Origin: Acidobacteriota bacterium | Lineage (GTDB): Bacteria > Acidobacteriota > Vicinamibacteria > Vicinamibacterales > CAVVIG01 | Direction of reading: 5' to 3' | Assembly (NCBI GenBank): GCA_018268955.1 | Contig: JAFDVO010000036.1 | Location: 1 to 64,000, forward strand | DNA: 64,000 nt | In this document: positions 1-64,000 of the stretch, piece by piece | How the letters are laid out: the number at the start of each line of letters is the position of its first letter | Numbering within the stretch: the first letter of the stretch is position 1 | Made by a program: the position numbers and the translations under genes | The notes under the pieces: generated by a model | Told to the model about the DNA's origin: nothing | What the model saw: only the letters and a program-made list of their open reading frames with translations | Databases searched by the model: none

Positions 1-26
1 TGGACCCCTCCAACCTCCAACCTCTG

Positions 27-41
27 TAGTCTGACCTCGTG
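27..41 (+). promoter_or_regulatory. Candidate leaderless -10 element before the Uup gene
   Basis: TAGTCT at 27-32 is followed by six bases and the GTG at 39. The same TANNNT-N6-start spacing recurs at five other genes in this window, so the transcript may begin at the start codon. No Shine-Dalgarno sequence is visible. The first 26 bases also hold the CCAACCTCCAACCTC repeat that reappears, on the other strand, near 7180-7235. Confidence 0.45.
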
Positions 42-1844
42 CCGCTGCTGACCCTCGACCACATCTCTCACGCCTTCGGCCATCTTCCGCTTCTGGATGA
101 CGTGTCGCTCCAGCTCGAGCCGAAGGAGCGCGTCTCCATCATCGGTCGCAACGGTGCGGGCAAGTCGACGCTGCTTCAAATCCTCAGCGGGGAACTGCAG
201 CCAGACGCTGGCACGACGTGGTGGCAGCCGGGCCTGCGCGTCGCGCGGCTGGTGCAGGACGTGCCGCTCACATCCACCAAATCGGTGTTCGAGGTCGTGG
301 CCGACGGCCTGGCCGGTCTCGATGCGCATGACGCCGAGGAGTGGCTGCGCGAGCACAAGGTCGGCCTCGTGCTGTCCCGGCTCGACCTCGACGGTCAGGC
401 GAAGGTGAACGAGCTGTCAGGCGGATGGCGTCGGCGCGTCCTGCTGGCCCGTGCACTCGTCGCCGAACCGGACGTGCTGCTCCTCGACGAGCCGACGAAC
501 CATCTCGACATCGAGGCCATCCAGTGGCTCGAGAACTTTCTCGCTGAGTACAAGGGGGCGGTCGTCTTCGTGACCCACGACCGCGCCTTTCTCCAGCGGC
601 TCGCCACGCGCATCCTCGAACTCGATCGGGGGCGGCTGACCTCGTGGCCTGGCGACTACGCCACTTTCGTGCAGAAGAAGGAGGAGTGGCTCGCGAACGA
701 GGCTGTGCAGCAGGAGAAGTTCGACAAGAAGCTGGCGCAGGAAGAAGCGTGGCTGCGCCAGGGGATCAAGGCGCGCCGGACCAGGGACGAGGGGCGCGTG
801 CGCGCGCTCCTGCGGATGCGTGAAGAACGCGCACAGCGCCGCGACGTGCAGGGCACCGTGTCGATGCGCATCGAGCGCGCGGACGTGTCCGGGCGGATGG
901 TCTTCGAAGCCGAGCACCTGCGAAAGGCGTACGGCGATCGGATCGTGGTGGCCGACTTCTCGACCCGCATCATGCGCGGCGATCGGGTCGGGCTCATCGG
1001 TCCGAACGGTGCGGGCAAGACGACGCTGCTGCGCCTGCTGCTCGGGCAGTTGTCTGCGGACTCCGGTGAGCTTCGCGTCGGCGCCAACGTGCAGGTCGCC
1101 TATTTCGACCAGCAGCGTGAGCAGCTCGATCCCGAGAAGACGGTGTTCGAGACCGTCGGTGAAGGCAACGACACCGTGACCGTCAACGGACAGCCGCGGC
1201 ATGTGCACGGCTACCTGCGCGACTTCCTGTTCGAAGCCGAACGAGCCCGCTCACCCGTGAAGGCGCTCTCCGGCGGAGAGCGGAACCGCCTGCTGCTCGC
1301 CCGCCTGTTCACGCGTCCGGCCAACGTGCTGGTCATGGACGAGCCGACAAACGACCTGGATCTCGAAACGCTCGAACTGCTCGAGGCCCAGCTCGTCGAG
1401 TGGCCCGGCACGCTGCTGCTCGTCAGCCACGACCGCGTCTTCCTCGACAACGTCGTCACCAGCACGATTGTGTTCGAGGGAGAGGGGCGCATCGCCGAAT
1501 ACGTTGGCGGCTACGCGGATTGGCTGCGCCAGCGCCGCAAGGTGGAGACTCGGCCGAGGAGCACCGCCGAGCAAGTCCCTCCAGTGGCGACCCCGACGAC
1601 CACTTCCGGAGCGCAGCCGGCGAAGAAGTTGTCGTACAAGGAACAGCGCGAGCTCGAGGCGCTGCCTGGGCGGATCGAGGCGCTGGAGTCGGAGCACGCC
1701 GAGGTCCAGGCGAAAATGGCCTCGCCCGACTTCTACAAGGAGCGGGCTGACGACATTGCGGCCACGATGGCGCGCGCGTCGGCGCTGGAGGACGAACTGC
1801 TCGCCGCCTACGAGCGGTGGGACGAGCTCGAGGCGCGCCGGTAG
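39..1844 (+). CDS. uup: ABC-F family ATPase, Uup-like
   Basis: A soluble protein of 601 residues with two ABC ATPase cassettes and no membrane segment, so it is an ABC-F protein acting on ribosomes or nucleic acid, not a transporter. Cassette 1 has Walker A GRNGAGKS near residue 37, signature LSGGW and Walker B LLLDEPTNHLD. Cassette 2 has GPNGAGKT near residue 323, LSGGERNR and VLVMDEPTNDLD. The inter-domain linker (about residues 210-275) is long, charged and helical, and the C-terminal 70 residues are a predicted coiled coil; this layout is typical of Uup, which binds branched DNA and ribosomes. The GTG start is supported by the -10-like hexamer six bases upstream. Other ABC-F subfamilies (EttA, YheS) are less likely because of the coiled-coil tail. 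Confidence 0.9.
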   Translation: MPLLTLDHISHAFGHLPLLDDVSLQLEPKERVSIIGRNGAGKSTLLQILSGELQPDAGTTWWQPGLRVARLVQDVPLTSTKSVFEVVADGLAGLDAHDAEEWLREHKVGLVLSRLDLDGQAKVNELSGGWRRRVLLARALVAEPDVLLLDEPTNHLDIEAIQWLENFLAEYKGAVVFVTHDRAFLQRLATRILELDRGRLTSWPGDYATFVQKKEEWLANEAVQQEKFDKKLAQEEAWLRQGIKARRTRDEGRVRALLRMREERAQRRDVQGTVSMRIERADVSGRMVFEAEHLRKAYGDRIVVADFSTRIMRGDRVGLIGPNGAGKTTLLRLLLGQLSADSGELRVGANVQVAYFDQQREQLDPEKTVFETVGEGNDTVTVNGQPRHVHGYLRDFLFEAERARSPVKALSGGERNRLLLARLFTRPANVLVMDEPTNDLDLETLELLEAQLVEWPGTLLLVSHDRVFLDNVVTSTIVFEGEGRIAEYVGGYADWLRQRRKVETRPRSTAEQVPPVATPTTTSGAQPAKKLSYKEQRELEALPGRIEALESEHAEVQAKMASPDFYKERADDIAATMARASALEDELLAAYERWDELEARR

Positions 1845-1887
1845 GAGGTCCGGACAGACGGGGGTCGCGGAGCGACCTCGGCCCGGC

Positions 1888-2136
1888 TCAGGAGAGGCGA
1901 GGCGATTCCGGCTCGGGGTCGAGAGGTACGGGTTGCCAGCCCTCCGATTCGCGCCGGCCGCGGCGCTCACGAGCCCAGTGCAGCGCTTCTTCATCGGTCG
2001 CGAACACGCGGGTCAGCACGACGGCGCCGTCGTTCAGCATGTCGACCTCGATGCCGTACGGCGCGAGCCTGACGCGACAGGAAATCTCCTCCGCGTTGCG
2101 GCGCAGTTTCCACAGTGTGACCGGCCGATCGTCCAC
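1888..2136 (-). CDS. Small conserved-looking protein of unknown function
   Basis: An 82-residue protein starting with VDDRPVTLWKLRR. It looks like a small two-layer domain: a short beta hairpin (EISCRVRLAPYGIEVDM) followed by a helix rich in Arg, Glu and Ala (DEEALHWARERRGRR). I do not recognise the family. A longer reading frame to 2187 exists, but the GTG at 2136 is preferred: TAGAAT at 2142-2147 lies five bases upstream, overlapping the stop codon of the preceding gene, and the longer form would run into that gene. It probably follows the secreted protein gene on the same strand. Confidence 0.55.
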   Translation of the reverse strand: MDDRPVTLWKLRRNAEEISCRVRLAPYGIEVDMLNDGAVVLTRVFATDEEALHWARERRGRRESEGWQPVPLDPEPESPRLS

Positions 2137-2144
2137 GTCACATT

Positions 2145-3503
2145 CTAGCGCGGGTACTCGGTGCCAATCGCCGACGCATCCACCCACACGGGCTCACGGC
2201 GCACCGCATCGCAGGTGTTGTCGCCCGTCCATTCCCACAGCGCATCGAGCAGGCGCACGCGTACGAACGACCCCTTGCGTTCGAGCGGTGCGCTCACGGG
2301 CGTGCCGGCCGGGATCAGGCTCCGACCGCCGCAGGCGGGCTGTGTGCCCGTCGCATCGCGAAACGCCGTGTGCCCACCCTCGGCGACGACCGGCTGATAG
2401 AAGCGGGCGTCGGCGCCGATGATGTCGTAGAAAGTGTCGACGTACTCGTGCGCGAGCCGCCTGCCCGTCTCGTCGACGTCTGCGGTGTCGATCGCCTCCA
2501 TGACGGCGGAGCGTCGTTGCAGGAAGTGGGCGCGCGTGGCGTCGAGCCGCGCCCGGCCGAACAGCGACCGCGTGCGCTGGAGCTGTGACAGCACCTCCAC
2601 ATGCACGCTCGAGGGCGGATCGGCGAAGCGCTCGTCGAAGATCTGCGGGAACCACACGTGACGGCCGACGACAGGGCCAGACAGGTCGAAGTCGTAGGGG
2701 AGCGGAAGGTCCTTCGACCCGGGCACGCGGAACGCCAGGACGTTCCAGAGCGGGTGCCGATCGTCACAGCGGTAGATGTCGCCAGGAAACATGCGCAGGC
2801 ACCAGTCGAAGTTGCCGATCATGGCTTCCGCGAACGCGAGACGCGCCGTCACGTCGGGGTCGAACTGGATGCTGGCTGCGCCGAAGGTGGCCTCGTCCCA
2901 CTCCCCGGTGGCCTCCAGGCGTCGCCTCGCCTCGTCATCGTCCTCGAGCAGGAGCGCGTAGCGCGTGAGCGACTGACGCGCCGTGTCGCTCTCGATGTCA
3001 TACGTGATGCGGGCGGGACGCGCGCGGAGCGTGGGCACGCCGGCGGCCGCGACCAGCCGGTAGACGAGCGCCTCGCGACGCGGGGCGCGCTCGTTCGCGA
3101 GCCTGCCGTACTTCGGCGTCAGCGTACTGTCATCCGCATCGCCGCAGTGCGTCCCAATCTTGAGCACATCGATGCCTGCGAACGGTGTGTTGTCCCGTTG
3201 TGCGCCGGTAAGGTCGAGCCGGAGTTTCGGAAAGGCGCACTCGGAGCGTTGCCGGCTCGTGTGTCCGCGCTCGGCCACCTCGACGTTGGACAGCGTCACG
3301 CTCCGACCGGATGGGTGCTGCCACGTCAGCTGACCAGTCACCGCCGCATCAGGCGCATCCGTGGCGCGGGAGAACAGCTCGAGGAGCGGCGCCGCCATCG
3401 TCAGGTGAACCGTGTCCGTCGCATCAAGGATGTCGCCGGTGGCGGCGATCCCGGTGGCCGCCAGAAGCGCAGCGATCGTCAGTGCGTGCAGGGCGCGTCG
3501 CAT
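2145..3503 (-). CDS. Secreted protein of unknown function, possibly kinase-like
   Basis: A protein of 452 residues. The first 22 residues (MRRALHALTIAALLAATGIAA) form a clear signal peptide, so it is exported. The middle (about residues 150-300) contains MIGNFDWCL, HPLWNVLAF and LPYDFDLSG; the order of an Asn-Asp motif followed by a DFD motif is like that of secreted proteins related to atypical (CotH-like) kinases, where these residues bind metal and nucleotide. That is an inference from short motifs only. The C-terminus is Cys-containing (TQPACGG, DNTCDAV) and looks like a small SH3-like beta domain. The reading frame stays open far upstream of the ATG at 3503, but only this start gives a signal peptide. 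Confidence 0.6.
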   Translation of the reverse strand: MRRALHALTIAALLAATGIAATGDILDATDTVHLTMAAPLLELFSRATDAPDAAVTGQLTWQHPSGRSVTLSNVEVAERGHTSRQRSECAFPKLRLDLTGAQRDNTPFAGIDVLKIGTHCGDADDSTLTPKYGRLANERAPRREALVYRLVAAAGVPTLRARPARITYDIESDTARQSLTRYALLLEDDDEARRRLEATGEWDEATFGAASIQFDPDVTARLAFAEAMIGNFDWCLRMFPGDIYRCDDRHPLWNVLAFRVPGSKDLPLPYDFDLSGPVVGRHVWFPQIFDERFADPPSSVHVEVLSQLQRTRSLFGRARLDATRAHFLQRRSAVMEAIDTADVDETGRRLAHEYVDTFYDIIGADARFYQPVVAEGGHTAFRDATGTQPACGGRSLIPAGTPVSAPLERKGSFVRVRLLDALWEWTGDNTCDAVRREPVWVDASAIGTEYPR

Positions 3504-3580
3504 CGTTCGATCCGCATTGCCAGCGCGTTGCCAACTCCACAGGCGTCGGCAGACGACAGATTCCTCACGGCCGGCGGTGA

Positions 3581-3608
3581 TCGACCGCGTGCGTGCGTGC
3601 CCTATAAT
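3581..3608 (+). promoter_or_regulatory. Sigma-70-type promoter for the STAS gene
   Basis: TCGACC at 3581-3586 and a perfect TATAAT at 3603-3608 are separated by 16 bases. The start codon of the STAS gene is 36 bases further on. It lies in the gap between the divergent secreted-protein and STAS genes. Confidence 0.5.
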
Positions 3609-3644
3609 GCCGCCTCGGCAGTTCCACTCCCGGAAAAGGACGAC

Positions 3645-3989
3645 ATGAACATCTCGCGGCGGACGGTAGGTGATGTGTGCGTGCTCGACATCGACGGCCC
3701 GATTACCCTCGGCCCTGACAGCGCGGAGAAACTCGGCAGCACCGTGCAGGGCGCAGTTGCCGGCGGGGAGTCTCGCATCCTGCTGAACCTTGCTGGCGTT
3801 GCGTACGTGGACAGCGCTGGCCTGGGCGAACTCGTGGGCGCCTTCCAGGCTGTGAAGAAGTCGGGCGGCACCCTGAAGCTCACGGGCGTGACGAAGAAGC
3901 TGATGGATCTGCTCGTCATCACCAAGCTGGCATCCGCGTTCGAGATGTTCGACACCGAAGCCGCAGCCGTCGCAAGCTACGGAGCCTGA
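3645..3989 (+). CDS. STAS-domain anti-sigma factor antagonist
   Basis: A 114-residue single STAS domain. The conserved loop is VDSAGLGEL, with Ser57 in the position that is phosphorylated in SpoIIAA and RsbV. Such proteins in their unphosphorylated form capture an anti-sigma kinase and free a sigma factor. The next gene, three bases downstream, encodes a PP2C phosphatase of the SpoIIE/RsbU type that would be the natural activator, so the two form a partner-switching pair. No RsbW-like kinase or sigma factor gene lies in the window, so its partner must be elsewhere. Confidence 0.88.
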   Translation: MNISRRTVGDVCVLDIDGPITLGPDSAEKLGSTVQGAVAGGESRILLNLAGVAYVDSAGLGELVGAFQAVKKSGGTLKLTGVTKKLMDLLVITKLASAFEMFDTEAAAVASYGA

Positions 3990-3992
3990 CCC

Positions 3993-5552
3993 ATGCTGAA
4001 CCTTGTCGTCGTCGATGCGTCGGGCCGGCGGTCCGTGCCGGTGCCTGGTGGTCCGTTCGTCATCGGCCGCAGCTCGGAGAGCAACCTGCAGCTGAACGAC
4101 GTACATGTATCGCGGCGGCATGCCGAGCTGAACCAGCAGGGGACGGCATGGCTCATCAAGGATCTCAATTCGCGGGGCGGCACCTTCGTGAACGATGTGA
4201 AGGTGAGCGAGTCGCCCGTGAAGGCGGGCGACCGCATCCGGCTGGGCGACACAGAGGTGCGGGTCGAGAGCGGCGAGTCGACGGCGCTCACGACGGGGCA
4301 CTTCGATTTCCGCCAGGTGAACGCGCTGCTCGCGGGCCTTCGCGCGCTGGGATCCGGCCAGGTGCTCGATGAGGTGCTGGCCATCGTGCTCGACAGCACG
4401 CTGGAGCTGACGGGCGCCGAACGGGGCTTCATCCTGCTTGCCGAAGCCGGCGGGCAGCTGGTGCAGCGCCTCGCGCGCACGCGCGGCGGCATCACGTTGA
4501 CCTCCGCGCAGACGAGCAAGCGCATCCCGGAAGAGGTCTTCGCCACGGGTGTTGACCGGATCGTCAGTGACCTGCTCGATGACGTGAATGCGTCGCGCCA
4601 CGGCGGCACGCTGGCGCTGGGAATCCGTCACGTGCTGTGCACGCCGTTGAAGGTCGCGCAGTTCGGGTCCGACGCGCACGGCGAGGGCAAGGAAACCCGC
4701 ATCGGCGTGCTCTATCTGGACAGCCGCGAGAAAGGCTACCTGCAGAACGCCGGCGTCCTGCACGCGCTCGCTGCCGAAGCGGCGGTGGTCATCGAGAACG
4801 CACGGCTGTACCAGGAAGCCGTTCACGCCGAGCGCGCCGCGCAGGAACTGCGCATCGCATCGGAGATCCAGCGCGCCCTGCTTCCGTCCGATTGCTTCAC
4901 GTCGCCGATGGTGGAACTCGTCGCGAGCACGACCCCGTGCCGTGCGGTCGGCGGAGACCTGTTCGACTACGTGGAACACGAGGATGGGGCGCTGGCGTTC
5001 ACCGTGGCTGACGTCGCGGGCAAGGGGACCTCCGCCGCGCTGCTGACAGCGGTCGTGCAAGGGCTGCTCGCTGGCGAGTCGGACGGGAAGGACACGCCGG
5101 AGCAGGTGTGCAGCCGCCTGAACCGCGCCCTGTGCCGTCGAGCGGTCGCGTCGCGCTACGTCACCCTCTTCTACGGTGAACTTGGTTCGGACCGCACGCT
5201 GACGTACTGCAATGCTGGCCACAACGCGCCGTTCCTCGTGACAGCGGGCGACCTCGTGCGGCTCGAGACTGGCGGCACTCCGGTGGGGCTGTTCGATTTC
5301 GGGCAGTACGAAACCGGCCGTGTGGAGGTGAGCGCGGGGGACCTGCTCGTGATCTTCAGCGACGGGCTGACCGAGGCGGTCAACGCGGCCGGGGACGAAT
5401 TCGGCGACGAGCGGCTCGCCGACGTGCTCACCTCGGTGCGCGGTCAGTCAGCGGCCGGCGCGCTCTCAGCCGTGGTGAAGGCCGTCACCGAGTTTGCCGG
5501 CGCCGAGCCGGCACGCGACGACATGACCATCATGGTCCTGCGCTTCAACTGA
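3993..5552 (+). CDS. FHA-GAF-PP2C (SpoIIE-type) protein phosphatase
   Basis: A soluble protein of 519 residues. An FHA domain (about 1-92; FVIGRSSESN, VSRRHAEL) should bind phosphothreonine; a GAF domain (about 105-280) may bind a small ligand; a short helical signalling linker leads to a PP2C phosphatase domain (about 300-519). The metal-binding Asp residues are visible in GGDLFDY, VADVAGKG, FSDGLTEA and RDDMTIM. It probably dephosphorylates the STAS protein encoded just upstream. Its last 8 bases overlap the end of the convergent permease gene. Confidence 0.9.
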   Translation: MLNLVVVDASGRRSVPVPGGPFVIGRSSESNLQLNDVHVSRRHAELNQQGTAWLIKDLNSRGGTFVNDVKVSESPVKAGDRIRLGDTEVRVESGESTALTTGHFDFRQVNALLAGLRALGSGQVLDEVLAIVLDSTLELTGAERGFILLAEAGGQLVQRLARTRGGITLTSAQTSKRIPEEVFATGVDRIVSDLLDDVNASRHGGTLALGIRHVLCTPLKVAQFGSDAHGEGKETRIGVLYLDSREKGYLQNAGVLHALAAEAAVVIENARLYQEAVHAERAAQELRIASEIQRALLPSDCFTSPMVELVASTTPCRAVGGDLFDYVEHEDGALAFTVADVAGKGTSAALLTAVVQGLLAGESDGKDTPEQVCSRLNRALCRRAVASRYVTLFYGELGSDRTLTYCNAGHNAPFLVTAGDLVRLETGGTPVGLFDFGQYETGRVEVSAGDLLVIFSDGLTEAVNAAGDEFGDERLADVLTSVRGQSAAGALSAVVKAVTEFAGAEPARDDMTIMVLRFN

Positions 5553-6720
5553 TCGCGCCATCGCCCGTCCGTCCGCCCCCTCGCGCCTCATGCTCGCGCA
5601 CGAGGCGTTCGATGGTGCGGTACTCCTGATACTGCCGCCACGCGACCTTCAGAACGCCGACGGTCGGCACCGCCAGGCACACCCCCAGCACGCCTCCCGC
5701 GAACGCACCCAACCAGATCGCCGCGACCACGGCCAGCGGGTGCAGGTGCATGGCCTCTCGGATCAGCCTCGGGTAGACGACGTAGTCCTGCAGCACGCGG
5801 AGTCCGCCGAGAAACGCGAGCACGAGCAGGACCTGGGATGGCGCCGCCACGGCCGTCGCCGAGATGGCGACCGCCAGCGGGCCGGCAATCGGAATCGTCT
5901 CGAGCAGCCCCGCGACGATGCCGAGCATCGCGGCGTTCGGCAGCTGCATCAGGGCGAAGCCCGTACCGCAGATGAGCCCGACGATGAGCGCCGAAAGCGC
6001 CTGTGCCCGCGTATACGACGCCAGGACGATGTTGACCTGGCGGAGGAACTGGTCGATGCGCCACTTCAGGTGGGGCGTGGGCAGCGCGCGCGCCGCCGAG
6101 CGATGGAACGCCGGCCACTGCGCGACCAGCAGCAGCGCGATGAGCGGCACGCCGGCGAGCCACGGCACGACCAGCCGCGCACGGATGATCTCGGCGCCGA
6201 CGACCTTCACCTCGTCCTGCACCTGCAGCGACACGCGATGGTTCATGGCGCGCAGCAGGCGCCGCGTCTCTCGCTCCACGACGAACCGCTCATGCCATCG
6301 CTCGCTCGCACGCACTTGCGACGCGAAGCGTGCCACGTGCCTGGGCACTTCACGCGCGACGTCGGGCACGGTCCCCGCGATCTTGTCGCCCCATATTGCC
6401 CACACGGGCGCCACGATCAGCGCCACTCCGGCGTACACGATCAGGACCGCCAGGATCCGCGACGGGCGCCAGCCGCCGAACCAGGCCGGCGCGACGCGAC
6501 GCATCAGCAGGACGGCTGGAAGCACCAGGTAGGCGAGTGCCACCGACAGGAACGCGATGACGAAGACGCCTTTGACCGCGACCCAGTCGAACGCCACCGC
6601 GACGACCATCAGCGCCAGGAACAGCGCCGCCGCGCCGAGGTTCAGCGCCACGGTCCCGTCAGGTGGCGGGAACTCGGTGACGTCGTCGAGCGACGAGGCC
6701 GACGCGGCTGGAGCAGGCAT
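5545..6720 (-). CDS. AI-2E family transporter (membrane permease)
   Basis: A 391-residue protein with about seven to eight hydrophobic segments, two closely spaced near the N-terminus and a cluster in the second half, with a large soluble stretch in between (about residues 110-190). This is the pattern of the AI-2E_transport family. Members include TqsA, UPF0118 proteins and sodium/proton antiporters, so the substrate cannot be named. The conserved late motif is seen in the DYVVYPRLIREAMHLHPL region. TAACCT at 6726-6731, five bases before the ATG, may be the -10 element. Confidence 0.85.
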   Translation of the reverse strand: MPAPAASASSLDDVTEFPPPDGTVALNLGAAALFLALMVVAVAFDWVAVKGVFVIAFLSVALAYLVLPAVLLMRRVAPAWFGGWRPSRILAVLIVYAGVALIVAPVWAIWGDKIAGTVPDVAREVPRHVARFASQVRASERWHERFVVERETRRLLRAMNHRVSLQVQDEVKVVGAEIIRARLVVPWLAGVPLIALLLVAQWPAFHRSAARALPTPHLKWRIDQFLRQVNIVLASYTRAQALSALIVGLICGTGFALMQLPNAAMLGIVAGLLETIPIAGPLAVAISATAVAAPSQVLLVLAFLGGLRVLQDYVVYPRLIREAMHLHPLAVVAAIWLGAFAGGVLGVCLAVPTVGVLKVAWRQYQEYRTIERLVREHEARGGGRTGDGAIS

Positions 6721-6805
6721 CTGGGAGGTTAGACGTCTGAAGTTGGAGTTCCGAACTCAGGATCCGGAACTTTCAGTGGATGGTTCGGTCACGAGGCTGC
6801 TCATT

Positions 6806-7144
6806 CTAGTAGCGAGGAATCGACGGATCTACCGCAAGTGACCACGCGTCGATGCCGCCGATGAGGTTGTAGACACGCGTGAAACCCTGCTGCACGCAGT
6901 ACTCGGCCGCTGCCTGGCTGCGGATACCGTGGTGGCACTGGAAGACGAGAGTGGTGTTCCGGTCGAGCGTCAGCAGGTGGTCGCCGTAATCCCGGTCGAG
7001 GAGCCGCGACCCCTCTATGTGCGCGAGTTCGCGCTCCAGCGGCGTTCGGACGTCGATGAACTCGAAGGTGTCGCCCGCGTCCATCATCGCCTTCAACTCC
7101 GGCGCGGTGATCTGTGAGACACCGCCAAGTACGCCAGTGGGCAT
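6806..7144 (-). CDS. Single-domain rhodanese-like protein
   Basis: A 112-residue protein made of one rhodanese domain. The active-site loop is FQCHHGIRSQ, with the catalytic Cys followed by a six-residue loop, as in GlpE and other sulfurtransferases. The entry motif FEFIDVRTPLEREL holds the conserved Asp and Arg. It probably moves sulfane sulfur in the cytoplasm. It follows the repeat-rich gap at 7145-7421. Confidence 0.88.
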   Translation of the reverse strand: MPTGVLGGVSQITAPELKAMMDAGDTFEFIDVRTPLERELAHIEGSRLLDRDYGDHLLTLDRNTTLVFQCHHGIRSQAAAEYCVQQGFTRVYNLIGGIDAWSLAVDPSIPRY

Positions 7145-7421
7145 GAGGTGATCATCGCAGAGAACGGGGGCTAAGGCGGAGGTTGGAGGTTGGGGACCGG
7201 GGACAGTGGACGAGGACGGAGGTTGGAGGTTGGGCTGCGTCAGGCTGAAGCCTGCCGCCTACGATGGCATTTTTGCATTCCTGGATTCCTGCATTCCTGC
7301 ATTCCTGCATTCCCGCATTCCCGCATTCCTGCATCCCTGCATCCCTGCATCCCTGCGTTGCCGCGTTCTTGCGTGTGTGCGTTACGGGCTGGCGGGCTCG
7401 CCGCGCGAGGGCCGGAGTGGG
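7145..7421. repeat. Repeat-rich intergenic gap with period-8 tandem array
   Basis: Two copies of GGAGGTTGGAGGTTGGG (near 7178 and 7220) are followed by about 13 tandem 8-base units from 7275 to 7378. The leading units read GCATTCCT, then decay to GCATCCCT and GCGTTGCC. No gene or tRNA is visible. Similar period-8 arrays occur at 18674-18729 and 52971-53034. Confidence 0.8.
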
Positions 7422-8306
7422 TCAGCGCTCCGCCCGCAGCGCTGTCAGTGCGGTCAGCGCGTCGACGCGCGCGTCGCCGATCCGCAGCGCCCAGTGCAGG
7501 TGTGGGCCGGTGACGCGCCCGGTGGCGCCGACGAGGCCGACGATGGCGCCGCGGTCCAGCCGGTCACCCTCGTGGACGTCTACGCGGGAGAGGTGCGCAA
7601 GCGTCGAGAACACGCCGCGCCCGTGGTCGATGATGACGGTGTTGCCCGTGAAGAACAGGTCGCGGGCGACGACCACCTGGCCGTCGGCTGGCGCCTTGAT
7701 CGGTGTGCCGGCAGGGCTCAGGAAGTCGGTTCCGGCATGCGGGTTCCGTGGCTGCCCGTTGAAGACGCTGCGCGTCCCGAAGCTGCTGTTTGCGGGTTGC
7801 GGAACGGGTCGGATGAACCCCGTGCGCCACAGCGGCTCGGTCGAGGTTCGCGCGTATGCGTCACGAATGAGCGCCGCCTCCGACGCGATTCTGGCCTGCT
7901 GCTCCGGATCGGGGTTCACAAACGCCGGGGCGACCCGCAGGACACGGCGGCGAAAACGTTTTGGCGCGACCGACAGCGTCACCTGACTGTCCAGATCGTC
8001 GGGCCCCACGGCATGTGCGAGCGCGACGTACGTGCCGGGACGGACGTCGAGGTCCACGCCGATCAACGCCTGCCATTCACCGTCAGCGACCCGGATCGTC
8101 GGCCAGCTCTCCCCGAACACCGTCAGTGACACGGCAACGGTCGAGGGCGGGGTGGCAATGCGCGCGACGACGGCCGCACCTGGCGGTGTCGCGCGCGGGA
8201 CAGTCACACGCAGAGCCTGGGCTGCAACCGGCGAGGCGCAGCCCAGTGTCAGGATGGACAGGAGGAGCGGGAGAAGACGCTGACGGCTAGCGGCGATGCC
8301 GTGCAT
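7422..8306 (-). CDS. M23 family metallopeptidase (LytM-type), exported
   Basis: A 294-residue protein. The N-terminus MHGIAASRQRLLPLLLSIL plus TLGC is a signal sequence that may be a lipoprotein signal or be cut after VAAQA. The C-terminal 130 residues are an M23 peptidase domain with the zinc-binding motifs HAGTD and GPHLHW, so it should cut peptidoglycan cross-bridges or act as an amidase activator. The middle region (about 30-130) is a beta domain. The ATG at 8306 is chosen because it gives the signal peptide; it overlaps the end of the HtrA gene by 20 bases, showing co-translation in the hsp20-htrA-M23 operon. The frame is open further upstream but only as a shadow of htrA. Confidence 0.87.
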   Translation of the reverse strand: MHGIAASRQRLLPLLLSILTLGCASPVAAQALRVTVPRATPPGAAVVARIATPPSTVAVSLTVFGESWPTIRVADGEWQALIGVDLDVRPGTYVALAHAVGPDDLDSQVTLSVAPKRFRRRVLRVAPAFVNPDPEQQARIASEAALIRDAYARTSTEPLWRTGFIRPVPQPANSSFGTRSVFNGQPRNPHAGTDFLSPAGTPIKAPADGQVVVARDLFFTGNTVIIDHGRGVFSTLAHLSRVDVHEGDRLDRGAIVGLVGATGRVTGPHLHWALRIGDARVDALTALTALRAER

Positions 8307-9480
8307 CCGACACGATCGGCACCTTGACGTCGCTGGTCCGGCCATTGCGGAAGACCCTGATGGTTGCCGTCGAACCGATCTTCGCGTCCGCCACGAGGCG
8401 ATAGAGCTGCGACGGGTCATCGATCCGGGTGCCATTGAACCCGACGATCACGTCACCCGGCCGCACGCCCGCGTCATACGCTTCCGAACCGCGCATCATG
8501 CGGATCACGATGGCGCCCTGCGTGTTTGGTGCTCCGATCTCCTCCGCGATCTGCGGCGTGACCTTGTCGATCGCGACGATGCCGCCGATCGTGCCGCGCT
8601 GCACCTCGCCGTACTTCATCAGGTCGTTGACGACGTGCTGGACCAGGTTGCTGGGCACCGCGAATCCGATGCCCTGGTACCCGCCGCTCTGGCTGAAAAT
8701 CCCGGTGTTGATGCCGATCAGTTCGCCGCGCGTGTTGATCAGCGCACCGCCAGAGTTGCCGGGATTGATCGCGGCGTCGGTCTGGATGAAGTCCTCGTAC
8801 TGCGAGAAGCCCACGTTCGATCGACCGGTGGCGCTGATGATCCCGGCCGTCACGGTCCGGCTCAACTGGAACGGGCTACCGATCGCGAGCACCCACTCAC
8901 CGACCTGCAGCTTGCTCGAATCGCCCCACGGGATCGCCGGCAGGCCTTTCAGGTCCACCTTCAGGAGTGCGATGTCGGTCGCTGGGTCGGTCCCGATGAC
9001 GCGCCCTTTCACCTCACGGTTGTCACTCAGGGCGACGGTGATCTCCCGGACGTTCTCGCCGACGACGTGGTTGTTGGTGACGATGTAGCCGTCGGGGGAG
9101 ATGATGACCCCCGATCCGAGGCTCAGGGAACGCCGGTCGCGCGACCCGTACATGTCCTGATCGCCGAAGAAGTACTGGAAGAACGGATCGTTTTCGAACG
9201 GGGAGTTCGGGCGGCGGACGACCTGCAGCGACGAGATGTTCGCCACACCCTTCACGCCCTGGCCGGCGATTTTCGTGAAGTCGGGGCCAGTGGCCAGCGT
9301 GCCGGACACCTGCGGCGTGGGAGCGGTCCGCTGCTGCTGCGCTTCAGCGGCTGGCGCGGGTTGGGAGAGGGCAGGCTCGGCGACCGAATCGGCCGCATAG
9401 CGCATGCGGCCGGTCAACACCATGCCGGCCGTGAACCCGGCGACCACCAGGACGAATGTCAGGAGGAACCGGCGGAGCAT
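8287..9480 (-). CDS. HtrA/DegP-like serine protease
   Basis: A 397-residue protein. One N-terminal hydrophobic segment (about 3-25) anchors or exports it to the periplasm. The trypsin-like domain has the catalytic His in VTNNHVVG, the Asp in DPATDIALLKV and the Ser in NPGNSGGALI. One PDZ domain follows (about 295-385; GVRPGDVIVGFNG). A single PDZ domain makes it closer to DegS or single-PDZ HtrA enzymes than to DegP, which has two. It sits three bases after the hsp20 gene and overlaps the M23 peptidase gene. Confidence 0.92.
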   Translation of the reverse strand: MLRRFLLTFVLVVAGFTAGMVLTGRMRYAADSVAEPALSQPAPAAEAQQQRTAPTPQVSGTLATGPDFTKIAGQGVKGVANISSLQVVRRPNSPFENDPFFQYFFGDQDMYGSRDRRSLSLGSGVIISPDGYIVTNNHVVGENVREITVALSDNREVKGRVIGTDPATDIALLKVDLKGLPAIPWGDSSKLQVGEWVLAIGSPFQLSRTVTAGIISATGRSNVGFSQYEDFIQTDAAINPGNSGGALINTRGELIGINTGIFSQSGGYQGIGFAVPSNLVQHVVNDLMKYGEVQRGTIGGIVAIDKVTPQIAEEIGAPNTQGAIVIRMMRGSEAYDAGVRPGDVIVGFNGTRIDDPSQLYRLVADAKIGSTATIRVFRNGRTSDVKVPIVSDARHRR

Positions 9481-9483
9481 GGC

Positions 9484-9888
9484 TCAGGCGACGTCGATCT
9501 TGCGGGCGCCGCGGCCGCCGGCCTTCGGAATCGTGACCGTGAGCAGGCCGTCCTTGAGATCCGCTGAGACGTTGTCCACGTCGATCGGCTCGGGCAGCAC
9601 GAACGCTCGCGAGAAGCGGCCGTGGCCACGCTCGATGCGGTGGTATTGCTCGCACGGCACCTGGCTGCTGGCCCGCTGGCCGCGAATGACGACGCGGCCT
9701 TCCTCGGCGTGGATCTCGACGTCCTCACGCGCGAGCCCCGGCACTTCCGCGGTCAGCACGAAGCCGCCGGCCGTCTCGTACAGGTCCACGGGCGGCGTCC
9801 AACCGGGTGCGTCGCTGCCGACCAACTGCCCGATCTGATCGTGCAGTGCGAGCAGGTCGCGGAATGGATCCCAGCGGGAGAATGCCAC
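9484..9888 (-). CDS. Small heat-shock protein, Hsp20/alpha-crystallin family
   Basis: A 134-residue protein. The first 35 residues (WDPFRDLLAL) are the variable N-terminal arm, and the rest is an alpha-crystallin domain with the typical GREDVEIHAEEG-like strand and the closing LKDGLLTVTIPK motif. It is an ATP-independent holdase. It is first in an operon with htrA and an M23 peptidase, which points to protein and envelope stress. The GTG start is set by TACGAT exactly six bases upstream, so the message is probably leaderless. Confidence 0.92.
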   Translation of the reverse strand: MAFSRWDPFRDLLALHDQIGQLVGSDAPGWTPPVDLYETAGGFVLTAEVPGLAREDVEIHAEEGRVVIRGQRASSQVPCEQYHRIERGHGRFSRAFVLPEPIDVDNVSADLKDGLLTVTIPKAGGRGARKIDVA

Positions 9889-9900
9889 GGGAAAATCGTA
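9886..9900 (-). promoter_or_regulatory. Candidate leaderless promoter of the hsp20-htrA operon
   Basis: On the minus strand TACGAT (9895-9900) is followed by six bases and the GTG of hsp20 (9888-9886). No ribosome binding site fits in this gap. A second TACGAT on the plus strand at 9932-9937 may serve efp, making this a divergent promoter region. Confidence 0.5.
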
Positions 9901-9931
9901 GCACGGTTCCTCGAGCCTCGGCCATATGTGC

Positions 9932-9960
9932 TACGATTGCAAGGATATACAGGCACAGCT
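9932..9960 (+). promoter_or_regulatory. Candidate -10 element and leader of efp
   Basis: TACGAT at 9932-9937 lies 23 bases before the ATG of efp. Transcription would start near 9944, giving a leader of about 17 bases that includes an AAGGA-like ribosome binding site at its 5' edge. Confidence 0.35.
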
Positions 9961-10527
9961 ATGGCAGACACAGTACAGGCGAAGCGGCTCCGGAAGGGCC
10001 AGTTGATCAAGGTCGGCAACGACCTGTTCCGGATTCTCGAACTCCACCACCTCACTCCCGGCAACCTGCGCGCGCACGTGCAGTGCCGCATGCGCAACAT
10101 CCGAAGCCTGACGCTGCAGGACGTGAAGTGGCGCTCGGAAGAAGACATCGAGCGCGCGGTGCTCGACGAAAAGGAGATGCAGTACCTCTACAAGGACGGC
10201 GACTCCTACTGCTTCATGGACACCTCGACGTACGAGCAGGTGCACATGTCGGCCGAAGTGCTCGGCGACGCGACCGGGTTCATCATTCCCGACGCGCTGA
10301 TCCGGGTCGAGTTCTACGGTGAGGAACCGGTCGGCATCGAACTGCCGCAGACGGTCGACCTCGTCGTCAAGGAAACGGTCCCCGGCATCAAGGGCGCGAC
10401 CGCCAGCAACCAGATCAAGCCGGCGACGCTCGAGACCGGCCTCGTCGTGCAGGTGCCGCCCTTCGTGAACGAAGGCGACAAGATCCGGGTCAACACCGAA
10501 ACCGGCGAGTACCTCGGACGAGCCTGA
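9961..10527 (+). CDS. efp: Translation elongation factor P
   Basis: A 188-residue EF-P with three beta-barrel domains. It helps ribosomes through polyproline stretches. The N-terminal KOW-like domain carries the loop LTPGNLRAH; the residue that is modified in well-studied EF-Ps (Lys34 in E. coli, Arg32 in Pseudomonas) is Asn35 here, so neither beta-lysylation by EpmA nor rhamnosylation by EarP should apply. The C-terminal signature is complete (KGATASNQIKPATLETG and ETGEYLGRA). A longer upstream reading frame exists, but homology starts at this ATG. Confidence 0.95.
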   Translation: MADTVQAKRLRKGQLIKVGNDLFRILELHHLTPGNLRAHVQCRMRNIRSLTLQDVKWRSEEDIERAVLDEKEMQYLYKDGDSYCFMDTSTYEQVHMSAEVLGDATGFIIPDALIRVEFYGEEPVGIELPQTVDLVVKETVPGIKGATASNQIKPATLETGLVVQVPPFVNEGDKIRVNTETGEYLGRA

Positions 10528-10545
10528 GCGGCATCGCTGATGGCC

Positions 10546-10598
10546 AAGTGCCAATCGCTCATCGGACTTTCCGATTCGAGATTGGCGATTGGCATTTT
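10546..10598 (+). terminator. Nested hairpin after efp, probable terminator
   Basis: TGCCAATCGC at 10549-10558 pairs with GCGATTGGCA at 10585-10594, extended by three weaker pairs, and an inner hairpin ATCGGA-CTT-TCCGAT fills the loop. Four T residues follow at 10595-10598. It sits 20 bases after the efp stop. Confidence 0.5.
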
Positions 10599-10627
10599 GC
10601 GATTAGCATTGCGAGCAGTAAGGCCCT

Positions 10628-11209
10628 ATGGATGTCCGCAAGAAGCCGGAGCATGGCTGGATCGAGGTCATCACCGGCAGCATGTTCAGCGGGAAGAGTG
10701 AAGAGCTGATCCGGCGCATCCGCCGCGCGCAGATCGCGCGCCAGAAGGTGCAGGTCTTCAAGCCGGTCATCGACGACCGGTTCAGCCACGATCACATCGT
10801 CTCGCACAGCGACATGCGGATCGCGTCGACCAACCTCCGGTCGTCGGACGACATCCTGCGTGCGGTTGAAGCCGAGACCGAGGTGGTCGGCATCGATGAA
10901 GGGCAGTTCTTCGACCTGAACCTGCCCGCCGCGTGCAATACGCTTGCTGACCGCGGCAAGCGCGTCATCGTGGCCGGGCTGGACCAGGATTACCTTGGCC
11001 GTCCGTTCGAGCCGATGCCCCAGCTGCTGGCCATCGCGGAATACATCACCAAGACGCTGGCTATTTGCATGGTGTGCGGCGATCCCGCGAACCACACGCA
11101 GCGCCTCGTCGCCAGCGGCGAGCGCGTCCTCGTGGGAGCCACCGGTCTCTACGAGGCGCGATGCCGGCACTGTTTCGACCCGACCCTCGCCAACGTCGAA
11201 AAGTCATAG
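10628..11209 (+). CDS. tdk: Thymidine kinase
   Basis: A 193-residue type II thymidine kinase that phosphorylates thymidine to dTMP in the salvage pathway. The P-loop is TGSMFSGKS near residue 17, the Asp-Glu of the active site is in GIDEGQFFD, and the lasso loop and zinc site are shown by CMVCG and CRHC. Length matches the family. The next gene begins 22 bases downstream with its own -10-like element. Confidence 0.95.
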
Positions 11210-11219
11210 GCAGTTCCCG

Positions 11220-11234
11220 TAGAATCGGCCCGTG
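11220..11234 (+). promoter_or_regulatory. Candidate leaderless -10 element
   Basis: TAGAAT at 11220-11225, six bases, then the GTG at 11232. This matches the leaderless spacing seen at 39, 9888 (minus), 27486, 47877 and 63063. Confidence 0.5.
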
Positions 11235-11777
11235 GATCTGGTCACGGGTACCCTGATTCTTCTCGGCGCCGGCTTTCTCGTCGCCAACGTCCGTCTGCTC
11301 CTCGACTACATGAAGTTCAAGCGGCGCGCCCGGCACGCGCTGCTGACCTGGCCGAGCCCACCCCTGCCGTTTCAGTCGCTGACCACTGCGCTCGGCTTCG
11401 CGACCGGCGCCCTCGTCCTCGTCAAGGTCTTCCTTGTGCATCGTCAGGTCTTCGGCGAGACGATGATGTTCGTGTACTTCGCCGGGTTGCTGCCGCTCAG
11501 CCGGCGCATCGGCCGCGGGTTCTACGACGACGGGATCTGGGCCGACACGGCGTTCATTCCGTACACCGAGGTGGGCGGGGTCACGTGGCGGGAGAGTGAG
11601 CATGCCGTCTCGCTCATCGTGATCTCGCGCCTGAGAAACCTGGCGCGGCGCCTTGCGGTCCCGCTGGAGCACTACGGCGAGGCACGCCGCCTGCTTCGCG
11701 AGAAGATCGGCCACCACGAGATCCAGTTCGGGACCGGCCTGGATCTTGGTGGGCATGATGAGAGGGAAAACGCATAG
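11232..11777 (+). CDS. Membrane protein of unknown function
   Basis: A 181-residue protein with two or three hydrophobic segments (about 5-25, 55-75 and 80-95), followed by a cytosolic domain with the sequence GFYDDGIWADTAFIPY and RLAVPLEHYGEARRLL. This second half, which reads like a PH-like fold that follows a membrane anchor, is seen in several uncharacterised bacterial membrane proteins (DUF5673-like), but I am not certain of the family. The GTG start is chosen from the TAGAAT element six bases upstream. Confidence 0.65.
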   Translation: MDLVTGTLILLGAGFLVANVRLLLDYMKFKRRARHALLTWPSPPLPFQSLTTALGFATGALVLVKVFLVHRQVFGETMMFVYFAGLLPLSRRIGRGFYDDGIWADTAFIPYTEVGGVTWRESEHAVSLIVISRLRNLARRLAVPLEHYGEARRLLREKIGHHEIQFGTGLDLGGHDERENA

Positions 11778-11934
11778 GGACGCTAGACGTTAGACGCTAG
11801 ACAGACGTCAGACGTTAGACGTTAGACGTGAGAATTGAATTCAGAAGTCAGGAATCAGAAGTTCTGACGTCTCACTTCTCACGTCTTACTTCTGAAGTCT
11901 CACGTCTAACGTCTTCACCTCCCCGGAGGGGCGA
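11778..11934. repeat. Palindromic GACGTTAGA/TCAGAAGT repeat region before ku
   Basis: The gap is filled with degenerate copies of GACGTTAGA and TCAGAAGT on one side and their reverse complements on the other. AGACGTTAGACGTGAGA (11817-11833) is a perfect 17-base inverted repeat of 11898-11914, and TTCAGAAGT (11840-11848) pairs with 11888-11896 inside it. It could form a long hairpin. Related arrays lie at 12787-12913, 23890-23925 and 55052-55146. Confidence 0.8.
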
Positions 11935-12786
11935 ATGGCTGCACGCGCAACGTGGAAGGGGTTTCTGAAGATCAGCCTGGTGAACATCCCGATCAAGGTG
12001 TTCCCGGCGACCGAGTCGTCCGGGAGCATCTCGTTCAACCAGCTCCACGGCGAATGCCGCACGCGCATCCAGCAGAAGCGCTGGTGTCCCGCGTGTGACC
12101 GCGAGGTCCCGAGCAGCGAGATCGTGAAGGGGTACGAGTTCGCCAAGGGACAGTACGTGGTCCTCACCGAGGAGGACTTCGACAAGGTGCGCCCCGAGTC
12201 GACCCGCGTCATCGATCTTGTCCAGTTTGCCGACGCGGACGCGATCGACCCGATGTTTGTGGACCGCGCCTACTACCTCGCGCCGGATGGCGGCATGGCG
12301 GCGGACGCCTTCGCCGTGATGCGAGAAGGCATGGCCGGGAAGGTGGGGGTCGGCAAGCTGGCGCTGTACGGGCGCGAGTACCTCGTCGCGGTCAAACCAC
12401 AGGGGCGCGGCATCGTCATGTACACGCTGCATCATGCCGCCGAGATCCGCAGCATCGAGCAGGTGGAGGAGCTGAACTCGGTGCCCGCGGTGGTGAGGCC
12501 GGAGGAGATCAAGCTCGCCCAGCAGGTCATCGGCACGTTCGAAGGGCCGCTCGATCTCGCGACGTACACCGACGAATACCGCGAGGGCCTGCAGCGGATC
12601 ATCGAGGCGAAGGTCGCAGGGCAGGAGGTCGTCGCCACGCCGGTGGAAGCGCCGGCGAAGGTGGTGAACCTGATGGACGCGCTGAAGAAGAGCCTGGATC
12701 AGGTGAGCGCCGCGAAGAAGAAGCCGGCGAAGGTCAGCGCCACCGCACCAGCCGCGAAGAGCGCGCCGAAGCGCAAACGCGCTTAG
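11935..12786 (+). CDS. ku: Ku homodimeric DNA end-binding protein
   Basis: A 283-residue bacterial Ku. It binds double-strand ends in non-homologous end joining and recruits LigD. The core Ku beta-barrel covers about residues 8-250, with typical stretches such as GFLKISLVNIPIKVF near the start and KGYEFAKGQYVVL. The tail after residue 250 is Lys/Ala/Pro rich, as in Ku proteins that use the basic C-terminus to bind DNA. A good ribosome binding site, GGAGGGGCGA, precedes the ATG. No ligD gene is in the window. Both sides of the gene are filled with palindromic repeats. Confidence 0.95.
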   Translation: MAARATWKGFLKISLVNIPIKVFPATESSGSISFNQLHGECRTRIQQKRWCPACDREVPSSEIVKGYEFAKGQYVVLTEEDFDKVRPESTRVIDLVQFADADAIDPMFVDRAYYLAPDGGMAADAFAVMREGMAGKVGVGKLALYGREYLVAVKPQGRGIVMYTLHHAAEIRSIEQVEELNSVPAVVRPEEIKLAQQVIGTFEGPLDLATYTDEYREGLQRIIEAKVAGQEVVATPVEAPAKVVNLMDALKKSLDQVSAAKKKPAKVSATAPAAKSAPKRKRA

Positions 12787-12913
12787 GGAAGTTGGAACTT
12801 AGAGTTCAGAAGTCAGAAGTGAGGCCATGCCATTCCGAGCGCACTTCTTGTGTTCTCTACTTCTGAATTCTGACTTCTGAGTTCTAACGTCTCAGTTCTA
12901 ACGTCTAACGTCC
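12787..12913. repeat. Second palindromic repeat region, after ku
   Basis: The same TCAGAAGT and TCTAACGTC units as at 11778-11934 fill this gap between the converging ku and CDP-alcohol transferase genes. Copies read in both orientations (GTTCAGAAGTCAGAAGTGAG early; TTCTGACTTCTGAGTTC later). No T-tract terminator is seen. Confidence 0.75.
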
Positions 12914-13804
12914 CTATCGTCCTGCCAACAGTCCGATCAGCCCGAGGCCGGAGGCGGTCGGGTCGGCCAGCCAGTCGGGCGGCACGAGCCACACGAAGGC
13001 GAGGATCGAGATCACCCACATGTCGTAGGGGACGGACGTTCTCGGGTCGGTCCAGAAGAACGCGCGGGTGAAGGCGCCGCTGAGGCCGGCCTTCGACGGC
13101 ATCGGCAGGTCGTTCAGCGCCAGGTATGTGTAGTAGATCCGGTTGGCGACCGTCAGCACCGAGAGCGACAGGATCACCCACAGCACCCCGGCGAAGCGGT
13201 TCGTGAACGCCCCGATCATGAACAGGACGATGCGCTCGGGCCGCTCCATGAACCCGACCTTGCACTTCTCGACAAGGCACTCGGCGCGGGCGCGCGCATA
13301 GCTCGTCATGATCGTGAAGATCAGCGTGATCCCCGCGATCATCACGTAGTCGGTCCGCCCCAGCGTGGAGTAGAGGTAGATCAGCCCCATGAAGAGGGCC
13401 AGGTCGGAGAACCGGTCCAGCGTCGAGTCCCAGAAGGCCCCGAACCGCGACTCGAGCTTCAGCTCGTGTGCGACCTTGCCATCGATGAAGTCGAAGATGT
13501 TCGCGCAGATCATCACCACGCCCGCCAGCACGAAACGGCGCAACCCGAGCGCCCACGCGGCGAGCACGTTGATGAGCACACCCACCAGCGTGAGCACATT
13601 CGGGTGGATCCGCAGCGCCACGCAGAACGCGATGATCGCGCGCAGCGGGAACCAGCAGATCGTCCCGATGATGCCCGTGAAGGTGAGGTTCGACTTCGGC
13701 GCCTGATCAGTGCGGGCGCCGCGATCCTGTTGTGACGAGACGACTTCTGCTTTCGAGGACACGGTATGATGGAGGGTTCCGACCGGAAGCCGGAAACGCG
13801 CCAT
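12914..13804 (-). CDS. CDP-alcohol phosphatidyltransferase family protein
   Basis: A 296-residue membrane protein with about six hydrophobic segments. The catalytic motif of the family (DxxDGxxAR, 8 residues, GxxxDxxxD) is seen as DFIDGKVAH and GAFWDSTLDR, so all metal-binding Asp residues are present but the motif Arg is His. It should transfer a phosphatidyl or similar group from a CDP-alcohol; PgsA, PIP synthase and related enzymes share this fold, so the product is not certain. The ATG is 8 bases from the divergent uvrC start; a GTG start about 13 codons later is also possible. Confidence 0.82.
   Translation of the reverse strand: MARFRLPVGTLHHTVSSKAEVVSSQQDRGARTDQAPKSNLTFTGIIGTICWFPLRAIIAFCVALRIHPNVLTLVGVLINVLAAWALGLRRFVLAGVVMICANIFDFIDGKVAHELKLESRFGAFWDSTLDRFSDLALFMGLIYLYSTLGRTDYVMIAGITLIFTIMTSYARARAECLVEKCKVGFMERPERIVLFMIGAFTNRFAGVLWVILSLSVLTVANRIYYTYLALNDLPMPSKAGLSGAFTRAFFWTDPRTSVPYDMWVISILAFVWLVPPDWLADPTASGLGLIGLLAGR
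13766..13771 (+). promoter_or_regulatory. Candidate -10 element of uvrC
   Basis: TATGAT at 13766-13771, 41 bases before the uvrC ATG and inside the start of the divergent gene. The -35 is not clear. Confidence 0.3.
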
Positions 13805-13812
13805 AGTAACGT

Positions 13813-15747
13813 ATGCCCATCCGCGATCTCAAGGATCAGATAGCCCGGTTGCCCGAACAGCCCGGGGTCTACCTGTACTTCAACGCGGGTGGCGACACGA
13901 TTTACGTGGGCAAGGCGCGGTCGCTCCGCGACCGTGTCCGCAATTACCTCGGCGCGTACGGCAGCAGCCCCAAGACCGACGCCCTGCTCGACGACATCGT
14001 CCGCCTCGAGTTCATCGTCACCGACTCGGTCGTGGAGGCGCTGGCCCTCGAGAACAACCTGATCAAGCAGCGGAGCCCCAAGTACAACATCCTGCTCCGC
14101 GATGACAAGAACTACCCCTACCTCCAGCTGACCACGACGGAAGAGTTCCCGCGAGTCCTCGTGGCACGCAGCGTCGAGCGTGACGGCAACGTGTACGCCG
14201 GTCCCTTCATGCCGGCGCGCTTCGCGCGCAAGACGATGGCGCTGACGCACCAGCTGTTCGGGATCCGCTCCTGCAACGAGGTGATCACGGGGCAGCGCAA
14301 CCGGCCGTGCCTCGAGTACGACATCAAGCGCTGCATCGCCCCCTGCGTCGCGAGCGTCTGCAGCCCGGAGGAGTACGCGCGCGCCGTGGACCACACACGC
14401 CTCTTCCTCGAGGGCCGGAACGAAGAGCTCACGCGTGAGCTGCAGGCGCGGATGCTCGATGCGTCCGAAGATCTGCGCTTCGAAGAGGCCGCCCAACTGC
14501 GGGACGCGATCCGGACCATCCAGACGCTGGAGGACCGGCAGCAGAAGATGGCCACGGTCGAGCTCGGGAACCGTGACGTGTTCGGGATCAAGACCGGCCC
14601 GGCGGGCGCAGCCGTGCAGGTCTTCCAGGTTCGCGGCGGTCGCGTCGTCGAACGCGTGGACCTCGGCACCGACGCCGGTACGGCGGGCCAGACGGAAGGG
14701 GAGGTGCTGTCGGCCGCGCTCCAGCAGTTCTATGAGGCGCGTCTCGCACCGCCCGAAGTGCACGTGCCGGTCGACCCGGATGAGCGCGAGGCGCTGGAGA
14801 CGTGGCTCGGCGAGCGGGCGGGCCGGAAGGTACGCCTGATCGTGCCGCAGCGCGGCGACAAGCGAGGGCTCGTGGACCTGGCGAACCGAAACGCCGGCCT
14901 GTCGTACCAGAACCGCTTCAACACCGAGACGACGGCGCAGTACGACGCGTTGGCGACGCTGCAGCACGTCCTCAATCTGCCGTCGCTCCCGCGGCGGATC
15001 GAGTGCTTCGATATCTCCACGTTCCAGGGCAGCGAAACCGTCGCGTCGATGGTGGTCTGCGAAGACGGCCGGATGAAGCGGAGCGACTACCGCAAGTTCC
15101 GCGTGCGCGGCACGAAGGTGGCCGAGCATCAGGGGCCAGGGGCGTCGGGGAACGCTCGCGCAGTCGCGCCGGCAGCCGCGGAGCGGGACAGCCGCGAGGC
15201 CGTTGCGCACATCGCGCTGCCTGCTGACGCATCGGCGCAGCGGATCGCAAACGACTTCGCGTCGATGCACGAAGTGGTGCGGAGGCGCTACAGGCGGGTG
15301 CTCGAGCAGGGCGGGCCGTTTCCGGACCTGATCCTGATCGACGGCGGCAAAGGGCAGTTGGAGGCCGCCTACGCCGCGCTCGAAGAGCTCGGGCTCGCCA
15401 ACCTTGTGGCCGCAGGCATCGCCAAGAAGGAAGAGCTCCTGTTCACGCGCGACCACGACCAGCCGATCGCGCTGCGCGCGGGAGACCCCGCGCTGCTGCT
15501 GGTCCAGCGGGTGCGCGACGAAGCGCACCGCTTTGCGGTCACCTTCCACCGGAAGGCACGCACCATGCGCGACCTGGGCTCGGCACTGGACAGCATTCCG
15601 GGCGTCGGGCCGCGGCGACGTCGGCACTTGCTGACGACCTTCGGCAGCGTGGCTGGCGTGCGGCGTGCGACCCGCGAGGAACTGGCGTCCGTCATCGGCA
15701 CGAAACTGGCCGATGCCGTCCTTGCCTTTTTCGCAGGGCAGCCGTAA
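13813..15747 (+). CDS. uvrC: Excinuclease ABC subunit C
   Basis: A 644-residue UvrC, the dual-incision nuclease of nucleotide excision repair. The GIY-YIG domain is at the N-terminus (PGVYLYF, IYVGKARSLRDRV), a UvrB-binding UVR motif is near 215-250, the RNase-H-like domain has IECFDISTFQGSE and LILIDGGKGQLEAA, and a helix-hairpin-helix pair ends the protein (SIPGVGPRRRRHLL). It is about 30 residues longer than E. coli UvrC because of an Ala/Gly-rich insert near residues 435-475. Ku lies on the other side of one gene, so repair genes are loosely grouped. Confidence 0.96.
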   Translation: MPIRDLKDQIARLPEQPGVYLYFNAGGDTIYVGKARSLRDRVRNYLGAYGSSPKTDALLDDIVRLEFIVTDSVVEALALENNLIKQRSPKYNILLRDDKNYPYLQLTTTEEFPRVLVARSVERDGNVYAGPFMPARFARKTMALTHQLFGIRSCNEVITGQRNRPCLEYDIKRCIAPCVASVCSPEEYARAVDHTRLFLEGRNEELTRELQARMLDASEDLRFEEAAQLRDAIRTIQTLEDRQQKMATVELGNRDVFGIKTGPAGAAVQVFQVRGGRVVERVDLGTDAGTAGQTEGEVLSAALQQFYEARLAPPEVHVPVDPDEREALETWLGERAGRKVRLIVPQRGDKRGLVDLANRNAGLSYQNRFNTETTAQYDALATLQHVLNLPSLPRRIECFDISTFQGSETVASMVVCEDGRMKRSDYRKFRVRGTKVAEHQGPGASGNARAVAPAAAERDSREAVAHIALPADASAQRIANDFASMHEVVRRRYRRVLEQGGPFPDLILIDGGKGQLEAAYAALEELGLANLVAAGIAKKEELLFTRDHDQPIALRAGDPALLLVQRVRDEAHRFAVTFHRKARTMRDLGSALDSIPGVGPRRRRHLLTTFGSVAGVRRATREELASVIGTKLADAVLAFFAGQP

Positions 15748-15858
15748 CCTGTACCGCCTTGCCCGTCCTCGGATGGGCCGGACCTCGCCAGATCCTCACC
15801 AACGTGGGTTCGCGCAGGTTTCATCGCCTTCTTCCAGTGTTTTCGCGCTGATTTCGAG

Positions 15859-16875
15859 ATGACGACTGCTACGCCTGCCGGAAAGGCCCGGGTCGTGTCG
15901 GGCATGCGTCCGACCGGACCGCTGCACCTGGGGCACCTTGTCGGAGCCCTCGGCAACTGGGTGCCGCTCCAGGACACGTACGACTGTTACTACTTCGTCG
16001 CGGACTGGCATGCGCTGACCAGCGACTACGCGAACACGTCCAACCTGACGGCGTTTGCCTACGAGATGGCTGCGGACTGGATTGCGGCCGGGCTCGATCC
16101 CGAGAAGAGCACCCTGTTCGTGCAGTCGCTCGTGCCCGAGCACGCCGAGCTCTACCTGCTGCTGTCGATGGTCGTGCCCGTGCCGTGGCTCGAGCGGGTT
16201 CCCACCTACAAGGAACAGCAGGAGAACCTGAAGGACAAGGACCTGTCGTCAATCGGCTTTCTCGGCTATCCGCTGCTGCAGACCGCCGACGTCGCGCTCT
16301 ATGACGCGCGGTTCGTGCCCGTTGGCGACGACCAGGTCGCGCATCTCGAATTGGCGCGCGAATCGGTTCGTCGCTTCAACAACTTCTTCGGCGACGTCCT
16401 GGTCGAGCCGCAGCCGCTGCTCTCGAAGTTCAGCCGCCTGCCCGGGCTCGACGGCGACAAGAAGATGAGCAAGAGCCTCGGCAACACGATTCACCTGTCC
16501 GAGTCGGCCGAGGATGTGCGCAAGAAGGTGCGGTCGATGTACACGGATCCGAAGCGGGTCCGCGCCGACATCCCGGGGACCGTCGAGGGCAATCCGGTCT
16601 TCATCTACCACGACGCGTTCAACCCGAACGTCGACGAGGTGAACGACCTGAAGGAGCGCTACCGCGCGGGCAAGGTCGGCGACGTCGAGGTGAAGACGAA
16701 GCTCGCGAACGCGCTCAACGCGCACCTCGAGCCGATCCGCGAGAAGCGCGCCCAGGTGCTCGCGAACCCGAACACCGTGCGCGACATCCTCCACGAAGGC
16801 TCGCGTCGTGCCCGTGCCGTTGCCATCGAGACGATGGAGCGGGTGCGCGACGCGGTGAAGATCACCTACCGGTAG
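15859..16875 (+). CDS. trpS: Tryptophanyl-tRNA synthetase
   Basis: A class I synthetase of 338 residues. The HIGH motif appears as PLHLGHLVGAL near residue 20 and the KMSKS loop as DKKMSKSLGN near residue 204. Length is normal for a bacterial TrpRS. It is followed after one base by scpA, so the three genes trpS-scpA-scpB form one operon, an arrangement known from several phyla. Confidence 0.96.
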   Translation: MTTATPAGKARVVSGMRPTGPLHLGHLVGALGNWVPLQDTYDCYYFVADWHALTSDYANTSNLTAFAYEMAADWIAAGLDPEKSTLFVQSLVPEHAELYLLLSMVVPVPWLERVPTYKEQQENLKDKDLSSIGFLGYPLLQTADVALYDARFVPVGDDQVAHLELARESVRRFNNFFGDVLVEPQPLLSKFSRLPGLDGDKKMSKSLGNTIHLSESAEDVRKKVRSMYTDPKRVRADIPGTVEGNPVFIYHDAFNPNVDEVNDLKERYRAGKVGDVEVKTKLANALNAHLEPIREKRAQVLANPNTVRDILHEGSRRARAVAIETMERVRDAVKITYR

Positions 16876-16876
16876 C

Positions 16877-17689
16877 ATGGCTGCAGCGCAGGACGATTTC
16901 GAATCGGCGCTCGACGCGCTGCCGATCCGGCTGGAGAACGTCAACTTCGAGGGGCCGCTCGATCTGCTGCTTCACCTCATCAAGAAGAATGAGGTGAACA
17001 TCTACGACATCCCCATCTCGATGATCACGGCGCAGTACCTCGAGACCCTGCAGTTGATGCAGGAGCTCGACCTCGACATCGCCGGTGAGTTCATCGTGAT
17101 GGCGGCGACGCTGATCCACATCAAGTCGAAGATGCTGTTGCCGCGGCCCGAGACGGCGGCGACCGTAGAAGGGGACGAAGAGGATCCGCGCGAGCAGCTG
17201 GTGCGGCGCCTGCTCGAGCACCAGAAGTTCAAGGCAGCGGCCGAGCTGCTGCACGAGCGCGAGCAGCTGCGGGCCGCGCAGTGGCAGCGGCCGGACGAGC
17301 GGGTCGCGAAGATCGCCGGCGACGAGTACGAGCCGGAACTCGAGGTCGATCTCTTCAGCCTGCTCTCCGCGTTCCAGCAGGTCGTGCAGCGCTCGAAGGT
17401 CCGGCCCAAGGTGCTCCTGCCGCCGGAGCAGGTGCCCGTCGAAGTCCGGATCGAGCAGTTGCTCGAACGGCTGTCCGAAACCGAGGCATGCGGCTTCGAG
17501 GATCTCTTCGCGGACGTCAAGGACAAGTCCGGGTTGATCGGCACCTTCCTCGCCCTCCTCGAGATGATTCGTCTGAAGCTGGTGAGGGTCTTCCAGTCCG
17601 GGAGCTTCGGCCCGATTCGCGTGTACAAGCGACCGCGACCGGCCGATGCTCCGCATCCGATTGGTGACCCGGAGGCGCAACGTGGCTGA
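16877..17689 (+). CDS. scpA: Segregation and condensation protein A
   Basis: A 270-residue kleisin that joins SMC heads together with ScpB to form the chromosome condensation complex. The N-terminal motif FEGPLDLLLHLIKKNEVNI is typical, the middle has the GEFIVMAATLIHIKSKMLL helix, and the C-terminal winged helix (about 205-262) contacts SMC. Its last 8 bases overlap the ScpB start. Confidence 0.95.
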   Translation: MAAAQDDFESALDALPIRLENVNFEGPLDLLLHLIKKNEVNIYDIPISMITAQYLETLQLMQELDLDIAGEFIVMAATLIHIKSKMLLPRPETAATVEGDEEDPREQLVRRLLEHQKFKAAAELLHEREQLRAAQWQRPDERVAKIAGDEYEPELEVDLFSLLSAFQQVVQRSKVRPKVLLPPEQVPVEVRIEQLLERLSETEACGFEDLFADVKDKSGLIGTFLALLEMIRLKLVRVFQSGSFGPIRVYKRPRPADAPHPIGDPEAQRG

Positions 17690-18668
17690 TCTGGAGAACG
17701 AGGGACAGGAAGGGCTGGAGGGGCGGGAAGGGCAGGAAGGGCTGGACCGCCAGGAAGGCCGGGAGGGCCTGGAGGGTCAGGAAGGCCTGGAAGCACCGCT
17801 CGCGCTTGACCAGGACGACACCGCCTCCGCAGAGCAACCGACCGAGCCGGAGCGTGCCGCCTCGCCGACCGAGCCTGAGTCTGCCACTGAACCGACGGAG
17901 CCAGAGGCTGCAACTGAGCCCGATGCCGAGGCCGGAGACACAGCGATCGAGCCGATCAGCGACGAGGACCTGAAGCGCCCGCTCGGCGAGCTGAAGGCGA
18001 TTGTCGAGGCGCTGATCTTCGCGTCGCCCGAGCCGTTGACGCCAAAGGCGCTGCTGAAGCTGCTCGACACGGAACCGAAGGAGGACGTGCTTGCCGCGCT
18101 CGAGGAGCTGAAGCACGAGTACCTGCGGCCGTCGGGTCTTCAGCTCGTCGAAGTGGCTGGCGGTTTCCAGATCGTGACGCGCCCGGATCTCCACGAATGG
18201 GTCCGTCGTCTCTTCCACGAGCGCAGCACCCAGAAGCTCTCGGTGCAGGCGCTGGAGACGCTGGCGGTCATCGCGTACCGCCAGCCGATCACCGCGCTCG
18301 AGATTACGGAAATCCGCGGCGTCAGCGCGTCGGGGGTCCTCAACACGCTGCTCGAGCGTCACCTGATCAAGATCGTCGGCCGCAAGCAGGTAGTCGGCCG
18401 CCCGTTCATGTACGCGACGACCAAGGAGTTCCTCATTCGCTTCGGCCTGAAGGACCTCGGCGACCTCCCCAAGGTCGAGGACATGGCCGAATCCCTTGGG
18501 ATCGAAAGCAACCTGCTCGTCGAGCAGACGCCGCCCGAGGAGCAGTTGCCGCTCAGCGAGCCGGACTACTCGGCCCCCGCGGACGAGGCTGCCTCACCGG
18601 ACGCGGACGAGGCGGCCGGGATCGACGAGCCCGCGACCGACGAGGACGGCGAGCCGACGGTGCACTAG
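17682..18668 (+). CDS. scpB: Segregation and condensation protein B
   Basis: A 328-residue ScpB. The conserved core (about residues 100-270) has the two winged-helix domains (VEALIFASPEPLTPK, ALETLAVIAYRQPIT, ITEIRGVSASGVLNTLLER). The GTG at 17682 is chosen because GGAGG lies six bases upstream; it overlaps scpA by 8 bases. Before the core is an unusual 90-residue extension: first a run of Gly, Gln, Glu and Leu repeats built from units like GQEGLEG, then an acidic Thr/Glu/Pro segment. An acidic tail of about 50 residues ends the protein. The repeats look like expansion of a short nucleotide unit. Confidence 0.93.
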   Translation: MADLENEGQEGLEGREGQEGLDRQEGREGLEGQEGLEAPLALDQDDTASAEQPTEPERAASPTEPESATEPTEPEAATEPDAEAGDTAIEPISDEDLKRPLGELKAIVEALIFASPEPLTPKALLKLLDTEPKEDVLAALEELKHEYLRPSGLQLVEVAGGFQIVTRPDLHEWVRRLFHERSTQKLSVQALETLAVIAYRQPITALEITEIRGVSASGVLNTLLERHLIKIVGRKQVVGRPFMYATTKEFLIRFGLKDLGDLPKVEDMAESLGIESNLLVEQTPPEEQLPLSEPDYSAPADEAASPDADEAAGIDEPATDEDGEPTVH

Positions 18669-18792
18669 CGAAGGCACCAAGGCACGCAGGCGGAAGCGCA
18701 GAAATGCGGGAACGCAGGAACGCACGCACGAAAGGCACAGGCAGCCGGGGACAGCGGCACCAACGCACAATGGCAGGACGCGCGGCCGTTAG
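18669..18792. repeat. Period-8 degenerate tandem array between scpB and rluB
   Basis: From 18674 to 18729 seven 8-base units each begin with GC (GCACCAAG, GCACGCAG, GCGGAAGC, GCAGAAAT, GCGGGAAC, GCAGGAAC, GCACGCAC). The period matches the arrays at 7275 and 52971, with a reverse-complement-like composition. No gene seen. Confidence 0.65.
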
Positions 18793-19668
18793 TTAGCGGC
18801 GGCCGCGAGGCTTGCCGGCTGGGCGTCCCTGGCGCGGGGCTGACGCGCGCGGTCGTGCAGGCCTGCGCGGCGCGGCCTCGCGAGTCTCCCTCCCAGCGGA
18901 GGTCGCTCGCGAATCCCTCTTGCCTGCGCGTCCGTCGCCCGACGGTTCCCTGGCGACAGCCTTCTTGAGCGCACGCACCTCGTCGGCAGTCAGGTCGCGC
19001 CACTGACCCGGCTTGATCCGCGCGTCACGCAGGGGACCGATCGAGACCCGCTTCAGCGAGTCGACCGGGTGGCCCACCGCCTCGAACATCTTGCGGACCT
19101 GGCGGTTCCGGCCCTCGGCGATCGTGATCCGCAGCGTGGCGGTGGCGGTGTGGCGCCCGGGCGCCAGCTCCACCCGTGCCGGCTCGGTTCGTCGGCCTTC
19201 GATCGTCACGCCCTTCGCAATGCGCTCGATGTCATGCGCGTCCGGTACGCCGGCCACCGTCACCTCGTAGACGCGCGGCACTTCGTGACGCGGATGGGTG
19301 AGTCGCGCCGCGAGGTCGCCGTCGTTGGTCAGGAGCAGCAGGCCTTCGGTGTCGTAGTCGAGTCGACCCACCGGGTAGACGTACTCGCGGACACCAGGAA
19401 TCAGGTCCATCACGGTCGAGCGCCGCTGCGGATCGGACCGTGTCGTGACGTAGCCTGCGGGCTTGTAGAGCAGCACGTAGCGAGGGCGCTCGGCCTGCTT
19501 CACCCGTCGGCCGTCGACGCGGATGTCGTCCGCTGCCGGGTCCGCCTTCGTTCCCAGTTCGCGCACCACGTCACCGTTGACGGTGACGCGTCCCTGCAGC
19601 ATCAGTTCTTCCGCCGTGCGGCGAGACGCCACTCCGGCCTGCGATAAGATCTTCTGAATCCGTTCCAC
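18793..19668 (-). CDS. rluB: 23S rRNA pseudouridine synthase, RluB/RsuA family
   Basis: A 291-residue protein with an S4 RNA-binding domain (1-60; ASRRTAEELMLQGRVTVNG) and a RsuA/RluB/E/F-type synthase domain. The catalytic Asp is in GRLDYDTEGLL and the second conserved motif is EGRNRQVRKMF. The tail of about 50 residues is Arg/Ala/Pro rich and probably disordered. RluB modifies U2605 in E. coli 23S rRNA. In many bacteria the order is scpA-scpB-rluB-cmk-rpsA; here rluB is in its usual place but on the opposite strand. TACGCT lies seven bases before the GTG. Confidence 0.92.
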   Translation of the reverse strand: MERIQKILSQAGVASRRTAEELMLQGRVTVNGDVVRELGTKADPAADDIRVDGRRVKQAERPRYVLLYKPAGYVTTRSDPQRRSTVMDLIPGVREYVYPVGRLDYDTEGLLLLTNDGDLAARLTHPRHEVPRVYEVTVAGVPDAHDIERIAKGVTIEGRRTEPARVELAPGRHTATATLRITIAEGRNRQVRKMFEAVGHPVDSLKRVSIGPLRDARIKPGQWRDLTADEVRALKKAVAREPSGDGRAGKRDSRATSAGRETREAAPRRPARPRASAPRQGRPAGKPRGRR

Positions 19669-19760
19669 GCCACCCAGCGTACTGGGTAATCGACGAATCC
19701 GAAAGCGCGCAGCATGACGCCCCGTTCAGCAACCCGCCCCAATCACCCCGTTGGCCCGAC

Positions 19761-20441
19761 GTGCCTGACGAACCGATGAAGCCCCTCGTCATTGCTATCG
19801 ACGGTCCATCAGGGGTCGGGAAGGGCACCGTGGCGCGCGCCCTCGCGGCGGAGCTCGGCTACCAGCACGTCGACAGCGGCGCGATGTACCGGGCGGTTGG
19901 CTGGAAGGCGCTGCAACTGGGCGTGCCGCTCGAGCGTGAGGACGCGGTTGCGGCGATTGCCAGCGGGTCGACGATCGAGGTGTCCGCGACGATGGTCGCG
20001 ATCGACGGCCACGATGTCACGCGCGCGATCAGGACGCCGGAGATCGACAAGGCTGCGGCCGCCGTGGCGCGGCTGCCGAAGGTTCGCACCATCCTCGTCG
20101 AACGGCAGCGGGCGATGGGCGAGAGCGGCGGGATTGTGATGGAAGGCCGGGACATCGGCACGGTAGTGTTCCCCCATGCCGACCTGAAGCTGTATCTGGA
20201 TGCGTCGGCAGAGGAGCGCGCCCGCCGGCGCGCCAACGACCCGGCGCACAGCGGGCCGGTGGCCCTGGCCGAGGTCGCGACGGCCCTGAAGGAACGCGAT
20301 CGCAGCGATTCCACGCGGGCCGCCTCACCCCTCTACGCAGCCGCCGACGCCATCGTGATCGACACCACCCACGCGGCGGTCCCGGAGGTTGTCGCGCAGG
20401 TCATGTCGATCGTCAGGCGGACGCTCGCTGGCGAGCGTTGA
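19761..20441 (+). CDS. cmk: Cytidylate kinase
   Basis: A 226-residue CMP/dCMP kinase. The P-loop is DGPSGVGKGT, followed by the family marker YQHVDSGAMYRAVGW and the NMP-binding insert with EGRDIGTVVFPHADLKLY. The ATG at 19776 is an alternative start that would remove five residues. The DUF6335 gene on the opposite strand ends one base after the cmk stop. Confidence 0.95.
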   Translation: MPDEPMKPLVIAIDGPSGVGKGTVARALAAELGYQHVDSGAMYRAVGWKALQLGVPLEREDAVAAIASGSTIEVSATMVAIDGHDVTRAIRTPEIDKAAAAVARLPKVRTILVERQRAMGESGGIVMEGRDIGTVVFPHADLKLYLDASAEERARRRANDPAHSGPVALAEVATALKERDRSDSTRAASPLYAAADAIVIDTTHAAVPEVVAQVMSIVRRTLAGER

Positions 20442-20442
20442 A

Positions 20443-21210
20443 CTACCGCCTGTCCTTGTAGTCCTCGCTCGACGCAGGATCGAGTTCCCAGCGGTGCCGG
20501 TCGCGCTCCTCGAGCTTGTCGGCCCCGCGCAGTTCCTCGTTGTCCTGGTACTCCACGCCGAGGGCGCGGCCGATGTCGTCGACGATGTCCTGGTCTGGCG
20601 TCGGATTGTCGCCGCCTGGCGCTTCGTCGCCGCTGAAGTACGCGTTCTCGACGTCGACGTCCACGTCCCCGCCCGTAATCGTCGGGTTCATGCCGGCCAG
20701 GTCGGCGCGTTCTTCCGCCATCTCCTCACGTCCCGTGCGCGCGGCGGTCCCGCGGCGGTTCATGTTGAGCGATGAGGGCGGCGTCGGGACCGCGGTTTCT
20801 CCGCGCCGACGGCGAGCTTCGATGACGGCGTTGCGCGGCTTCGACGCGGCGGGCTTTGGCGTGGACTTCGCCTGTGCGGCTGGCTTGCCCTTGCTCTTCG
20901 GCGCTGCGGCCGGGCGGGACGGTACGGCCCGGCGGCGGACCATCGGGACAAGCGCGACCTTCTTCTTCGACGCGCTCTTCTTCGCCACGGCAGTGCGCTT
21001 CGTGCCGCTACTTTTCTTTGCCGCCGCCTTCTTCGCGGGCGCCGCGGCCTTCTTCCCGGTGGTCTTGCGCGTTGCCGTCTTCTTCGCCGAGGCCGGTGTC
21101 GCGGCGGCTCGCCTGGTTGTGGCGCTCTTCGCTGTCTTCTTCCCTGCCGTGCTCGAGCTCTTCCGTGATGCGGCTGCCTTCGTGCGGCGCGCGGCCGTGC
21201 GCTTGGCCAT
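20443..21210 (-). CDS. Histone H1-like basic protein fused to a DUF6335 domain
   Basis: A 255-residue protein in two parts. Residues 1-150 are Lys/Ala/Ser/Thr rich with many AAKK and KKTA units, like bacterial histone H1 (HctB, AlgP) tails that bind DNA without sequence specificity. Residues 150-255 are acidic and contain GDVDVDVENAYFSGDEA, TPDQDIVDDIGRALG and DKLEERDRHRWELDP, which I recognise as a DUF6335-type domain found mainly in cyanobacteria and acidobacteria. The charge split (very basic then acidic) suggests a DNA-binding tail linked to a regulatory or binding domain. It sits between cmk and rpsA on the opposite strand. Confidence 0.75.
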   Translation of the reverse strand: MAKRTAARRTKAAASRKSSSTAGKKTAKSATTRRAAATPASAKKTATRKTTGKKAAAPAKKAAAKKSSGTKRTAVAKKSASKKKVALVPMVRRRAVPSRPAAAPKSKGKPAAQAKSTPKPAASKPRNAVIEARRRRGETAVPTPPSSLNMNRRGTAARTGREEMAEERADLAGMNPTITGGDVDVDVENAYFSGDEAPGGDNPTPDQDIVDDIGRALGVEYQDNEELRGADKLEERDRHRWELDPASSEDYKDRR

Positions 21211-21230
21211 GATCGAGTCCTTTCGGAACC

Positions 21231-21260
21231 TTGACAGTTTTGCGATAAGTGTCGTACTCT
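21231..21260 (+). promoter_or_regulatory. Candidate sigma-70 promoter of rpsA
   Basis: A perfect TTGACA at 21231-21236 and TACTCT at 21255-21260, 18 bases apart. The rpsA start is about 150 bases further on, so a long leader is predicted, which is common for S1 because it regulates its own translation. Confidence 0.45.
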
Positions 21261-21416
21261 CTGATGCTTATCGGAAATCAGACGGCGCTGCAGAGCACCA
21301 GCTGACAGACCGAAATTGCGGGCCGCCGGACCCCGCTACCAGAACGCCGGCACTCGTACGGACGGCATGGGATTCTCCCGAACCGTGTGTGCGATGACAA
21401 GAGGAGTGCGCAAGGC

Positions 21417-23213
21417 ATGGCAAACGTTGAAGACGAGCAGACTCCAGGTCCGGTCAGGGGCGCTGCGGGAACGCTCGACCGCGCGGAGCGCGGTGATCGC
21501 GGTGGGCTGAAGATCCTGCCGCGCGATGATGACGACCAGGTCGACCCCGACGAATACGCCCGGCTGCTGGAATCCTACGATAGCAGCTTCCGGAACATCG
21601 CGGAAGGCGAGGTCGTCAAGGGCACCGTGCTCAAGGTCACGTCATCCGAAGTGATCGTGGACGTCGGGTACAAGTCGGAAGGCATCATCTCGGTCGACGA
21701 GTTCATCGACGAGAACGGTCAGGTCACCGTCGAACCGGGTGATCTCGTGGACGTGCTGCTCGAGCGCACCGAGGACCGTGAAGGCTACGTGGTCCTCTCG
21801 CGCGAGAAGGCCGAGAAGATGAAGATCTGGGACGAGGTCGAGAAGGCCTACGTCGAGAAGAAGGTCGTCATCGGCCGCGTCATCGAGCGGATCAAGGGCG
21901 GGCTCGCGGTGGACATCGGTGTCCGCGCGTTCCTGCCGGGCAGCCAGATCGACGTGCGCCCCGTGCGCAACCTCGACGCGCTGCGCGGGCAGGAACTCCG
22001 CATGCGCGTCATCAAGGTCAACAAGAAGCGCGGCAACATCGTGCTCTCGCGCAAGGCGCTCCTCGAAGAGGAGAATGCCGAGAAGAAGAAGCACACCCTC
22101 GAGACCCTCGCCGAGGGCAAGGTGCTGCGCGGCGTCGTCAAGAACATCACGGACTACGGCGCCTTCATCGACCTGGGCGGCATCGACGGCCTCCTGCACA
22201 TCACCGACATGTCGTGGGGCCGCGTGGGTCATCCCTCCGAGCTCTTCAAGGTCAACGATGAGATCGACGTGGTGGTGCTGAAGTACGACGCGGCCACCGA
22301 GCGTGTCTCCCTGGGCCACAAGCAGCTCATCACCGACCCGTGGGCGAACGTGATGGACCGGTACCCGGTCGGCGCGCGCGTCAGCGGCAAGGTGGTCAGC
22401 CTCACCGATTACGGCGCCTTCGTGGAGCTCGAGTCGGGTGTCGAGGGGCTCATCCACGTCTCCGAGATGTCGTGGAGCAAGCGGGTGAAGCACCCGTCGA
22501 AGATCCTGAACGTCGGCGACTCGGTCGACGCGATGGTCCTCGGCGTGGACCCGACCGCCCGCCGCATCTCCCTCGGCCTCAAGCAGGTGGAGAGCAACCC
22601 GTGGCACGACCTGGCCGAGAAGTACCCGGTCGGCTCGCGCATCCAGGGCAAGGTCCGCAACCTCACCGAGTTCGGCGCGTTCGTCGAGGTCGAGGAGGAC
22701 ATCGACGGCCTGATCCACATCTCCGACATGTCGTGGAGCAAGCGGATCAAGCACCCGTCGGAGGTCCTGAAGAAGGGCGACGTGGTCGAGGCGATGGTGC
22801 TCAACATCGACGCCGAGAACCAGCGCCTGTCGCTCGGCCTCAAGCAGCTCGCCACCGACATCTGGGACGACTTCTTCACGCGGCACCACGTGGGTGACAC
22901 GATCGAGGGCAAGGTCGTCCGCATGACCAACTTCGGCGCGTTCGTCGAACTCGACGAGGGCATCGAAGGGCTCATTCACGTGTCCGAGTTCGACGACTCG
23001 CGGCACTCCGCCAAGGAGGACGAGAAGATCGAGCTGAAGGTGGGCGAGACCTACCCGATGAAGATCATCAAGCTCGCCCCCGAGGAACGGAAGATCGGCC
23101 TCTCCATTCGCGCGCTGAAGTCCGACGAGTTCCGCGCCGATTGGGAAAGCTACCAGGAGTCGGCCGGCGACGGCACCGCGACGCTGGGCGATCACTTCCG
23201 GAACAGCAGGTAG
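21417..23213 (+). CDS. rpsA: 30S ribosomal protein S1
   Basis: A 598-residue S1 with six S1/OB domains, beginning near residues 50, 135, 220, 310, 395 and 480. The last four share the DYGAF or EFGAF-VE motif followed by DGLxHIS(D/E)MSWS, the mark of the RNA-binding domains. It brings mRNA to the 30S subunit. The ATG at 21417 is preferred: GAGGAG lies 10 bases upstream and the product starts MANVEDEQ; a frame open from 21387 would add ten residues. It is followed by an IHF/HU gene, as in proteobacteria (cmk-rpsA-ihfB). Confidence 0.95.
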   Translation: MANVEDEQTPGPVRGAAGTLDRAERGDRGGLKILPRDDDDQVDPDEYARLLESYDSSFRNIAEGEVVKGTVLKVTSSEVIVDVGYKSEGIISVDEFIDENGQVTVEPGDLVDVLLERTEDREGYVVLSREKAEKMKIWDEVEKAYVEKKVVIGRVIERIKGGLAVDIGVRAFLPGSQIDVRPVRNLDALRGQELRMRVIKVNKKRGNIVLSRKALLEEENAEKKKHTLETLAEGKVLRGVVKNITDYGAFIDLGGIDGLLHITDMSWGRVGHPSELFKVNDEIDVVVLKYDAATERVSLGHKQLITDPWANVMDRYPVGARVSGKVVSLTDYGAFVELESGVEGLIHVSEMSWSKRVKHPSKILNVGDSVDAMVLGVDPTARRISLGLKQVESNPWHDLAEKYPVGSRIQGKVRNLTEFGAFVEVEEDIDGLIHISDMSWSKRIKHPSEVLKKGDVVEAMVLNIDAENQRLSLGLKQLATDIWDDFFTRHHVGDTIEGKVVRMTNFGAFVELDEGIEGLIHVSEFDDSRHSAKEDEKIELKVGETYPMKIIKLAPEERKIGLSIRALKSDEFRADWESYQESAGDGTATLGDHFRNSR

Positions 23214-23323
23214 GCGATGGACTCCGGGCTCCGGGCTCTGGACTCCGGGCACCGTCGGCTTCGACCTGAAGCCGACCTGCCTGAAGCCCAGAGCCTGAAG
23301 CCTGAAGCCTTCGAGGTTCAAGT

Positions 23324-23677
23324 ATGACTGGCGGCAGCATGACGAAGGCCGAGCTCGTCGAGGAAGTCTCGCGAGTGTCGGACCTGACCAAGAAACACTC
23401 CGAAGTCATCGTCGACACGGTGTTCAAGAGCATCATCGACGCGCTGCACCGCGGGGAGAAGATCGAGCTCCGTGGGTTCGGCAGCTTCCGCCTCCGCAAG
23501 CGTGAGCCGCGCAAGGGGCGGAACCCGAAGACCGGTGACAAGGTCGACGTGCCGCCGAAGAAGGTTCCGTACTTCAAGCCGGGCAAGGAACTGAAGGACC
23601 TGATCAACCGCGAAGCCGAGGAAGCCGCCGCCGAGGAGGAATCCTCGACCACGCCGCCCGACGCGCTCGCCGTTTAG
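23324..23677 (+). CDS. IHF/HU family DNA-bending protein
   Basis: A 117-residue protein (112 if the ATG at 23339 is used). The core MTKAELVEEVSRVSDLTKKHS starts the HU/IHF fold, and GFGSFRLRKREPRKGRNPKTG contains the beta arm with the RNPKTG tip that inserts into DNA. The Pro-containing loop and gene order after rpsA favour an IHF-like role. The acidic tail (EEAAAEEESS) is an addition. Partner subunit gene not seen in the window, so it may act as a homodimer. Confidence 0.92.
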   Translation: MTGGSMTKAELVEEVSRVSDLTKKHSEVIVDTVFKSIIDALHRGEKIELRGFGSFRLRKREPRKGRNPKTGDKVDVPPKKVPYFKPGKELKDLINREAEEAAAEEESSTTPPDALAV

Positions 23678-23931
23678 CCCGACCGTCTGCCTCTTTCCGT
23701 TCGTTCATCAGCCGGCGCGGATCCCACGGGTCCGCGCTAGACTGATCCCACCTTGCGCAACTCCCGGTTTCGAACAGTGCGTTTCGGAATGCAAGAGCGC
23801 CACCGCGGAGTGCGCGGAGATCGCGGAGATCTTCTTGGGAAACACCCGTCTCCGTGGCCTCAGCGTCCTCCGTGGTGGAGAGTCTTGCAACCAGCTCTAA
23901 CTTCTAACTTCTGAATTCTGACTTCGGAACG
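23678..23931. repeat. Intergenic gap with CCGCGGAG and TCTAACTTC repeats
   Basis: No gene is supported here. The stretch 23800-23885 has short repeats of CGCGGAG(A) and its reverse complement (CTCCGTGG), so that GCCACCGCGGAG and CTCCGTGGTGG could pair. Just before the next gene come CTAACTTCTAACTTCTGAATTC units of the family seen around ku. Confidence 0.6.
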
Positions 23932-24453
23932 ATGGAGCGTTTGTGGTCCCCGTGGAGGCTGGCGTACGTGACGAGCACCTCGAACACGCCTGAGGGCTGC
24001 ATCTTCTGCGCGGTGTCGTCACCCGCCCAGGGGGAGCAGGGCGATCCGTGGCGGGACCGCCTCGTGCTGGTGCATGGGGATACCTGCTACGTCATCCTGA
24101 ACCTCTACCCCTACAACAACGGCCACCTCATGGTCGTGCCGCGTCGGCACATCGCCTCGCTGACGCTCGCCACGCCAGAGGAACTGAACGAGCTGATGGC
24201 GTTCACGCGCGACGCGGAAGCGGCGCTGACGGAAGCCTATCGGCCGCAGGGGATCAACGTCGGGATGAACCTCGGGCAGCCCGCCGGCGCAGGCATCGCC
24301 GACCACATGCACATTCACCTGGTGCCTCGCTGGACCGGTGATACCAACTTCATGTCCGTGGTCGGCAACACCCGCGTGCTGCCGGAGGACATGGACGCGA
24401 CAGCCGCGAGGCTGCGGCCGATCTTCGAACGGCTGCGTCGCGCACGGTCCTGA
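23932..24453 (+). CDS. HIT family hydrolase, Ap4A-phosphorylase/FHIT-like
   Basis: A 173-residue HIT protein. The histidine triad is HMHIHLVPRW, near residue 124; its central His forms the nucleotidyl intermediate. An N-terminal CIFC motif may bind zinc as in FHIT-like branch members. NLYPYNNGHLMVVP is the conserved core strand. It probably acts on dinucleoside polyphosphates or nucleoside phosphoramidates. Confidence 0.9.
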   Translation: MERLWSPWRLAYVTSTSNTPEGCIFCAVSSPAQGEQGDPWRDRLVLVHGDTCYVILNLYPYNNGHLMVVPRRHIASLTLATPEELNELMAFTRDAEAALTEAYRPQGINVGMNLGQPAGAGIADHMHIHLVPRWTGDTNFMSVVGNTRVLPEDMDATAARLRPIFERLRRARS

Positions 24454-24488
24454 GCGCTGGTAGCAGCACGCTCCACAGGAGGGTTGAC

Positions 24489-25631
24489 GTGGTCCTGGAG
24501 CCGACCGAACCGCAGAAGGCGTTCCTCGCAGAGGTGACCCGCTTCGCGCAGGACGTCGTGGCGCCGCGTGCGGCTTCCATCGACGAGTCTGGCGCGTACC
24601 CCATCGACGTGATGCGTCAGGCCGCCGCGCGCGGGTTGCTCGGGATCACCATTCCGCAGGCGTGGGGCGGCCTGGGGCTGGACTACGTCAGCTACGCGCT
24701 CGCGATCGAAGCCATCTCGCGCGCGAGCTCGACGGTCGGTGTGTCGCTCGTCGTCCATCACTCGCTGGTCGCCGACATCCTCGCGCACGCGGGCCGCACG
24801 GCGCAGAAGGACCAGTGGCTCCGCCGCCTGGCGTCAGGCGAGGCGATCGGGGCGTTTGCGCTCTCCGAGCCCGCGGCCGGTACCGACGCCGCGAACCAGC
24901 AGACCCGGGCAGAACGCACGGCTCGCGGGTACCGGATGACAGGCCGGAAGGTCTGGGTGGCGAACGCAGACGCGGCATCGGTCGCCATCGTGTTTGCCTG
25001 TACTCGGGCGGGAGTACGCGGGCAGGGGGTCACGGCCTTCCTCGTCCCGATGGACACGCCAGGGATCTCGAGGACGGCACGTGCCGACTCGCTCGGCGTG
25101 CGGGGGCTCGGCTGCATGGATCTGGACTTCGACGTCGAGGTCAGCGACGACCAGGTCCTCGGCAGCGTCGATCAGGGGTTCCGCCTCGCGATGTGGGCCC
25201 TGCAGGGTGGTCGTGTGGGCGTTGCCGCGCAGGCGCTCGGCATTGGCGAGGCCGCCATCGCCGAGGCGATCGCGTTTGCGAAGGTGCGCGAGACGTTCGG
25301 GCAACCGATTGCGCGATACGAGGCGATTCAGTGGATGCTCGCCGACGTCGCGACGGAACTCGAGGCGGCACGCATGCTCACGTGGAAAGCCGCGGACGCA
25401 AAGGATCGGCAGGAACGCTCACGCGCCGAGTCGTCCATGGCCAAGCTGGCCGCGTCCGAAGCGGCGCACCGCGCCACCGACCGCGCCATGCAGATCATGG
25501 CTTCCGAGGGCTACCGTCGCGGGTCGACGATCGAGCGGCTCTTTCGCGACGTGCGCGCAACGGAGATCTACCAGGGCACGTCTGAAGCCCAACGCCTGAT
25601 CATCGCGCAGGAACTGCTCGCCGACGCCTGA
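24489..25631 (+). CDS. Acyl-CoA dehydrogenase family protein (catalytic Glu replaced by Gln)
   Basis: A 380-residue flavoprotein of the acyl-CoA dehydrogenase fold: an N-terminal helical domain, a beta domain with FALSEPAAGTDAA (FAD/CoA binding) and a C-terminal helical domain with RETFGQPIARYEAIQ. In medium-chain enzymes the catalytic base is the Glu of IYEGT near the end; here the motif is IYQGTSEAQ, so Gln sits there. An alternative base in the isovaleryl-CoA dehydrogenase position is not evident either (LQGGRVGVA). It may use another base, or act on an unusual substrate. GTG start with GGAGGG upstream. Confidence 0.85.
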   Translation: MVLEPTEPQKAFLAEVTRFAQDVVAPRAASIDESGAYPIDVMRQAAARGLLGITIPQAWGGLGLDYVSYALAIEAISRASSTVGVSLVVHHSLVADILAHAGRTAQKDQWLRRLASGEAIGAFALSEPAAGTDAANQQTRAERTARGYRMTGRKVWVANADAASVAIVFACTRAGVRGQGVTAFLVPMDTPGISRTARADSLGVRGLGCMDLDFDVEVSDDQVLGSVDQGFRLAMWALQGGRVGVAAQALGIGEAAIAEAIAFAKVRETFGQPIARYEAIQWMLADVATELEAARMLTWKAADAKDRQERSRAESSMAKLAASEAAHRATDRAMQIMASEGYRRGSTIERLFRDVRATEIYQGTSEAQRLIIAQELLADA

Positions 25632-25685
25632 CCGTGGTGAGTGCTTCACCAACTCGCCAAGTCACCAGGTCACTACGTCCCCAAC

Positions 25686-26228
25686 TCACTTCTTCTCTGG
25701 AACAATCCCCTGCTTGAACGTGCCGACGCTGAACTCGGCCGACTTGCCCTTCGGGATGCTGAGCGACTTCCACTGATCGCCGGCGAAGTGTTTCGCCACG
25801 AACACGATCTGCCCGACGTGATACGCGGTGTGCGTCACGGAGCGATTCAGCGCCTCCACCACCGCAAACGCCTCCCCCCGAATGAAGACGGTGCGTTCGA
25901 GGTCGGCGACCGTCAGGGCATCGAGCTGGCCAAGCACCGTGTCCCAGGCGTGGTTCCAGTCGTCGAGTAGCTCCGCCCGCGTGCGCGGACGCGCCTCGAA
26001 CTCCGCGTCCCGGTTGCGGTCGGGCTTCTCGCCGTCGGAGGTCAGGAAGTCCGTGAAGCGCGAGCGGAGGTTGCCGGCAACGTGCTGCATGACGACCGCC
26101 ACGCTGTTGTCCTCCGCGTCGAGCGGCTCGAACAGCTCCACGTCCGTGACCTGCGCGATGGCCCGTTCGGCAAGCGCGCGGTAGTTCCGGTAGCTGCGGC
26201 GGATGTCGGCCAGGTAGGTCAGGGACAT
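25686..26228 (-). CDS. DinB-like (DUF1572) protein
   Basis: A 180-residue four-helix-bundle protein of the DinB/DUF1572 type. Three conserved His residues that could bind metal are suggested by MQHVAGN and THTAYHVGQI. Related proteins act as mycothiol- or bacillithiol-dependent transferases, but for most members the role is unknown. The ATG at 26228 (MSLTYLADIRR) fits the family start; six further codons upstream are open. It lies on the same strand as, and after, the second acyl-CoA dehydrogenase. Confidence 0.8.
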   Translation of the reverse strand: MSLTYLADIRRSYRNYRALAERAIAQVTDVELFEPLDAEDNSVAVVMQHVAGNLRSRFTDFLTSDGEKPDRNRDAEFEARPRTRAELLDDWNHAWDTVLGQLDALTVADLERTVFIRGEAFAVVEALNRSVTHTAYHVGQIVFVAKHFAGDQWKSLSIPKGKSAEFSVGTFKQGIVPEKK

Positions 26229-26269
26229 AAGCTCACCAACTCGCATTCACCAACCGCGAACGCACCAGT

Positions 26270-27445
26270 TCACGAAACCCCGATGATCTGCTTGGCGATC
26301 GTCTGCAACTGCAGGTTCGACGTGCCCTCGTAGATCTGACCGATCTTGGCGTCGCGGAACAGCTTCTCGACCGGGTAGTCCTTCACGAACCCATTGCCGC
26401 CGAAGAGATTGACGGCCAGCGAGGCGACCCGTTCGGCGACCTCTGACGCGTAGAGCTTGCACATGGCCGCTTCCGTGAGGAACGGCTGCCGCACATCCCT
26501 CAGTCGTGCCGCCTCGTACACCATCAGGCGCGCCGCGTGGATCTCGGTGGCGGCCCGCGCCAGTTGGTGCTGCACCGACTGGAAGCTCGAAATCGCACTC
26601 CCGAACTGCTTGCGCTCGGAGGTGTAGCGGACCGCATGGTCCAGCGCGCCCTGCGCGAGCCCGACCATCTGGGCCCCGATCCCGATGCGTCCCTCGTTCA
26701 GCGTCTCGATCGCGACCTTGTACCCCTTGCCGACCTCGCCGAGTACGTGAGAAGCGGGCACGCGGCAGTCGTCGAACAGGAGCTCGCAGGTGCTGCTGGC
26801 GCGTATGCCGAGCTTGTCTTCCTTCTTGCCGACCGTGAACCCCGGCGTGCCCTTCTCGACGAGGAACGCGGTAATCCCCCTGTAGCCCGCCTCCGGGTTC
26901 GCGTTCGCAAACACGATGAAGAGCCCGGCCTCGTTCGCGTTGGTGATCCAGAGCTTGCGTCCGCTCAGCGTCCACTCGTCGCCGGTCCGCACCGCACGGG
27001 CTGACAATGCGAAGGCGTCGCTGCCCGAGCCGGCTTCGGACAGCGCGTAGGCACCAACCGTATCCGTCGCAAGCCTGGGAAGGAGGTGCGCCTGCTGCTG
27101 CGGCGATCCCCACCGGAGCAGGGCATTGATGACCAGTGTGTTCTGGACGTCGACCGCGACCGCCACCGCAGGGTCCACGCGGGAGAGCTCCTCGATGGCG
27201 AGGACCGAATGGAAGAAGCTGGCGCCAGCGCCGCCGTGCGCCTCGGGAATCTCGATCGCCATCAGCCCCATCTCGAACAGCTGGCTGATGAGTGCGGGGG
27301 CGAGCTTCGCGTGCTCGTCCATCTCGCGCACGAGGGGACGGATCTCGCGGTCCGCAAACTCGTAGACGCTCTCGCGGAACAGCCGCTCGTCGTCGGACAA
27401 CCTCGTCAGCGGGCGGTGGGCAGATGCGCTCGGCTCGGGGCTCAC
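26270..27445 (-). CDS. Acyl-CoA dehydrogenase
   Basis: A 391-residue acyl-CoA dehydrogenase, close to short/branched-chain types. The flavin-binding ALSEAGSGSDAF, the substrate motif KLWITNANEA and the closing QIYEGTSNLQ with the catalytic Glu are all present. It should oxidise an acyl-CoA to the trans-2-enoyl-CoA and pass electrons to ETF. It differs clearly from the homologue at 24489, which has Gln at the catalytic site. GTG start; TAACAT lies eight bases upstream. Confidence 0.92.
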   Translation of the reverse strand: MSPEPSASAHRPLTRLSDDERLFRESVYEFADREIRPLVREMDEHAKLAPALISQLFEMGLMAIEIPEAHGGAGASFFHSVLAIEELSRVDPAVAVAVDVQNTLVINALLRWGSPQQQAHLLPRLATDTVGAYALSEAGSGSDAFALSARAVRTGDEWTLSGRKLWITNANEAGLFIVFANANPEAGYRGITAFLVEKGTPGFTVGKKEDKLGIRASSTCELLFDDCRVPASHVLGEVGKGYKVAIETLNEGRIGIGAQMVGLAQGALDHAVRYTSERKQFGSAISSFQSVQHQLARAATEIHAARLMVYEAARLRDVRQPFLTEAAMCKLYASEVAERVASLAVNLFGGNGFVKDYPVEKLFRDAKIGQIYEGTSNLQLQTIAKQIIGVS

Positions 27446-27473
27446 AGCCGGTGATGTTAACAGGCGCGGGGGC

Positions 27474-27488
27474 TAAGATAGAACCATG
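27474..27488 (+). promoter_or_regulatory. Candidate leaderless -10 element of the VWA genes
   Basis: TAAGAT at 27474-27479, six bases, then the ATG at 27486. The divergent acyl-CoA dehydrogenase gene starts 40 bases away. Confidence 0.5.
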
Positions 27489-29603
27489 GCGAAGCTGCTT
27501 CGGATCGGCGCCGCCGCGGCCATCGTGGTCGCGATCCTCTCGGGTGTTCCGGGCCACGCGCAGCAGCCATCGGGCGGAAGCAGCGCCTCCACCCCGGCAG
27601 CGCAGGGGCAGACGCCGGCACAGGGCCAGGCCCAGACGCCCGCACCCAACCAGCCGGTCTTCAGGAGCGGGATCAACTTCGTTCGCGTCGACGTGATCGT
27701 CTCGGACCGGAACGGCAACCCGGTCGGGGACCTCAAGCCCGAGGACTTCGAGATCGTCGAGGACGGCAAGAACCAGGCGATCGAGACCTTCAAGCTCGTC
27801 TCGCTCGACGGCGGCCTTCAGCAGAGCACCAAGGAACCGCCGCGCCAGATCCTGACCGATGCCGACGAGGAGTCGGAAGCCGCGAGAGACGACGTGCGGC
27901 TGTTCGCGTTCTTCATGGACGACTATCACGTCCGGGTCGAGAACAGCATGATGGCGCGCGACCAGCTTGCACGCTTCGTGCAGACGCAGCTCGGGCCCAG
28001 CGACATGGTCGGCGTGATGTACCCGCTCGAGCCGGTTGCGTCCGTGCGCATGACGCGCAACCATGACGCCATCGTTCGCGGCCTCGGGCAGTTCCGCGGG
28101 CGCAAGTTCGACTACACCCCGAGGAACGACTTCGAGCAGCGCTACGCCTACTATCCGACCGAGATGGTGGAGCAGATCCGCAACCAGGTCTCGCTCTCCG
28201 CGCTCAAGGCGCTGATCGTGCACATGGGCGGGCTCAAGGAAGGGCGCAAGTCGCTCATCCTCATCAGTGAGGGGTACAACGCGCTGCTGCCACCGCAGAT
28301 GCGCGACCAGATTGCCGCCATTCCCGGGTCGGGCAACCCGAACGCCCTGGACCCGTTCGCCGGCCAGAACAGCCTCGTCGAGGATCGCGCGCAGTTCATG
28401 GCCGGGAACGACATGCAGTCGAACCTGCGCGAGATCTACGACACGGCCAACCGGAACAACGTCGCCATCTATGCCGTGGACCCGCGTGGGCTGTCCACGG
28501 GCGAATTCGGCATCGACCAGAACATCTCGCAGACGACCGACCGGCAGTACCTCAACGCGACGATGGAGACGCTGCGGACGCTGGCGATCAACACGGATGG
28601 CCGCGCCATCGTCAATCGCAACGATCTTGCGGGCGGGATGAAACAGATCCTGCGGGACTCGAGCGCGTATTACCTGCTCGGCTACAACTCCACGTCGACC
28701 GCCACCGACGGCAAGTTCCACGAAATCAAGGTGCGCGTGAAGCGCTCGGGCGTTCAGGTCCGTGCGCGCCGCGGGTATTGGGCATTCACGGCCGAGGATG
28801 CCCAACGGGCGCTGGCGCCGCCGAAGCCGGAGCCTCCGAAGGCGGTCGAGACAGCGATTGCGTCGATTGCGGCGCCGTCGCGGTCGCGCCTGGTGCGCAC
28901 CTGGATTGGGACCAGCCGCGGGACCTCCGGTAAGACCCGCGTGACGGTTGTCTGGGAACCGGTGCCGCGAGCGCCAGGGGATCGCGGACGCGAGGCTGAC
29001 ATCCCCGCGCGGATGTCGGTCACGGCCGTCGCCCCGGATGGGGCGCCGTACTTCCGCGGAAAGACGCCTGACGCGGCTTCGACCAACAGTGGGACGTCCG
29101 CCACCAGCGGAGGCGCAGTCACCTTCGAGGCGAACCCGGGCACGATGCAACTGCGTCTCGCGGTCGAAAGCGCCGGAGCCGAGACACTCGACAGCGAAGT
29201 GCGGGAAGTGACGGTCCCCGACCTGACGTCGCCGGACACGGTGATGGCGACGCCGGAAGTGTTCCGTGCGCGGACCGTTCGCGAGTTCCAGCAGATCAAG
29301 GCCGACCCGAAGGCGGTCCCGACTGCCGCGCGTGAGTTCACGCGTGCCGAGCGCGTGTTCGTGCGCGTTCCGCTCGTCGCGACCGGCGGCGCCGCGCCGA
29401 CCGTCACGGCGAAGCTGTTGAACCGAACGGGGCAGGCGGTGGCCGATCTGCCAGTGGCTCCGTCGGCGGCGGCAAACGGAGATGTGCGCGACATCGACCT
29501 CAGCCTCGCTCCGTTGGCTCCCGGCGAGTACATCGTGGAGATCACCGTCGCGGGTGCCGCCTCTCCGGCCAAGGAACTGGTCGGCTTCCGCATCACCGGT
29601 TGA
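27486..29603 (+). CDS. Secreted VWFA-related acidobacterial domain protein
   Basis: A 705-residue protein. Residues 1-24 form a signal peptide (cut near GHAQQ), followed by a Gln/Pro/Ala-rich linker to about 60. The von Willebrand A-like domain (about 60-420) matches the VWFA-related family typical of Acidobacteria: it begins VDVIVSDRNGNPVGDLKPED, the usual MIDAS DxSxS is replaced by FMDDYHV, and it ends with ARRGYWAF. The C-terminal 270 residues are beta-rich repeats that may form a pair of Ig-like domains. Function is unknown. It is four bases from a smaller homologue. Confidence 0.88.
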   Translation: MAKLLRIGAAAAIVVAILSGVPGHAQQPSGGSSASTPAAQGQTPAQGQAQTPAPNQPVFRSGINFVRVDVIVSDRNGNPVGDLKPEDFEIVEDGKNQAIETFKLVSLDGGLQQSTKEPPRQILTDADEESEAARDDVRLFAFFMDDYHVRVENSMMARDQLARFVQTQLGPSDMVGVMYPLEPVASVRMTRNHDAIVRGLGQFRGRKFDYTPRNDFEQRYAYYPTEMVEQIRNQVSLSALKALIVHMGGLKEGRKSLILISEGYNALLPPQMRDQIAAIPGSGNPNALDPFAGQNSLVEDRAQFMAGNDMQSNLREIYDTANRNNVAIYAVDPRGLSTGEFGIDQNISQTTDRQYLNATMETLRTLAINTDGRAIVNRNDLAGGMKQILRDSSAYYLLGYNSTSTATDGKFHEIKVRVKRSGVQVRARRGYWAFTAEDAQRALAPPKPEPPKAVETAIASIAAPSRSRLVRTWIGTSRGTSGKTRVTVVWEPVPRAPGDRGREADIPARMSVTAVAPDGAPYFRGKTPDAASTNSGTSATSGGAVTFEANPGTMQLRLAVESAGAETLDSEVREVTVPDLTSPDTVMATPEVFRARTVREFQQIKADPKAVPTAAREFTRAERVFVRVPLVATGGAAPTVTAKLLNRTGQAVADLPVAPSAAANGDVRDIDLSLAPLAPGEYIVEITVAGAASPAKELVGFRITG

Positions 29604-29606
29604 CGC

Positions 29607-31409
29607 GTGCGGGCCCTGCGCGTCGTCCTGGCGTGCGTGCTGGCGGGGGCAGCGGGTGAGGCGCAGCAGGCCTCCCAGCCTGTCACGCTCGACCTGGTGC
29701 TCGACGCCCCTGAGCCGATGCCGCTGAGCGTCGCCGACATCGAGGTGCTCGAGTCCGGTCGGCCCGTTCCCGTCAGCGCCGTGCGGCTGCAGCGCCCATC
29801 GGGACAAGCCGCGCCGCTCGCGCCGATTGCGTCCGACACGGATGAACAGGCCGCGGCCGCGGCAGCGGACCACCTGTTCGGCATCTACGTCGATGAGTAT
29901 CACCTGAGTGCGGGCGCCCCGTTCGAGCGGATGCGGGATGCGCTCGCGACAGCGCTGCGCAGCAGACTCGGTCCGCGCGACCTTCTGGTCGTGCTGAAGC
30001 CGCTCGATTCGGTCACCGCCATCCGACTGAGCGCCGATCGGGAGCAGGCTGCGGCGGTGGTGCAGGGGGCTCAGCCGCGTCGAGGCGACTACGCGCCGCG
30101 GAGCGAGTTCGAGCGCGACTTCCTGGCCGGCGCTCCCGCGAGAATCGACGCGCAGCGCAACCAGATCGTGACCTCGGGGCTCGACGCGCTGATTGCGCAC
30201 CTGGCGCAGTTCCCGGGACGCAAGACGCTGCTCGTGTTCAGCGAAGGCATCCCGGTGCCGCGAGCGGCACGGCGCACGGCGTCGACCCAGACTGGCCTGG
30301 CTCCGCTGTCACTCGCGGCGAACCGCGGCGGGATCGCGGTGTACGGCCTCATGCCGGCGTTCAACCGACCCGATCCGCCTACCGATGATGGCCCGATTCA
30401 GGATGCGGGGAATGCCGATGCGCTCCGCGCGCTGGCGCTCGGCACGACCGGGCTGGTGATCGACGAGGCCACGGCTGCACCCGGGCTGGCGCGAATGGTC
30501 GCCGACGCGCACCGCTACTACCTGATCAGCGTCGCCCCTGGCGATCCCGAGCCGGACGGACGTTATCGCGCTGTCGAGGTTCGTGTCCGTAGGCGTGGTC
30601 TGACGTGGCGCGCGCGAGGCGGGTTCGCGGTCAGACCGGTTGCGCCGCCTCCGCGAGAGCCGTTGGTCAAACCACTGCCCGCAGGCCTTCGCGTCCCCAG
30701 ACACTCGAGTGCGCTCATCCGCCCGTGGGTGGGGCAGTCCGCGGCAGACGAGGGGCAGACCCGGGTGGAGTTCGTGTGGGAGCCAGCGCCCGTTCGGGCC
30801 GGCGATCGGCCGTCTGCCACAGCGGCGCGGATTGCGCTCACCGTCAGCACGATGGACGACGCGCCGATCTTCTCCGGGCAGGTCGTGCCGACCGGCATCG
30901 AGCACATCGCTCCGTCGCCGGTCCCATCCCGCGTCACGTTCACCGCGGCGCCGGCGACCCTGTTGATGCGCATGGAGGTGCTCGACCTTGCCGGACGCGT
31001 GATCGACCAGGACGTCCGGGACCTCGTGGTCAACCGCTTCTCCGGTCCGATCGCGCTGGGGACGCCAACGGTCTTCCGCGCGAGGACGGAGCGGGATCTC
31101 CGCCTGCTCAGGGAGAACGACGCCTCGGCGGCTCCTGCCGCCTCCCGACAATTCAGCCGGACCGAGCATCTCGTCATCCGCGTGCCGGTTTCGGCTCCGC
31201 CGGATGTCGTCGTCACGGCACGACTGCAGAACGCGATGGGCGGCACGCTTCGCAGCCTCGACATCGAACGCGTGCATGACTCGTCGCCGGACCGACAGAT
31301 CGATCTGCCCCTGGCGGCATTCGCGTCAGGCGCCTACACGATCGAGTTCACCGCCCGCGCTGCCGGCACCGTCGTCGTTGCGCGCATGGACTTCACCGTG
31401 ACGCCCTGA
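29607..31409 (+). CDS. Second VWFA-related acidobacterial domain protein
   Basis: A 600-residue paralogue of the previous protein, in the same order: signal peptide (MRALRVVLACVLAGAAGEAQ), a VWA-like domain with VDEYHLSAGAPFERM in place of a normal MIDAS, HYYLISVAPGD-like closing, GLTWRARGGFAV, and a C-terminal beta-rich region that aligns with the end of its neighbour (FRARTERDLRLLREN versus FRARTVREFQQIKAD). The pair probably arose by tandem duplication. GTG start, three bases after the first gene. Export to the periplasm or surface is expected. Confidence 0.88.
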   Translation: MRALRVVLACVLAGAAGEAQQASQPVTLDLVLDAPEPMPLSVADIEVLESGRPVPVSAVRLQRPSGQAAPLAPIASDTDEQAAAAAADHLFGIYVDEYHLSAGAPFERMRDALATALRSRLGPRDLLVVLKPLDSVTAIRLSADREQAAAVVQGAQPRRGDYAPRSEFERDFLAGAPARIDAQRNQIVTSGLDALIAHLAQFPGRKTLLVFSEGIPVPRAARRTASTQTGLAPLSLAANRGGIAVYGLMPAFNRPDPPTDDGPIQDAGNADALRALALGTTGLVIDEATAAPGLARMVADAHRYYLISVAPGDPEPDGRYRAVEVRVRRRGLTWRARGGFAVRPVAPPPREPLVKPLPAGLRVPRHSSALIRPWVGQSAADEGQTRVEFVWEPAPVRAGDRPSATAARIALTVSTMDDAPIFSGQVVPTGIEHIAPSPVPSRVTFTAAPATLLMRMEVLDLAGRVIDQDVRDLVVNRFSGPIALGTPTVFRARTERDLRLLRENDASAAPAASRQFSRTEHLVIRVPVSAPPDVVVTARLQNAMGGTLRSLDIERVHDSSPDRQIDLPLAAFASGAYTIEFTARAAGTVVVARMDFTVTP

Positions 31410-31580
31410 GCGTCGGTCGGGATTTCGCTTTTGTCGTCACGTCGGTCTGGCAGGACAATCCTGTAGGCGCCGATCAGGTCCCCGCGCCATTCCCGTGCGG
31501 CCACTGGGAACGGGTTGGTTCGTATCAGCCTCCAGTTCCTTATCGCGAGCTCACACCCCAATCACCAGATCCTACAAAGT

Positions 31581-31607
31581 TGTGGCGACAGCGAGCTCTG
31601 CGCCACA
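31581..31607 (+). promoter_or_regulatory. Candidate enhancer (UAS) dyad for the sigma-54 activator
   Basis: TGTGGCG at 31581-31587 and CGCCACA at 31601-31607 form a 7-base inverted repeat with a 13-base spacer. The outer TGT and ACA are 21 bases apart, not 10 as in the classic NifA site, so the protein that binds it is not certain. Confidence 0.35.
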
Positions 31608-31701
31608 TTTGTGTGGGGGACATGAGTCGACCCGATTGCGACGTTCGTCGCGATTCAGGCGTGAAATCGACAATCGTCACCAGCGCACGACGGAACTCGG
31701 C

Positions 31702-31717
31702 TGGAATCCCCCTTGCT
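31702..31717 (+). promoter_or_regulatory. Candidate sigma-54 promoter (-24/-12)
   Basis: TGGAATC at 31702-31708 and TTGCT at 31713-31717. The GG (31703) and GC (31715) are 12 bases apart, as required by RpoN. The start codon at 31770 is 52 bases downstream. The gene encodes a sigma-54 activator, so this would give self-activation. Confidence 0.5.
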
Positions 31718-31769
31718 GTTCGACAGGTGCCGGCAGAAACGCCGGCAGAACCCAGGGGAAAGACACGAC

Positions 31770-33344
31770 ATGCCGTCCCACCGATCGGCCGCACAGTGGA
31801 TGGAGCCCGACGAAGCGCACGCCGGGGAAGTCCGCAAGTTATCCACGTTGCTCGAGGCGAGCCAGGCGCTGTCCGCCACGCTCGATCTGCACGCCGCCCT
31901 CGTGAGGGTGCTCGAGATCCTCGTACGCCACCACGGCGCTGTCCGCGGCGCGGTGGTGCTGCAGAACGAAGGCACAGGCGAGGTGATGCTGGAGGCCTCG
32001 GCCGGCGACATCTCGGCGGGCAAGCACGTGCGCTTCAAGGCGGGGGAGGGGATCGTCGGACGTGTGCTCCAGAGCGGCAGGCCCGAGGTGGTTCCGCGTG
32101 TGTCCCGCGAGCCGGGCTTCCTGAACCGCCTGTCGGACCGGCCTGAGCTCCCGGAACAGGAACTGAGCTACGTGTCGGTGCCGATCGCGCTCAACGGACG
32201 GACGGTCGGCGCGATGAGCATCGACCTGCGCTTCAAGGCGGATCGCGATTACAACCGGATGGCCAAGTTCCTTGGCGTTGTGGGGTCGATGATCGCGCAG
32301 GCCGTGCGGGTCCATCGCCTCATTCAGGCCGACAAGCAGCGCCTCGTCGACGAGAACACCCACCTGCGCCAGGAACTCCAGGAGCGCTACGACTTCTCGA
32401 ACATCATCGGCACCAGCAGCCCGATGCGGCAGGTGTACCAGCAGATTGCGCAGGTGGCGCGCACGAACACCACGGTGCTCCTGCGCGGTGAATCAGGAAC
32501 GGGCAAGGAGCTGATCGCCCACGCGATCCACTACAACTCCGCCCGTGCCAAGAAGCCGTTCATCAAGGTGAGTTGCGCCGCGCTGCCGCAGGAACTGATC
32601 GAGTCCGAGCTGTTCGGCTACGAGAAGGGCGCGTTCACAGGCGCGCACGGGACCAAGAAGGGCCGCTTCGAGGCGGCTGAGGGCGGCACGCTGTTCCTGG
32701 ACGAGATCGGCGAGCTGAACATGGCCACGCAGGTGAAGCTGCTGCGCGTGCTGCAGGAGCGCGAGTTCGAGCGCCTCGGTGGGACGGAAACGATTCGCGC
32801 GAACATCCGCCTGATCGCGGCGACCAACAAGGACCTGGAGAAGGCGATTGCCGCCGGAGAATTCCGAGAGGACCTGTACTACCGGCTCAATGTGTTCTCG
32901 ATCTTCGTGCCTCCGCTGCGTGAGCGGAAGACCGACATCCTGCTGCTGGCCGACTACCTGCTCGAGAAGTTCTCCCGCGAGCATGGGAAGTCGGTGAAGC
33001 GCATCTCCACGCCCGCCATTGACATGCTGAACAGCTATCACTGGCCGGGCAACGTGCGCGAACTCGCCAATGTCATCGAGCGGGCGGTGGTGGTGTGTGA
33101 CGGGCAGGTGGTCCACGCGCACGACCTGCCGCCGACGCTGCAGACGGCGGAGTCGACCGGGACGGCGCAGACCCGCACGCTGCGCGAGTCGATGGAGTCC
33201 TACGAGAAGGACGCGCTGCTCGATGCCCTGAAGAGCGCGCGCGGCAACCGCGCCAAGGCGGCGCGGCTGCTGGGCACGACCGAGCGGATCTTCAACTACC
33301 GGGTGCGCAAGTACGGCATCGACCACCGGCGCTTCAAGATGTGA
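31770..33344 (+). CDS. NifA-like sigma-54-dependent transcriptional activator
   Basis: A 524-residue protein: GAF domain (about 25-185), AAA+ domain (about 210-440) and Fis-type helix-turn-helix at the C-terminus ([20 protein letters not shown]). The AAA+ part has Walker A GESGTGKE, the sigma-54 contact loop [15 protein letters not shown] and the Walker [20 protein letters not shown] is the layout of NifA and of FhlA-like activators; there is no receiver domain. No nif genes are in the window, so nitrogen fixation is not implied. ATG 31770 is chosen from AGGGGAAAG upstream. It converges with gdhA, with 7 bases between the stops. Confidence 0.9.
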
Positions 33345-33351
33345 GTGACAG

Positions 33352-34599
33352 CTATGCGTACATGCCGCGCATGCGCGTGACCGTCGCCACACGGCTGATG
33401 GCGACGATGTAGGCCGCGGTGCGGAGGTCGACGCGGTACTTCAGGGCTGTCTGGAGCACCGCGTTGAACGCCTCGCACATCTTCGCCTCGAGCTTGTCGT
33501 TCACTTCCTTCTCGGTCCAGAAGTAGCCCTGCCGGTCCTGCACCCACTCGAAGTACGACGTGGTCACGCCGCCGCTGTTGGCCAGGATGTCGGGGACGAC
33601 GAAGACACCGCGATCGTGGAGGTGCCGATGGGCGTCGGGGCTGGTCGGCCCGTTGGCGCCTTCGACGACCACCTTCGCCTTGATGGAGGGTGCGTTGGCC
33701 ATCGTGATCTGGTTCTCGAGCGCGGCAGGGACGAGGATGTCCACGTCGAGCGCGAACAGTTCGTCGTTGGTGACGCTCGTGCCGCCACTGAACCCGGCGA
33801 CGGTCTTCTGCTGCCGGACGTGGTCGTTCAGCATCGCGAGGTCGAGCCCCTTCTCGTTGTAGACGCCGCCCTTCCAGTCGGTGATGGCCACGATGCGGGC
33901 GCCGAGTTCCCCGATGAGCTGCGCAGAGATGGACCCGACGTTCCCGAACCCCTGTACGGCGACGGTTGCGTTCGAGATGTCGAAGCCCAGGTGCTTCGCC
34001 GACTCGCGTGCGGAAATCATGACGCCGCGTCCGGTCGCCTCGCGGCGACCCAACGACCCACCGAGCTCGAGCGGCTTGCCGGTGACGACGGCCGTCGACG
34101 TGTGGCCGACGTGCATGCTGTAGGTGTCCATGATCCACGCCATCACCTGATCGTTGGTGTTGACGTCTGGCGCGGGCACGTCCTTCTCCGGACCGATCGC
34201 GTCGATGATCTCGGCCACGTACCGGCGCGTGAGCGCCTCGAGTTCACGACGGGACATGCGGGTCGGATCGCAGATGATGCCGCCCTTGCCGCCGCCGAAC
34301 GGGATGTGCGCGACGGCGCACTTCCACGTCATCCACGCGGCGAGCGCGGTCACCTCGTCGAGCGTGACGCCAGGGTGGTAGCGGATGCCGCCCTTGGCCG
34401 GACCGAGCGTGATGTTGTACTGGACCCGGTAACCGGTGAACACCTCGATTTCGCCGTTGTCCATCTGGACCGGACAGGACACCGTGATCTGGCGCTTGGG
34501 ATGCGTGAGGATCTTCCAGATACCCGGCTCGAGATTGAGGATGCGTGCGGCCCCGTCGAACTCCTGCAGCATGGCGCCGAAGATCGGACCGTTGGTCAT
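33352..34599 (-). CDS. gdhA: Glu/Leu/Phe/Val dehydrogenase (glutamate dehydrogenase)
   Basis: A 415-residue hexameric-type glutamate dehydrogenase, interconverting glutamate with 2-oxoglutarate and ammonia. The active-site Lys is in IPFGGGKGGI, the substrate-binding part in GGIRYHPGVT, and the Rossmann motif is VQGFGNVGSISAQ. NAD or NADP preference cannot be told with certainty. The ATG at 34599 lies only 9 bases from TATAGT on its strand. Upstream of it is the left junction of the integrated element, so its native upstream region has been replaced. Confidence 0.93.
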   Translation of the reverse strand: MTNGPIFGAMLQEFDGAARILNLEPGIWKILTHPKRQITVSCPVQMDNGEIEVFTGYRVQYNITLGPAKGGIRYHPGVTLDEVTALAAWMTWKCAVAHIPFGGGKGGIICDPTRMSRRELEALTRRYVAEIIDAIGPEKDVPAPDVNTNDQVMAWIMDTYSMHVGHTSTAVVTGKPLELGGSLGRREATGRGVMISARESAKHLGFDISNATVAVQGFGNVGSISAQLIGELGARIVAITDWKGGVYNEKGLDLAMLNDHVRQQKTVAGFSGGTSVTNDELFALDVDILVPAALENQITMANAPSIKAKVVVEGANGPTSPDAHRHLHDRGVFVVPDILANSGGVTTSYFEWVQDRQGYFWTEKEVNDKLEAKMCEAFNAVLQTALKYRVDLRTAAYIVAISRVATVTRMRGMYA

Positions 34600-34608
34600 A
34601 GTGTCCCT

Positions 34609-34620
34609 ACTATAATGTAA
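34609..34620 (-). promoter_or_regulatory. -10 element of gdhA overlapping the attachment core
   Basis: Read on the minus strand, TATAGT (34614-34609) lies nine bases before the gdhA ATG. It overlaps TATAATG of the attachment core. The uninterrupted locus would have had a plus-strand TATAAT for the mutase gene and this minus-strand box sharing the same bases. Confidence 0.4.
34611..34617 (+). other. attL core (TATAATG)
   Basis: TATAATG at 34611-34617 also occurs at 44715-44721. To its right, inside the element, is TAA then GCAGCA (34621-34626). At the other end TGCTGC then AA precede the second copy. Joined in a circle these give TGCTGC + AA + TATAATG + TAA + GCAGCA, with perfect inverted arms. 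Confidence 0.65.
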
Positions 34621-34634
34621 GCAGCATGATGCAG

Positions 34635-34660
34635 AACGGCCCGGAAAACCGGGCCGTTTT
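34635..34660 (+). terminator. Strong hairpin terminator at the left end of the element
   Basis: AACGGCCCGG (34635-34644), loop AAAA, CCGGGCCGTT (34649-34658), then TT. On the plus strand it is a good intrinsic terminator. In the circular form it lies about 145 bases after the integrase stop and would end that transcript; in the integrated state the two are at opposite ends. Confidence 0.75.
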
Positions 34661-34668
34661 GCGTTTGT

Positions 34669-34686
34669 AGCTAACAGGTAGCTAAC
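34669..34686 (+). repeat. Left arm-site pair (AGCTAAC, 11-base spacing)
   Basis: AGCTAAC at 34669-34675 and 34680-34686. The same pair with the same 11-base period is found at 40712-40729 and 44578-44595, all in one orientation. One helical turn of spacing suits side-by-side binding of integrase arm-binding domains. Confidence 0.6.
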
Positions 34687-34742
34687 GGACGGGTGTGGCG
34701 TGCGCAAGTGAGCGTGATGCGCCGCTGAGTGGGGAGATTGGT

Positions 34743-36305
34743 TTAGACCAGTTCGGCGTCGGCCACAACGCGCAGCCGCACCACGAACCGGCTGCCGAGG
34801 CCGAGACCGTCGCTGTAGCCCTGCAAGGTGCCGCCGTGCAGTTCGACCAGTCGGCGCGCCACAGCCAACCCCACACCATAGCTGCCTCGGTCGCCACCCA
34901 CGCTGGTGAAGAGATCGAAAACCCGCGGCAGCACGGCAGGGTCGATACCGCGTCCCACATCGGACACTGACAGCTCCGCTTCGGTGCCGAGAACAGTGAT
35001 GGCCGTCGCGACGCGGTCGCCCAGGTTCGAATACTTCGAGGCGTTCGATAGCAAGTTCCCGAGCACTTGTAGCAGCCGCTGCACATCCACGCGCACAAGC
35101 ACAGGCGCCGACGGCACGTGCACGGTGACCCGCTGATGCCGACGCTCGTAATCCGAAGCGGCTGTGTCCACGGCTTCGGCGAGCACTTCGCGCAGGTCCA
35201 CCACCTGCTGCTCCAACTCGACCTCCCCGCGAACGATGCGCGCGGTATCGAGCAGGTCGTCCAAGATGCGCGACATGTGCTTGGTTTGCCTGTCCAATAC
35301 AGCGAGCGCGCGCTGATGCGCTGAAGCGGGGGTGTCGGGCTGCAACATGCGCAACGCACCCTGAATGGCGTGAACGGGCTGCCGCAGTTCGTGGCCCACG
35401 ACCGACAACCACTGCTCCTTTCGCCGGCTCTCGTCGTCGGCGCGGAACGCAGTGGCTTTGAGGTTGGTGATGTCGGCACTGCTGCCCACCATGCCTACAC
35501 ATGCACCGGTGTCGTCCAGGCGCGGAGCACCGTAACTGCCAATCCAACGCCACTCGCCGTCGGCGCGGCGCACGCGGGTCTCGGCTTCGTAGGGCACTCC
35601 ACGAGCGAGACAATCGAGAAAGTGAGACACGTAGGCGTGGCGGTCGTCCGGATGTAGCAGCGGTTGCCAGTTGTCGCCGCGAGCCTCTTCCTCCGTGGCG
35701 CCGAAGAATGACAACCACGCGCGATTAACGAATTCGAGTTTGCCGCTGCCGTCGTGCACCCAAATCATGAGCGGCGTGGTGTCGGCCATTGTGCGGAACC
35801 GTCGTTCCGATTCCGCGAGTCGCGCTTGCGTGCGCAGGTTGTTGACCGCGACCGCCATCGCGTCTGCCAATTGAGAGAGCGCGTCGATCTCCCAATCGCT
35901 GGCCTCGTGTGGTGTGGCCCAATATGCGCCGATGGCGCCGATGGCCGGTTCCCCCGACGGCACCAGCAACAGCCCTGTGACAAAGGTTTGTCGATACAGG
36001 TCGTGCGGCACGCGGTCGTCCAACATGACGTCGGGAATGGCAACGGGCCGCTGCGACTGCATGGCCAGACCAGACACACAGTCCTTGGCGGGAAAGCGTC
36101 GCCCTTTCCAGAGCGGCCCGATGGCCTCCTCGTCGATGCAGTAACAGGATGCCCCGTCGAGGAGCACGACGCTGGCGCCATCGGCATCCACAACCTGCCG
36201 GGCCGCGTGACTGACCGCCGCGCTGATGGCGGGTAGGTCCTGAGCGGCAAGCAGACTACGCATGGCCTGAAGCAGCAGAGAACTGTGGCGTTCGAGCGGA
36301 GACAC
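34743..36305 (-). CDS. Cytosolic GAF-PAS sensor histidine kinase
   Basis: A 520-residue protein without membrane segments: GAF (about 10-155), PAS with PAC (about 165-285), HisKA dimerisation domain (about 295-360) with the H-box VVGHELRQPVHAIQG, and a HATPase_c domain (about 395-512) with N-box NLLSNASKYS, G1 box DVGRGID and G2 box GSYGVGLAVARRLVE. All residues for autophosphorylation look intact. No response regulator is encoded in the element; it may act on a host regulator. GTG start with GGGGAA four bases upstream. Transcription runs toward gdhA. Confidence 0.9.
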   Translation of the reverse strand: MSPLERHSSLLLQAMRSLLAAQDLPAISAAVSHAARQVVDADGASVVLLDGASCYCIDEEAIGPLWKGRRFPAKDCVSGLAMQSQRPVAIPDVMLDDRVPHDLYRQTFVTGLLLVPSGEPAIGAIGAYWATPHEASDWEIDALSQLADAMAVAVNNLRTQARLAESERRFRTMADTTPLMIWVHDGSGKLEFVNRAWLSFFGATEEEARGDNWQPLLHPDDRHAYVSHFLDCLARGVPYEAETRVRRADGEWRWIGSYGAPRLDDTGACVGMVGSSADITNLKATAFRADDESRRKEQWLSVVGHELRQPVHAIQGALRMLQPDTPASAHQRALAVLDRQTKHMSRILDDLLDTARIVRGEVELEQQVVDLREVLAEAVDTAASDYERRHQRVTVHVPSAPVLVRVDVQRLLQVLGNLLSNASKYSNLGDRVATAITVLGTEAELSVSDVGRGIDPAVLPRVFDLFTSVGGDRGSYGVGLAVARRLVELHGGTLQGYSDGLGLGSRFVVRLRVVADAELV

Positions 36306-36788
36306 TGATTCCCCGTGAAGTTGCGCGGTCGAGTTGTCGCGAGCACGTCTATTCTACCGAAGGCGGCGTAATTTGTGGCGCAAGTAAAGCTTGGGCTGGC
36401 TCGGGTAACCTCTTAGCGACTCGCGGGTTGCCCCGTAGCGACCCGCTGCGACGGTCCCTAAACGGCGGTAGGGTGTAGGCCGCCGACCTGCCAGTTACGC
36501 GCGCAATGTGAGCCAAAACTGCTGAGCGGCCCACCTAAGCACAACAATATGCGCAACTTTTGTTGTGCACGGCACCGAAAAGCGTGTTAACCTAACTGCG
36601 CACGTTGGCGCGGCGCACGCGCCAGCACAACAGTAACCAGCAGGCACCGCAACACAGCCACGGCTGTGGACACGAAGGGCAACCAGCGGTGACCCTGCGG
36701 CGGAACAATCCCCCGCCGTCGCGCAAGGACACCTTCTCTTAGCGCGAAGAACTAGCCGCACCCTACGCGGGTGCAGGGAGTTCTTCGC
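36306..36788. promoter_or_regulatory. Divergent regulatory gap of the element
   Basis: A 483-base gap between the kinase (minus) and the XRE gene (plus), with no supported gene. It contains a 9-base dyad GCACAACAA/TTGTTGTGC (36539-36568), a third half-site GCACAACA at 36625-36632, a GC-rich palindrome near 36606-36622 and a long hairpin at 36743-36789 that covers the start of the XRE gene. It is the natural control region for lysogeny-like regulation. Confidence 0.6.
36539..36568. promoter_or_regulatory. Operator-like inverted repeat
   Basis: GCACAACAA (36539-36547) and TTGTTGTGC (36560-36568), perfect arms separated by 12 bases; a further half-site GCACAACA is at 36625-36632. A likely binding site for the XRE-family protein encoded downstream. 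Confidence 0.45.
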
Positions 36789-36789
36789 G
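36743..36789 (+). promoter_or_regulatory. RNA hairpin enclosing the ribosome binding site of the XRE gene
   Basis: CGCGAAGAACT (36743-36753) pairs perfectly with AGTTCTTCGCG (36779-36789). Inside, GCACCC (36758-36763) pairs with GGGTGC (36769-36774) around a 5-base loop. The GGAG ribosome binding site (36777-36780) lies in the inner strand and the first G of the GTG is the last paired base. Translation would need this 11-base-pair stem to open. Confidence 0.6.
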
Positions 36790-37037
36790 TGACCCTGCTT
36801 ACGTATGTTCGTCGGAATGAAGGGCTGACACAGGCCGATTTGGCGGCTCGTGCCGGTCTGCATCGTCTGACCGTTTGGGGAATCGAACGTGGTCGGGTGA
36901 ACCCGAACCCCGACGAACTCGAACGGCTCGCCACCGCGCTGCACGTGCAGCCACCCGAAGCCCTGTTGGAGCAGGTCGAAGTGGTGTGGCCGCCGCACCA
37001 GCGCACCGCCAGCACCGAACAGGCGGTGACGGCATGA
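36789..37037 (+). CDS. XRE-family helix-turn-helix regulator
   Basis: An 82-residue protein with a lambda-repressor-like HTH (NEGLTQADLAARAGLHRLTVWGIERG). It has no dimerisation or cleavage domain, so it resembles small Cro-type regulators of mobile elements. The GTG at 36789 is preferred over one at 36771 because GGAG is 8 bases upstream and both bases fall within a strong RNA hairpin. Its stop overlaps the next start as ATGA. Confidence 0.85.
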   Translation: MTLLTYVRRNEGLTQADLAARAGLHRLTVWGIERGRVNPNPDELERLATALHVQPPEALLEQVEVVWPPHQRTASTEQAVTA

Positions 37038-37426
37038 GCCCGCGTCCTCCGCTGAAACAGCGCGACCGCGAAAGCGCACTGGTGCAGGCCGACGCCGAAG
37101 CGACCCGCCTGTGCGCGGCTCTCTACGAAGCCCGCGACCGGATTCTCGATACCGAAGTCGAGCTCTCGCGGCTGCGAGCCGCAATCGAGGAGACACGCCA
37201 GGACCTTCGCAAACGCGAAGCGATGTTTGCGGAGCTGAAGCAGGCATTCGAACGGCGCGTGGACCTGTTGTGCCAGTCCGACGCCGAGTGGACCGCTATC
37301 GAAATTGCGCGTCCCAGTCCCAGCTATCAAGTGTCGGAACCGCTGCGGTCGCGTGCACGACGTCTGATGAACGAGGGCTTTACGGCCCTGTGGCAGCGCT
37401 CGCGTGAACAGGCGGTGGCGCGATGA
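37034..37426 (+). CDS. Coiled-coil protein of unknown function
   Basis: A 130-residue protein, mostly helical. Residues 10-80 have heptad-like charge patterns (TEVELSRLRAAIEETRQDLRKREAMF) and the end is basic. I do not recognise a family. It starts with an ATGA overlap on the XRE gene and its stop overlaps the next gene in the same way, so the four genes from 36789 to 37871 are one translationally coupled unit. Confidence 0.65.
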   Translation: MSPRPPLKQRDRESALVQADAEATRLCAALYEARDRILDTEVELSRLRAAIEETRQDLRKREAMFAELKQAFERRVDLLCQSDAEWTAIEIARPSPSYQVSEPLRSRARRLMNEGFTALWQRSREQAVAR

Positions 37427-37638
37427 ACCTCGTTATCTCGCGCCACACCCCGGTAGCCGACCTGCCCGAACTGCTGTCCGTGGAGGAAGCGGCCACGTGG
37501 CTCGGCATCGGGCGCTCGCTGGCCTATGACCTCGTCGGCCGCGGCGACCTCGCCTCCGTGCGGCTCGGCCGGTTGCTGCGCGTGCCGCGTGCGGCACTGG
37601 CCGCGATGGTCGAGCAGACGCAGGCGGTGAGCGCATGA
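37423..37638 (+). CDS. Excisionase-like HTH_17 DNA-binding protein
   Basis: A 71-residue protein with the winged HTH of the excisionase/MerR-like family: LLSVEEAATWLGIGRSLAYDL followed by VRLGRLLRVPRAALAAMVE. Such proteins act as excisionases or as small transcription activators in phage satellites (AlpA-like). Coupled by ATGA overlaps on both sides. Confidence 0.8.
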   Translation: MNLVISRHTPVADLPELLSVEEAATWLGIGRSLAYDLVGRGDLASVRLGRLLRVPRAALAAMVEQTQAVSA

Positions 37639-37871
37639 CGGTAACGGTGCTGACCATTCCGCGTGCCGACCTGCCGTTGGCCGAACTGATGTTGCCGCGC
37701 ACCGGCGTGCGGTTGATGGGGAAGCGCCGCGTGCACTTCCTGTATTCGACTGACAAGCCGGTTGCGGGCCTCTCCTTCCGCGACGTTGACGGCACTCCCT
37801 TGGTGGAGTGCCGCAGCTTCGACTCCGAAGCCGACGCTCGCCGCTGGTGCGCCGAACAGGAGGTGCAGTGA
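37635..37871 (+). CDS. Small protein of unknown function
   Basis: A 78-residue protein, MTVTVLTIPRADLPLAELML at its start and with an acidic end (DSEADARRWCAEQ). No family recognised. It overlaps the previous stop (ATGA), and its TGA overlaps the ATG of the primase gene by one base. Confidence 0.55.
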   Translation: MTVTVLTIPRADLPLAELMLPRTGVRLMGKRRVHFLYSTDKPVAGLSFRDVDGTPLVECRSFDSEADARRWCAEQEVQ

Positions 37872-40357
37872 TGAACGCTGCTGCACCCGACCTGTTGCAC
37901 CGCTACTCGGACCTCGGCTTCCGGCTGGTGTTTTACCCGTCGAAGTCGAAGGCGCCGAACGAGAAAGGCTGGACCGAGAAGATCTACACACTGGCCGACT
38001 ACCAGCCCGGTGACAACGTGGGCGCGATGCTCGGGCACGAGATCGCGCCCGGCAGGTTCCTGGCCGACTTCGATATTGACAGCTACCACGCCAGTCTGGT
38101 GACGCGGCTGCTGCCGCGCACCGACTTCGCCTTCGGCCGCGCGAGCAAGCCTGTCTCGCACCTGATGGTGACCACGTCGCGTCCGGTGGTGTCCTACCAA
38201 TACCGCGACGTTGACGACGCCAAGACGGTGCTGATTGAACTGCGCGGCACCAAGCAGGACGGCTCTGTGGGTCTGCAGACCATGATGCCGCCGAGCGTGC
38301 ACCCGAACGGCGAGACCGTGACGATGCACCCGAGCGCGGCACTGGCGCTGGCGCACTACGAAGCCGAATTGGCCGAGCGCGGAGTGCGCCATTACGCCAT
38401 CGGCAGCATCTTGGTTCGCAATCTGCGGCATCGCGGCTTCGGCCACGAGGTGCGACTGGCCATCTCCGGCTTCCTGTTGCAGAGCGGGATGACGCAGCAG
38501 GACGTGATTGTGCTGGGCGAGGCCATCGCCACGGAGACAGGCAACGACGTTGATGATGTTGCGCCTTCCGTCCGCGATACCGCAAAGCGCATCCGCGAGG
38601 GCGAGAAGGTGACCGCCGCTGGCGCACTGGCCACGGCCATCGGCGAGCGTGGCCGTGCCGTTGTCGCTCGTATCCGCGAGTGGCTCGGCGTCGGCGTCTC
38701 GAACGGCGACATCGTGATGGACGCCGGAAAGCTGCCCGACGTAGTCGACCATGCCGAAGCCGCGTTGCTGGCCAGCCGCGCACCGATTTACCAGCGTGGC
38801 GGAACGTTGATGCGCACCGTGCGGCTCGACTCGCCCATCGACGAAGAGCGGGTGCGTCGGAAGGCAGGTGCCGTAGTCCTGAAGGAAGTGGGCTCGTCGT
38901 GGCTGATTGAGCAGATGGCGCGGTCGGCCCGGTGGCTCCGTCGAAGCGGCGACGAACTGAAGCTGGCCGACCCGCAACCGAAATACGCCAACACGCTGAT
39001 TGAGCGTGGTGAGTGGCGTTTCCCGCTGCTGCGGGCCGTGCTGACTGCACCGACGCTGGACATCGACGGCCGCATCGTCGAGACGCCCGGCTATGACGCC
39101 GATACGGGACTGCTGCTCGACTTCGCACCCGGTGCCTTCCCGCCGGTGCCTGTGAACCCGACTCGCGAGGACGCACTGGCTGCGATTGCGAGACTCGAAT
39201 ACCCGTTCCGGCTGTTCCCGTTCGAGACGCCAGCAGCGCGAGCCGTCTTTCTCTCTGCCATGTTGAGCGCCATTGTGCGCCCGGTGCTGCGCAACGCGCC
39301 GATGCACAACTTCGACGCGCCGAGCGCGGCGACAGGAAAGTCGAAGCTGGCTGCTGCCGTCGGTGTTTACGCGACCGGCGTTGAACCTCCCGCGATGAGC
39401 CAGGGCAAGTCGCCGGAAGAGGATGAGAAGCGACTGTCGACTGCGCTGGTCGCCGGCGACACGGTCGTGCACATCGACAACTGCGAGCGCGAGGTCGGCG
39501 GCGACTTTATCTGCAGCGTGCTGACCGAGGCCGTAGTGCAGGCGCGCATCCTCGGCTTGACCGAGCGCCGCTTGATACCCAACACGGCGCTTCTGTTGGC
39601 GTCGGGCAACAACCTCGTAATCGCGGGCGACTTGTGCACGCGCTCCGTTATCTGCCGTCTGGACGCCCAGATGGAACGGCCTGACACGCGGAGGTTCGAC
39701 TTCGAGCCGCTTGACGTGCTGCGTGCCCACCGTGCGCAGTTGGTGGTGGACGGGCTGACGGTGTTGCGCGCCTATCGTCTGGCGCAGCAGCGCGGCGAGC
39801 AGGCGACCGTTGACGGCCAGCCGCTGCGACCGATGCGGTCGTTCTCGGATTACGAGTGGATTCGAGGTGCGCTGGTCTGGCTCGGTTACGCCGACCCTGC
39901 CGACACGCAGCAGGCGGTGCTGGACAACGACCCGAAACGCGACGAAGTGCGGGACGTGATGGACGCGTGGTGGGAGCGCTTCGGTGACCGCGACGTGGAG
40001 GTGAGCGACATCCCGAATGTCGAGAAAGCGATGGACACCACGTATTCGATTGGCGAGGTGGAACGTGTTCGGATGATGGACCCGCTGTATCGCGCACTGA
40101 TGGAGACGGTGCCCGGCTGCCGCCTGAGTCGCGCGTGGAATGCGAAGGCCGTGGGCAAGTGGCTCTCGCACCAGCGGAAACGGATCGTCGGTGGTCGGCG
40201 CTTCGTTCCCCGGGAAGCGGGCAGCAAGCGGGTGACGTGGGCGTTGGTGGCGGCACAGGGCGGACACCAGCAGTCCGAACTCCCGGAGGCGCGCACCGAT
40301 GCCGAGGCTGCGAACGCCAGCAACGTGATGGTCCTCGGACCGGAGCGCGTGCAGTGA
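37871..40357 (+). CDS. Primase-polymerase with helicase-like ATPase domain
   Basis: A protein of 828 residues. The N-terminal part (about 1-190) resembles the bifunctional primase/polymerase domain: LGFRLVFYPSKSKAPNEKGW opens it, FLADFDIDSYHA provides the catalytic acidic pair and SHLMVTT the basic motif. The C-terminal part has a P-loop (APSAATGKSKLA, near 495) and a Walker B-like VVHIDNCE, as in helicase-type ATPases of phages and plasmids. It should start replication of the excised element. AGGAGGTG five bases before the ATG is the best ribosome binding site in the element. I infer the function from motifs only. Confidence 0.75.
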   Translation: MNAAAPDLLHRYSDLGFRLVFYPSKSKAPNEKGWTEKIYTLADYQPGDNVGAMLGHEIAPGRFLADFDIDSYHASLVTRLLPRTDFAFGRASKPVSHLMVTTSRPVVSYQYRDVDDAKTVLIELRGTKQDGSVGLQTMMPPSVHPNGETVTMHPSAALALAHYEAELAERGVRHYAIGSILVRNLRHRGFGHEVRLAISGFLLQSGMTQQDVIVLGEAIATETGNDVDDVAPSVRDTAKRIREGEKVTAAGALATAIGERGRAVVARIREWLGVGVSNGDIVMDAGKLPDVVDHAEAALLASRAPIYQRGGTLMRTVRLDSPIDEERVRRKAGAVVLKEVGSSWLIEQMARSARWLRRSGDELKLADPQPKYANTLIERGEWRFPLLRAVLTAPTLDIDGRIVETPGYDADTGLLLDFAPGAFPPVPVNPTREDALAAIARLEYPFRLFPFETPAARAVFLSAMLSAIVRPVLRNAPMHNFDAPSAATGKSKLAAAVGVYATGVEPPAMSQGKSPEEDEKRLSTALVAGDTVVHIDNCEREVGGDFICSVLTEAVVQARILGLTERRLIPNTALLLASGNNLVIAGDLCTRSVICRLDAQMERPDTRRFDFEPLDVLRAHRAQLVVDGLTVLRAYRLAQQRGEQATVDGQPLRPMRSFSDYEWIRGALVWLGYADPADTQQAVLDNDPKRDEVRDVMDAWWERFGDRDVEVSDIPNVEKAMDTTYSIGEVERVRMMDPLYRALMETVPGCRLSRAWNAKAVGKWLSHQRKRIVGGRRFVPREAGSKRVTWALVAAQGGHQQSELPEARTDAEAANASNVMVLGPERVQ

Positions 40358-40670
40358 GCACAGCCGTTTGCGGTTTGGCGGTTACGCGGTGTCGGACCGA
40401 GCCTGCCCGGATTGCGATGCACCCTGTGCAATTGGATTTGGGCCAGCTCGAAACTACACCGCCATACCGCCAAACCGCACCCGGCAGGCAAGCTGCACCC
40501 GGTTACAGGCGCGTCACCCGCGTTCGCCTCGGCACGCTTGTGCCCTGCCGTTCTGCACCCGCGATGCGCGCCGCGAACATCGCACGTCGCCTCGTGGGTC
40601 GCGGGAGCCAGGTCCTCGCGGCCCCGACCGCGCTGCCCGCGCCTAACAGAGTGTTAAACCGCTCGGCGCG

Positions 40671-40705
40671 CCGCGACGTTTTGCTCTGCATTCCGTCGCG
40701 GTTTT
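40671..40705 (+). terminator. Intrinsic terminator inside the element
   Basis: CCGCGACG (40671-40678) pairs with CGTCGCGG (40694-40701) around a 15-base loop, followed by TTTT. It ends the left module (regulator to primase). An arm-site pair follows 6 bases later, as at the left end. Confidence 0.65.
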
Positions 40706-40711
40706 CGCGGC

Positions 40712-40729
40712 AGCTAACCAACAGCTAAC
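40712..40729 (+). repeat. Middle arm-site pair (AGCTAAC, 11-base spacing)
   Basis: AGCTAAC at 40712-40718 and 40723-40729. The bases after it (GGAATGGGATGG) resemble those after the left pair (GGACGGGTGTGG), and both pairs follow a terminator. Confidence 0.55.
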
Positions 40730-40732
40730 GGA

Positions 40733-41317
40733 ATGGGATGGCCAAAGGGCAAGCCGCAGACGCCCGAGCACCGCGCGAAGAACGCCGAGGGCGTGCGCCG
40801 CTGGCACCAGCGCATGTCGGCGGCGGAACGCGAGGCCTACATCGCCAAGCAGCAGGCCGCACAACCTCGCGGCCTGACGTTCGACCGTCGGATCTCGAAG
40901 CCGACGCCATTTGTGAAAGGACACAAGCCGATGCACACCCCTGAGGGCGTGGCGAAGATGGCCGAGAGCAAGCGCGAGCGCCGCATCCTCGCCGACCGTG
41001 TAATCGCGGCCACCAACGAGCGGTCCGAACGCATCGACCAGATTATCGAGAGCGTGCTGACCGGGCCACCCGCTGTCGCGCTCGCGTGGCTGACGAAGGC
41101 CGCCGAAATGGAACTGAAGCGGCGCGAGGCAGCACCCACCATCGCCGAGGCGCAGCCGTGGGTGGCCTACGCCACCGACGAGGAGCTGACCATCGTCGCC
41201 GACATCGCCGAGCGCTGCGAGGCACGCATGCGAGCCGGCGAGCGCCGAGCCGATGCGAAGCCACCCGCGCTGCCACCTGCCATCGACACCGAACCCGACG
41301 TGATGGTGCTGCGATGA
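40733..41317 (+). CDS. Basic phage-type protein, possible small terminase-like
   Basis: A 194-residue protein. The start GWPKGKPQTPEHRAKNAEG resembles the NUMOD3-like basic DNA-contacting segment found in phage proteins. The rest is helical, with NERSERIDQIIESVL and WVAYATDEELTIVADIAERCEARM in the second half. Position before the packaging-type genes and the basic head suggest a DNA-binding role such as a small terminase subunit, but this is a guess. First gene of the coupled block 40733-42607. Confidence 0.55.
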   Translation: MGWPKGKPQTPEHRAKNAEGVRRWHQRMSAAEREAYIAKQQAAQPRGLTFDRRISKPTPFVKGHKPMHTPEGVAKMAESKRERRILADRVIAATNERSERIDQIIESVLTGPPAVALAWLTKAAEMELKRREAAPTIAEAQPWVAYATDEELTIVADIAERCEARMRAGERRADAKPPALPPAIDTEPDVMVLR

Positions 41318-41699
41318 AGCCGTCCGAGCTTATCGCCGCTGTCCGTAACCACGGAGCCACCATCGAGGCCACGCCCGAAGGTGAACTTCGCATCGAGGGC
41401 TGGCCCGCGCTGCCCCTCGACATTCGCACGCGCCTGCGCGAACAGCGCGAGGCCGTGGCACTGCTGCTCGCTGCCGAACGTGCCAAGCGCGAGACCGACA
41501 GCACACCGACCATCGCCCCGCGTGACTACGCCGCCCTCGGCCTGTCGGTCGTGAACGGTGTAGTGACGCACCCGCTCGGCGACCACGTGGCCGCCGACAT
41601 CCTTGCCGGTCGCATCTCGCGCGCCCGCGCTATCGAAATGCGTAAACAGGCGGAGCAGTTCGGACGTGAACTGCGGCACGCCAGATTGTGGAGAGGATA

Positions 41700-41700
<1 letters not shown>
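41314..41700 (+). CDS. TubC-like docking-domain protein
   Basis: A 128-residue protein. Residues 1-50 (MKPSELIAAVRNHGATIEAT, then EGELRIEGW) read like the TubC N-terminal docking domain, a small fold first seen in non-ribosomal peptide synthetases but also scattered in phage and plasmid proteins. The second half, ending in GRELRHARLWRG, is basic. No enzyme motif is seen. ATGA overlap with the gene before. Confidence 0.6.
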
Positions 41701-42115
<415 letters not shown>

Positions 42116-42119
<4 letters not shown>

Positions 42120-42607
42120 CCATTTACAACGCCGACGCGGCACGCGAAGCGCAGAAGCGGCTGGACGAACTGACGGCGCTGACCGAATCGCGGGAGCGCG
42201 TGCTGGCCATCCTCGAGGACAGGCAGCAGAAGCTGGCCGACCTGACCGAACGCTACCGCACCACCGTGATGGTCGAAGCCGACTACGCGCACGACCGGGC
42301 CATGTTGCAGGCCGACATCGAGGCGCTCTCGACCACCGGCAGGCAGGCGACCGGGACGCAGGAGGTCTGGACCCTGATGAAGCAGGTGGGCTGGGGCCTG
42401 CGTGACCTCGACCTGCGCATCGAGCGGCTGCGCCGCGAATACGAGGACTGGCAGCGCCGCGCCACCACCAACCCCGAGGGCACGGCCATGTATCGCCTCG
42501 TTCGCGGGAACCACTACCGCGATGGTCGCCGCGTGCAGCCCGGCGAGGTGGTTGAACTGACGCACCGGCAGGCCGAGGCCTGGAGCGATTTGTTCGAACC
42601 CGTTTAG
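42116..42607 (+). CDS. Phage-type coiled-coil protein
   Basis: A 163-residue protein. The first 120 residues are a long helix with heptads (TALTESRERVLAILEDRQQK and RDLDLRIERLRREYEDWQ). The last 40 form a small beta domain, GNHYRDGRRVQPGEVVELTH, a pattern seen at the end of several phage structural or head-completion proteins. ATGA overlap with the gene before. Function is not known. Confidence 0.6.
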
Positions 42608-42841
42608 CGGAGGGGAAGCTGACAGGTGCTGCGGGTGTGCGCCTGAACCAAACCAGTGCTGGTCCCCTCCGCCAGTCCGTTGCTGCGTTCGTTCTTCGCA
42701 GGGTCGAACGCACCGGGCTGACACGCGAGCCGGCACTTGGAACACCTCTGGCCGTGGGCGCGCGGCCAGCGTTAGCCGGAGCGGAGGCTGCTCCCCGCTG
42801 TCGGCACGCGCCCACCTTTATCGACTCTGGAGAACGCGACG
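42608..42841 (+). promoter_or_regulatory. Structured leader before the decoration-like gene
   Basis: A 234-base gap. GCGGAGGGGA (42607-42616) is a perfect inverted repeat of TCCCCTCCGC (42663-42672), and further on CTGGCC/GGCCAG and GGAGC/GCTCC can pair. A GGAGA ribosome binding site lies before the ATG at 42842. It may be an mRNA leader that sets the level of the capsid-type protein, or a small RNA; no tRNA is seen. Confidence 0.4.
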
Positions 42842-43261
42842 ATGAACAACACGATTGCACTGACTACGACGCCGCAGCCTGTTCCGAGTGAGGACGCCAA
42901 AGCCGCCGAAGCCCTGATGCCCGGCTACCTGGTGACCCTGAACAGCGCGGGCGATGCTGTGAAGCACCCGACCGCCGGTGCCGCTGCTGCCCGCACGTTT
43001 GCCCTCGAACGCGATGAGATGGGCAAGACCATCGACACACCCTACGCCGTGAACGACACCGTGAAGGTGGGCACCTTTGCCCGAGGCCAGCGACTGCTGG
43101 CGTGGCTCCCGGCCGGTGCCACGGTAGCCGTAGGCGACCCGCTGGAAAGTGCCGGTAACGGTCTGCTACGACCCGTAACCACTGGCGTGGCGCTGGTGCG
43201 TGCCCTACAGGCTGTGACCAACCCAGCGACCGCCGTGCGGGTGCGCGTGGAGGTGCTGTAG
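42842..43261 (+). CDS. Capsid decoration-like (DUF2190-type) protein
   Basis: A 139-residue protein, beta-rich and Ala/Val/Gly rich. The pattern LMPGYLVTLNSAGDAVKHPT then VNDTVKVGTFARGQRLLAWL and VGDPLESAGNGLL is that of head decoration or DUF2190 proteins, which bind the outside of phage capsids. It is the only capsid-type gene in the element. If the element is a satellite, this could remodel or mark a helper capsid. Confidence 0.65.
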   Translation: MNNTIALTTTPQPVPSEDAKAAEALMPGYLVTLNSAGDAVKHPTAGAAAARTFALERDEMGKTIDTPYAVNDTVKVGTFARGQRLLAWLPAGATVAVGDPLESAGNGLLRPVTTGVALVRALQAVTNPATAVRVRVEVL

Positions 43262-43360
43262 GCGCGAGGCGGTGATTGTCCGCCCGACTCGGCGACTGCC
43301 ACACTTATTAGGGTAGTTGGAACAGCAACAAACGGCGTCACACAACGGAAGGATGTCTGT

Positions 43361-44590
43361 ATGCGAGGCACAGTAATTCGGCGTTACAAGGGGTCCTACA
43401 GCATCGTGCTGGACCTCGGATATGCGGTGGACGCCGCGACCGGCAAACGGAAGCGGCAGCAGAAGTGGATTACGTTTCGCGGCACGAAGAAGCAGGCCGA
43501 GCAGCACTGCAACGACCTCGTGGGCAAGGCCAATCGGAAGGAGTTTGTCGAACCGAGCAAGATGACGGTGGGTGAGTGGCTGGACCACTGGCTCGACGTG
43601 GCCTGCAAGCCACCGCGTCGGCGACCGCGCACCTACGAGACCTACAGGAGCACCGTGGACCAGCACCTGAAGCCGGGCCTCGGGCACCTTCGTCTGCAGG
43701 AGTTGCAGGCCATGCACATCGAGCGCTACCACGCCGAGCGCACGCACCTGTCGGCCGGAACGCGACAGCTGCACCAAGCCGTATTGACCACCGCGCTGAA
43801 GTCGGCCGTGAAGGCGCGGCTGCTGTATCGGTCGGTGGCGGCCGACGTGGAAGGGAAGCCGCACCCGCACCGCACCGCCGACGACGTGATTGCGAACTGC
43901 TGGACCGCCGAGGAGGCTCGCGCCTTCCTCGCCGCTACCAAGACCGAACCGCTGCAGACCCGCACGTTCTTTGCGCTGGCGCTGGATACCGGTGCCCGGA
44001 AGGGCGAGTTGCACGGCATCCGGTGGGATGACATCGACCTCGACACCGGCACGCTGCGCATCGTCCGGCAGTTGGAGGACCCCGGCAAGGTGCGCCGCCG
44101 CGAGCACGCGGGCACCAAGACCGAACCGGCCTTTGGCCCGACTAAGACCAAGCGTGCGCGGACGGTCGACCTCGGCCCGGACACCATCCGCCTGCTGCGC
44201 GAGCACAAGCGGGCGCAGGCGGAACTGAAGATGCAGAACCGCACCACCTACCGCGACTATGGGCTGGTGTTCGCCCGCGAGGTGCGCGAGACCAAGAACC
44301 TGATGGGCGAGCTCGGCATGCCGCTGCCGACCTCGACGTTGGGTGGCATCGTCTTTAAGCGGCTGATTGCAGCAGCAGGCGTGAAGCGCATTACCTTCCA
44401 CGGACTGCGGCACACCTGCGCCACGCTGCTGCTGAACGTGGGCGAGCCGATTAAGGTTGTGTCCGAACGGCTCGGCCACACCAACGTGATGATTACGATG
44501 AACACCTACGCGCACGTGATGCCGGGAATGCAGAAGGCTGCGGCCACACGGCTCGGTGCGCTGCTGCACGGCGAGGCAGCTAACGGGTAG
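43361..44590 (+). CDS. int: Tyrosine recombinase (integrase)
   Basis: A 409-residue integrase. Residues 1-60 form an arm-binding AP2-like domain (GSYSIVLDLGYAVDAATGK, KQAEQHCNDLV), 65-165 a core-binding SAM-like domain, and the rest the catalytic domain. The catalytic residues are Arg in DTGARKGEL, Lys in TKTKRARTV, HGLRH, LGHTN and the Tyr nucleophile in MNTYAHV. GGAAGGA lies 8 bases before the ATG. Its stop codon is inside the right arm-site pair. It drives integration at the TATAATG core. No terminator follows before the mutase gene. Confidence 0.95.
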   Translation: MRGTVIRRYKGSYSIVLDLGYAVDAATGKRKRQQKWITFRGTKKQAEQHCNDLVGKANRKEFVEPSKMTVGEWLDHWLDVACKPPRRRPRTYETYRSTVDQHLKPGLGHLRLQELQAMHIERYHAERTHLSAGTRQLHQAVLTTALKSAVKARLLYRSVAADVEGKPHPHRTADDVIANCWTAEEARAFLAATKTEPLQTRTFFALALDTGARKGELHGIRWDDIDLDTGTLRIVRQLEDPGKVRRREHAGTKTEPAFGPTKTKRARTVDLGPDTIRLLREHKRAQAELKMQNRTTYRDYGLVFAREVRETKNLMGELGMPLPTSTLGGIVFKRLIAAAGVKRITFHGLRHTCATLLLNVGEPIKVVSERLGHTNVMITMNTYAHVMPGMQKAAATRLGALLHGEAANG

Positions 44591-44595
44591 CTAAC
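44578..44595 (+). repeat. Right arm-site pair (AGCTAAC, 11-base spacing)
   Basis: AGCTAAC at 44578-44584 and 44589-44595, overlapping the integrase stop. With the left pair it makes an 18-base direct repeat with one mismatch; because the right copy lies inside the integrase gene, it is more likely a binding site than the crossover site. Confidence 0.6.
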
Positions 44596-44675
44596 AAACG
44601 ACGCGCTACATGCCAACACCGCGCACTACAGGGCAGCACGTGAAGAGCCAGAAACACTAACAAAAACGCAACAAA

Positions 44676-44711
44676 CAGCACCGGCCAACACCAGCCACTA
44701 CAACGGTGCTG
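44676..44711. repeat. Inverted repeat next to attR
   Basis: CAGCACCG (44676-44683) and CGGTGCTG (44704-44711), 20 bases apart, just inside the right end; the second arm overlaps TGCTGC of the core site. It may be part of the integrase or excisionase binding region. Confidence 0.45.
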
Positions 44712-44714
44712 CAA

Positions 44715-44721
44715 TATAATG
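44715..44721 (+). other. attR core (TATAATG), also the -10 of the mutase gene
   Basis: TATAATG at 44715-44721, preceded by TGCTGC (44707-44712) and AA. TATAAT lies nine bases before the ATG at 44730, so the crossover took place inside the likely -10 box of the mutase gene. Confidence 0.6.
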
Positions 44722-44729
44722 AAGTTCAC

Positions 44730-46394
44730 ATGGGTGCGACGGCCGACACCGACCGCATGCGGTGGCAGCGCGAGACGCTGGAGCCGGCGCTGACGAAGGC
44801 GCCTGAACGGGCCGCCACCTTCACGACCATTTCGGGCCATCCCATCCATCGGCTGTATACGCCCGAGGATCTGGCAGCCCTTTCGGCCGAGGCGGACATC
44901 GCCGAGCCCGGCCGCTTTCCCTACACCCGAGGCATCCACGCCAGTGGGTACGCTGGCAAGCTCTGGACCATGCGGCAGTTTGCCGGCTTCGGCACGCCGC
45001 AGGAGACCAACGCCCGCTACAAGGCGCTGCTGGCTGCCGGCGGCACCGGGCTGAGCGTCGCATTCGACCTCCCGACCCTTATGGGCCGGGATCCCGACCA
45101 CGACCTCTCGCTCGGCGAGGTCGGCAAGTGCGGCGTCAGCATCGCGTCGCTCGCCGACATGGAGGCGCTCTTCGAGGGGATTGACCTCGGCGCCATCACG
45201 ACGTCGATGACGATCAATGCGCCGGCCGCCATGATCTTCGCGATGTACCTCGTGGTCGCGGAGCGGCAGGGGGTCGACTGGCGGCAGATCTCCGGGACGA
45301 TCCAGAACGACATCCTGAAGGAGTACATCGCCCAGAAGGAGTTCATCTACCCGCCGCGGCCGTCGATGCGTCTCGTGACCGACACGTTCGCCTTCTGCAC
45401 GCGCGAGGTGCCGCGGTGGAACACGATCTCGGTGAGCGGGTATCACATCCGCGAAGCGGGTGCGACGGCGATCCAGGAACTGGCCTTCACGCTGCGGGAC
45501 GGCATCGAGTACGTGCAGTGGGGCGTGGAGGCGGGCCTGGACGTGGACGCCTTCGTGCCGCGCATCTCCTTCTTCTTCAACGCCCACTCCGACTTCTTCG
45601 AGGAGATCGCTAAGTACCGCGCGGCGCGCCGCATCTGGGCACGCGTGATGCGCGACCGGTTCGGTGCGAAGGACGAGCGGTCGTGGAAGCTGCGCTTCCA
45701 CACGCAGACGGCGGGCGTCTCGCTCACGGCGCAACAGCCCTGGAACAACGTTGTTCGCACGGCCATCCAGGCGTTGTCCGGGGTGCTCGGGGGCACGCAG
45801 TCACTCCACACGAACTCACTGGACGAAGCGCTCGCGCTGCCGACGGAGGAAGCGGCCACGCTGGCGCTGCGCACGCAGCAGGTGCTCGCGTTCGAGAGCG
45901 GCGTCACCGATCACGTGGACCCGTTCGGTGGTTCGTATTTCGTCGAGGCGCTGACGCGCGAGATGGAGGAGGGGGCAATCGCGTACTTCGACCAGATCGA
46001 CGCCGTGGGCGGGATGGTGGCGGCCATCGAACGAGGGTTCCCGCAGAACGAGATTGCGGAGGCGTCGTACCGGCTCCAGCAGGCGATCGAGCGCAGGGAG
46101 AAGACGATTGTTGGCGTCAACGACTTCGTGCAGCGCGAGGACACGCCGATCCCGACGCTCTACGTCGACGAGCAGGCCGCCGCCGCGCAGTTGGCCCGCT
46201 TGCGTGACCTGCGGGCCTCCCGCGACCAGGCCCGTGTCCGCGGGGCGCTGGATGCGATGAAGGCGGCCGCCGAGGGGCGCGATAACCTCATGCCGCCGAT
46301 CCTCGAGGCAGTGCGCGCTTACGCAACGCTCGGCGAGATGTGCGACGCGCTGCGCGAGGTCTGGGGCGAGTACGAGGAGATGGCGGTCATCTGA
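44730..46394 (+). CDS. Methylmalonyl-CoA mutase, large (catalytic) subunit
   Basis: A 554-residue TIM-barrel subunit without its own cobalamin domain. It has [24 protein letters not shown] and [11 protein letters not shown], all marks of the family. The Tyr before the WT motif (ASGYAGKLW) and the Arg in PPRPSMRLV occupy the two positions that select methylmalonyl-CoA (Tyr89 and Arg207 in the Propionibacterium enzyme), so methylmalonyl-CoA is the predicted substrate, not isobutyryl-CoA. It works with the B12 subunit at 46478. The ATG at 44730 is used; a frame from 44706 would begin inside the element. Confidence 0.9.
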
Positions 46395-46477
46395 TTGGCG
46401 TGGAGTCTCGTCTCGGTATTCAGCCTTCACTTCAGCAATTAGCCTAGACTTCAGCAATTAGCCTTTAGCGATTAGCA

Positions 46478-46876
46478 ATGAGAAAACTCCGTGTGGTCAT
46501 CGCGAAGCCTGGGCTCGACGGGCACGACCGGGGTGCCAAGGTGATCGCGCGCGCGCTGCGCGACGCGGGCATGGAGGTGATCTACACCGGCCTGCGCCAG
46601 ACACCCGAGCAGATCGTCTCCGCCGCCCTGCAGGAGGATGCGGACGTCATCGGCCTGTCGATCCTCTCGGGCGCCCACAACCACATCGCCCCGAAGCTCA
46701 TGTCGCTGCTGAAGGCGCAGGGCATGGATGACGTGCTGGTGCTGGTCGGCGGTATCATTCCGGACGTCGACGTGCCGAAGCTGCACGAGGTCGGCGTCAA
46801 GGGGGTCTTCCTCCCCGGGACGCCCATGCAGGCGATTATCGACTTCATCAACAGCCACGTCCGCGCGCGCGCCTGA
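46478..46876 (+). CDS. Methylmalonyl-CoA mutase, cobalamin-binding subunit
   Basis: A 132-residue B12-binding domain. The signature DGHDRGAKV contains the cobalt-ligand His of the DxHxxG motif, and LSILSGAHN and [10 protein letters not shown] are the other family motifs. It follows the large subunit by 83 bases, so the enzyme is of the split type known from archaea and some bacteria. The gap before it holds ATTAGCAATTAGCC-like short repeats. Confidence 0.92.
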
Positions 46877-46904
46877 CCTGCGGCTCGCGGCGCCACGCAC
46901 CGAT

Positions 46905-47867
46905 ATGACGCACATGGCCGCACAGGTCCTGCTCGCCGACCAGAGCACCACGATTCAGCGGGTGGTGGAGCTCGCGTTGGCCTCCGAGAAGGTCAGCATC
47001 GTGCCGGTTGGTGATGGCGAGCGCGCCATCGAGGTCATGCGGCAGGCCCCGCCCGACCTGGTGCTCGTCGACATCAGCACGCCCAAGCGCACCGGGTACG
47101 ACGTAGCCGAGTGGATCCGCAGCCAGCCGCGCCTGGCCCATGTGCCGATCCTCCTGCTGGCCGCCGCGTTCGAGCCCGTGGATGCGGAGCGCGCCCGCCG
47201 TGTCGGTGCGGACGGTGTGCTGACCAAGCCGCTCGATCCCACGGTGCTCGTCTCGCGAGTAATGGGCCTGCTGGCCACGGGACGCGAACTGCCCGATCAG
47301 CCCGCCGCCGAGACCACCACGGCTCAGGAGGCCGTGAGCCCCACGCTGCAGGCCGCGGTTCAGCCGGTCCCATCCGAATCGCAGGCGTCGGCGCGACCCG
47401 CCCCACAGGCGAGCACCGCATCCGGAACGCCGACCGACAGCGACGCGCTCTTCGATCACATCGACCGGGCATTCGCGGAACTCGGGAAGTCACCGCGTCC
47501 GCCCCTTCCACCCGCACCGGAGCGTCAGCCCGACGATGAACTCGGGGAGTTCGTGAGGGGCCGGATGGCGCCGACCCCCGTGCCTGCGCCATCGGGTGCG
47601 CCGCTTGGCGACGCGTTCGCGACACTGCTCGACGCCGAACGCACGGGCGCCGTGGTCCTGCCGCTCGGTCGCATCAGCCTCGGTCCTGCGCCTGCGGTTC
47701 AGGCGCCGCCGATCGACGTGGACGCGCTGGCTGACCAGATCGCCCGGCGGGTCCTCGCGCAGCTGTCCGACGTGGTCGTGCGGGAGACGGTGTCCGACGT
47801 CGTGGCCGCCACCGCCGAGCGGCTCGTGCGCGAAGAGATCGACCGCATCAAGCGCAACATCACATAA
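46905..47867 (+). CDS. Response-regulator receiver protein with C-terminal helical segment
   Basis: A 320-residue protein. The receiver domain (about 5-125) has the acidic residue in VLLADQSTTI, the phosphorylated Asp in LVLVDISTPKRTGYD and the Lys in LTKPLDPTVL. A long Pro/Ala-rich linker (about 130-260) follows, then a helical end of about 45 residues (LADQIARRVLAQL, AERLVREEIDRIKRNIT). No DNA-binding domain is present, so it probably works by protein contact. An ATG at 46914 is an alternative start. It is followed 9 bases later by valS. Confidence 0.8.
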   Translation: MTHMAAQVLLADQSTTIQRVVELALASEKVSIVPVGDGERAIEVMRQAPPDLVLVDISTPKRTGYDVAEWIRSQPRLAHVPILLLAAAFEPVDAERARRVGADGVLTKPLDPTVLVSRVMGLLATGRELPDQPAAETTTAQEAVSPTLQAAVQPVPSESQASARPAPQASTASGTPTDSDALFDHIDRAFAELGKSPRPPLPPAPERQPDDELGEFVRGRMAPTPVPAPSGAPLGDAFATLLDAERTGAVVLPLGRISLGPAPAVQAPPIDVDALADQIARRVLAQLSDVVVRETVSDVVAATAERLVREEIDRIKRNIT

Positions 47868-47879
47868 GATCAGCGGATG
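47865..47879 (+). promoter_or_regulatory. Candidate leaderless -10 element of valS
   Basis: TAAGAT at 47865-47870 (its TAA is the stop codon of the gene before), six bases, then the ATG at 47877. Confidence 0.5.
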
Positions 47880-50492
47880 CCCGGTCCGCAGGATTTTCCG
47901 ACCCGACTCGACCCCGCACGCCTGAATCTGCCCGAAAAGCCCGCACTCGAAGGGCTCGAAGCCAAGTGGATCCCCACGTGGGAGGCCGACCGCACCTACG
48001 CGTTCGACAGCTCGAAAACCCGGAGCGAGGTGTACTCGATCGACACGCCGCCGCCGACCGTCAGCGGGTCCCTGCACGTCGGGCACGTCTTCTCCTACAC
48101 CCACACCGACATCGTCGCCCGCTTCCAGCGTATGCGCGGCAAGGCGGTGTTCTATCCGATGGGATGGGACGACAACGGGCTGCCGACCGAGCGGCGCGTG
48201 CAGAACTACTACGGGGTCCGCTGCGATCCGTCGCTGCCGTACGACCCGGCCTTCCAGCCGCCGGCCACGCCGCCGAAGCACCCGATCTCCGTGTCACGGC
48301 CGAACTTCATCGAGCTGTGCAACCGCCTCACGCACGAGGACGAGAAGGCGTTCGAGCACCTGTGGAAATACCTCGGCCTGTCGGTTGACTGGTCGATGAC
48401 CTACGCGACCATCTCGCCGCGGTCGCAGCGCGTGTCGCAAGCGGCATTCCTGCGGCTGCTCGGCCGCGGCATCGCGTACCAGCTCGAGGCGCCCACGCTG
48501 TGGGACGTGGACTTCCGCACGGCCGTCGCGCAGGCGGAACTCGAGGACCGCGAGATGCCCGGCGCCTACCACCGCATCGGGTTCGCGCGGGCCGACGGCG
48601 GCGAGCCGATCTACATCGAGACCACGCGTCCCGAACTGATTCCGGCGTGCGTCGCCCTCGTGGCACACCCGGACGACGAGCGGTACCAGCCGATGTTCGG
48701 CAAGGACGTGGTCACGCCGCTCTTCGGCGTGCGCGTGCCGGTGCGGGCCCACACGCTGGCCGATCCGGCGAAGGGCAGTGGCATCGCCATGATCTGCACC
48801 TTCGGCGACATCACCGACGTGACCTGGTGGCGCGAGCTGAGCCTGCCGGTGCGTGCGGTGATCCAGGCCGACGGCACGCTGCGCCCGGTCACGTTCGGCA
48901 CGCCCGGATGGGAATCGGTGGACGCCGCCCGCGCACAGCAGCACTACGACGAGCTGGTTCGCCTCTCCGCCTCGAAGGCGCGCGTGAAGGTGGTCGAGCA
49001 GCTCCGTGCGAGCGGGGATCTGGTTGGCGACCCCAAGCCGATCACGCATCCCGTGAAGTTCTACGAGAAGGGCGAGCGCCCGCTCGAAATCGTCACGAGC
49101 CGACAGTGGTTCATCAAGACGATCGAGTTCAAGGAGCAGTTGCTCGCTCGTGGACGCGAGCTGCAGTGGCACCCGGAGTACATGCGCCACCGCTACGAGA
49201 ACTGGGTGAACGGGCTCACGGGCGACTGGTGCATCAGCCGTCAACGTTTCTTCGGTGTGCCCTTCCCGGTGTGGTATCCGCTCGACCAGGACGGCACCGT
49301 GCGCTACGACGCGCCGATTCTCCCTGATGAGGCCCAGCTCCCCATCGACCCGTCGACCGACGTGCCCGCGGGGTACACCGCGGAGCAGCGCGGCCAGCGC
49401 GGTGGTTTCATCGGCGATCCGGACGTGATGGACACGTGGGCGACCTCGTCGCTCACGCCGCAGATCGCGGGCGGATGGCCGGACAACGCGGACCTGTTCG
49501 CGCGCGTGTTCCCGATGGACCTGCGTCCACAGGGGCACGACATCATCCGCACGTGGCTGTTCTCAACGGTGCTGCGGGCCGAACTCGAGCACGACTCGCT
49601 GCCGTGGACCAACGCCGCGCTCTCCGGGTTCATCACCGACCCCGATCGCAAGAAGATGTCGAAGTCCAAGGGCAACGTGGTCACGCCGCTGGCGCTGCTC
49701 CAGGAACACGGGTCGGACGGCGTCCGCTACTGGGCCGCGAGCGCTCGCCCGGGCGGCGACGCCATCTTCGAGACGGCGGAGATGAAGGTCGGCCGCCGTC
49801 TGGCGATGAAGCTGCTGAACGCCTCGCGCTTCACGCTCGGGTCCGCCACACCGCAGGGGCCGATTACCTACGCGGTCGACTGCGCAATGCTCCGCACCCT
49901 CGCGTCGCTGGTCGACGATGCGACGAAGAACCTGGACGGGTATGACTACGCGCGCGTGCTCCAGCGCACCGAGGAGTTCTTCTGGCGCTTCTGTGACGAT
50001 TACCTCGAGCTGGTGAAGGGGCGCCGCTACGGCGAACAGGGCGAGGCCGCGGCGGCCTCCGCCAATTCCGCGCTCGCCGCAGCGCTGTCCGTGCTGCTGC
50101 GCCTGTTCGCGCCGTTCCTGCCATTCGTCACCGAAGAGGTCTGGTCGTGGTGGCAGGACGGGTCGGTCCACCGGGCCACATGGCCGGTGCGCGAGGAAGT
50201 CGAGTCGCTGGTTCCGGATAACTCAGATGCGCGGCGCGACGCGGATCAGCGCATCTACGACGTGGCCGCCAGCATCCTCTTCGAGGTGCGGAAGCAACGC
50301 TCGGAAGCCAAGCAGCCGCTGAAAGTGCCCATCACGAAGGTCACGGTTACGGCCGACCAGCCGACGCTCGATGTGCTGGCGGTGGTGGAGGCCGACCTCA
50401 AGGCCGCGCTCCGCGTGCAGGCGTTCGAGGCTGTCGTTGGCGATGGGTTGTCGGTCGCGGTGGCCGGGTACGATGCAGCCCCTTCCGCCTGA
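47877..50492 (+). CDS. valS: Valyl-tRNA synthetase
   Basis: An 871-residue class I synthetase. The HIGH motif is SGSLHVGHVFSYTHTD near residue 63 and KMSKS is RKKMSKSKGN near 590. The segment MGWDDNGLPTERRVQNYYGV is like that of actinobacterial ValRS rather than of E. coli. The editing domain has the TRPELIPACVAL strand. The C-terminal coiled coil of E. coli ValRS is short or missing. Its end overlaps nadC by 20 bases. Confidence 0.95.
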   Translation: MPGPQDFPTRLDPARLNLPEKPALEGLEAKWIPTWEADRTYAFDSSKTRSEVYSIDTPPPTVSGSLHVGHVFSYTHTDIVARFQRMRGKAVFYPMGWDDNGLPTERRVQNYYGVRCDPSLPYDPAFQPPATPPKHPISVSRPNFIELCNRLTHEDEKAFEHLWKYLGLSVDWSMTYATISPRSQRVSQAAFLRLLGRGIAYQLEAPTLWDVDFRTAVAQAELEDREMPGAYHRIGFARADGGEPIYIETTRPELIPACVALVAHPDDERYQPMFGKDVVTPLFGVRVPVRAHTLADPAKGSGIAMICTFGDITDVTWWRELSLPVRAVIQADGTLRPVTFGTPGWESVDAARAQQHYDELVRLSASKARVKVVEQLRASGDLVGDPKPITHPVKFYEKGERPLEIVTSRQWFIKTIEFKEQLLARGRELQWHPEYMRHRYENWVNGLTGDWCISRQRFFGVPFPVWYPLDQDGTVRYDAPILPDEAQLPIDPSTDVPAGYTAEQRGQRGGFIGDPDVMDTWATSSLTPQIAGGWPDNADLFARVFPMDLRPQGHDIIRTWLFSTVLRAELEHDSLPWTNAALSGFITDPDRKKMSKSKGNVVTPLALLQEHGSDGVRYWAASARPGGDAIFETAEMKVGRRLAMKLLNASRFTLGSATPQGPITYAVDCAMLRTLASLVDDATKNLDGYDYARVLQRTEEFFWRFCDDYLELVKGRRYGEQGEAAAASANSALAAALSVLLRLFAPFLPFVTEEVWSWWQDGSVHRATWPVREEVESLVPDNSDARRDADQRIYDVAASILFEVRKQRSEAKQPLKVPITKVTVTADQPTLDVLAVVEADLKAALRVQAFEAVVGDGLSVAVAGYDAAPSA

Positions 50493-51324
50493 CGCCTATC
50501 GCGACATCGTCCGGCGCGCGCTGGCCGAAGACGTCGGCCCAGGTGATGTGACGACCGACGCGACGGTGCCCGCGACACAGCGGGCACGCGGCGTGTTCCT
50601 CGTCAAGCAGGCGTGCGTGCTCGCCGGTGTGGACGTCGCCGTCGAGACGTTTCGGCAGCTCGAGGCTGGCATCGACGTCCGATTCGCAAAGCGCGACGGA
50701 GACCGATGCGACCTCGGTGAGGAGATCGGTGAGGTCGTCGGCCTTGCGCGCACGCTGCTCGTGGGCGAACGCACCGCGCTGAACTTCATGCAGCGGCTCT
50801 CCGGCATCGCCACGCGTGCCCGGGCGTTCGTCGATGCCGCAGCGGGTGGGATCACGATTCTCGATACGCGAAAGACCACGCCGACACTGAGGGTGCTCGA
50901 GAAGTACGCGGTCGCGGCGGGCGGGGCGACCAATCACCGCGTCGGCCTGTTCGACGCCATCCTGATCAAGGACAACCACGTGCGTCTCGCGGGCGGCGTG
51001 GCCGCCGCCGTCGCGCGCTGCCGTGCCAGCCGTCCCGACCTGCGGCTCGAGATCGAGGCCCAGTCGATGGAGGAGTTCGACGCGGCGCTTGCGGCGGGCG
51101 CGGACATCATCCTGCTGGACAATATGCCGCTGGACGACGTGCGCGAGGCCGTGCGCCGGGCCGCCGGGCGCGCGAAGATCGAGATCTCGGGCGGCGTCAC
51201 GCTGGCGCGGATTCCGGAACTCGCCTCGACCGGCGCGGATTACGTCTCCGCCGGCGCGTTGACCCACTCGGCGCCGGCCATTGACATCAGCTTCGAGATC
51301 GAACCGGTGACACAAGCAGGCTGA
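50473..51324 (+). CDS. nadC: Nicotinate-nucleotide pyrophosphorylase (QPRTase)
   Basis: A 283-residue enzyme converting quinolinate and PRPP to nicotinic acid mononucleotide. Family marks: LAEDVGPGDVTTDATV near the start, DTRKTTPTLRVLEKYAV with active-site residues, and LLDNMPLDDV, EISGGVTL in the barrel. The ATG at 50473 (MQPLPPDAYRDI) fits the family start; upstream extension only shadows valS. The order valS-nadC-birA-coaX suggests one operon. Confidence 0.94.
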   Translation: MQPLPPDAYRDIVRRALAEDVGPGDVTTDATVPATQRARGVFLVKQACVLAGVDVAVETFRQLEAGIDVRFAKRDGDRCDLGEEIGEVVGLARTLLVGERTALNFMQRLSGIATRARAFVDAAAGGITILDTRKTTPTLRVLEKYAVAAGGATNHRVGLFDAILIKDNHVRLAGGVAAAVARCRASRPDLRLEIEAQSMEEFDAALAAGADIILLDNMPLDDVREAVRRAAGRAKIEISGGVTLARIPELASTGADYVSAGALTHSAPAIDISFEIEPVTQAG

Positions 51325-51342
51325 CGCCTGCCTGCCACGAAC

Positions 51343-52197
51343 GTGTCCGACCCACTTCCCACAGAGCTGCGCCACGCGATCGAGGCACGACGGGACCGTC
51401 TCGGTCCGCTCGCCAGCCGCATCGTGTACTTCGAGACGACCGGCTCGACGAACGACGTCGCCGCATCGCTCGCCAGCGCCGATCGCCTCGAAGCGAGCCC
51501 GACCGACGTGGAGGGACTTGTCGTCATTGCCGACGCGCAGACGGCAGGTCGCGGACGACGGGGGCGCACCTGGTTCTCGCCCCCGGGCGCAGGATTGTAC
51601 GTCTCGGTGGTGCTGCGGCCCGGACGTGCTCGCGAGTCAGTGGAACGCGCGATCGCGTTGCTGACGATCAGCGCTGGCGTGGCGCTCGCCGAGGCGGTCG
51701 AGCGTGTGACCGGCCTGTCGCCCGCCATCAAGTGGCCGAACGATCTGCTGGTGGAACGGCGCAAGCTCGCAGGCATTCTCGCCGAGGGGGTGGCGTCTCC
51801 CGGCAGCGGCGCGCTCCACGCGGTGGTGCTCGGCTTTGGCCTCAACGTGATGTCGGCGGCCTATCCTCCCGAGCTCTCCACCATCGTCACCTCGCTCGAT
51901 TCCGAACTCGGTCGCGGCGTGGACCGCGCGGAGGTGTGCGCGGAGGCGCTGGCGTCGCTGGCGGAGCGGTACCGCGACCTGCTCGACGCCCGCTACGATG
52001 CTATTCTCGACGCGTGGCGCGCTCGCGCCTTCGGCAGCCGCGGCGCGAAGGTGGAGTGGGATACGCCAGCCGGCGTGCGCACCGGCGTCACCGAAGGGGT
52101 GGACGCGATGGGTGCACTGCTGGTCCGCACGGGTGAGGGACTCGAGCGGATCGTGGCCGGCGAAGTGCGCTGGGGACTCCATGCTGCTCGCTATTGA
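51343..52197 (+). CDS. birA: Biotin--[acetyl-CoA-carboxylase] ligase
   Basis: A 284-residue biotin protein ligase without the N-terminal DNA-binding domain of E. coli BirA. The ATP/biotin loop is TAGRGRRGRTW and the next conserved part is IKWPNDLLVERRKLAGIL. It attaches biotin to acetyl-CoA carboxylase and related proteins (such as propionyl-CoA carboxylase, which would feed the mutase nearby). GTG start; its last 17 bases overlap coaX. Confidence 0.94.
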   Translation: MSDPLPTELRHAIEARRDRLGPLASRIVYFETTGSTNDVAASLASADRLEASPTDVEGLVVIADAQTAGRGRRGRTWFSPPGAGLYVSVVLRPGRARESVERAIALLTISAGVALAEAVERVTGLSPAIKWPNDLLVERRKLAGILAEGVASPGSGALHAVVLGFGLNVMSAAYPPELSTIVTSLDSELGRGVDRAEVCAEALASLAERYRDLLDARYDAILDAWRARAFGSRGAKVEWDTPAGVRTGVTEGVDAMGALLVRTGEGLERIVAGEVRWGLHAARY

Positions 52198-52963
52198 CGT
52201 CGGAAACACCAACATCGTCCTCGGTGTGTTCGAAGGACAGGCGCTGATCCGGAGCTGGCGCCTTCAGTCGCTGCGCGAGCGCACGGCGGACGAACTCGGC
52301 CTCGCGGTCGACGGCCTGTTCGCGCACAGCCGGATCGACCGCACGCGCATCGACGGCGTCGTGCTGGGGTCGGTCGTCCCGCCGCTGACCACCACCGTCG
52401 TCAGCATGCTGGCGAAGTACTTCGATCGCACACCGCTGGTGGTGGACCCGGTCAGCAACTCGGGCATGCCGATCCTCTACAGCAACCCACCCGAAGTCGG
52501 CGCGGACCGCATCGTCAATGCGATCGCGGCGTTCGAGCAGTACGGCGGGAGCCACAGGCCGCTGATCGTCTGCGACTTCGGCACCGCCACGACGCTGGAT
52601 GCCGTGAGCGCGAAGGGGGAGTACCTCGGCGGCGCCATCTGCCCTGGCGTGACGATTTCGGCGGACGCGCTCTTCCAGCGCGCCGCCCGCCTGCCGCGGA
52701 TCGAGGTGCGCCGCCCGCCGACGGTCATCGGCCGCACGACAGTCGGGGCGATGGAGTCCGGCCTCTTCTTCGGCTACGTGGGGATGGTGGAGGGGCTCGT
52801 CCGACGCATGGACGCGGAACTCGGCGGCCACGCGATCTGCGTCGCCACGGGCGGCCTCGCCGTCGTCATCGCGCCGGAAACGCACCTCATCGAACATGTC
52901 GACGTCGAACTGACGCTGACTGGCCTCAGGCTGGTCTGGGAGCGAAACACGCAGCCGCGCTGA
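52181..52963 (+). CDS. coaX: Type III pantothenate kinase
   Basis: A 260-residue CoaX, the first step of CoA biosynthesis from pantothenate. The ATP-binding motif is LAIDVGNTNIVLGVFEG at the start; GADRIVNAIAAFE and DFGTATTLDAVS are the other markers. It overlaps birA, as in many bacteria. A run of 8-base repeats follows its stop. Confidence 0.95.
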   Translation: MLLAIDVGNTNIVLGVFEGQALIRSWRLQSLRERTADELGLAVDGLFAHSRIDRTRIDGVVLGSVVPPLTTTVVSMLAKYFDRTPLVVDPVSNSGMPILYSNPPEVGADRIVNAIAAFEQYGGSHRPLIVCDFGTATTLDAVSAKGEYLGGAICPGVTISADALFQRAARLPRIEVRRPPTVIGRTTVGAMESGLFFGYVGMVEGLVRRMDAELGGHAICVATGGLAVVIAPETHLIEHVDVELTLTGLRLVWERNTQPR

Positions 52964-52970
52964 GATGCCT

Positions 52971-53034
52971 CCGTTCCTGCGTGCCTGCGTGCCTGCGTGC
53001 CTGCGTGCCTGCGTTTTGGCGTTTTAGCATTTCC
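52971..53034. repeat. Period-8 tandem array after coaX
   Basis: Eight 8-base units, four of them identical GCGTGCCT, flanked by decayed copies (CCGTTCCT, GCGTTTTG, GCGTTTTA, GCATTTCC). The period and the GC at the unit start match the arrays at 7275 and 18674. Confidence 0.75.
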
Positions 53035-53046
53035 CCGTTTGTGTAG

Positions 53047-53760
53047 ATGGAACTGTCCGATTACTGTCGCGAACTCGAAGCGCACCTGTGCCGCAAGAAC
53101 GATGGGCACCTCATTCGCATCGCTGGCCCTTCCTTCGACGTGGTGTCGCGCTGGGCGGAGCAGGGCGTGCCCCTGAAGGTGGCGCTCCGCGGCATCGACC
53201 GCTACTTCGAGCGGTACTACCGCAAGGGGCCGCGACGCAGGCCAGTCAAGATCGACTTCTGCGAAGCCGACGTGCTCGATGTGTTCGATGAATGGCGTCG
53301 CGCCACCGGTGTGAGCGTGGCCGCGTCTGGTGATGCATCGGAGCCGCCCGCTGAGCCGAGCGCGCGTCGCAAGGGGCCGTCGCTGCCGGACCACCTCGAA
53401 CGCGTGCTCCTCCGGCTCAGCAGCCTCAGGGCGACTGGGGCGATCGGACCCGAGCTGGACCCTCTGATCGACGCCGTGTCCGGGGAGCTCGATGCTGCAC
53501 GCGCGCGGCATGGCGGCCTTCGCGGCGAGGAGCGGCAGGCGGCCGTGGCGCGGCTCGCCGCCCTGGACGCCGAGCTGATGACGCTGGCGCAGGAGGCGAC
53601 GCCGGCCGACACCCTCGACGCGGCTGCTCGGGAGGCTCGAGAGGAGCTTGCGGTCTTTCGCGCGACGATGAACGCCGATGCGTTCGATCGGGCGCTGGCG
53701 CTGTCGACCCTCCGTGTGCTGCGGCAGCGCCTCGGCCTTCCAGTCATCGCGTTTTCGTGA
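53047..53760 (+). CDS. Conserved-looking protein of unknown function
   Basis: A 237-residue soluble protein. The first 95 residues form a compact domain (CRELEAHLCRKNDGHLIRIA, VVSRWAEQGVPLKVALRGIDRYF) that may bind nucleic acid given its basic YYRKGPRRRP; the rest is helical with many Ala, Arg and Leu. I do not recognise the family. It ends 10 bases before the next gene. Confidence 0.6.
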   Translation: MELSDYCRELEAHLCRKNDGHLIRIAGPSFDVVSRWAEQGVPLKVALRGIDRYFERYYRKGPRRRPVKIDFCEADVLDVFDEWRRATGVSVAASGDASEPPAEPSARRKGPSLPDHLERVLLRLSSLRATGAIGPELDPLIDAVSGELDAARARHGGLRGEERQAAVARLAALDAELMTLAQEATPADTLDAAAREAREELAVFRATMNADAFDRALALSTLRVLRQRLGLPVIAFS

Positions 53761-53770
53761 ACGGAGACCC

Positions 53771-55051
53771 ATGCTCAACCCCGGCCAGACGCTGACCCTG
53801 ACGGTGGAAAAGCCCGCGGCCGGTGGTCGCATGATCGCGCGCGCGGACGGGCAGGTCGTGCTTGTCGCGGGCGCAATTCCCGGCGAAGCCGTGACGGCTC
53901 GGATCGAGCGCGTCGGGCGTGGCGTCGCGTACGCAAACGTCGTATCGGTGGACGCACCGTCGTCGGACCGTCGAGCGCCGGGGTTCGATCCGCTCTGCGG
54001 AGGTTGCCTCTACGCGCACATCACCTACGAGCGGCAGCTCCAGGTCAAGTCGCTGGTGATCGAAGATGCGCTGACGCGCATCGGCCGGCTCACGCTGCCG
54101 GCGGCTCCGCGTGTGTACGGCTCTCCGGAGTCGGGCTATCGGATGCGGGCCCGGCTGCACGTGCGCGACGGACGCATCGGCTTCTTCCGTGAGGGCACCC
54201 ACGAGGTCTGCAGCGCGCGCGGCACGCAGCAGCTTCGGGAGGATACGTGTGACGTGCTGGACCTCCTCGGCGCCGGCCTCCGCTCGCTCGCCATGGCCGG
54301 TGTCCGCGAACTGGAGGTATCCGAGAACATCGATGCGGCGCAGCGCGCCGTGCACCTCGAGACGGAAGGGCCGCCCGCGCAGCGTGCACTGAGCGGACTT
54401 GGTCTGCTTGACGGACTGACGGGGCTCACCGTGTCAGCCCCTCGCGGCCGCGGACCACGGTGCACGGTGCTCGCAGGGGACGCGCACGTCACGGACGTGA
54501 TCAGGCTCGAAGGGCAGGAGGTGCGCCTCCGGCGCCATGTGCTCGCCTTCTTCCAGGGCAATCGATACCTGCTGCCGCAGCTGCTCGGCCACGTCGTCGA
54601 CGCGGTCCCGCGTGGCAGCCGGGTGGTGGACCTGTATGCGGGGACGGGGCTGTTCTCGGTTGCGGCGGCCGTGCTGCGCGATGCCCAGGTGCTCGCCGTC
54701 GAGGGCGACCGCTCAGGCGCAGAGGACCTCGCCGCGAACGCGGAGCAGGCGAGCGGACGGGTGAAGCCCATGCACGAGCCGGTCGAGAGCTTCGTCGGCC
54801 GGACGCACAACGCCCCGCACGTGCTGATCGTCGACCCACCGAGGACCGGCATGTCGAACGAGGCGCTGCAGGGCGCCATCGGCCTGAAGGCTCCGGTGGT
54901 CGTTTACGTGTCCTGCGACGTCGCCACGCTCGCCCGCGACGCTCGCAGGCTCACCGACGCGGGCTATGCGCTCGACACCCTCGTCGGGTTCGACCTGTTC
55001 CCCAACACGCCGCACGTCGAAACAATCGCGACGTTCCGAAGGCAGAACTGA
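53771..55051 (+). CDS. RlmD/TrmA-type RNA uridine-5-methyltransferase
   Basis: A 426-residue protein: TRAM domain (1-60), a CGGC cluster with a further Cys (EVCSAR) that may bind an iron-sulfur cluster (the first of the usual four Cys is not evident), and a Rossmann methyltransferase domain with VVDLYAGTGLFS. The catalytic motif is IVDPPRTGMS, the nucleophile Cys is in YVSCDVATLARD and the base Glu in HVETIATF. It makes m5U in 23S rRNA or tRNA; which one cannot be told. Confidence 0.9.
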   Translation: MLNPGQTLTLTVEKPAAGGRMIARADGQVVLVAGAIPGEAVTARIERVGRGVAYANVVSVDAPSSDRRAPGFDPLCGGCLYAHITYERQLQVKSLVIEDALTRIGRLTLPAAPRVYGSPESGYRMRARLHVRDGRIGFFREGTHEVCSARGTQQLREDTCDVLDLLGAGLRSLAMAGVRELEVSENIDAAQRAVHLETEGPPAQRALSGLGLLDGLTGLTVSAPRGRGPRCTVLAGDAHVTDVIRLEGQEVRLRRHVLAFFQGNRYLLPQLLGHVVDAVPRGSRVVDLYAGTGLFSVAAAVLRDAQVLAVEGDRSGAEDLAANAEQASGRVKPMHEPVESFVGRTHNAPHVLIVDPPRTGMSNEALQGAIGLKAPVVVYVSCDVATLARDARRLTDAGYALDTLVGFDLFPNTPHVETIATFRRQN

Positions 55052-55134
55052 GAATTCAGAATTCAGAAAACGTCGGAGTGCGCTCTTCAGTTCTCACGTC
55101 TAACTTCTCACGTCTAACTTCTAACGTCTAACTT
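55052..55134. repeat. TCTAACTTC/ACGTCTAAC repeats between converging genes
   Basis: Tandem copies of ACTTCTAACGTCTA and CACGTCTAACTTCT fill this gap and reach a few bases into the end of the next gene. They belong to the same family as the regions flanking ku. Confidence 0.7.
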
Positions 55135-55842
55135 CTAACGTCTAACTTCCGAAGCGGCTCCCGCCGCTTCGATGAACCCTTCGAACAGCGGCCTGAACTC
55201 GCCCGTGCGCCAGAAGTTCTCGGGGTGCCACTGCACGCCGAGGCAGAAGCGGGCGGACTGGTCTTCGATGGCTTCGATGATCCCGTCCGGTGCGGTCGCA
55301 ACCACCTTGAAGCCGGGGGCGATGTCCTTCACGGCCTGATGGTGGCGGCTGTTCACGGCGCATGAGTCGGAGCCGTTCAGCCGTTCCGACATCAGCCGGG
55401 CCAGCAGGGAGTTGTCGTCGACCCACACGTCGTGGGCGTAGTCGAACGGCTTGTGTGGCGGGACCTTGAACGAGTGATCAAGCGCGGTCTTCGCCTGCGT
55501 CGGAATGTCCTGCACGAGCGTGCCGCCGCAGGCGACGTTCATCACCTGGATGCCACGGCAGATGGCGAAGATCGGCAGTCCCAGCCGCCGTGCTTCTCGG
55601 ACCAGGGCGATTTCGAACTCGTCCCGCTCCGGCGCCACTTCAACCGTCGCCGGATGCTTGCTCTCCCCGTACCGCGACGGCGACACATCATCACCGCCAG
55701 TCATGAGCAGCCCGCCCACGTCGCGCAGCGCGTCCGTGACGTCCATGCCGTGCTCGACGATGCGGACCTCGCCGCCCGCGTGCAGGACCGCCTGCTTGTA
55801 GTCTTCGAGCTTCGCGCAGCTGGTAACCGCAATGACCGCCAT
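55135..55842 (-). CDS. Peptidase C26 family gamma-glutamyl hydrolase
   Basis: A 235-residue class I glutamine amidotransferase-fold hydrolase of the PuuD type. The nucleophile is Cys in FAICRGIQVM, and the His and Glu are in GVQWHPENF. It cuts gamma-glutamyl compounds such as gamma-glutamyl-GABA; the exact substrate is unknown. The start is three bases after the argS stop on the same strand. Confidence 0.88.
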   Translation of the reverse strand: MAVIAVTSCAKLEDYKQAVLHAGGEVRIVEHGMDVTDALRDVGGLLMTGGDDVSPSRYGESKHPATVEVAPERDEFEIALVREARRLGLPIFAICRGIQVMNVACGGTLVQDIPTQAKTALDHSFKVPPHKPFDYAHDVWVDDNSLLARLMSERLNGSDSCAVNSRHHQAVKDIAPGFKVVATAPDGIIEAIEDQSARFCLGVQWHPENFWRTGEFRPLFEGFIEAAGAASEVRR

Positions 55843-55845
55843 GGC

Positions 55846-57840
55846 TCACATCCGATCGGGCACCGCTATCCCCATGAGATCCAGGGCACGTGTGAGCTGC
55901 GCCCTGAAATAGGCCACCCCTGCTGCGCGCCAGCGGCGGCGCGCGGGGTCTTCTTCCTTCAGCACTTCGGAGCTGTGGTAGAACGCGTTGAACAGCTGCG
56001 CCAGCCCGAACGTGTACTTCGCGAGCACCGAGAACTCCAGCCCGCGAATCGTCTGCTCCACGATGTCGTCGAGACGAGACGCTTCGAACACCAGCGCCCA
56101 CAGGTCGTGGTCGCCAGACGACTCGAGTTCGTCCACCGGCAGCGCGTCGAGGCCGTGGAGGAGCGCCTCTTCCGTTACGCCTTCCCGGGCTGCGACCTTC
56201 GCGAGGATCTTGTTCGCCCGTACGGCCGCGTACTGCAGGTACGGCCCGGTCTCACCCTCGAAGCTGAGCGCCTCCTTCATGTCGAAGACGATCAGCTTGC
56301 CGCGCGAGAACTTGAGCATGAAGTACCGGATGGCGGCGACGGCGATTCGTGACGCCACCACGCGGCACTCGTCAGGCGAGAGCTCCGGGTTGCGCCGCGC
56401 CACTTCTTCTCCGGCCCGCGCCTCGAGGACATCGAGGAGGTCGTCGATCTTGACGCCGAGCCCCTTGCGCCCTGACACCTCGACGAACGGCCGCTTCTCG
56501 CCGTCCGGGTCCGGCGGGTACCCGAGTTCCTGCGCGGTGGCATGCGACAGCGCGACCATCTCGTACGAGAAGTGGATCGAGTTCTCCGCCTGCTCCGGAT
56601 GGCCGAGCGTACGCAGCGCCTGGGAGAGCAGCGCCTGCAGGTACATCTGCCGTGAGTCGATGACGTTGTAGATGCGCGAGGCATGGCCGAACTCGGGTAC
56701 GCCGTCGCGCTCGCCTTCGCCGGAGGTGGTGGCCCACAGGGTGCGGCCACCGGCCTGCTCGGCGAACCGGTGGTAGTGAAAGTCCCGCCCGAGCAGCCCG
56801 AACTTCCAGAACTGGTTGGCGATGTCCTTGCCGACGTACGTGACCACGCCGTTGGACCGGACGATCACCTTCTCGCGCGATTCCTCGTCCTTCTCTTCGT
56901 CCCCCGCCGACGCCGCGTCGGCCTCCTTGCCGTCGTCGATCCGCATGACCCAGCAGCCCTTGAGCTTGCCTTCCGTCTGCAGGAAGACGGCGCCCTGCGC
57001 CTTGAGCGTGTCGAAGCAGTGGGCCCAGAACTTCAGGCGGATGATGTCGCCTTCGTACGTGAGCAGGTCGTACGCGATGTTCAGGCGCGCCATCGTCTTC
57101 AGGTGCGCGCGGACAATCCGGTCGACGATGACCTGGCCGATGTCGGCGACCTCGGTGCCGCCGTGCTCGAGGTCGTGCAGCGTGGCGGCGCGGACCTCGA
57201 GGTGCTTCGGGTCCTCGTCGTACCACTGCGTGACCTTCGAATAGAGGTCCCAGCAGTAGTAGTCGAACCGCGCCGTGTCGGCGATGTGCCGGATGCCAGC
57301 GGCATCCTGCTTCTCGAACTCCCGAAAGCCGACGATCACGTCCGCGACCTGCACCCCGAGGTCGTCGATGTAGTTCTGTGTTTCGACAGGAGTGCCGCGG
57401 AAGTGAAGCACGCGAACGAGCGTGTCGCCGAGCGTCGCGTTGCGCAGGTGGCCGACGTGCGCCGCCTTGTTCGGATTGATCGCCGTGTGCTCGACGACCG
57501 TCTTGCCCTCGACGATGGGCGCCGGCTGCACGCGGCCGGTCACGCGATCGGCGAGGAACGCGGGACGATCCAGGAACAGGTTCAGGTACCCATTCGGGGC
57601 GGCCGTGATGCGGGCGACGCCGGGGATGGTGCCCACCGCATCCGCGATCTCCTGCGCGATGGCCTTCGGCGCCTTGCGCAGCGTGCGCGCGAGCTGGAAG
57701 GCGACGGTGACCGCCAGGTCCCCGAGCGCCCGGGACGGGGGCGTTTCGACGGCGAACGCAGGCACATCGGAGACGCCGAGGCGCTCGGTGATGGCGCGGC
57801 TGATCGCCGCGTGGACCTGTTGCTGGAGCGGAAGAATCAT
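55846..57840 (-). CDS. argS: Arginyl-tRNA synthetase
   Basis: A 664-residue ArgRS with the N-terminal additional (ADD1) domain, the HIGH-like motif AINPNKAAHVGHLRNATLG and a C-terminal anticodon-binding domain (EQTIRGLEFS, FNAFYHSSEVL). The KMS loop region reads SGRKGLGVK. It is longer than E. coli ArgRS (577), with an acidic insert near residues 305-325 (ASAGDEEKDEESREK). Confidence 0.94.
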   Translation of the reverse strand: MILPLQQQVHAAISRAITERLGVSDVPAFAVETPPSRALGDLAVTVAFQLARTLRKAPKAIAQEIADAVGTIPGVARITAAPNGYLNLFLDRPAFLADRVTGRVQPAPIVEGKTVVEHTAINPNKAAHVGHLRNATLGDTLVRVLHFRGTPVETQNYIDDLGVQVADVIVGFREFEKQDAAGIRHIADTARFDYYCWDLYSKVTQWYDEDPKHLEVRAATLHDLEHGGTEVADIGQVIVDRIVRAHLKTMARLNIAYDLLTYEGDIIRLKFWAHCFDTLKAQGAVFLQTEGKLKGCWVMRIDDGKEADAASAGDEEKDEESREKVIVRSNGVVTYVGKDIANQFWKFGLLGRDFHYHRFAEQAGGRTLWATTSGEGERDGVPEFGHASRIYNVIDSRQMYLQALLSQALRTLGHPEQAENSIHFSYEMVALSHATAQELGYPPDPDGEKRPFVEVSGRKGLGVKIDDLLDVLEARAGEEVARRNPELSPDECRVVASRIAVAAIRYFMLKFSRGKLIVFDMKEALSFEGETGPYLQYAAVRANKILAKVAAREGVTEEALLHGLDALPVDELESSGDHDLWALVFEASRLDDIVEQTIRGLEFSVLAKYTFGLAQLFNAFYHSSEVLKEEDPARRRWRAAGVAYFRAQLTRALDLMGIAVPDRM

Positions 57841-57911
57841 GGTCGATGACGGAGCCCGAGCCGTCGGCCCGGAGAGCCTGGAGCGGGCGTAAGTTCTGTT
57901 ACGATTACAGT

Positions 57912-58499
57912 TTAGTGGTTCCGCAGCGATTCGAGCGCGTCGAGGTCCGCCTCGGTGTTCACGTTGGCGAGCAGGTGGGACGGCTCGCCGAACTGCGCGA
58001 GTTCGCTCTCCTCGATGACGTGGACCTGCAGGTCACCGAGCAGGTCGCGCAGCCGCAGTTGCCGCGCCTCGAGGCGCCGCCGTACCGCCGTGAGGCACGA
58101 CGCCGCGTACACCGCACACAATGGATGATAGCCGCGTTCGGTCCTCGGTACCACAGCATCCGCTGCACCGAGCCGATCCCTGAGAAAGGCCAGGAACGGG
58201 GCTGTCACGTACGGCATGTCGCAGGCGAGCAGCAGGACCGGTTCGCCTGCGGCTGCGGCGAGCGCTGCGTCGAGGCCGCCAAGCGGCCCGCACCCGGTCG
58301 ATCGGTCCGGCACTACTTGCAGTCCTGCGGGCCGGTGTGCCGCGCCTGCGCCGCCGACCAGCAGCAGCCGGTCGACACACGGACCCAGCGCGGCAACCTG
58401 TCGTTCCAGGATAGTGTGGCCGTCGACGATCAACTGGCTCTTGTCGCGTCCGCCCATGCGGCGCGCCTGTCCTCCGGCGAGAATCGCTCCACACACCAT
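57912..58499 (-). CDS. mobA: Molybdenum cofactor guanylyltransferase
   Basis: A 195-residue nucleotidyltransferase. The signature AILAGGQARRMGGRDKS lies at the start, and ACDMPYVTAPFL and NVNTEADL are the other MobA motifs. It links GMP to molybdopterin to give the guanine dinucleotide cofactor. TAAGAT lies nine bases before the ATG. The gap to argS (57841-57911) shows no clear feature. Confidence 0.9.
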   Translation of the reverse strand: MVCGAILAGGQARRMGGRDKSQLIVDGHTILERQVAALGPCVDRLLLVGGAGAAHRPAGLQVVPDRSTGCGPLGGLDAALAAAAGEPVLLLACDMPYVTAPFLAFLRDRLGAADAVVPRTERGYHPLCAVYAASCLTAVRRRLEARQLRLRDLLGDLQVHVIEESELAQFGEPSHLLANVNTEADLDALESLRNH

Positions 58500-58530
58500 G
58501 TGGGGTCGATCTTAGCCACCGCCTGACCCG

Positions 58531-59127
58531 ATGCGTGAGAGCGGCGTCGGGCGGGTGCTCGTGGCGAGCCTGCACCAGGCGATCGGCGATGTGTTGCCGA
58601 CCCGCCTCGGTTTCTACGAGCACTGGCTGCACGCCGAGGGGCTCCGCGACGGGACCATCGGGCTTGCACCGCTCTATGCCGTGCTGAGCTTTCTTCGGCA
58701 GGAAGGTGCCGCATACGATGAGGTGACCACTCGCGCCGGCCGGTACGCCGCGCAGTGGACCGTGGAGTCGATGCGCCCGTTCACGCGGTCGACGATCGCG
58801 AGGGCGCCGCTCTTCGTGCGTCGACGGGCCGTCCTCTCCCGAGTCACGTCGCTCATTCGGATGAGCTACGACGGGAGCCGCACGACCTCGCGCATCCGCA
58901 AGGGCGTCGGACAGGTGACGGTGCACGCCTCGGTGTTCTGTGCGGTCCGTGAGCCGGTCCCGCACCCGTTGTGCCGGTACTACGCCGCCGCCGTGGAGGA
59001 GATGCTGACGTTGTTCGGAGTGGAATCACGCGTGACGGTCGAATCCTGCCGCGCGGCTGGCGGCGATAGCTGCACTCTCTGCGTACCGTTCGCCACCACG
59101 CCGGTCGCGAAGGCGGAGGCCGCATGA
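58531..59127 (+). CDS. V4R-like / small ligand-binding domain protein
   Basis: A 198-residue protein with the ending AAAVEEMLTLFGVESRVTVE followed by SCRAAGGDSCTLCVPF, which resembles the V4R domain, a fold that binds tetrapyrroles or hydrophobic ligands and has a Cys-containing C-terminus. There is no DNA-binding domain. Its end overlaps the start of the next gene by 4 bases (ATGA), so the two are translated together. The family call is tentative. Confidence 0.5.
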   Translation: MRESGVGRVLVASLHQAIGDVLPTRLGFYEHWLHAEGLRDGTIGLAPLYAVLSFLRQEGAAYDEVTTRAGRYAAQWTVESMRPFTRSTIARAPLFVRRRAVLSRVTSLIRMSYDGSRTTSRIRKGVGQVTVHASVFCAVREPVPHPLCRYYAAAVEEMLTLFGVESRVTVESCRAAGGDSCTLCVPFATTPVAKAEAA

Positions 59128-60734
59128 CGCGTGTGGCTGTCACGCTGGTCACGCTCGCCTTCGTGTTCCTGTCCGGAGCGTCGTCGGCGCAGGCGCAGTC
59201 GTCGACCGGTCGCATCCTGGTGATGCCGTTCGACAACGCCTCGCACGACGGACGCATCGTGTGGCTGGGCGAGGCCGCGGCTGTGCTCCTCGCCGACGAC
59301 CTGAACGCCATGGGCGCGCCGGCGATCACCCGCGACGAACGCCGCGAAGCGTTCGACAAGCTGCAGGTGCCTCCTGCCGCATCGCTCTCGGATGCGACCG
59401 TCATCCGGATCGGGCAGCTCGTGCGTGCCTCGCAGGTCGTACGCGGCTCCCTCAGCATGGACGGTGACGACGTCGTGATCCATGCCCGTGCCGTGGTGCT
59501 CGACTCGGCGAAGGTCACGGCGGACGTGGTCGAGCGCGGGCCCTTGCCAGACCTGTTCGCAACCTTCGAGCGGGTGGCGCGACGGATTGCTCCGGCGTCT
59601 CCGCGGACCGCGGACGAGGTCGAGCGTACGCATCCACCCGTCGCGGCGTTCGAGAACTACATCAAGGGGCTGCTCGCCCGGACCCCTGCGACCGCCGTGA
59701 ATTACCTTGATATGGCGCTGAAGGCCGCGCCATCCTTCGACCGCGCGCGCATCGCACTCTGGGAAGTGTTCGACACGCAGGGTGAGCACGCCAAGGCGCT
59801 GACCGCCGTGAATCCGGTGCCCCTGTCATCGCCGCTGGCGCGGCGGGCGCGGTTCCGCCAGGCGCTGTCGCTCATGAACCTGAAGCGCTACGACGATGCG
59901 TTCACGACCTTCAAGGCGCTCAACGACCAGCGGTCCAGCCCGGCGCTGCTGAACAACCTCGGTGTCGTCCAGTTCCGGCGCGGCGGTACGCCGTCCACCG
60001 GCTCGGCGACGTACTTCTTCACCAAGGCGGCGGATGCTGATGCGACCGAGCCGGACTACTTCTTCAACCTGGGCTACGCCTACTGGTTCGAGAAGGACAC
60101 GCAGGCGGCGATTTACTGGCTCCGCGAGGCGCTGCGTCGGAACCCCGCGGATGGAGACGCGCACTACGTGCTCGGCGCGGCGCTGGCCGCAGCCGGGCAT
60201 GCGGCCGAGTCCACGCGTGAGAAGGAACTCGCCCGCCGGCTCTCCTCCGCCTACGAGGAGTGGGACCGCCGGCCGGCGTCGGATCCGATCCCCAAAGGCC
60301 TGGAGCGCATCAAGGGGGACGTCGAACTCCCGCACGACCGTCAGATCGAACAGACGCTCGCCAACAACCAGTCCGACCAGCGTGAGCTGGCGCGCTTCTA
60401 TCTCGACCGTGCGCGACGGCTGGCAGCGCAGGAGAGCGATCGTGAAGCGCTGGACGAGCTGAACCGCGTGCTCTTCCTCTCCCCGTACGACGCCGAGGCG
60501 CATCGGCTGCTCGGCCGCATCCACCTGCGCGCCGGGCACGCACGCGAGGCGATCGACGCGCTGAACATCTCGATCTGGAGTGAGGAGACCGCCGAGGCGC
60601 ACGGGTTGCTCGCCCAGGCGTACGCCGATACGCATGACCTGGATCAGGCGAAGCGGGAGGCGGAGAAGGCGCTCGCGCTCGACCCGCGACAGGACGATGC
60701 CCGTCGCGTGCTCGACCGCGTACGGCCGCGCTGA
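59124..60734 (+). CDS. Periplasmic TPR protein with TolB-like N-terminal domain
   Basis: A 536-residue protein. A signal peptide (1-25, MTRVAVTLVTLAFVFLSGAS) is followed by a CsgG/TolB-like domain (about 30-150; GRILVMPFDNASHD, LLADDLNAMG, VVRGSLSMDGD). From about 200 onward there are seven or more TPR units (for example PDYFFNLGYAYWFEKDTQ and AEAHRLLGRIHLRAGHAREA). It is probably an exported scaffold. The next gene, a SPOR protein, starts 43 bases later. Confidence 0.8.
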   Translation: MTRVAVTLVTLAFVFLSGASSAQAQSSTGRILVMPFDNASHDGRIVWLGEAAAVLLADDLNAMGAPAITRDERREAFDKLQVPPAASLSDATVIRIGQLVRASQVVRGSLSMDGDDVVIHARAVVLDSAKVTADVVERGPLPDLFATFERVARRIAPASPRTADEVERTHPPVAAFENYIKGLLARTPATAVNYLDMALKAAPSFDRARIALWEVFDTQGEHAKALTAVNPVPLSSPLARRARFRQALSLMNLKRYDDAFTTFKALNDQRSSPALLNNLGVVQFRRGGTPSTGSATYFFTKAADADATEPDYFFNLGYAYWFEKDTQAAIYWLREALRRNPADGDAHYVLGAALAAAGHAAESTREKELARRLSSAYEEWDRRPASDPIPKGLERIKGDVELPHDRQIEQTLANNQSDQRELARFYLDRARRLAAQESDREALDELNRVLFLSPYDAEAHRLLGRIHLRAGHAREAIDALNISIWSEETAEAHGLLAQAYADTHDLDQAKREAEKALALDPRQDDARRVLDRVRPR

Positions 60735-60754
60735 ACGACGCACGATCCACATGC

Positions 60755-60779
60755 TAGAATCGTCACGTTTCCACCCGTG
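60755..60779 (+). promoter_or_regulatory. Candidate -10 element of the SPOR gene
   Basis: TAGAAT at 60755-60760 with 16 bases to the GTG at 60777. The distance allows a short leader but no strong ribosome binding site is visible. Confidence 0.35.
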
Positions 60780-61508
60780 ACTGCCTCTAGAGACGACGGA
60801 TTCCGCGAAATACAACTGAGCGGGAAACAGCTGGTCTTCCTGTTCATGGCCGTGACGGTCGTGCTCGTCGTCACGTTCCTCACCGGCGTGCTCGTCGGCA
60901 GGGGCGTGCGTGCCGATCGGGCCGAGGTCGCTGAGGCTGCGTCGTACACCGACGAGACGGCCGTTCCGTCTGACCGCCCCGTCGGCGGCAGCACGACGCC
61001 GACGACCGATGACGATCCGCGGAAGGCAGCGCCGCCTGAGCCGGTCACGGACGATGGAGGCGAGAGCGCTGGAACCAAGCCGGCGCCGGTCGATGACGAA
61101 CCGCCTGTGGCGGTCGATCGTTCACCGAAGAGCGACAAGCCCGCCGTGGACGCGAGCGCGACGGCGAAAACGGCGGCCGACCAGAAAGGCCAGCCCGCTG
61201 CGAAGGTCGACAACCCGGTCAAGCCCGACGCTCCAAAGCCGGTTGCTCCGGCATCGCCAGCCAGCGCCGCGCCTGCCCCCGGCAGCGGCTACGTGGTTCA
61301 GGTTGCCGCGGTGAACGACCGCAGTGAAGCCGATGCCATCGTGAAGCGGCTCACCGGCAAGGGCTACGCTGCGTACGTCGAGTCGCCGAAGGGCAGCACG
61401 TCGGTCTATCGTGTGCGCGTCGGAAGCTTCAAGTCGCGGCGCGACGCGCAGCAGACCGCAGAGAAACTCAAGAGGAACGAGAAATTCAAGCCCTGGGTAA
61501 CCCGCTGA
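60777..61508 (+). CDS. Membrane-anchored SPOR-domain protein
   Basis: A 243-residue protein: a short cytosolic head, one membrane segment (about 18-40, LVFLFMAVTVVLVVTFLTGV), a long Pro/Ala/Asp-rich linker and a C-terminal SPOR domain (about 170-243; SGYVVQVAAVNDRSEADAI and YRVRVGSFKSRRDAQQ). SPOR domains bind denuded peptidoglycan at the division site, so it is probably a divisome or cell-wall protein. Its stop lies inside the predicted start region of lnt. Confidence 0.88.
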   Translation: MTASRDDGFREIQLSGKQLVFLFMAVTVVLVVTFLTGVLVGRGVRADRAEVAEAASYTDETAVPSDRPVGGSTTPTTDDDPRKAAPPEPVTDDGGESAGTKPAPVDDEPPVAVDRSPKSDKPAVDASATAKTAADQKGQPAAKVDNPVKPDAPKPVAPASPASAAPAPGSGYVVQVAAVNDRSEADAIVKRLTGKGYAAYVESPKGSTSVYRVRVGSFKSRRDAQQTAEKLKRNEKFKPWVTR

Positions 61509-63058
61509 GCCAGACACGCCTGCTCTCCCTCGCGCTGGCCGCCGCGTCGGGTCTCCTCCTCGCTTTCAGCTTCCCGAAGTTCGGCCTCGCCGCGATCGCC
61601 TGGGTCGCACTGGCCCCGCTGATGGTCGCCGTGCAGCGTGGCACGCTGCGCGATGCATTCCTGAATGGCCTGCTGACCGGCGTCATCTACTTCACCGGGA
61701 CGCTGTACTGGATCACCAACGTCATGGCGACGTACGGCGACATCGGCACCGGTGTCGCCATGTTGATCAACGCGCTGCTGATCGCGTACCTCGCGCTGTT
61801 CCCGGCCCTCTTCGCGCTGATTGTCCGCCGCGTGGCGATGGTCATCGGACCGCGCAGCCTGATCCTGGCGCCGTTCGTGTGGGTGGCCACCGAGCTGGGC
61901 CGCATGCACATCATGACCGGCTTCCCCTGGGTGCTGCTGGGTTACAGCCAGGTCACGTTCCTGCCCATTGCGCAGTTCGCGTCGCTCCTCGGCGTGTTCG
62001 GGCTTTCCGGTCTTGTGGCCGCGGTCAGCGCGGCGCTCGCGTGGGCAGCGGTACGGGGACAACTGGACGCACGCGCGCCACGCGCTCGTCAGGGCAGCCC
62101 GGTCGCGGCGTACGTACCGCTGTTCGTCGTGCTGGCGGTCGTCGTGGCGATCGGCGGGTGGGGTGCCGTGCGCGTGAGCAGGGGCGACCTGACCCGGCAG
62201 GGCGAACCGGTCACCGTCGGCCTCATCCAGGGCAACGTGGACCAGGCGGAGAAGTGGGACCCGGCCCGCGCCCAGTCGATCTTCCGGGAGTACCTCGACA
62301 TGACGCGCAACGCCATCGGGCGCGGCGCGCAGATGGTGCTCTGGCCCGAGTCGTCTACGCCGTTCTTCTTCGAGGAAGACCGGCCCGGCGCCGAGATGGT
62401 GCGGGCCATCGCTCGCGAGGCCAAGGTCCCGATCCTGCTCGGGAGCGACCAGATCGATCGGACCTCGACGCCTGCGAAGTACTACAACGCGGCGTTCATG
62501 GTGCGGCCCGACGGCAGCACCGGCGGCGTGTACCGCAAGGTCCACCTCGTTCCCTTCGGCGAGTACGTGCCGCTGAAGAACCTGCTGTTCTTCGTCGACC
62601 GGCTCGTGCAGAACGTCTCCGACTTTTCGGCTGGCGACGCGGCCGTTCTGCTTCCGGCGCGCGGGCACCTGCTCACGACAGCCATCTGCTACGAGATCGT
62701 CTATCCGGATCTGGTGCGTCGAGGCGCCGCGACGAGCGAGCTGATCACCACCATCACCAACGACGCCTGGTTCGGTCGGACCTCCGCGCCCTATCAGCAT
62801 TTCGCACAGGCGTCGATGCGGGCCATCGAGAACGGGCGCTACCTGGTGCGCGCCGCCAACACCGGCATCAGCGGCATCGTCGATCCCTACGGCCACGTGC
62901 TCGCGGAAACCGATATCTTCGAGCCGGCGGTCGTGGTGGGGGAGGCACGCTTTCTCCGAGTGCGGACGATCTACGCGCGCATCGGTGACGTCTTCGCGAA
63001 CGCGTCCGCCGTGATTACGCTCGCCGCCCTGCTGCTCCTGCGGCGCCGTGTAGAATAG
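61484..63058 (+). CDS. lnt: Apolipoprotein N-acyltransferase (start uncertain)
   Basis: An inner-membrane enzyme of about 500 residues that adds the third acyl chain to lipoproteins. The nitrilase domain has Glu in LWPESSTPFF, Lys in YRKVHLVPFGEYVP and Cys in TAICYEIVYPDLV. The first ATG in frame is 61622, but the residues before it (LLLAFSFPKFGLAAIAW) match the usual Lnt N-terminus, so the start is upstream. No ATG, GTG or TTG is in frame there; the best candidate is ATT at 61484 with AGAGGA seven bases before it, and CTG at 61493 or 61505 are alternatives. It overlaps the SPOR gene. Confidence 0.88.
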   Translation: MQALGNPLSQTRLLSLALAAASGLLLAFSFPKFGLAAIAWVALAPLMVAVQRGTLRDAFLNGLLTGVIYFTGTLYWITNVMATYGDIGTGVAMLINALLIAYLALFPALFALIVRRVAMVIGPRSLILAPFVWVATELGRMHIMTGFPWVLLGYSQVTFLPIAQFASLLGVFGLSGLVAAVSAALAWAAVRGQLDARAPRARQGSPVAAYVPLFVVLAVVVAIGGWGAVRVSRGDLTRQGEPVTVGLIQGNVDQAEKWDPARAQSIFREYLDMTRNAIGRGAQMVLWPESSTPFFFEEDRPGAEMVRAIAREAKVPILLGSDQIDRTSTPAKYYNAAFMVRPDGSTGGVYRKVHLVPFGEYVPLKNLLFFVDRLVQNVSDFSAGDAAVLLPARGHLLTTAICYEIVYPDLVRRGAATSELITTITNDAWFGRTSAPYQHFAQASMRAIENGRYLVRAANTGISGIVDPYGHVLAETDIFEPAVVVGEARFLRVRTIYARIGDVFANASAVITLAALLLLRRRVE

Positions 63059-63065
63059 CCCGATG
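63051..63065 (+). promoter_or_regulatory. Candidate leaderless -10 element of prfB
   Basis: TAGAAT at 63051-63056, six bases, then the ATG at 63063. The hexamer overlaps the lnt stop codon. Confidence 0.5.
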
Positions 63066-64000
63066 GCAACCGCCGACGAGTTAAGGAAACGCTACGACGA
63101 TCTGGGCCGACGTGCGGCTGATCTTCGTAGCTATCTTTGAGGCCTCCAGACCAGACGACGAGCTCGCCCGCATCGAAGCGAAGGCCTCCGCTCCAGACTT
63201 CTGGAAGGACCAGGCCGAAGCGCAGAAGATCCTCCAGCGCCGCAAGGGTATCGAGCAGGACCGCGACCTCATTCACGCCCTGAAGAAGGAGAGTGACGAC
63301 CTTGCTGTGCTCGCCGAGTGGATTGCCGCGGGCGAGCCGGTCGAGGACGAGTTCCAGAAGGGGCTCGACGCGTTCGAGCAGGACGTGCAGGCCGGCGAGA
63401 TCAAGAAGATGCTCGGCGGCGAGCACGATCGCAAGAACGCCATCGTCACCATTCACCCGGGTGCGGGCGGCACTGAGTCGCAGGACTGGGCGGAAATGCT
63501 CCTCCGCATGTACCTGCGGTGGATCGAGCGTCGCGGGTTCAAGCGCGAGCTGATCGACTACCAGCCCGGCGAAGAGGCGGGGCTGAAGAGCGCCACCTTC
63601 ACCGTGATGGGGGACTACGCCTTCGGCCTGCTGTCGGCCGAAGCCGGCGTGCACCGCCTCGTGCGGATTTCGCCCTTCGATCAGGCAGCACGGCGTCATA
63701 CCTCCTTCGCGTCGGTCTACGTCTGGCCCGAACTGGGAGACGACGTGGATGTGGAGATCGAGGAGAAGGACCTCCGCGTCGATACCTACCGCTCGAGCGG
63801 TGCGGGCGGCCAGCACGTCAACGTGACCGACTCCGCGATCCGCATCACGCACCTCCCGACCGGGATCGTCGTCTCGTGCCAGAACGAGCGGTCGCAGCAC
63901 AAGAACCGTGCGCAGGCCATGAAGGTGCTGAAGGCGCGCCTCTACGACCTGAAGCTGAAGGAGCAGCAGGCGAAGCTCGATCAGCTCGGCGGCGAGAAGC
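63063..64000 (+). CDS. prfB: Peptide chain release factor 2, with programmed frameshift; partial
   Basis: RF2, which reads UGA and UAA stops. The first 25 codons (MATADELRKRYDDLGRRAADL, then RSYL) end at an in-frame TGA at 63138-63140. The rest, in the +1 frame from CTT-T-GAG, continues EASRPDDELARIEAKAS. This is the standard RF2 autoregulatory site with TAT-CTT-TGA kept. The catalytic GGQ is in SGAGGQHVNVTDS. The gene runs past the end of the window. Confidence 0.95.
63132..63140 (+). other. RF2 programmed +1 frameshift site
   Basis: TAT-CTT-TGA at 63132-63140. The slippery CTT and the in-frame TGA are conserved, but the usual purine-rich AGGGGG stimulator six bases upstream is not present (the sequence reads CTTCGTAGC), so frameshifting may depend more on slow termination. 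Confidence 0.85.

What the first reader, a model, noticed from the sequence alone, without database searches (positions are those of the whole stretch)
34611..44721. A 10.1-kb integrative element with a satellite-like gene set
Seen: integrase, excisionase-like HTH, XRE regulator, primase-polymerase/helicase, small phage-type genes and one decoration-like capsid protein, with no large terminase, portal, major capsid or tail genes. Known: phage satellites (PICI, cfPICI, P4-like) are 8-18 kb, keep integrase, regulators, primase and a few genes that redirect a helper phage capsid. Inference: this may be a satellite of a GC-rich, probably acidobacterial host, or a strongly reduced prophage. The presence of a sensor kinase is not typical for known satellites.
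Basis: partly seen in the sequence, partly recalled or inferred. Interest (0 to 1): 0.85.

Follow-up and report, generated by a model that had tools for sequence, protein, structure and literature searches.

The report
Satellite-like island with a structured RNA
This is a 10.1-kb mobile DNA island that looks like a parasite of bacteriophages (it can insert itself and probably copy itself, but lacks almost all genes for a virus particle); two sister islands sit in the same genome and a cousin in a related one, and all four carry the same previously undescribed, intricately folded RNA-like element.

Summary
The block 34611-44721 is a precise insertion: a same-genus genome has the two flanking genes 33 bp apart with one copy of the core TATAATG, and the window has one copy at each end. 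The sensor kinase therefore lies inside the insert. Arm-type repeats (AGCTAAC-N4-AGCTAAC) occur at both ends, once inside, and nowhere else in 64 kb.

The same genome holds two sister elements: E2, 10.1 kb, serine integrase, tRNA-Glu; and E3, split over two contigs, core TATGATG. A fourth (G040, 10.8 kb, tRNA-Pro) carries TerL. Shared parts are an AEP prim-pol replicase, a TerS-like gene (by position, unproven), small conserved genes and variable cargo (kinase, decoration-like protein, Mrr nuclease, type IIG R-M). E1, E2 and G040 lack portal, major capsid and tail genes; E3 has a sequence gap.

I conclude a helper-dependent, satellite-like element (about 0.6). Packaging and helper are unproven; no TerL (phrog_2) or HK97-type capsid gene was found in the genome.

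Beyond the finding: all four carry a ~215-nt non-coding element with covarying helices and two proposed pseudoknots, at the same gene position, absent from Rfam.

The parts
34611..34617 (.). left core (attL) TATAATG in the divergent GDH/mutase promoter region
   Evidence: empty site in L019
34612..34690 (+). left end: core-type arm TAAGCAGC, strong hairpin (AGAACGGCCCGG-AAAA-CCGGGCCGTTTT), arm repeats AGCTAACAGGTAGCTAAC at 34669; 79% identical over 78 bp to the left end of E3
34743..36305 (-). orphan sensor histidine kinase (GAF-PAS-HisKA-HATPase), left-end cargo; 48% identical paralog on contig C8 of the same genome
36771..37037 (+). XRE-type regulator
37034..37426 (+). small coiled-coil protein, function unknown
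37423..37638 (+). HTH_17 excisionase/AlpA-type protein; 66% identical homolog in E3
37635..37871 (+). 78-aa conserved protein, also in E2 and E3
37871..40357 (+). replicase: N-terminal AEP prim-pol fold plus C-terminal helicase half
40358..40732 (.). intergenic, possible origin: inverted repeats (40363-40408 / 40440-40485) and a third AGCTAAC pair at 40712
   Evidence: origin role is inference
40733..41317 (+). TerS-like protein by position; orthologous slot in E2 holds a C..C..HGG protein found next to terminase in Microbacterium phage Alakazam
   Evidence: not recognised as TerS by any library
41314..41700 (+). signature protein (GVVTHPLGDxxAADIIAGR); homolog follows TerL in L066
41688..42119 (+). 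small protein; C-terminal part 67% identical to E2
42116..42607 (+). coiled-coil protein with weak C-terminal DUF7210-like match; in E2 and E3
42605..42816 (+). non-coding ~215-nt structured-RNA candidate with two proposed pseudoknots; homologs E2 L014 13341-13562, E3 L015 13131-13345, G040 L016 5194-4994
   Evidence: no Rfam match
42842..43261 (+). capsid decoration-like protein, right-end cargo; homologs lie in phage head modules in IMG/VR contigs L072-L074
43361..44590 (+). tyrosine integrase
44578..44595 (+). right arm-type repeats AGCTAACGGGTAGCTAAC; (T/A/G)GCTAAC repeats follow the integrase gene in L064, L066, L067
44715..44721 (.). right core (attR) TATAATG, 8 bp upstream of the mutase ATG at 44730

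Best explanation
The block is an integrated element that can probably excise and replicate itself and most likely spreads as a phage satellite. SHOWN by sequence: it inserted by site-specific recombination at a 7-bp TATAATG core between divergent genes; it carries an integrase with arm-type repeats at both ends, regulators, and a prim-pol/helicase replicase; it belongs to a set of similar elements in the order (three in this genome, one in G040), the complete ones about 10-11 kb. INFERRED: an XRE repressor holds it silent; on induction the HTH_17 protein and integrase excise it as a circle (attP rebuilt as GGTGCTGCAA-TATAATG-TAAGCAGCAT); the prim-pol replicates it; a TerS-like protein, in some cousins a whole terminase, directs its DNA into particles whose capsid and tail come from a helper phage; the decoration-like protein, acquired from a phage, may bind or stabilise the borrowed head. 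Genes at the two ends (kinase, decoration, R-M, Mrr nuclease) are exchangeable cargo. The ~215-nt non-coding element is a conserved working part, most likely a transcribed RNA; its role is not known.
For: Empty site and core repeats. Sister elements E2, E3 and delimited E2, G040. Complete G040 element of 10.8 kb with TerL (phrog_2 2e-20) preceded by a 177-aa TerS-like ORF, prim-pol and integrase, no portal/capsid/tail recognised. Integrase relatives with TerL (phrog_2) in L063, L064, L066. Prim-pol relatives in IMG/VR contigs L068, L070, which carry TerL. Prim-pol fold. dN/dS point estimates 0.20-0.70 in the eleven shared-gene comparisons computed. Decoration homology. No relaxase recognised in the E1 ORFs scanned.
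Against: No packaging or induction data. TerS assignment rests on position; the single-sequence AF2 model (pLDDT 64.6) does not test it. The helicase half also resembles replicases of small plasmids. No TerL (phrog_2) or HK97 capsid gene in the host genome, so no resident helper was seen; other families were not searched. No IMG/VR contig carried the RNA core motif or the signature protein. E3 is interrupted by a contig gap.
Confidence: 0.6

Rival explanations
1. An integrative plasmid-like element (prim-pol replicon with integrase) that spreads by natural uptake, general transduction or mobilisation on a conjugative element; the phage-like genes are incidental cargo.
For: The helicase half matches small plasmids such as pMNOD06 (12.6 kb) and Psychrobacter/Streptomyces plasmids; the prim-pol fold is that of the archaeal plasmid pRN1; E1-E2 lack TerL.
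Against: No relaxase recognised; TerS-like/TerL genes recur in cousins; prim-pol relatives lie in TerL-bearing viral contigs.
Confidence: 0.22
2. A decayed prophage remnant: head and tail genes deleted, integrase, replication and a few structural genes left by chance.
For: A head-decoration homolog without a major capsid gene; capsid-bearing relatives of single modules (L085, L081, AZO_p2).
Against: The same layout recurs in several elements at different sites with different integrases; shared genes are open and have dN/dS below 1; E2 and G040 are complete at both ends at about 10-11 kb.
Confidence: 0.12
3. A tailless capsid-forming satellite lineage (cfPICI-like) in which these members lost the capsid module; they depend on another satellite or a phage.
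For: AZO_p2 has the closest helicase relative upstream of TerL, portal, protease-capsid fusion and DUF2190, with no annotated tail gene in the stretch read; L085 has TerL-capsid-portal next to an E1-type integrase.
Against: Those relatives share only single modules; E1, E2 and G040 have no capsid module; the AZO_p2 gene table is incomplete.
Confidence: 0.06

Closest known systems
Phage-inducible chromosomal islands (PICI)
   Same: size, integrase, regulator, primase-replicase, TerS in some members, no capsid or tail module, cargo genes (PMC6092414)
   Different: helicase and integrase relatives found here were other elements, phages and plasmids; prim-pol of pRN1 type; decoration-like protein; structured non-coding element; induction and helper untested
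Capsid-forming PICI / Streptomyces satellites MulchRoom and MiniFlayer
   Same: terminase genes in cousins; histidine kinase also present in MulchRoom (PMC10690885)
   Different: E1, E2 and G040 have no portal, major capsid or protease; they do have a replicase
PICMI (minimalist marine satellites)
   Same: reduced integrative element lacking capsid-remodelling genes (abstract of PMC10803314)
   Different: hosts are Vibrionaceae; detailed gene content not compared
Small prim-pol plasmids (e.g. pMNOD06)
   Same: helicase half of the replicase 29% identical over the matched part
   Different: free plasmids; no terminase-type genes annotated in pMNOD06

Membership tests
phage satellite (general) | integrates site-specifically, delimited by att repeats | tested here: met
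phage satellite (general) | lacks the genes for a full virion | tested here: met
   for E1
phage satellite (general) | depends on a helper phage and is packaged in its particles | not testable with these tools
   no TerL (phrog_2) or HK97 capsid in own genome; no virion data
PICI | integrase, regulator and primase-replicase set | tested here: met
PICI | TerS homolog (in some PICIs) or helper cos/pac site | tested here: inconclusive
   positional TerS candidate 40733-41317 only; cos/pac not searched
PICI | phage-dependent induction and helper interference | not testable with these tools
   needs culture
PICI | exclusive PICI genes shared with known PICIs | not tested
   no PICI reference set was searched directly
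cfPICI | own capsid, portal, protease and terminase module | tested here: not met
   absent from E1
P4-like | P4 sid/delta/psu/alpha gene set | not tested
   no P4 protein was searched; none named among the library matches
integrative mobilizable element | relaxase or oriT | tested here: inconclusive
   no relaxase domain in the E1 ORFs scanned; oriT not searched
any Rfam RNA family | match above gathering score for the 42605-42816 element | tested here: not met
   best E 4

The most novel reading that the evidence does not exclude
The four elements define a new satellite lineage whose life cycle uses a dedicated ~215-nt, doubly pseudoknotted RNA that acts in packaging or helper take-over (in the spirit of the phi29 packaging RNA, a resemblance of role only, not of sequence or fold).
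Probability: 0.12. Interest if true: 0.92.

Novelty: new variant of a known kind. Interest (0 to 1): 0.72.

Why it matters
My search of the held literature for 'Acidobacteria' together with 'phage satellite' returned no paper, so if the host assignment is right this would extend satellites to a major group of soil bacteria. Three related but diverged elements in one genome, with different integrases, helicase halves and cargo, show how such elements recombine and share a host. The conserved non-coding element gives a concrete new RNA candidate tied to satellite biology, with a testable structure and position.

Tried and rejected
Single-sequence search with the E1 replicase in viral contigs and genome contigs found no relative, nor did the signature-protein alignment; alignment-based and whole-genome searches did better. 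Decoration and coiled-coil proteins have no match in the phage record collection. The AF2 model of the TerS-like protein is too poor to search. The RNA hit in G075 (L119) was rejected: it lies within the protein-kinase gene 6407-9364. A topology descriptor alone was weak in GC-rich shuffles (hits in 33, 30, 110 and 5 of 500 shuffles for E1, E2, E3, G040; the printed totals are cumulative), so the RNA claim rests on covariation, the covariance-model match and synteny. Minimum free energy alone is not significant (z -0.75), and RNAalifold's own consensus differs in part from the structure proposed here. My pair counts leave out helix H1, which MAFFT misaligns in E3. Exact search for the RNA core in IMG/VR: none.
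Full report
OBSERVATION. The replicase N-terminus, not recognised by Pfam, was modelled from five relatives at pLDDT 85.6 and its best PDB match is the prim-pol domain of pRN1 ORF904 (1rni, E 2.4e-4, probability 1.00); W34, D66, D68, D70 and H97 are invariant in nine relatives. The decoration-like protein matches phrog_766 (8e-13) and two solved decoration/stabilising proteins; its nearest relatives in IMG/VR lie in phage head modules, in L072 just before a virion structural protein (phrog_771 2e-18).

BOUNDARIES. In G001 (same genus) GDH and mutase are head to head with 33 bp between them, and in G005, G006, G008 and G016 with 35-60 bp. The G001 site reads GTCCCTAATATAATGAAAG; the window has TATAATG at 34611-34617 and 44715-44721. 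The insert is thus 10.1 kb and includes the kinase. TATAATG is conserved in most of the close relatives' intergenic regions shown and looks like a -10 box (inference). Joining the inner ends gives attP GGTGCTGCAA-TATAATG-TAAGCAGCAT, with TGCTGC/GCAGCA as inverted core arms. AGCTAAC-N4-AGCTAAC lies at both ends and at 40712 only. The same kind of repeat directly follows the integrase gene in L064, L066 and L067 (GCTCAC in L065), which fits arm-type integrase sites.

SISTER ELEMENTS. E3 (contig C20, L015) has a left end 79% identical to that of E1 over 78 bp and core TATGATG. The integrase fragment at the end of contig C5 (71% identical) is followed by TATGATG just before purE. C20 and C5 are therefore the two ends of one element (inference; the middle is an assembly gap); its attP arms would be TGCGGA/TCCGCA. 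E2 (contig C9, L014) has a large serine recombinase that ends in tRNA-Glu; a 16-bp copy of the tRNA end at 5831 delimits 10.1 kb. G040 (L016) has a 10.8-kb element between 49-bp copies of the tRNA-Pro 3' end, with XRE, prim-pol, a 177-aa TerS-like ORF, TerL (phrog_2 2e-20) and integrase. E1, E2 and E3 share the prim-pol half (42-46% identity) but have different helicase halves (phrog_29234, DUF5906, VapE), the TerS slot, the signature protein and the coiled-coil protein. dN/dS point estimates of shared genes are 0.20-0.70; synonymous sites are strongly diverged, so values are rough. End cargo differs: kinase and decoration protein (E1), Mrr-type nuclease (E2), a 344-aa unknown and an MmeI-type R-M enzyme (E3).

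WIDER RELATIVES. Integrase relatives (46-53%) in five other genomes of the order were read; in L063, L064 and L066 they lie next to TerL-bearing gene sets (phrog_2 2e-27 to 1e-12). IMG/VR contigs link the modules to phage-like genomes: L068 and L070 have the prim-pol relative followed by TerL; L117 (12 kb) has TerL, a head-maturation protease and an integrase, with no portal or major capsid seen; L085 has TerL, major capsid and portal beside an E1-type integrase. AZO_p2 has a 37% helicase relative upstream of TerL, portal, protease-capsid and DUF2190 genes. No TerL of phrog_2 and no HK97-type capsid was found in the host genome, and the decoration gene is unique there: a resident helper of these kinds was not seen.

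STRUCTURED NON-CODING ELEMENT. Between the coiled-coil gene and the right-end cargo, E1, E2 and E3 share ~215 nt without a shared gene, 73-78% identical, 90% over 70 bp between E1 and E3. Helices recur with compensatory changes, for example H3: E1 CCAGTGCTGGT/GCCGGCACTTGG, E2 CCATCGTTGGT/GCCAACGATGG, E3 CCGTCGTCGGT/ACTGGCGACGG. H1 (GCGGAGGGGA/TCCCCTCCGC, in E3 GGGGAGGC/GCCTCCCC) interleaves with H3, and the loop of hairpin CTGGCC..GGCCAG pairs with the 3' CGCGCCC: two proposed pseudoknots. A covariance model from these three found a fourth copy in G040 (E 2.5e-4 in 412 kb) directly after that element's coiled-coil-like gene on the same strand. In an alignment fitted to that structure, 89.6% of cells pair, 17 of 50 pairs change on both sides, and none of 500 shuffles reaches this; slid controls give 2-5 such pairs (for the three-sequence alignment 91.0%, 9 pairs, 0/500). 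The alignment leans towards the structure and only four sequences are available. Neither pseudoknot was counted whole: H1 was never counted and H6 only, where it does not vary. A scan of 193 genomes of the class with a model that includes G040 found only these four copies (strict filters). Rfam has no match. Because G-U pairs occur on the strand of the operon I favour an RNA, but a DNA site is not excluded.

MECHANISM. Shown: site-specific integration, replicase fold (model), conserved layout. Inferred: XRE-controlled silence, excision, prim-pol replication, TerS-like or TerL-directed packaging into helper-derived particles. A rival plasmid-like life remains possible, since the helicase half also occurs in small plasmids.

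COMPARISON. It works like a PICI in layout, but PICI membership cannot be granted: induction and packaging were not testable and TerS is only positional. It is not a cfPICI (no capsid module). A kinase in a satellite has precedent (MulchRoom, PMC10690885).

Noticed in passing
window 42605-42816; L014 13341-13562; L015 13131-13345; L016 5194-4994: Unreported ~215-nt structured non-coding element with two proposed pseudoknots, same gene position in four elements, no Rfam match.
   Followed up: yes
window 34600-34620 and 44710-44735; L015 ~5900; L017 ~10000: Both tyrosine-integrase elements of this genome (E1, E3) sit in TATRATG, a -10-like box between divergent genes, the right copy 8-10 bp upstream of a start codon; possible promoter-targeting specificity, two cases only.
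   Followed up: partly
L014 6238-6876; L015 13520-15217: Sister elements carry defence-type cargo: Mrr-like type IV restriction nuclease (E2) and MmeI-type IIG restriction-modification enzyme (E3, cut by contig end).
   Followed up: partly
window 37871-40357; L014 8699-11065; L015 8425-10590: The three replicases keep one prim-pol half but carry three different helicase halves (phrog_29234, DUF5906, VapE): a modular swap within one genome.
   Followed up: partly
L117 (IMGVR_UViG_3300049571_000218), 11964 bp: IMG/VR contig with TerL, head-maturation protease, gpG-like gene and integrase but no portal or major capsid seen: another satellite candidate.
   Followed up: no
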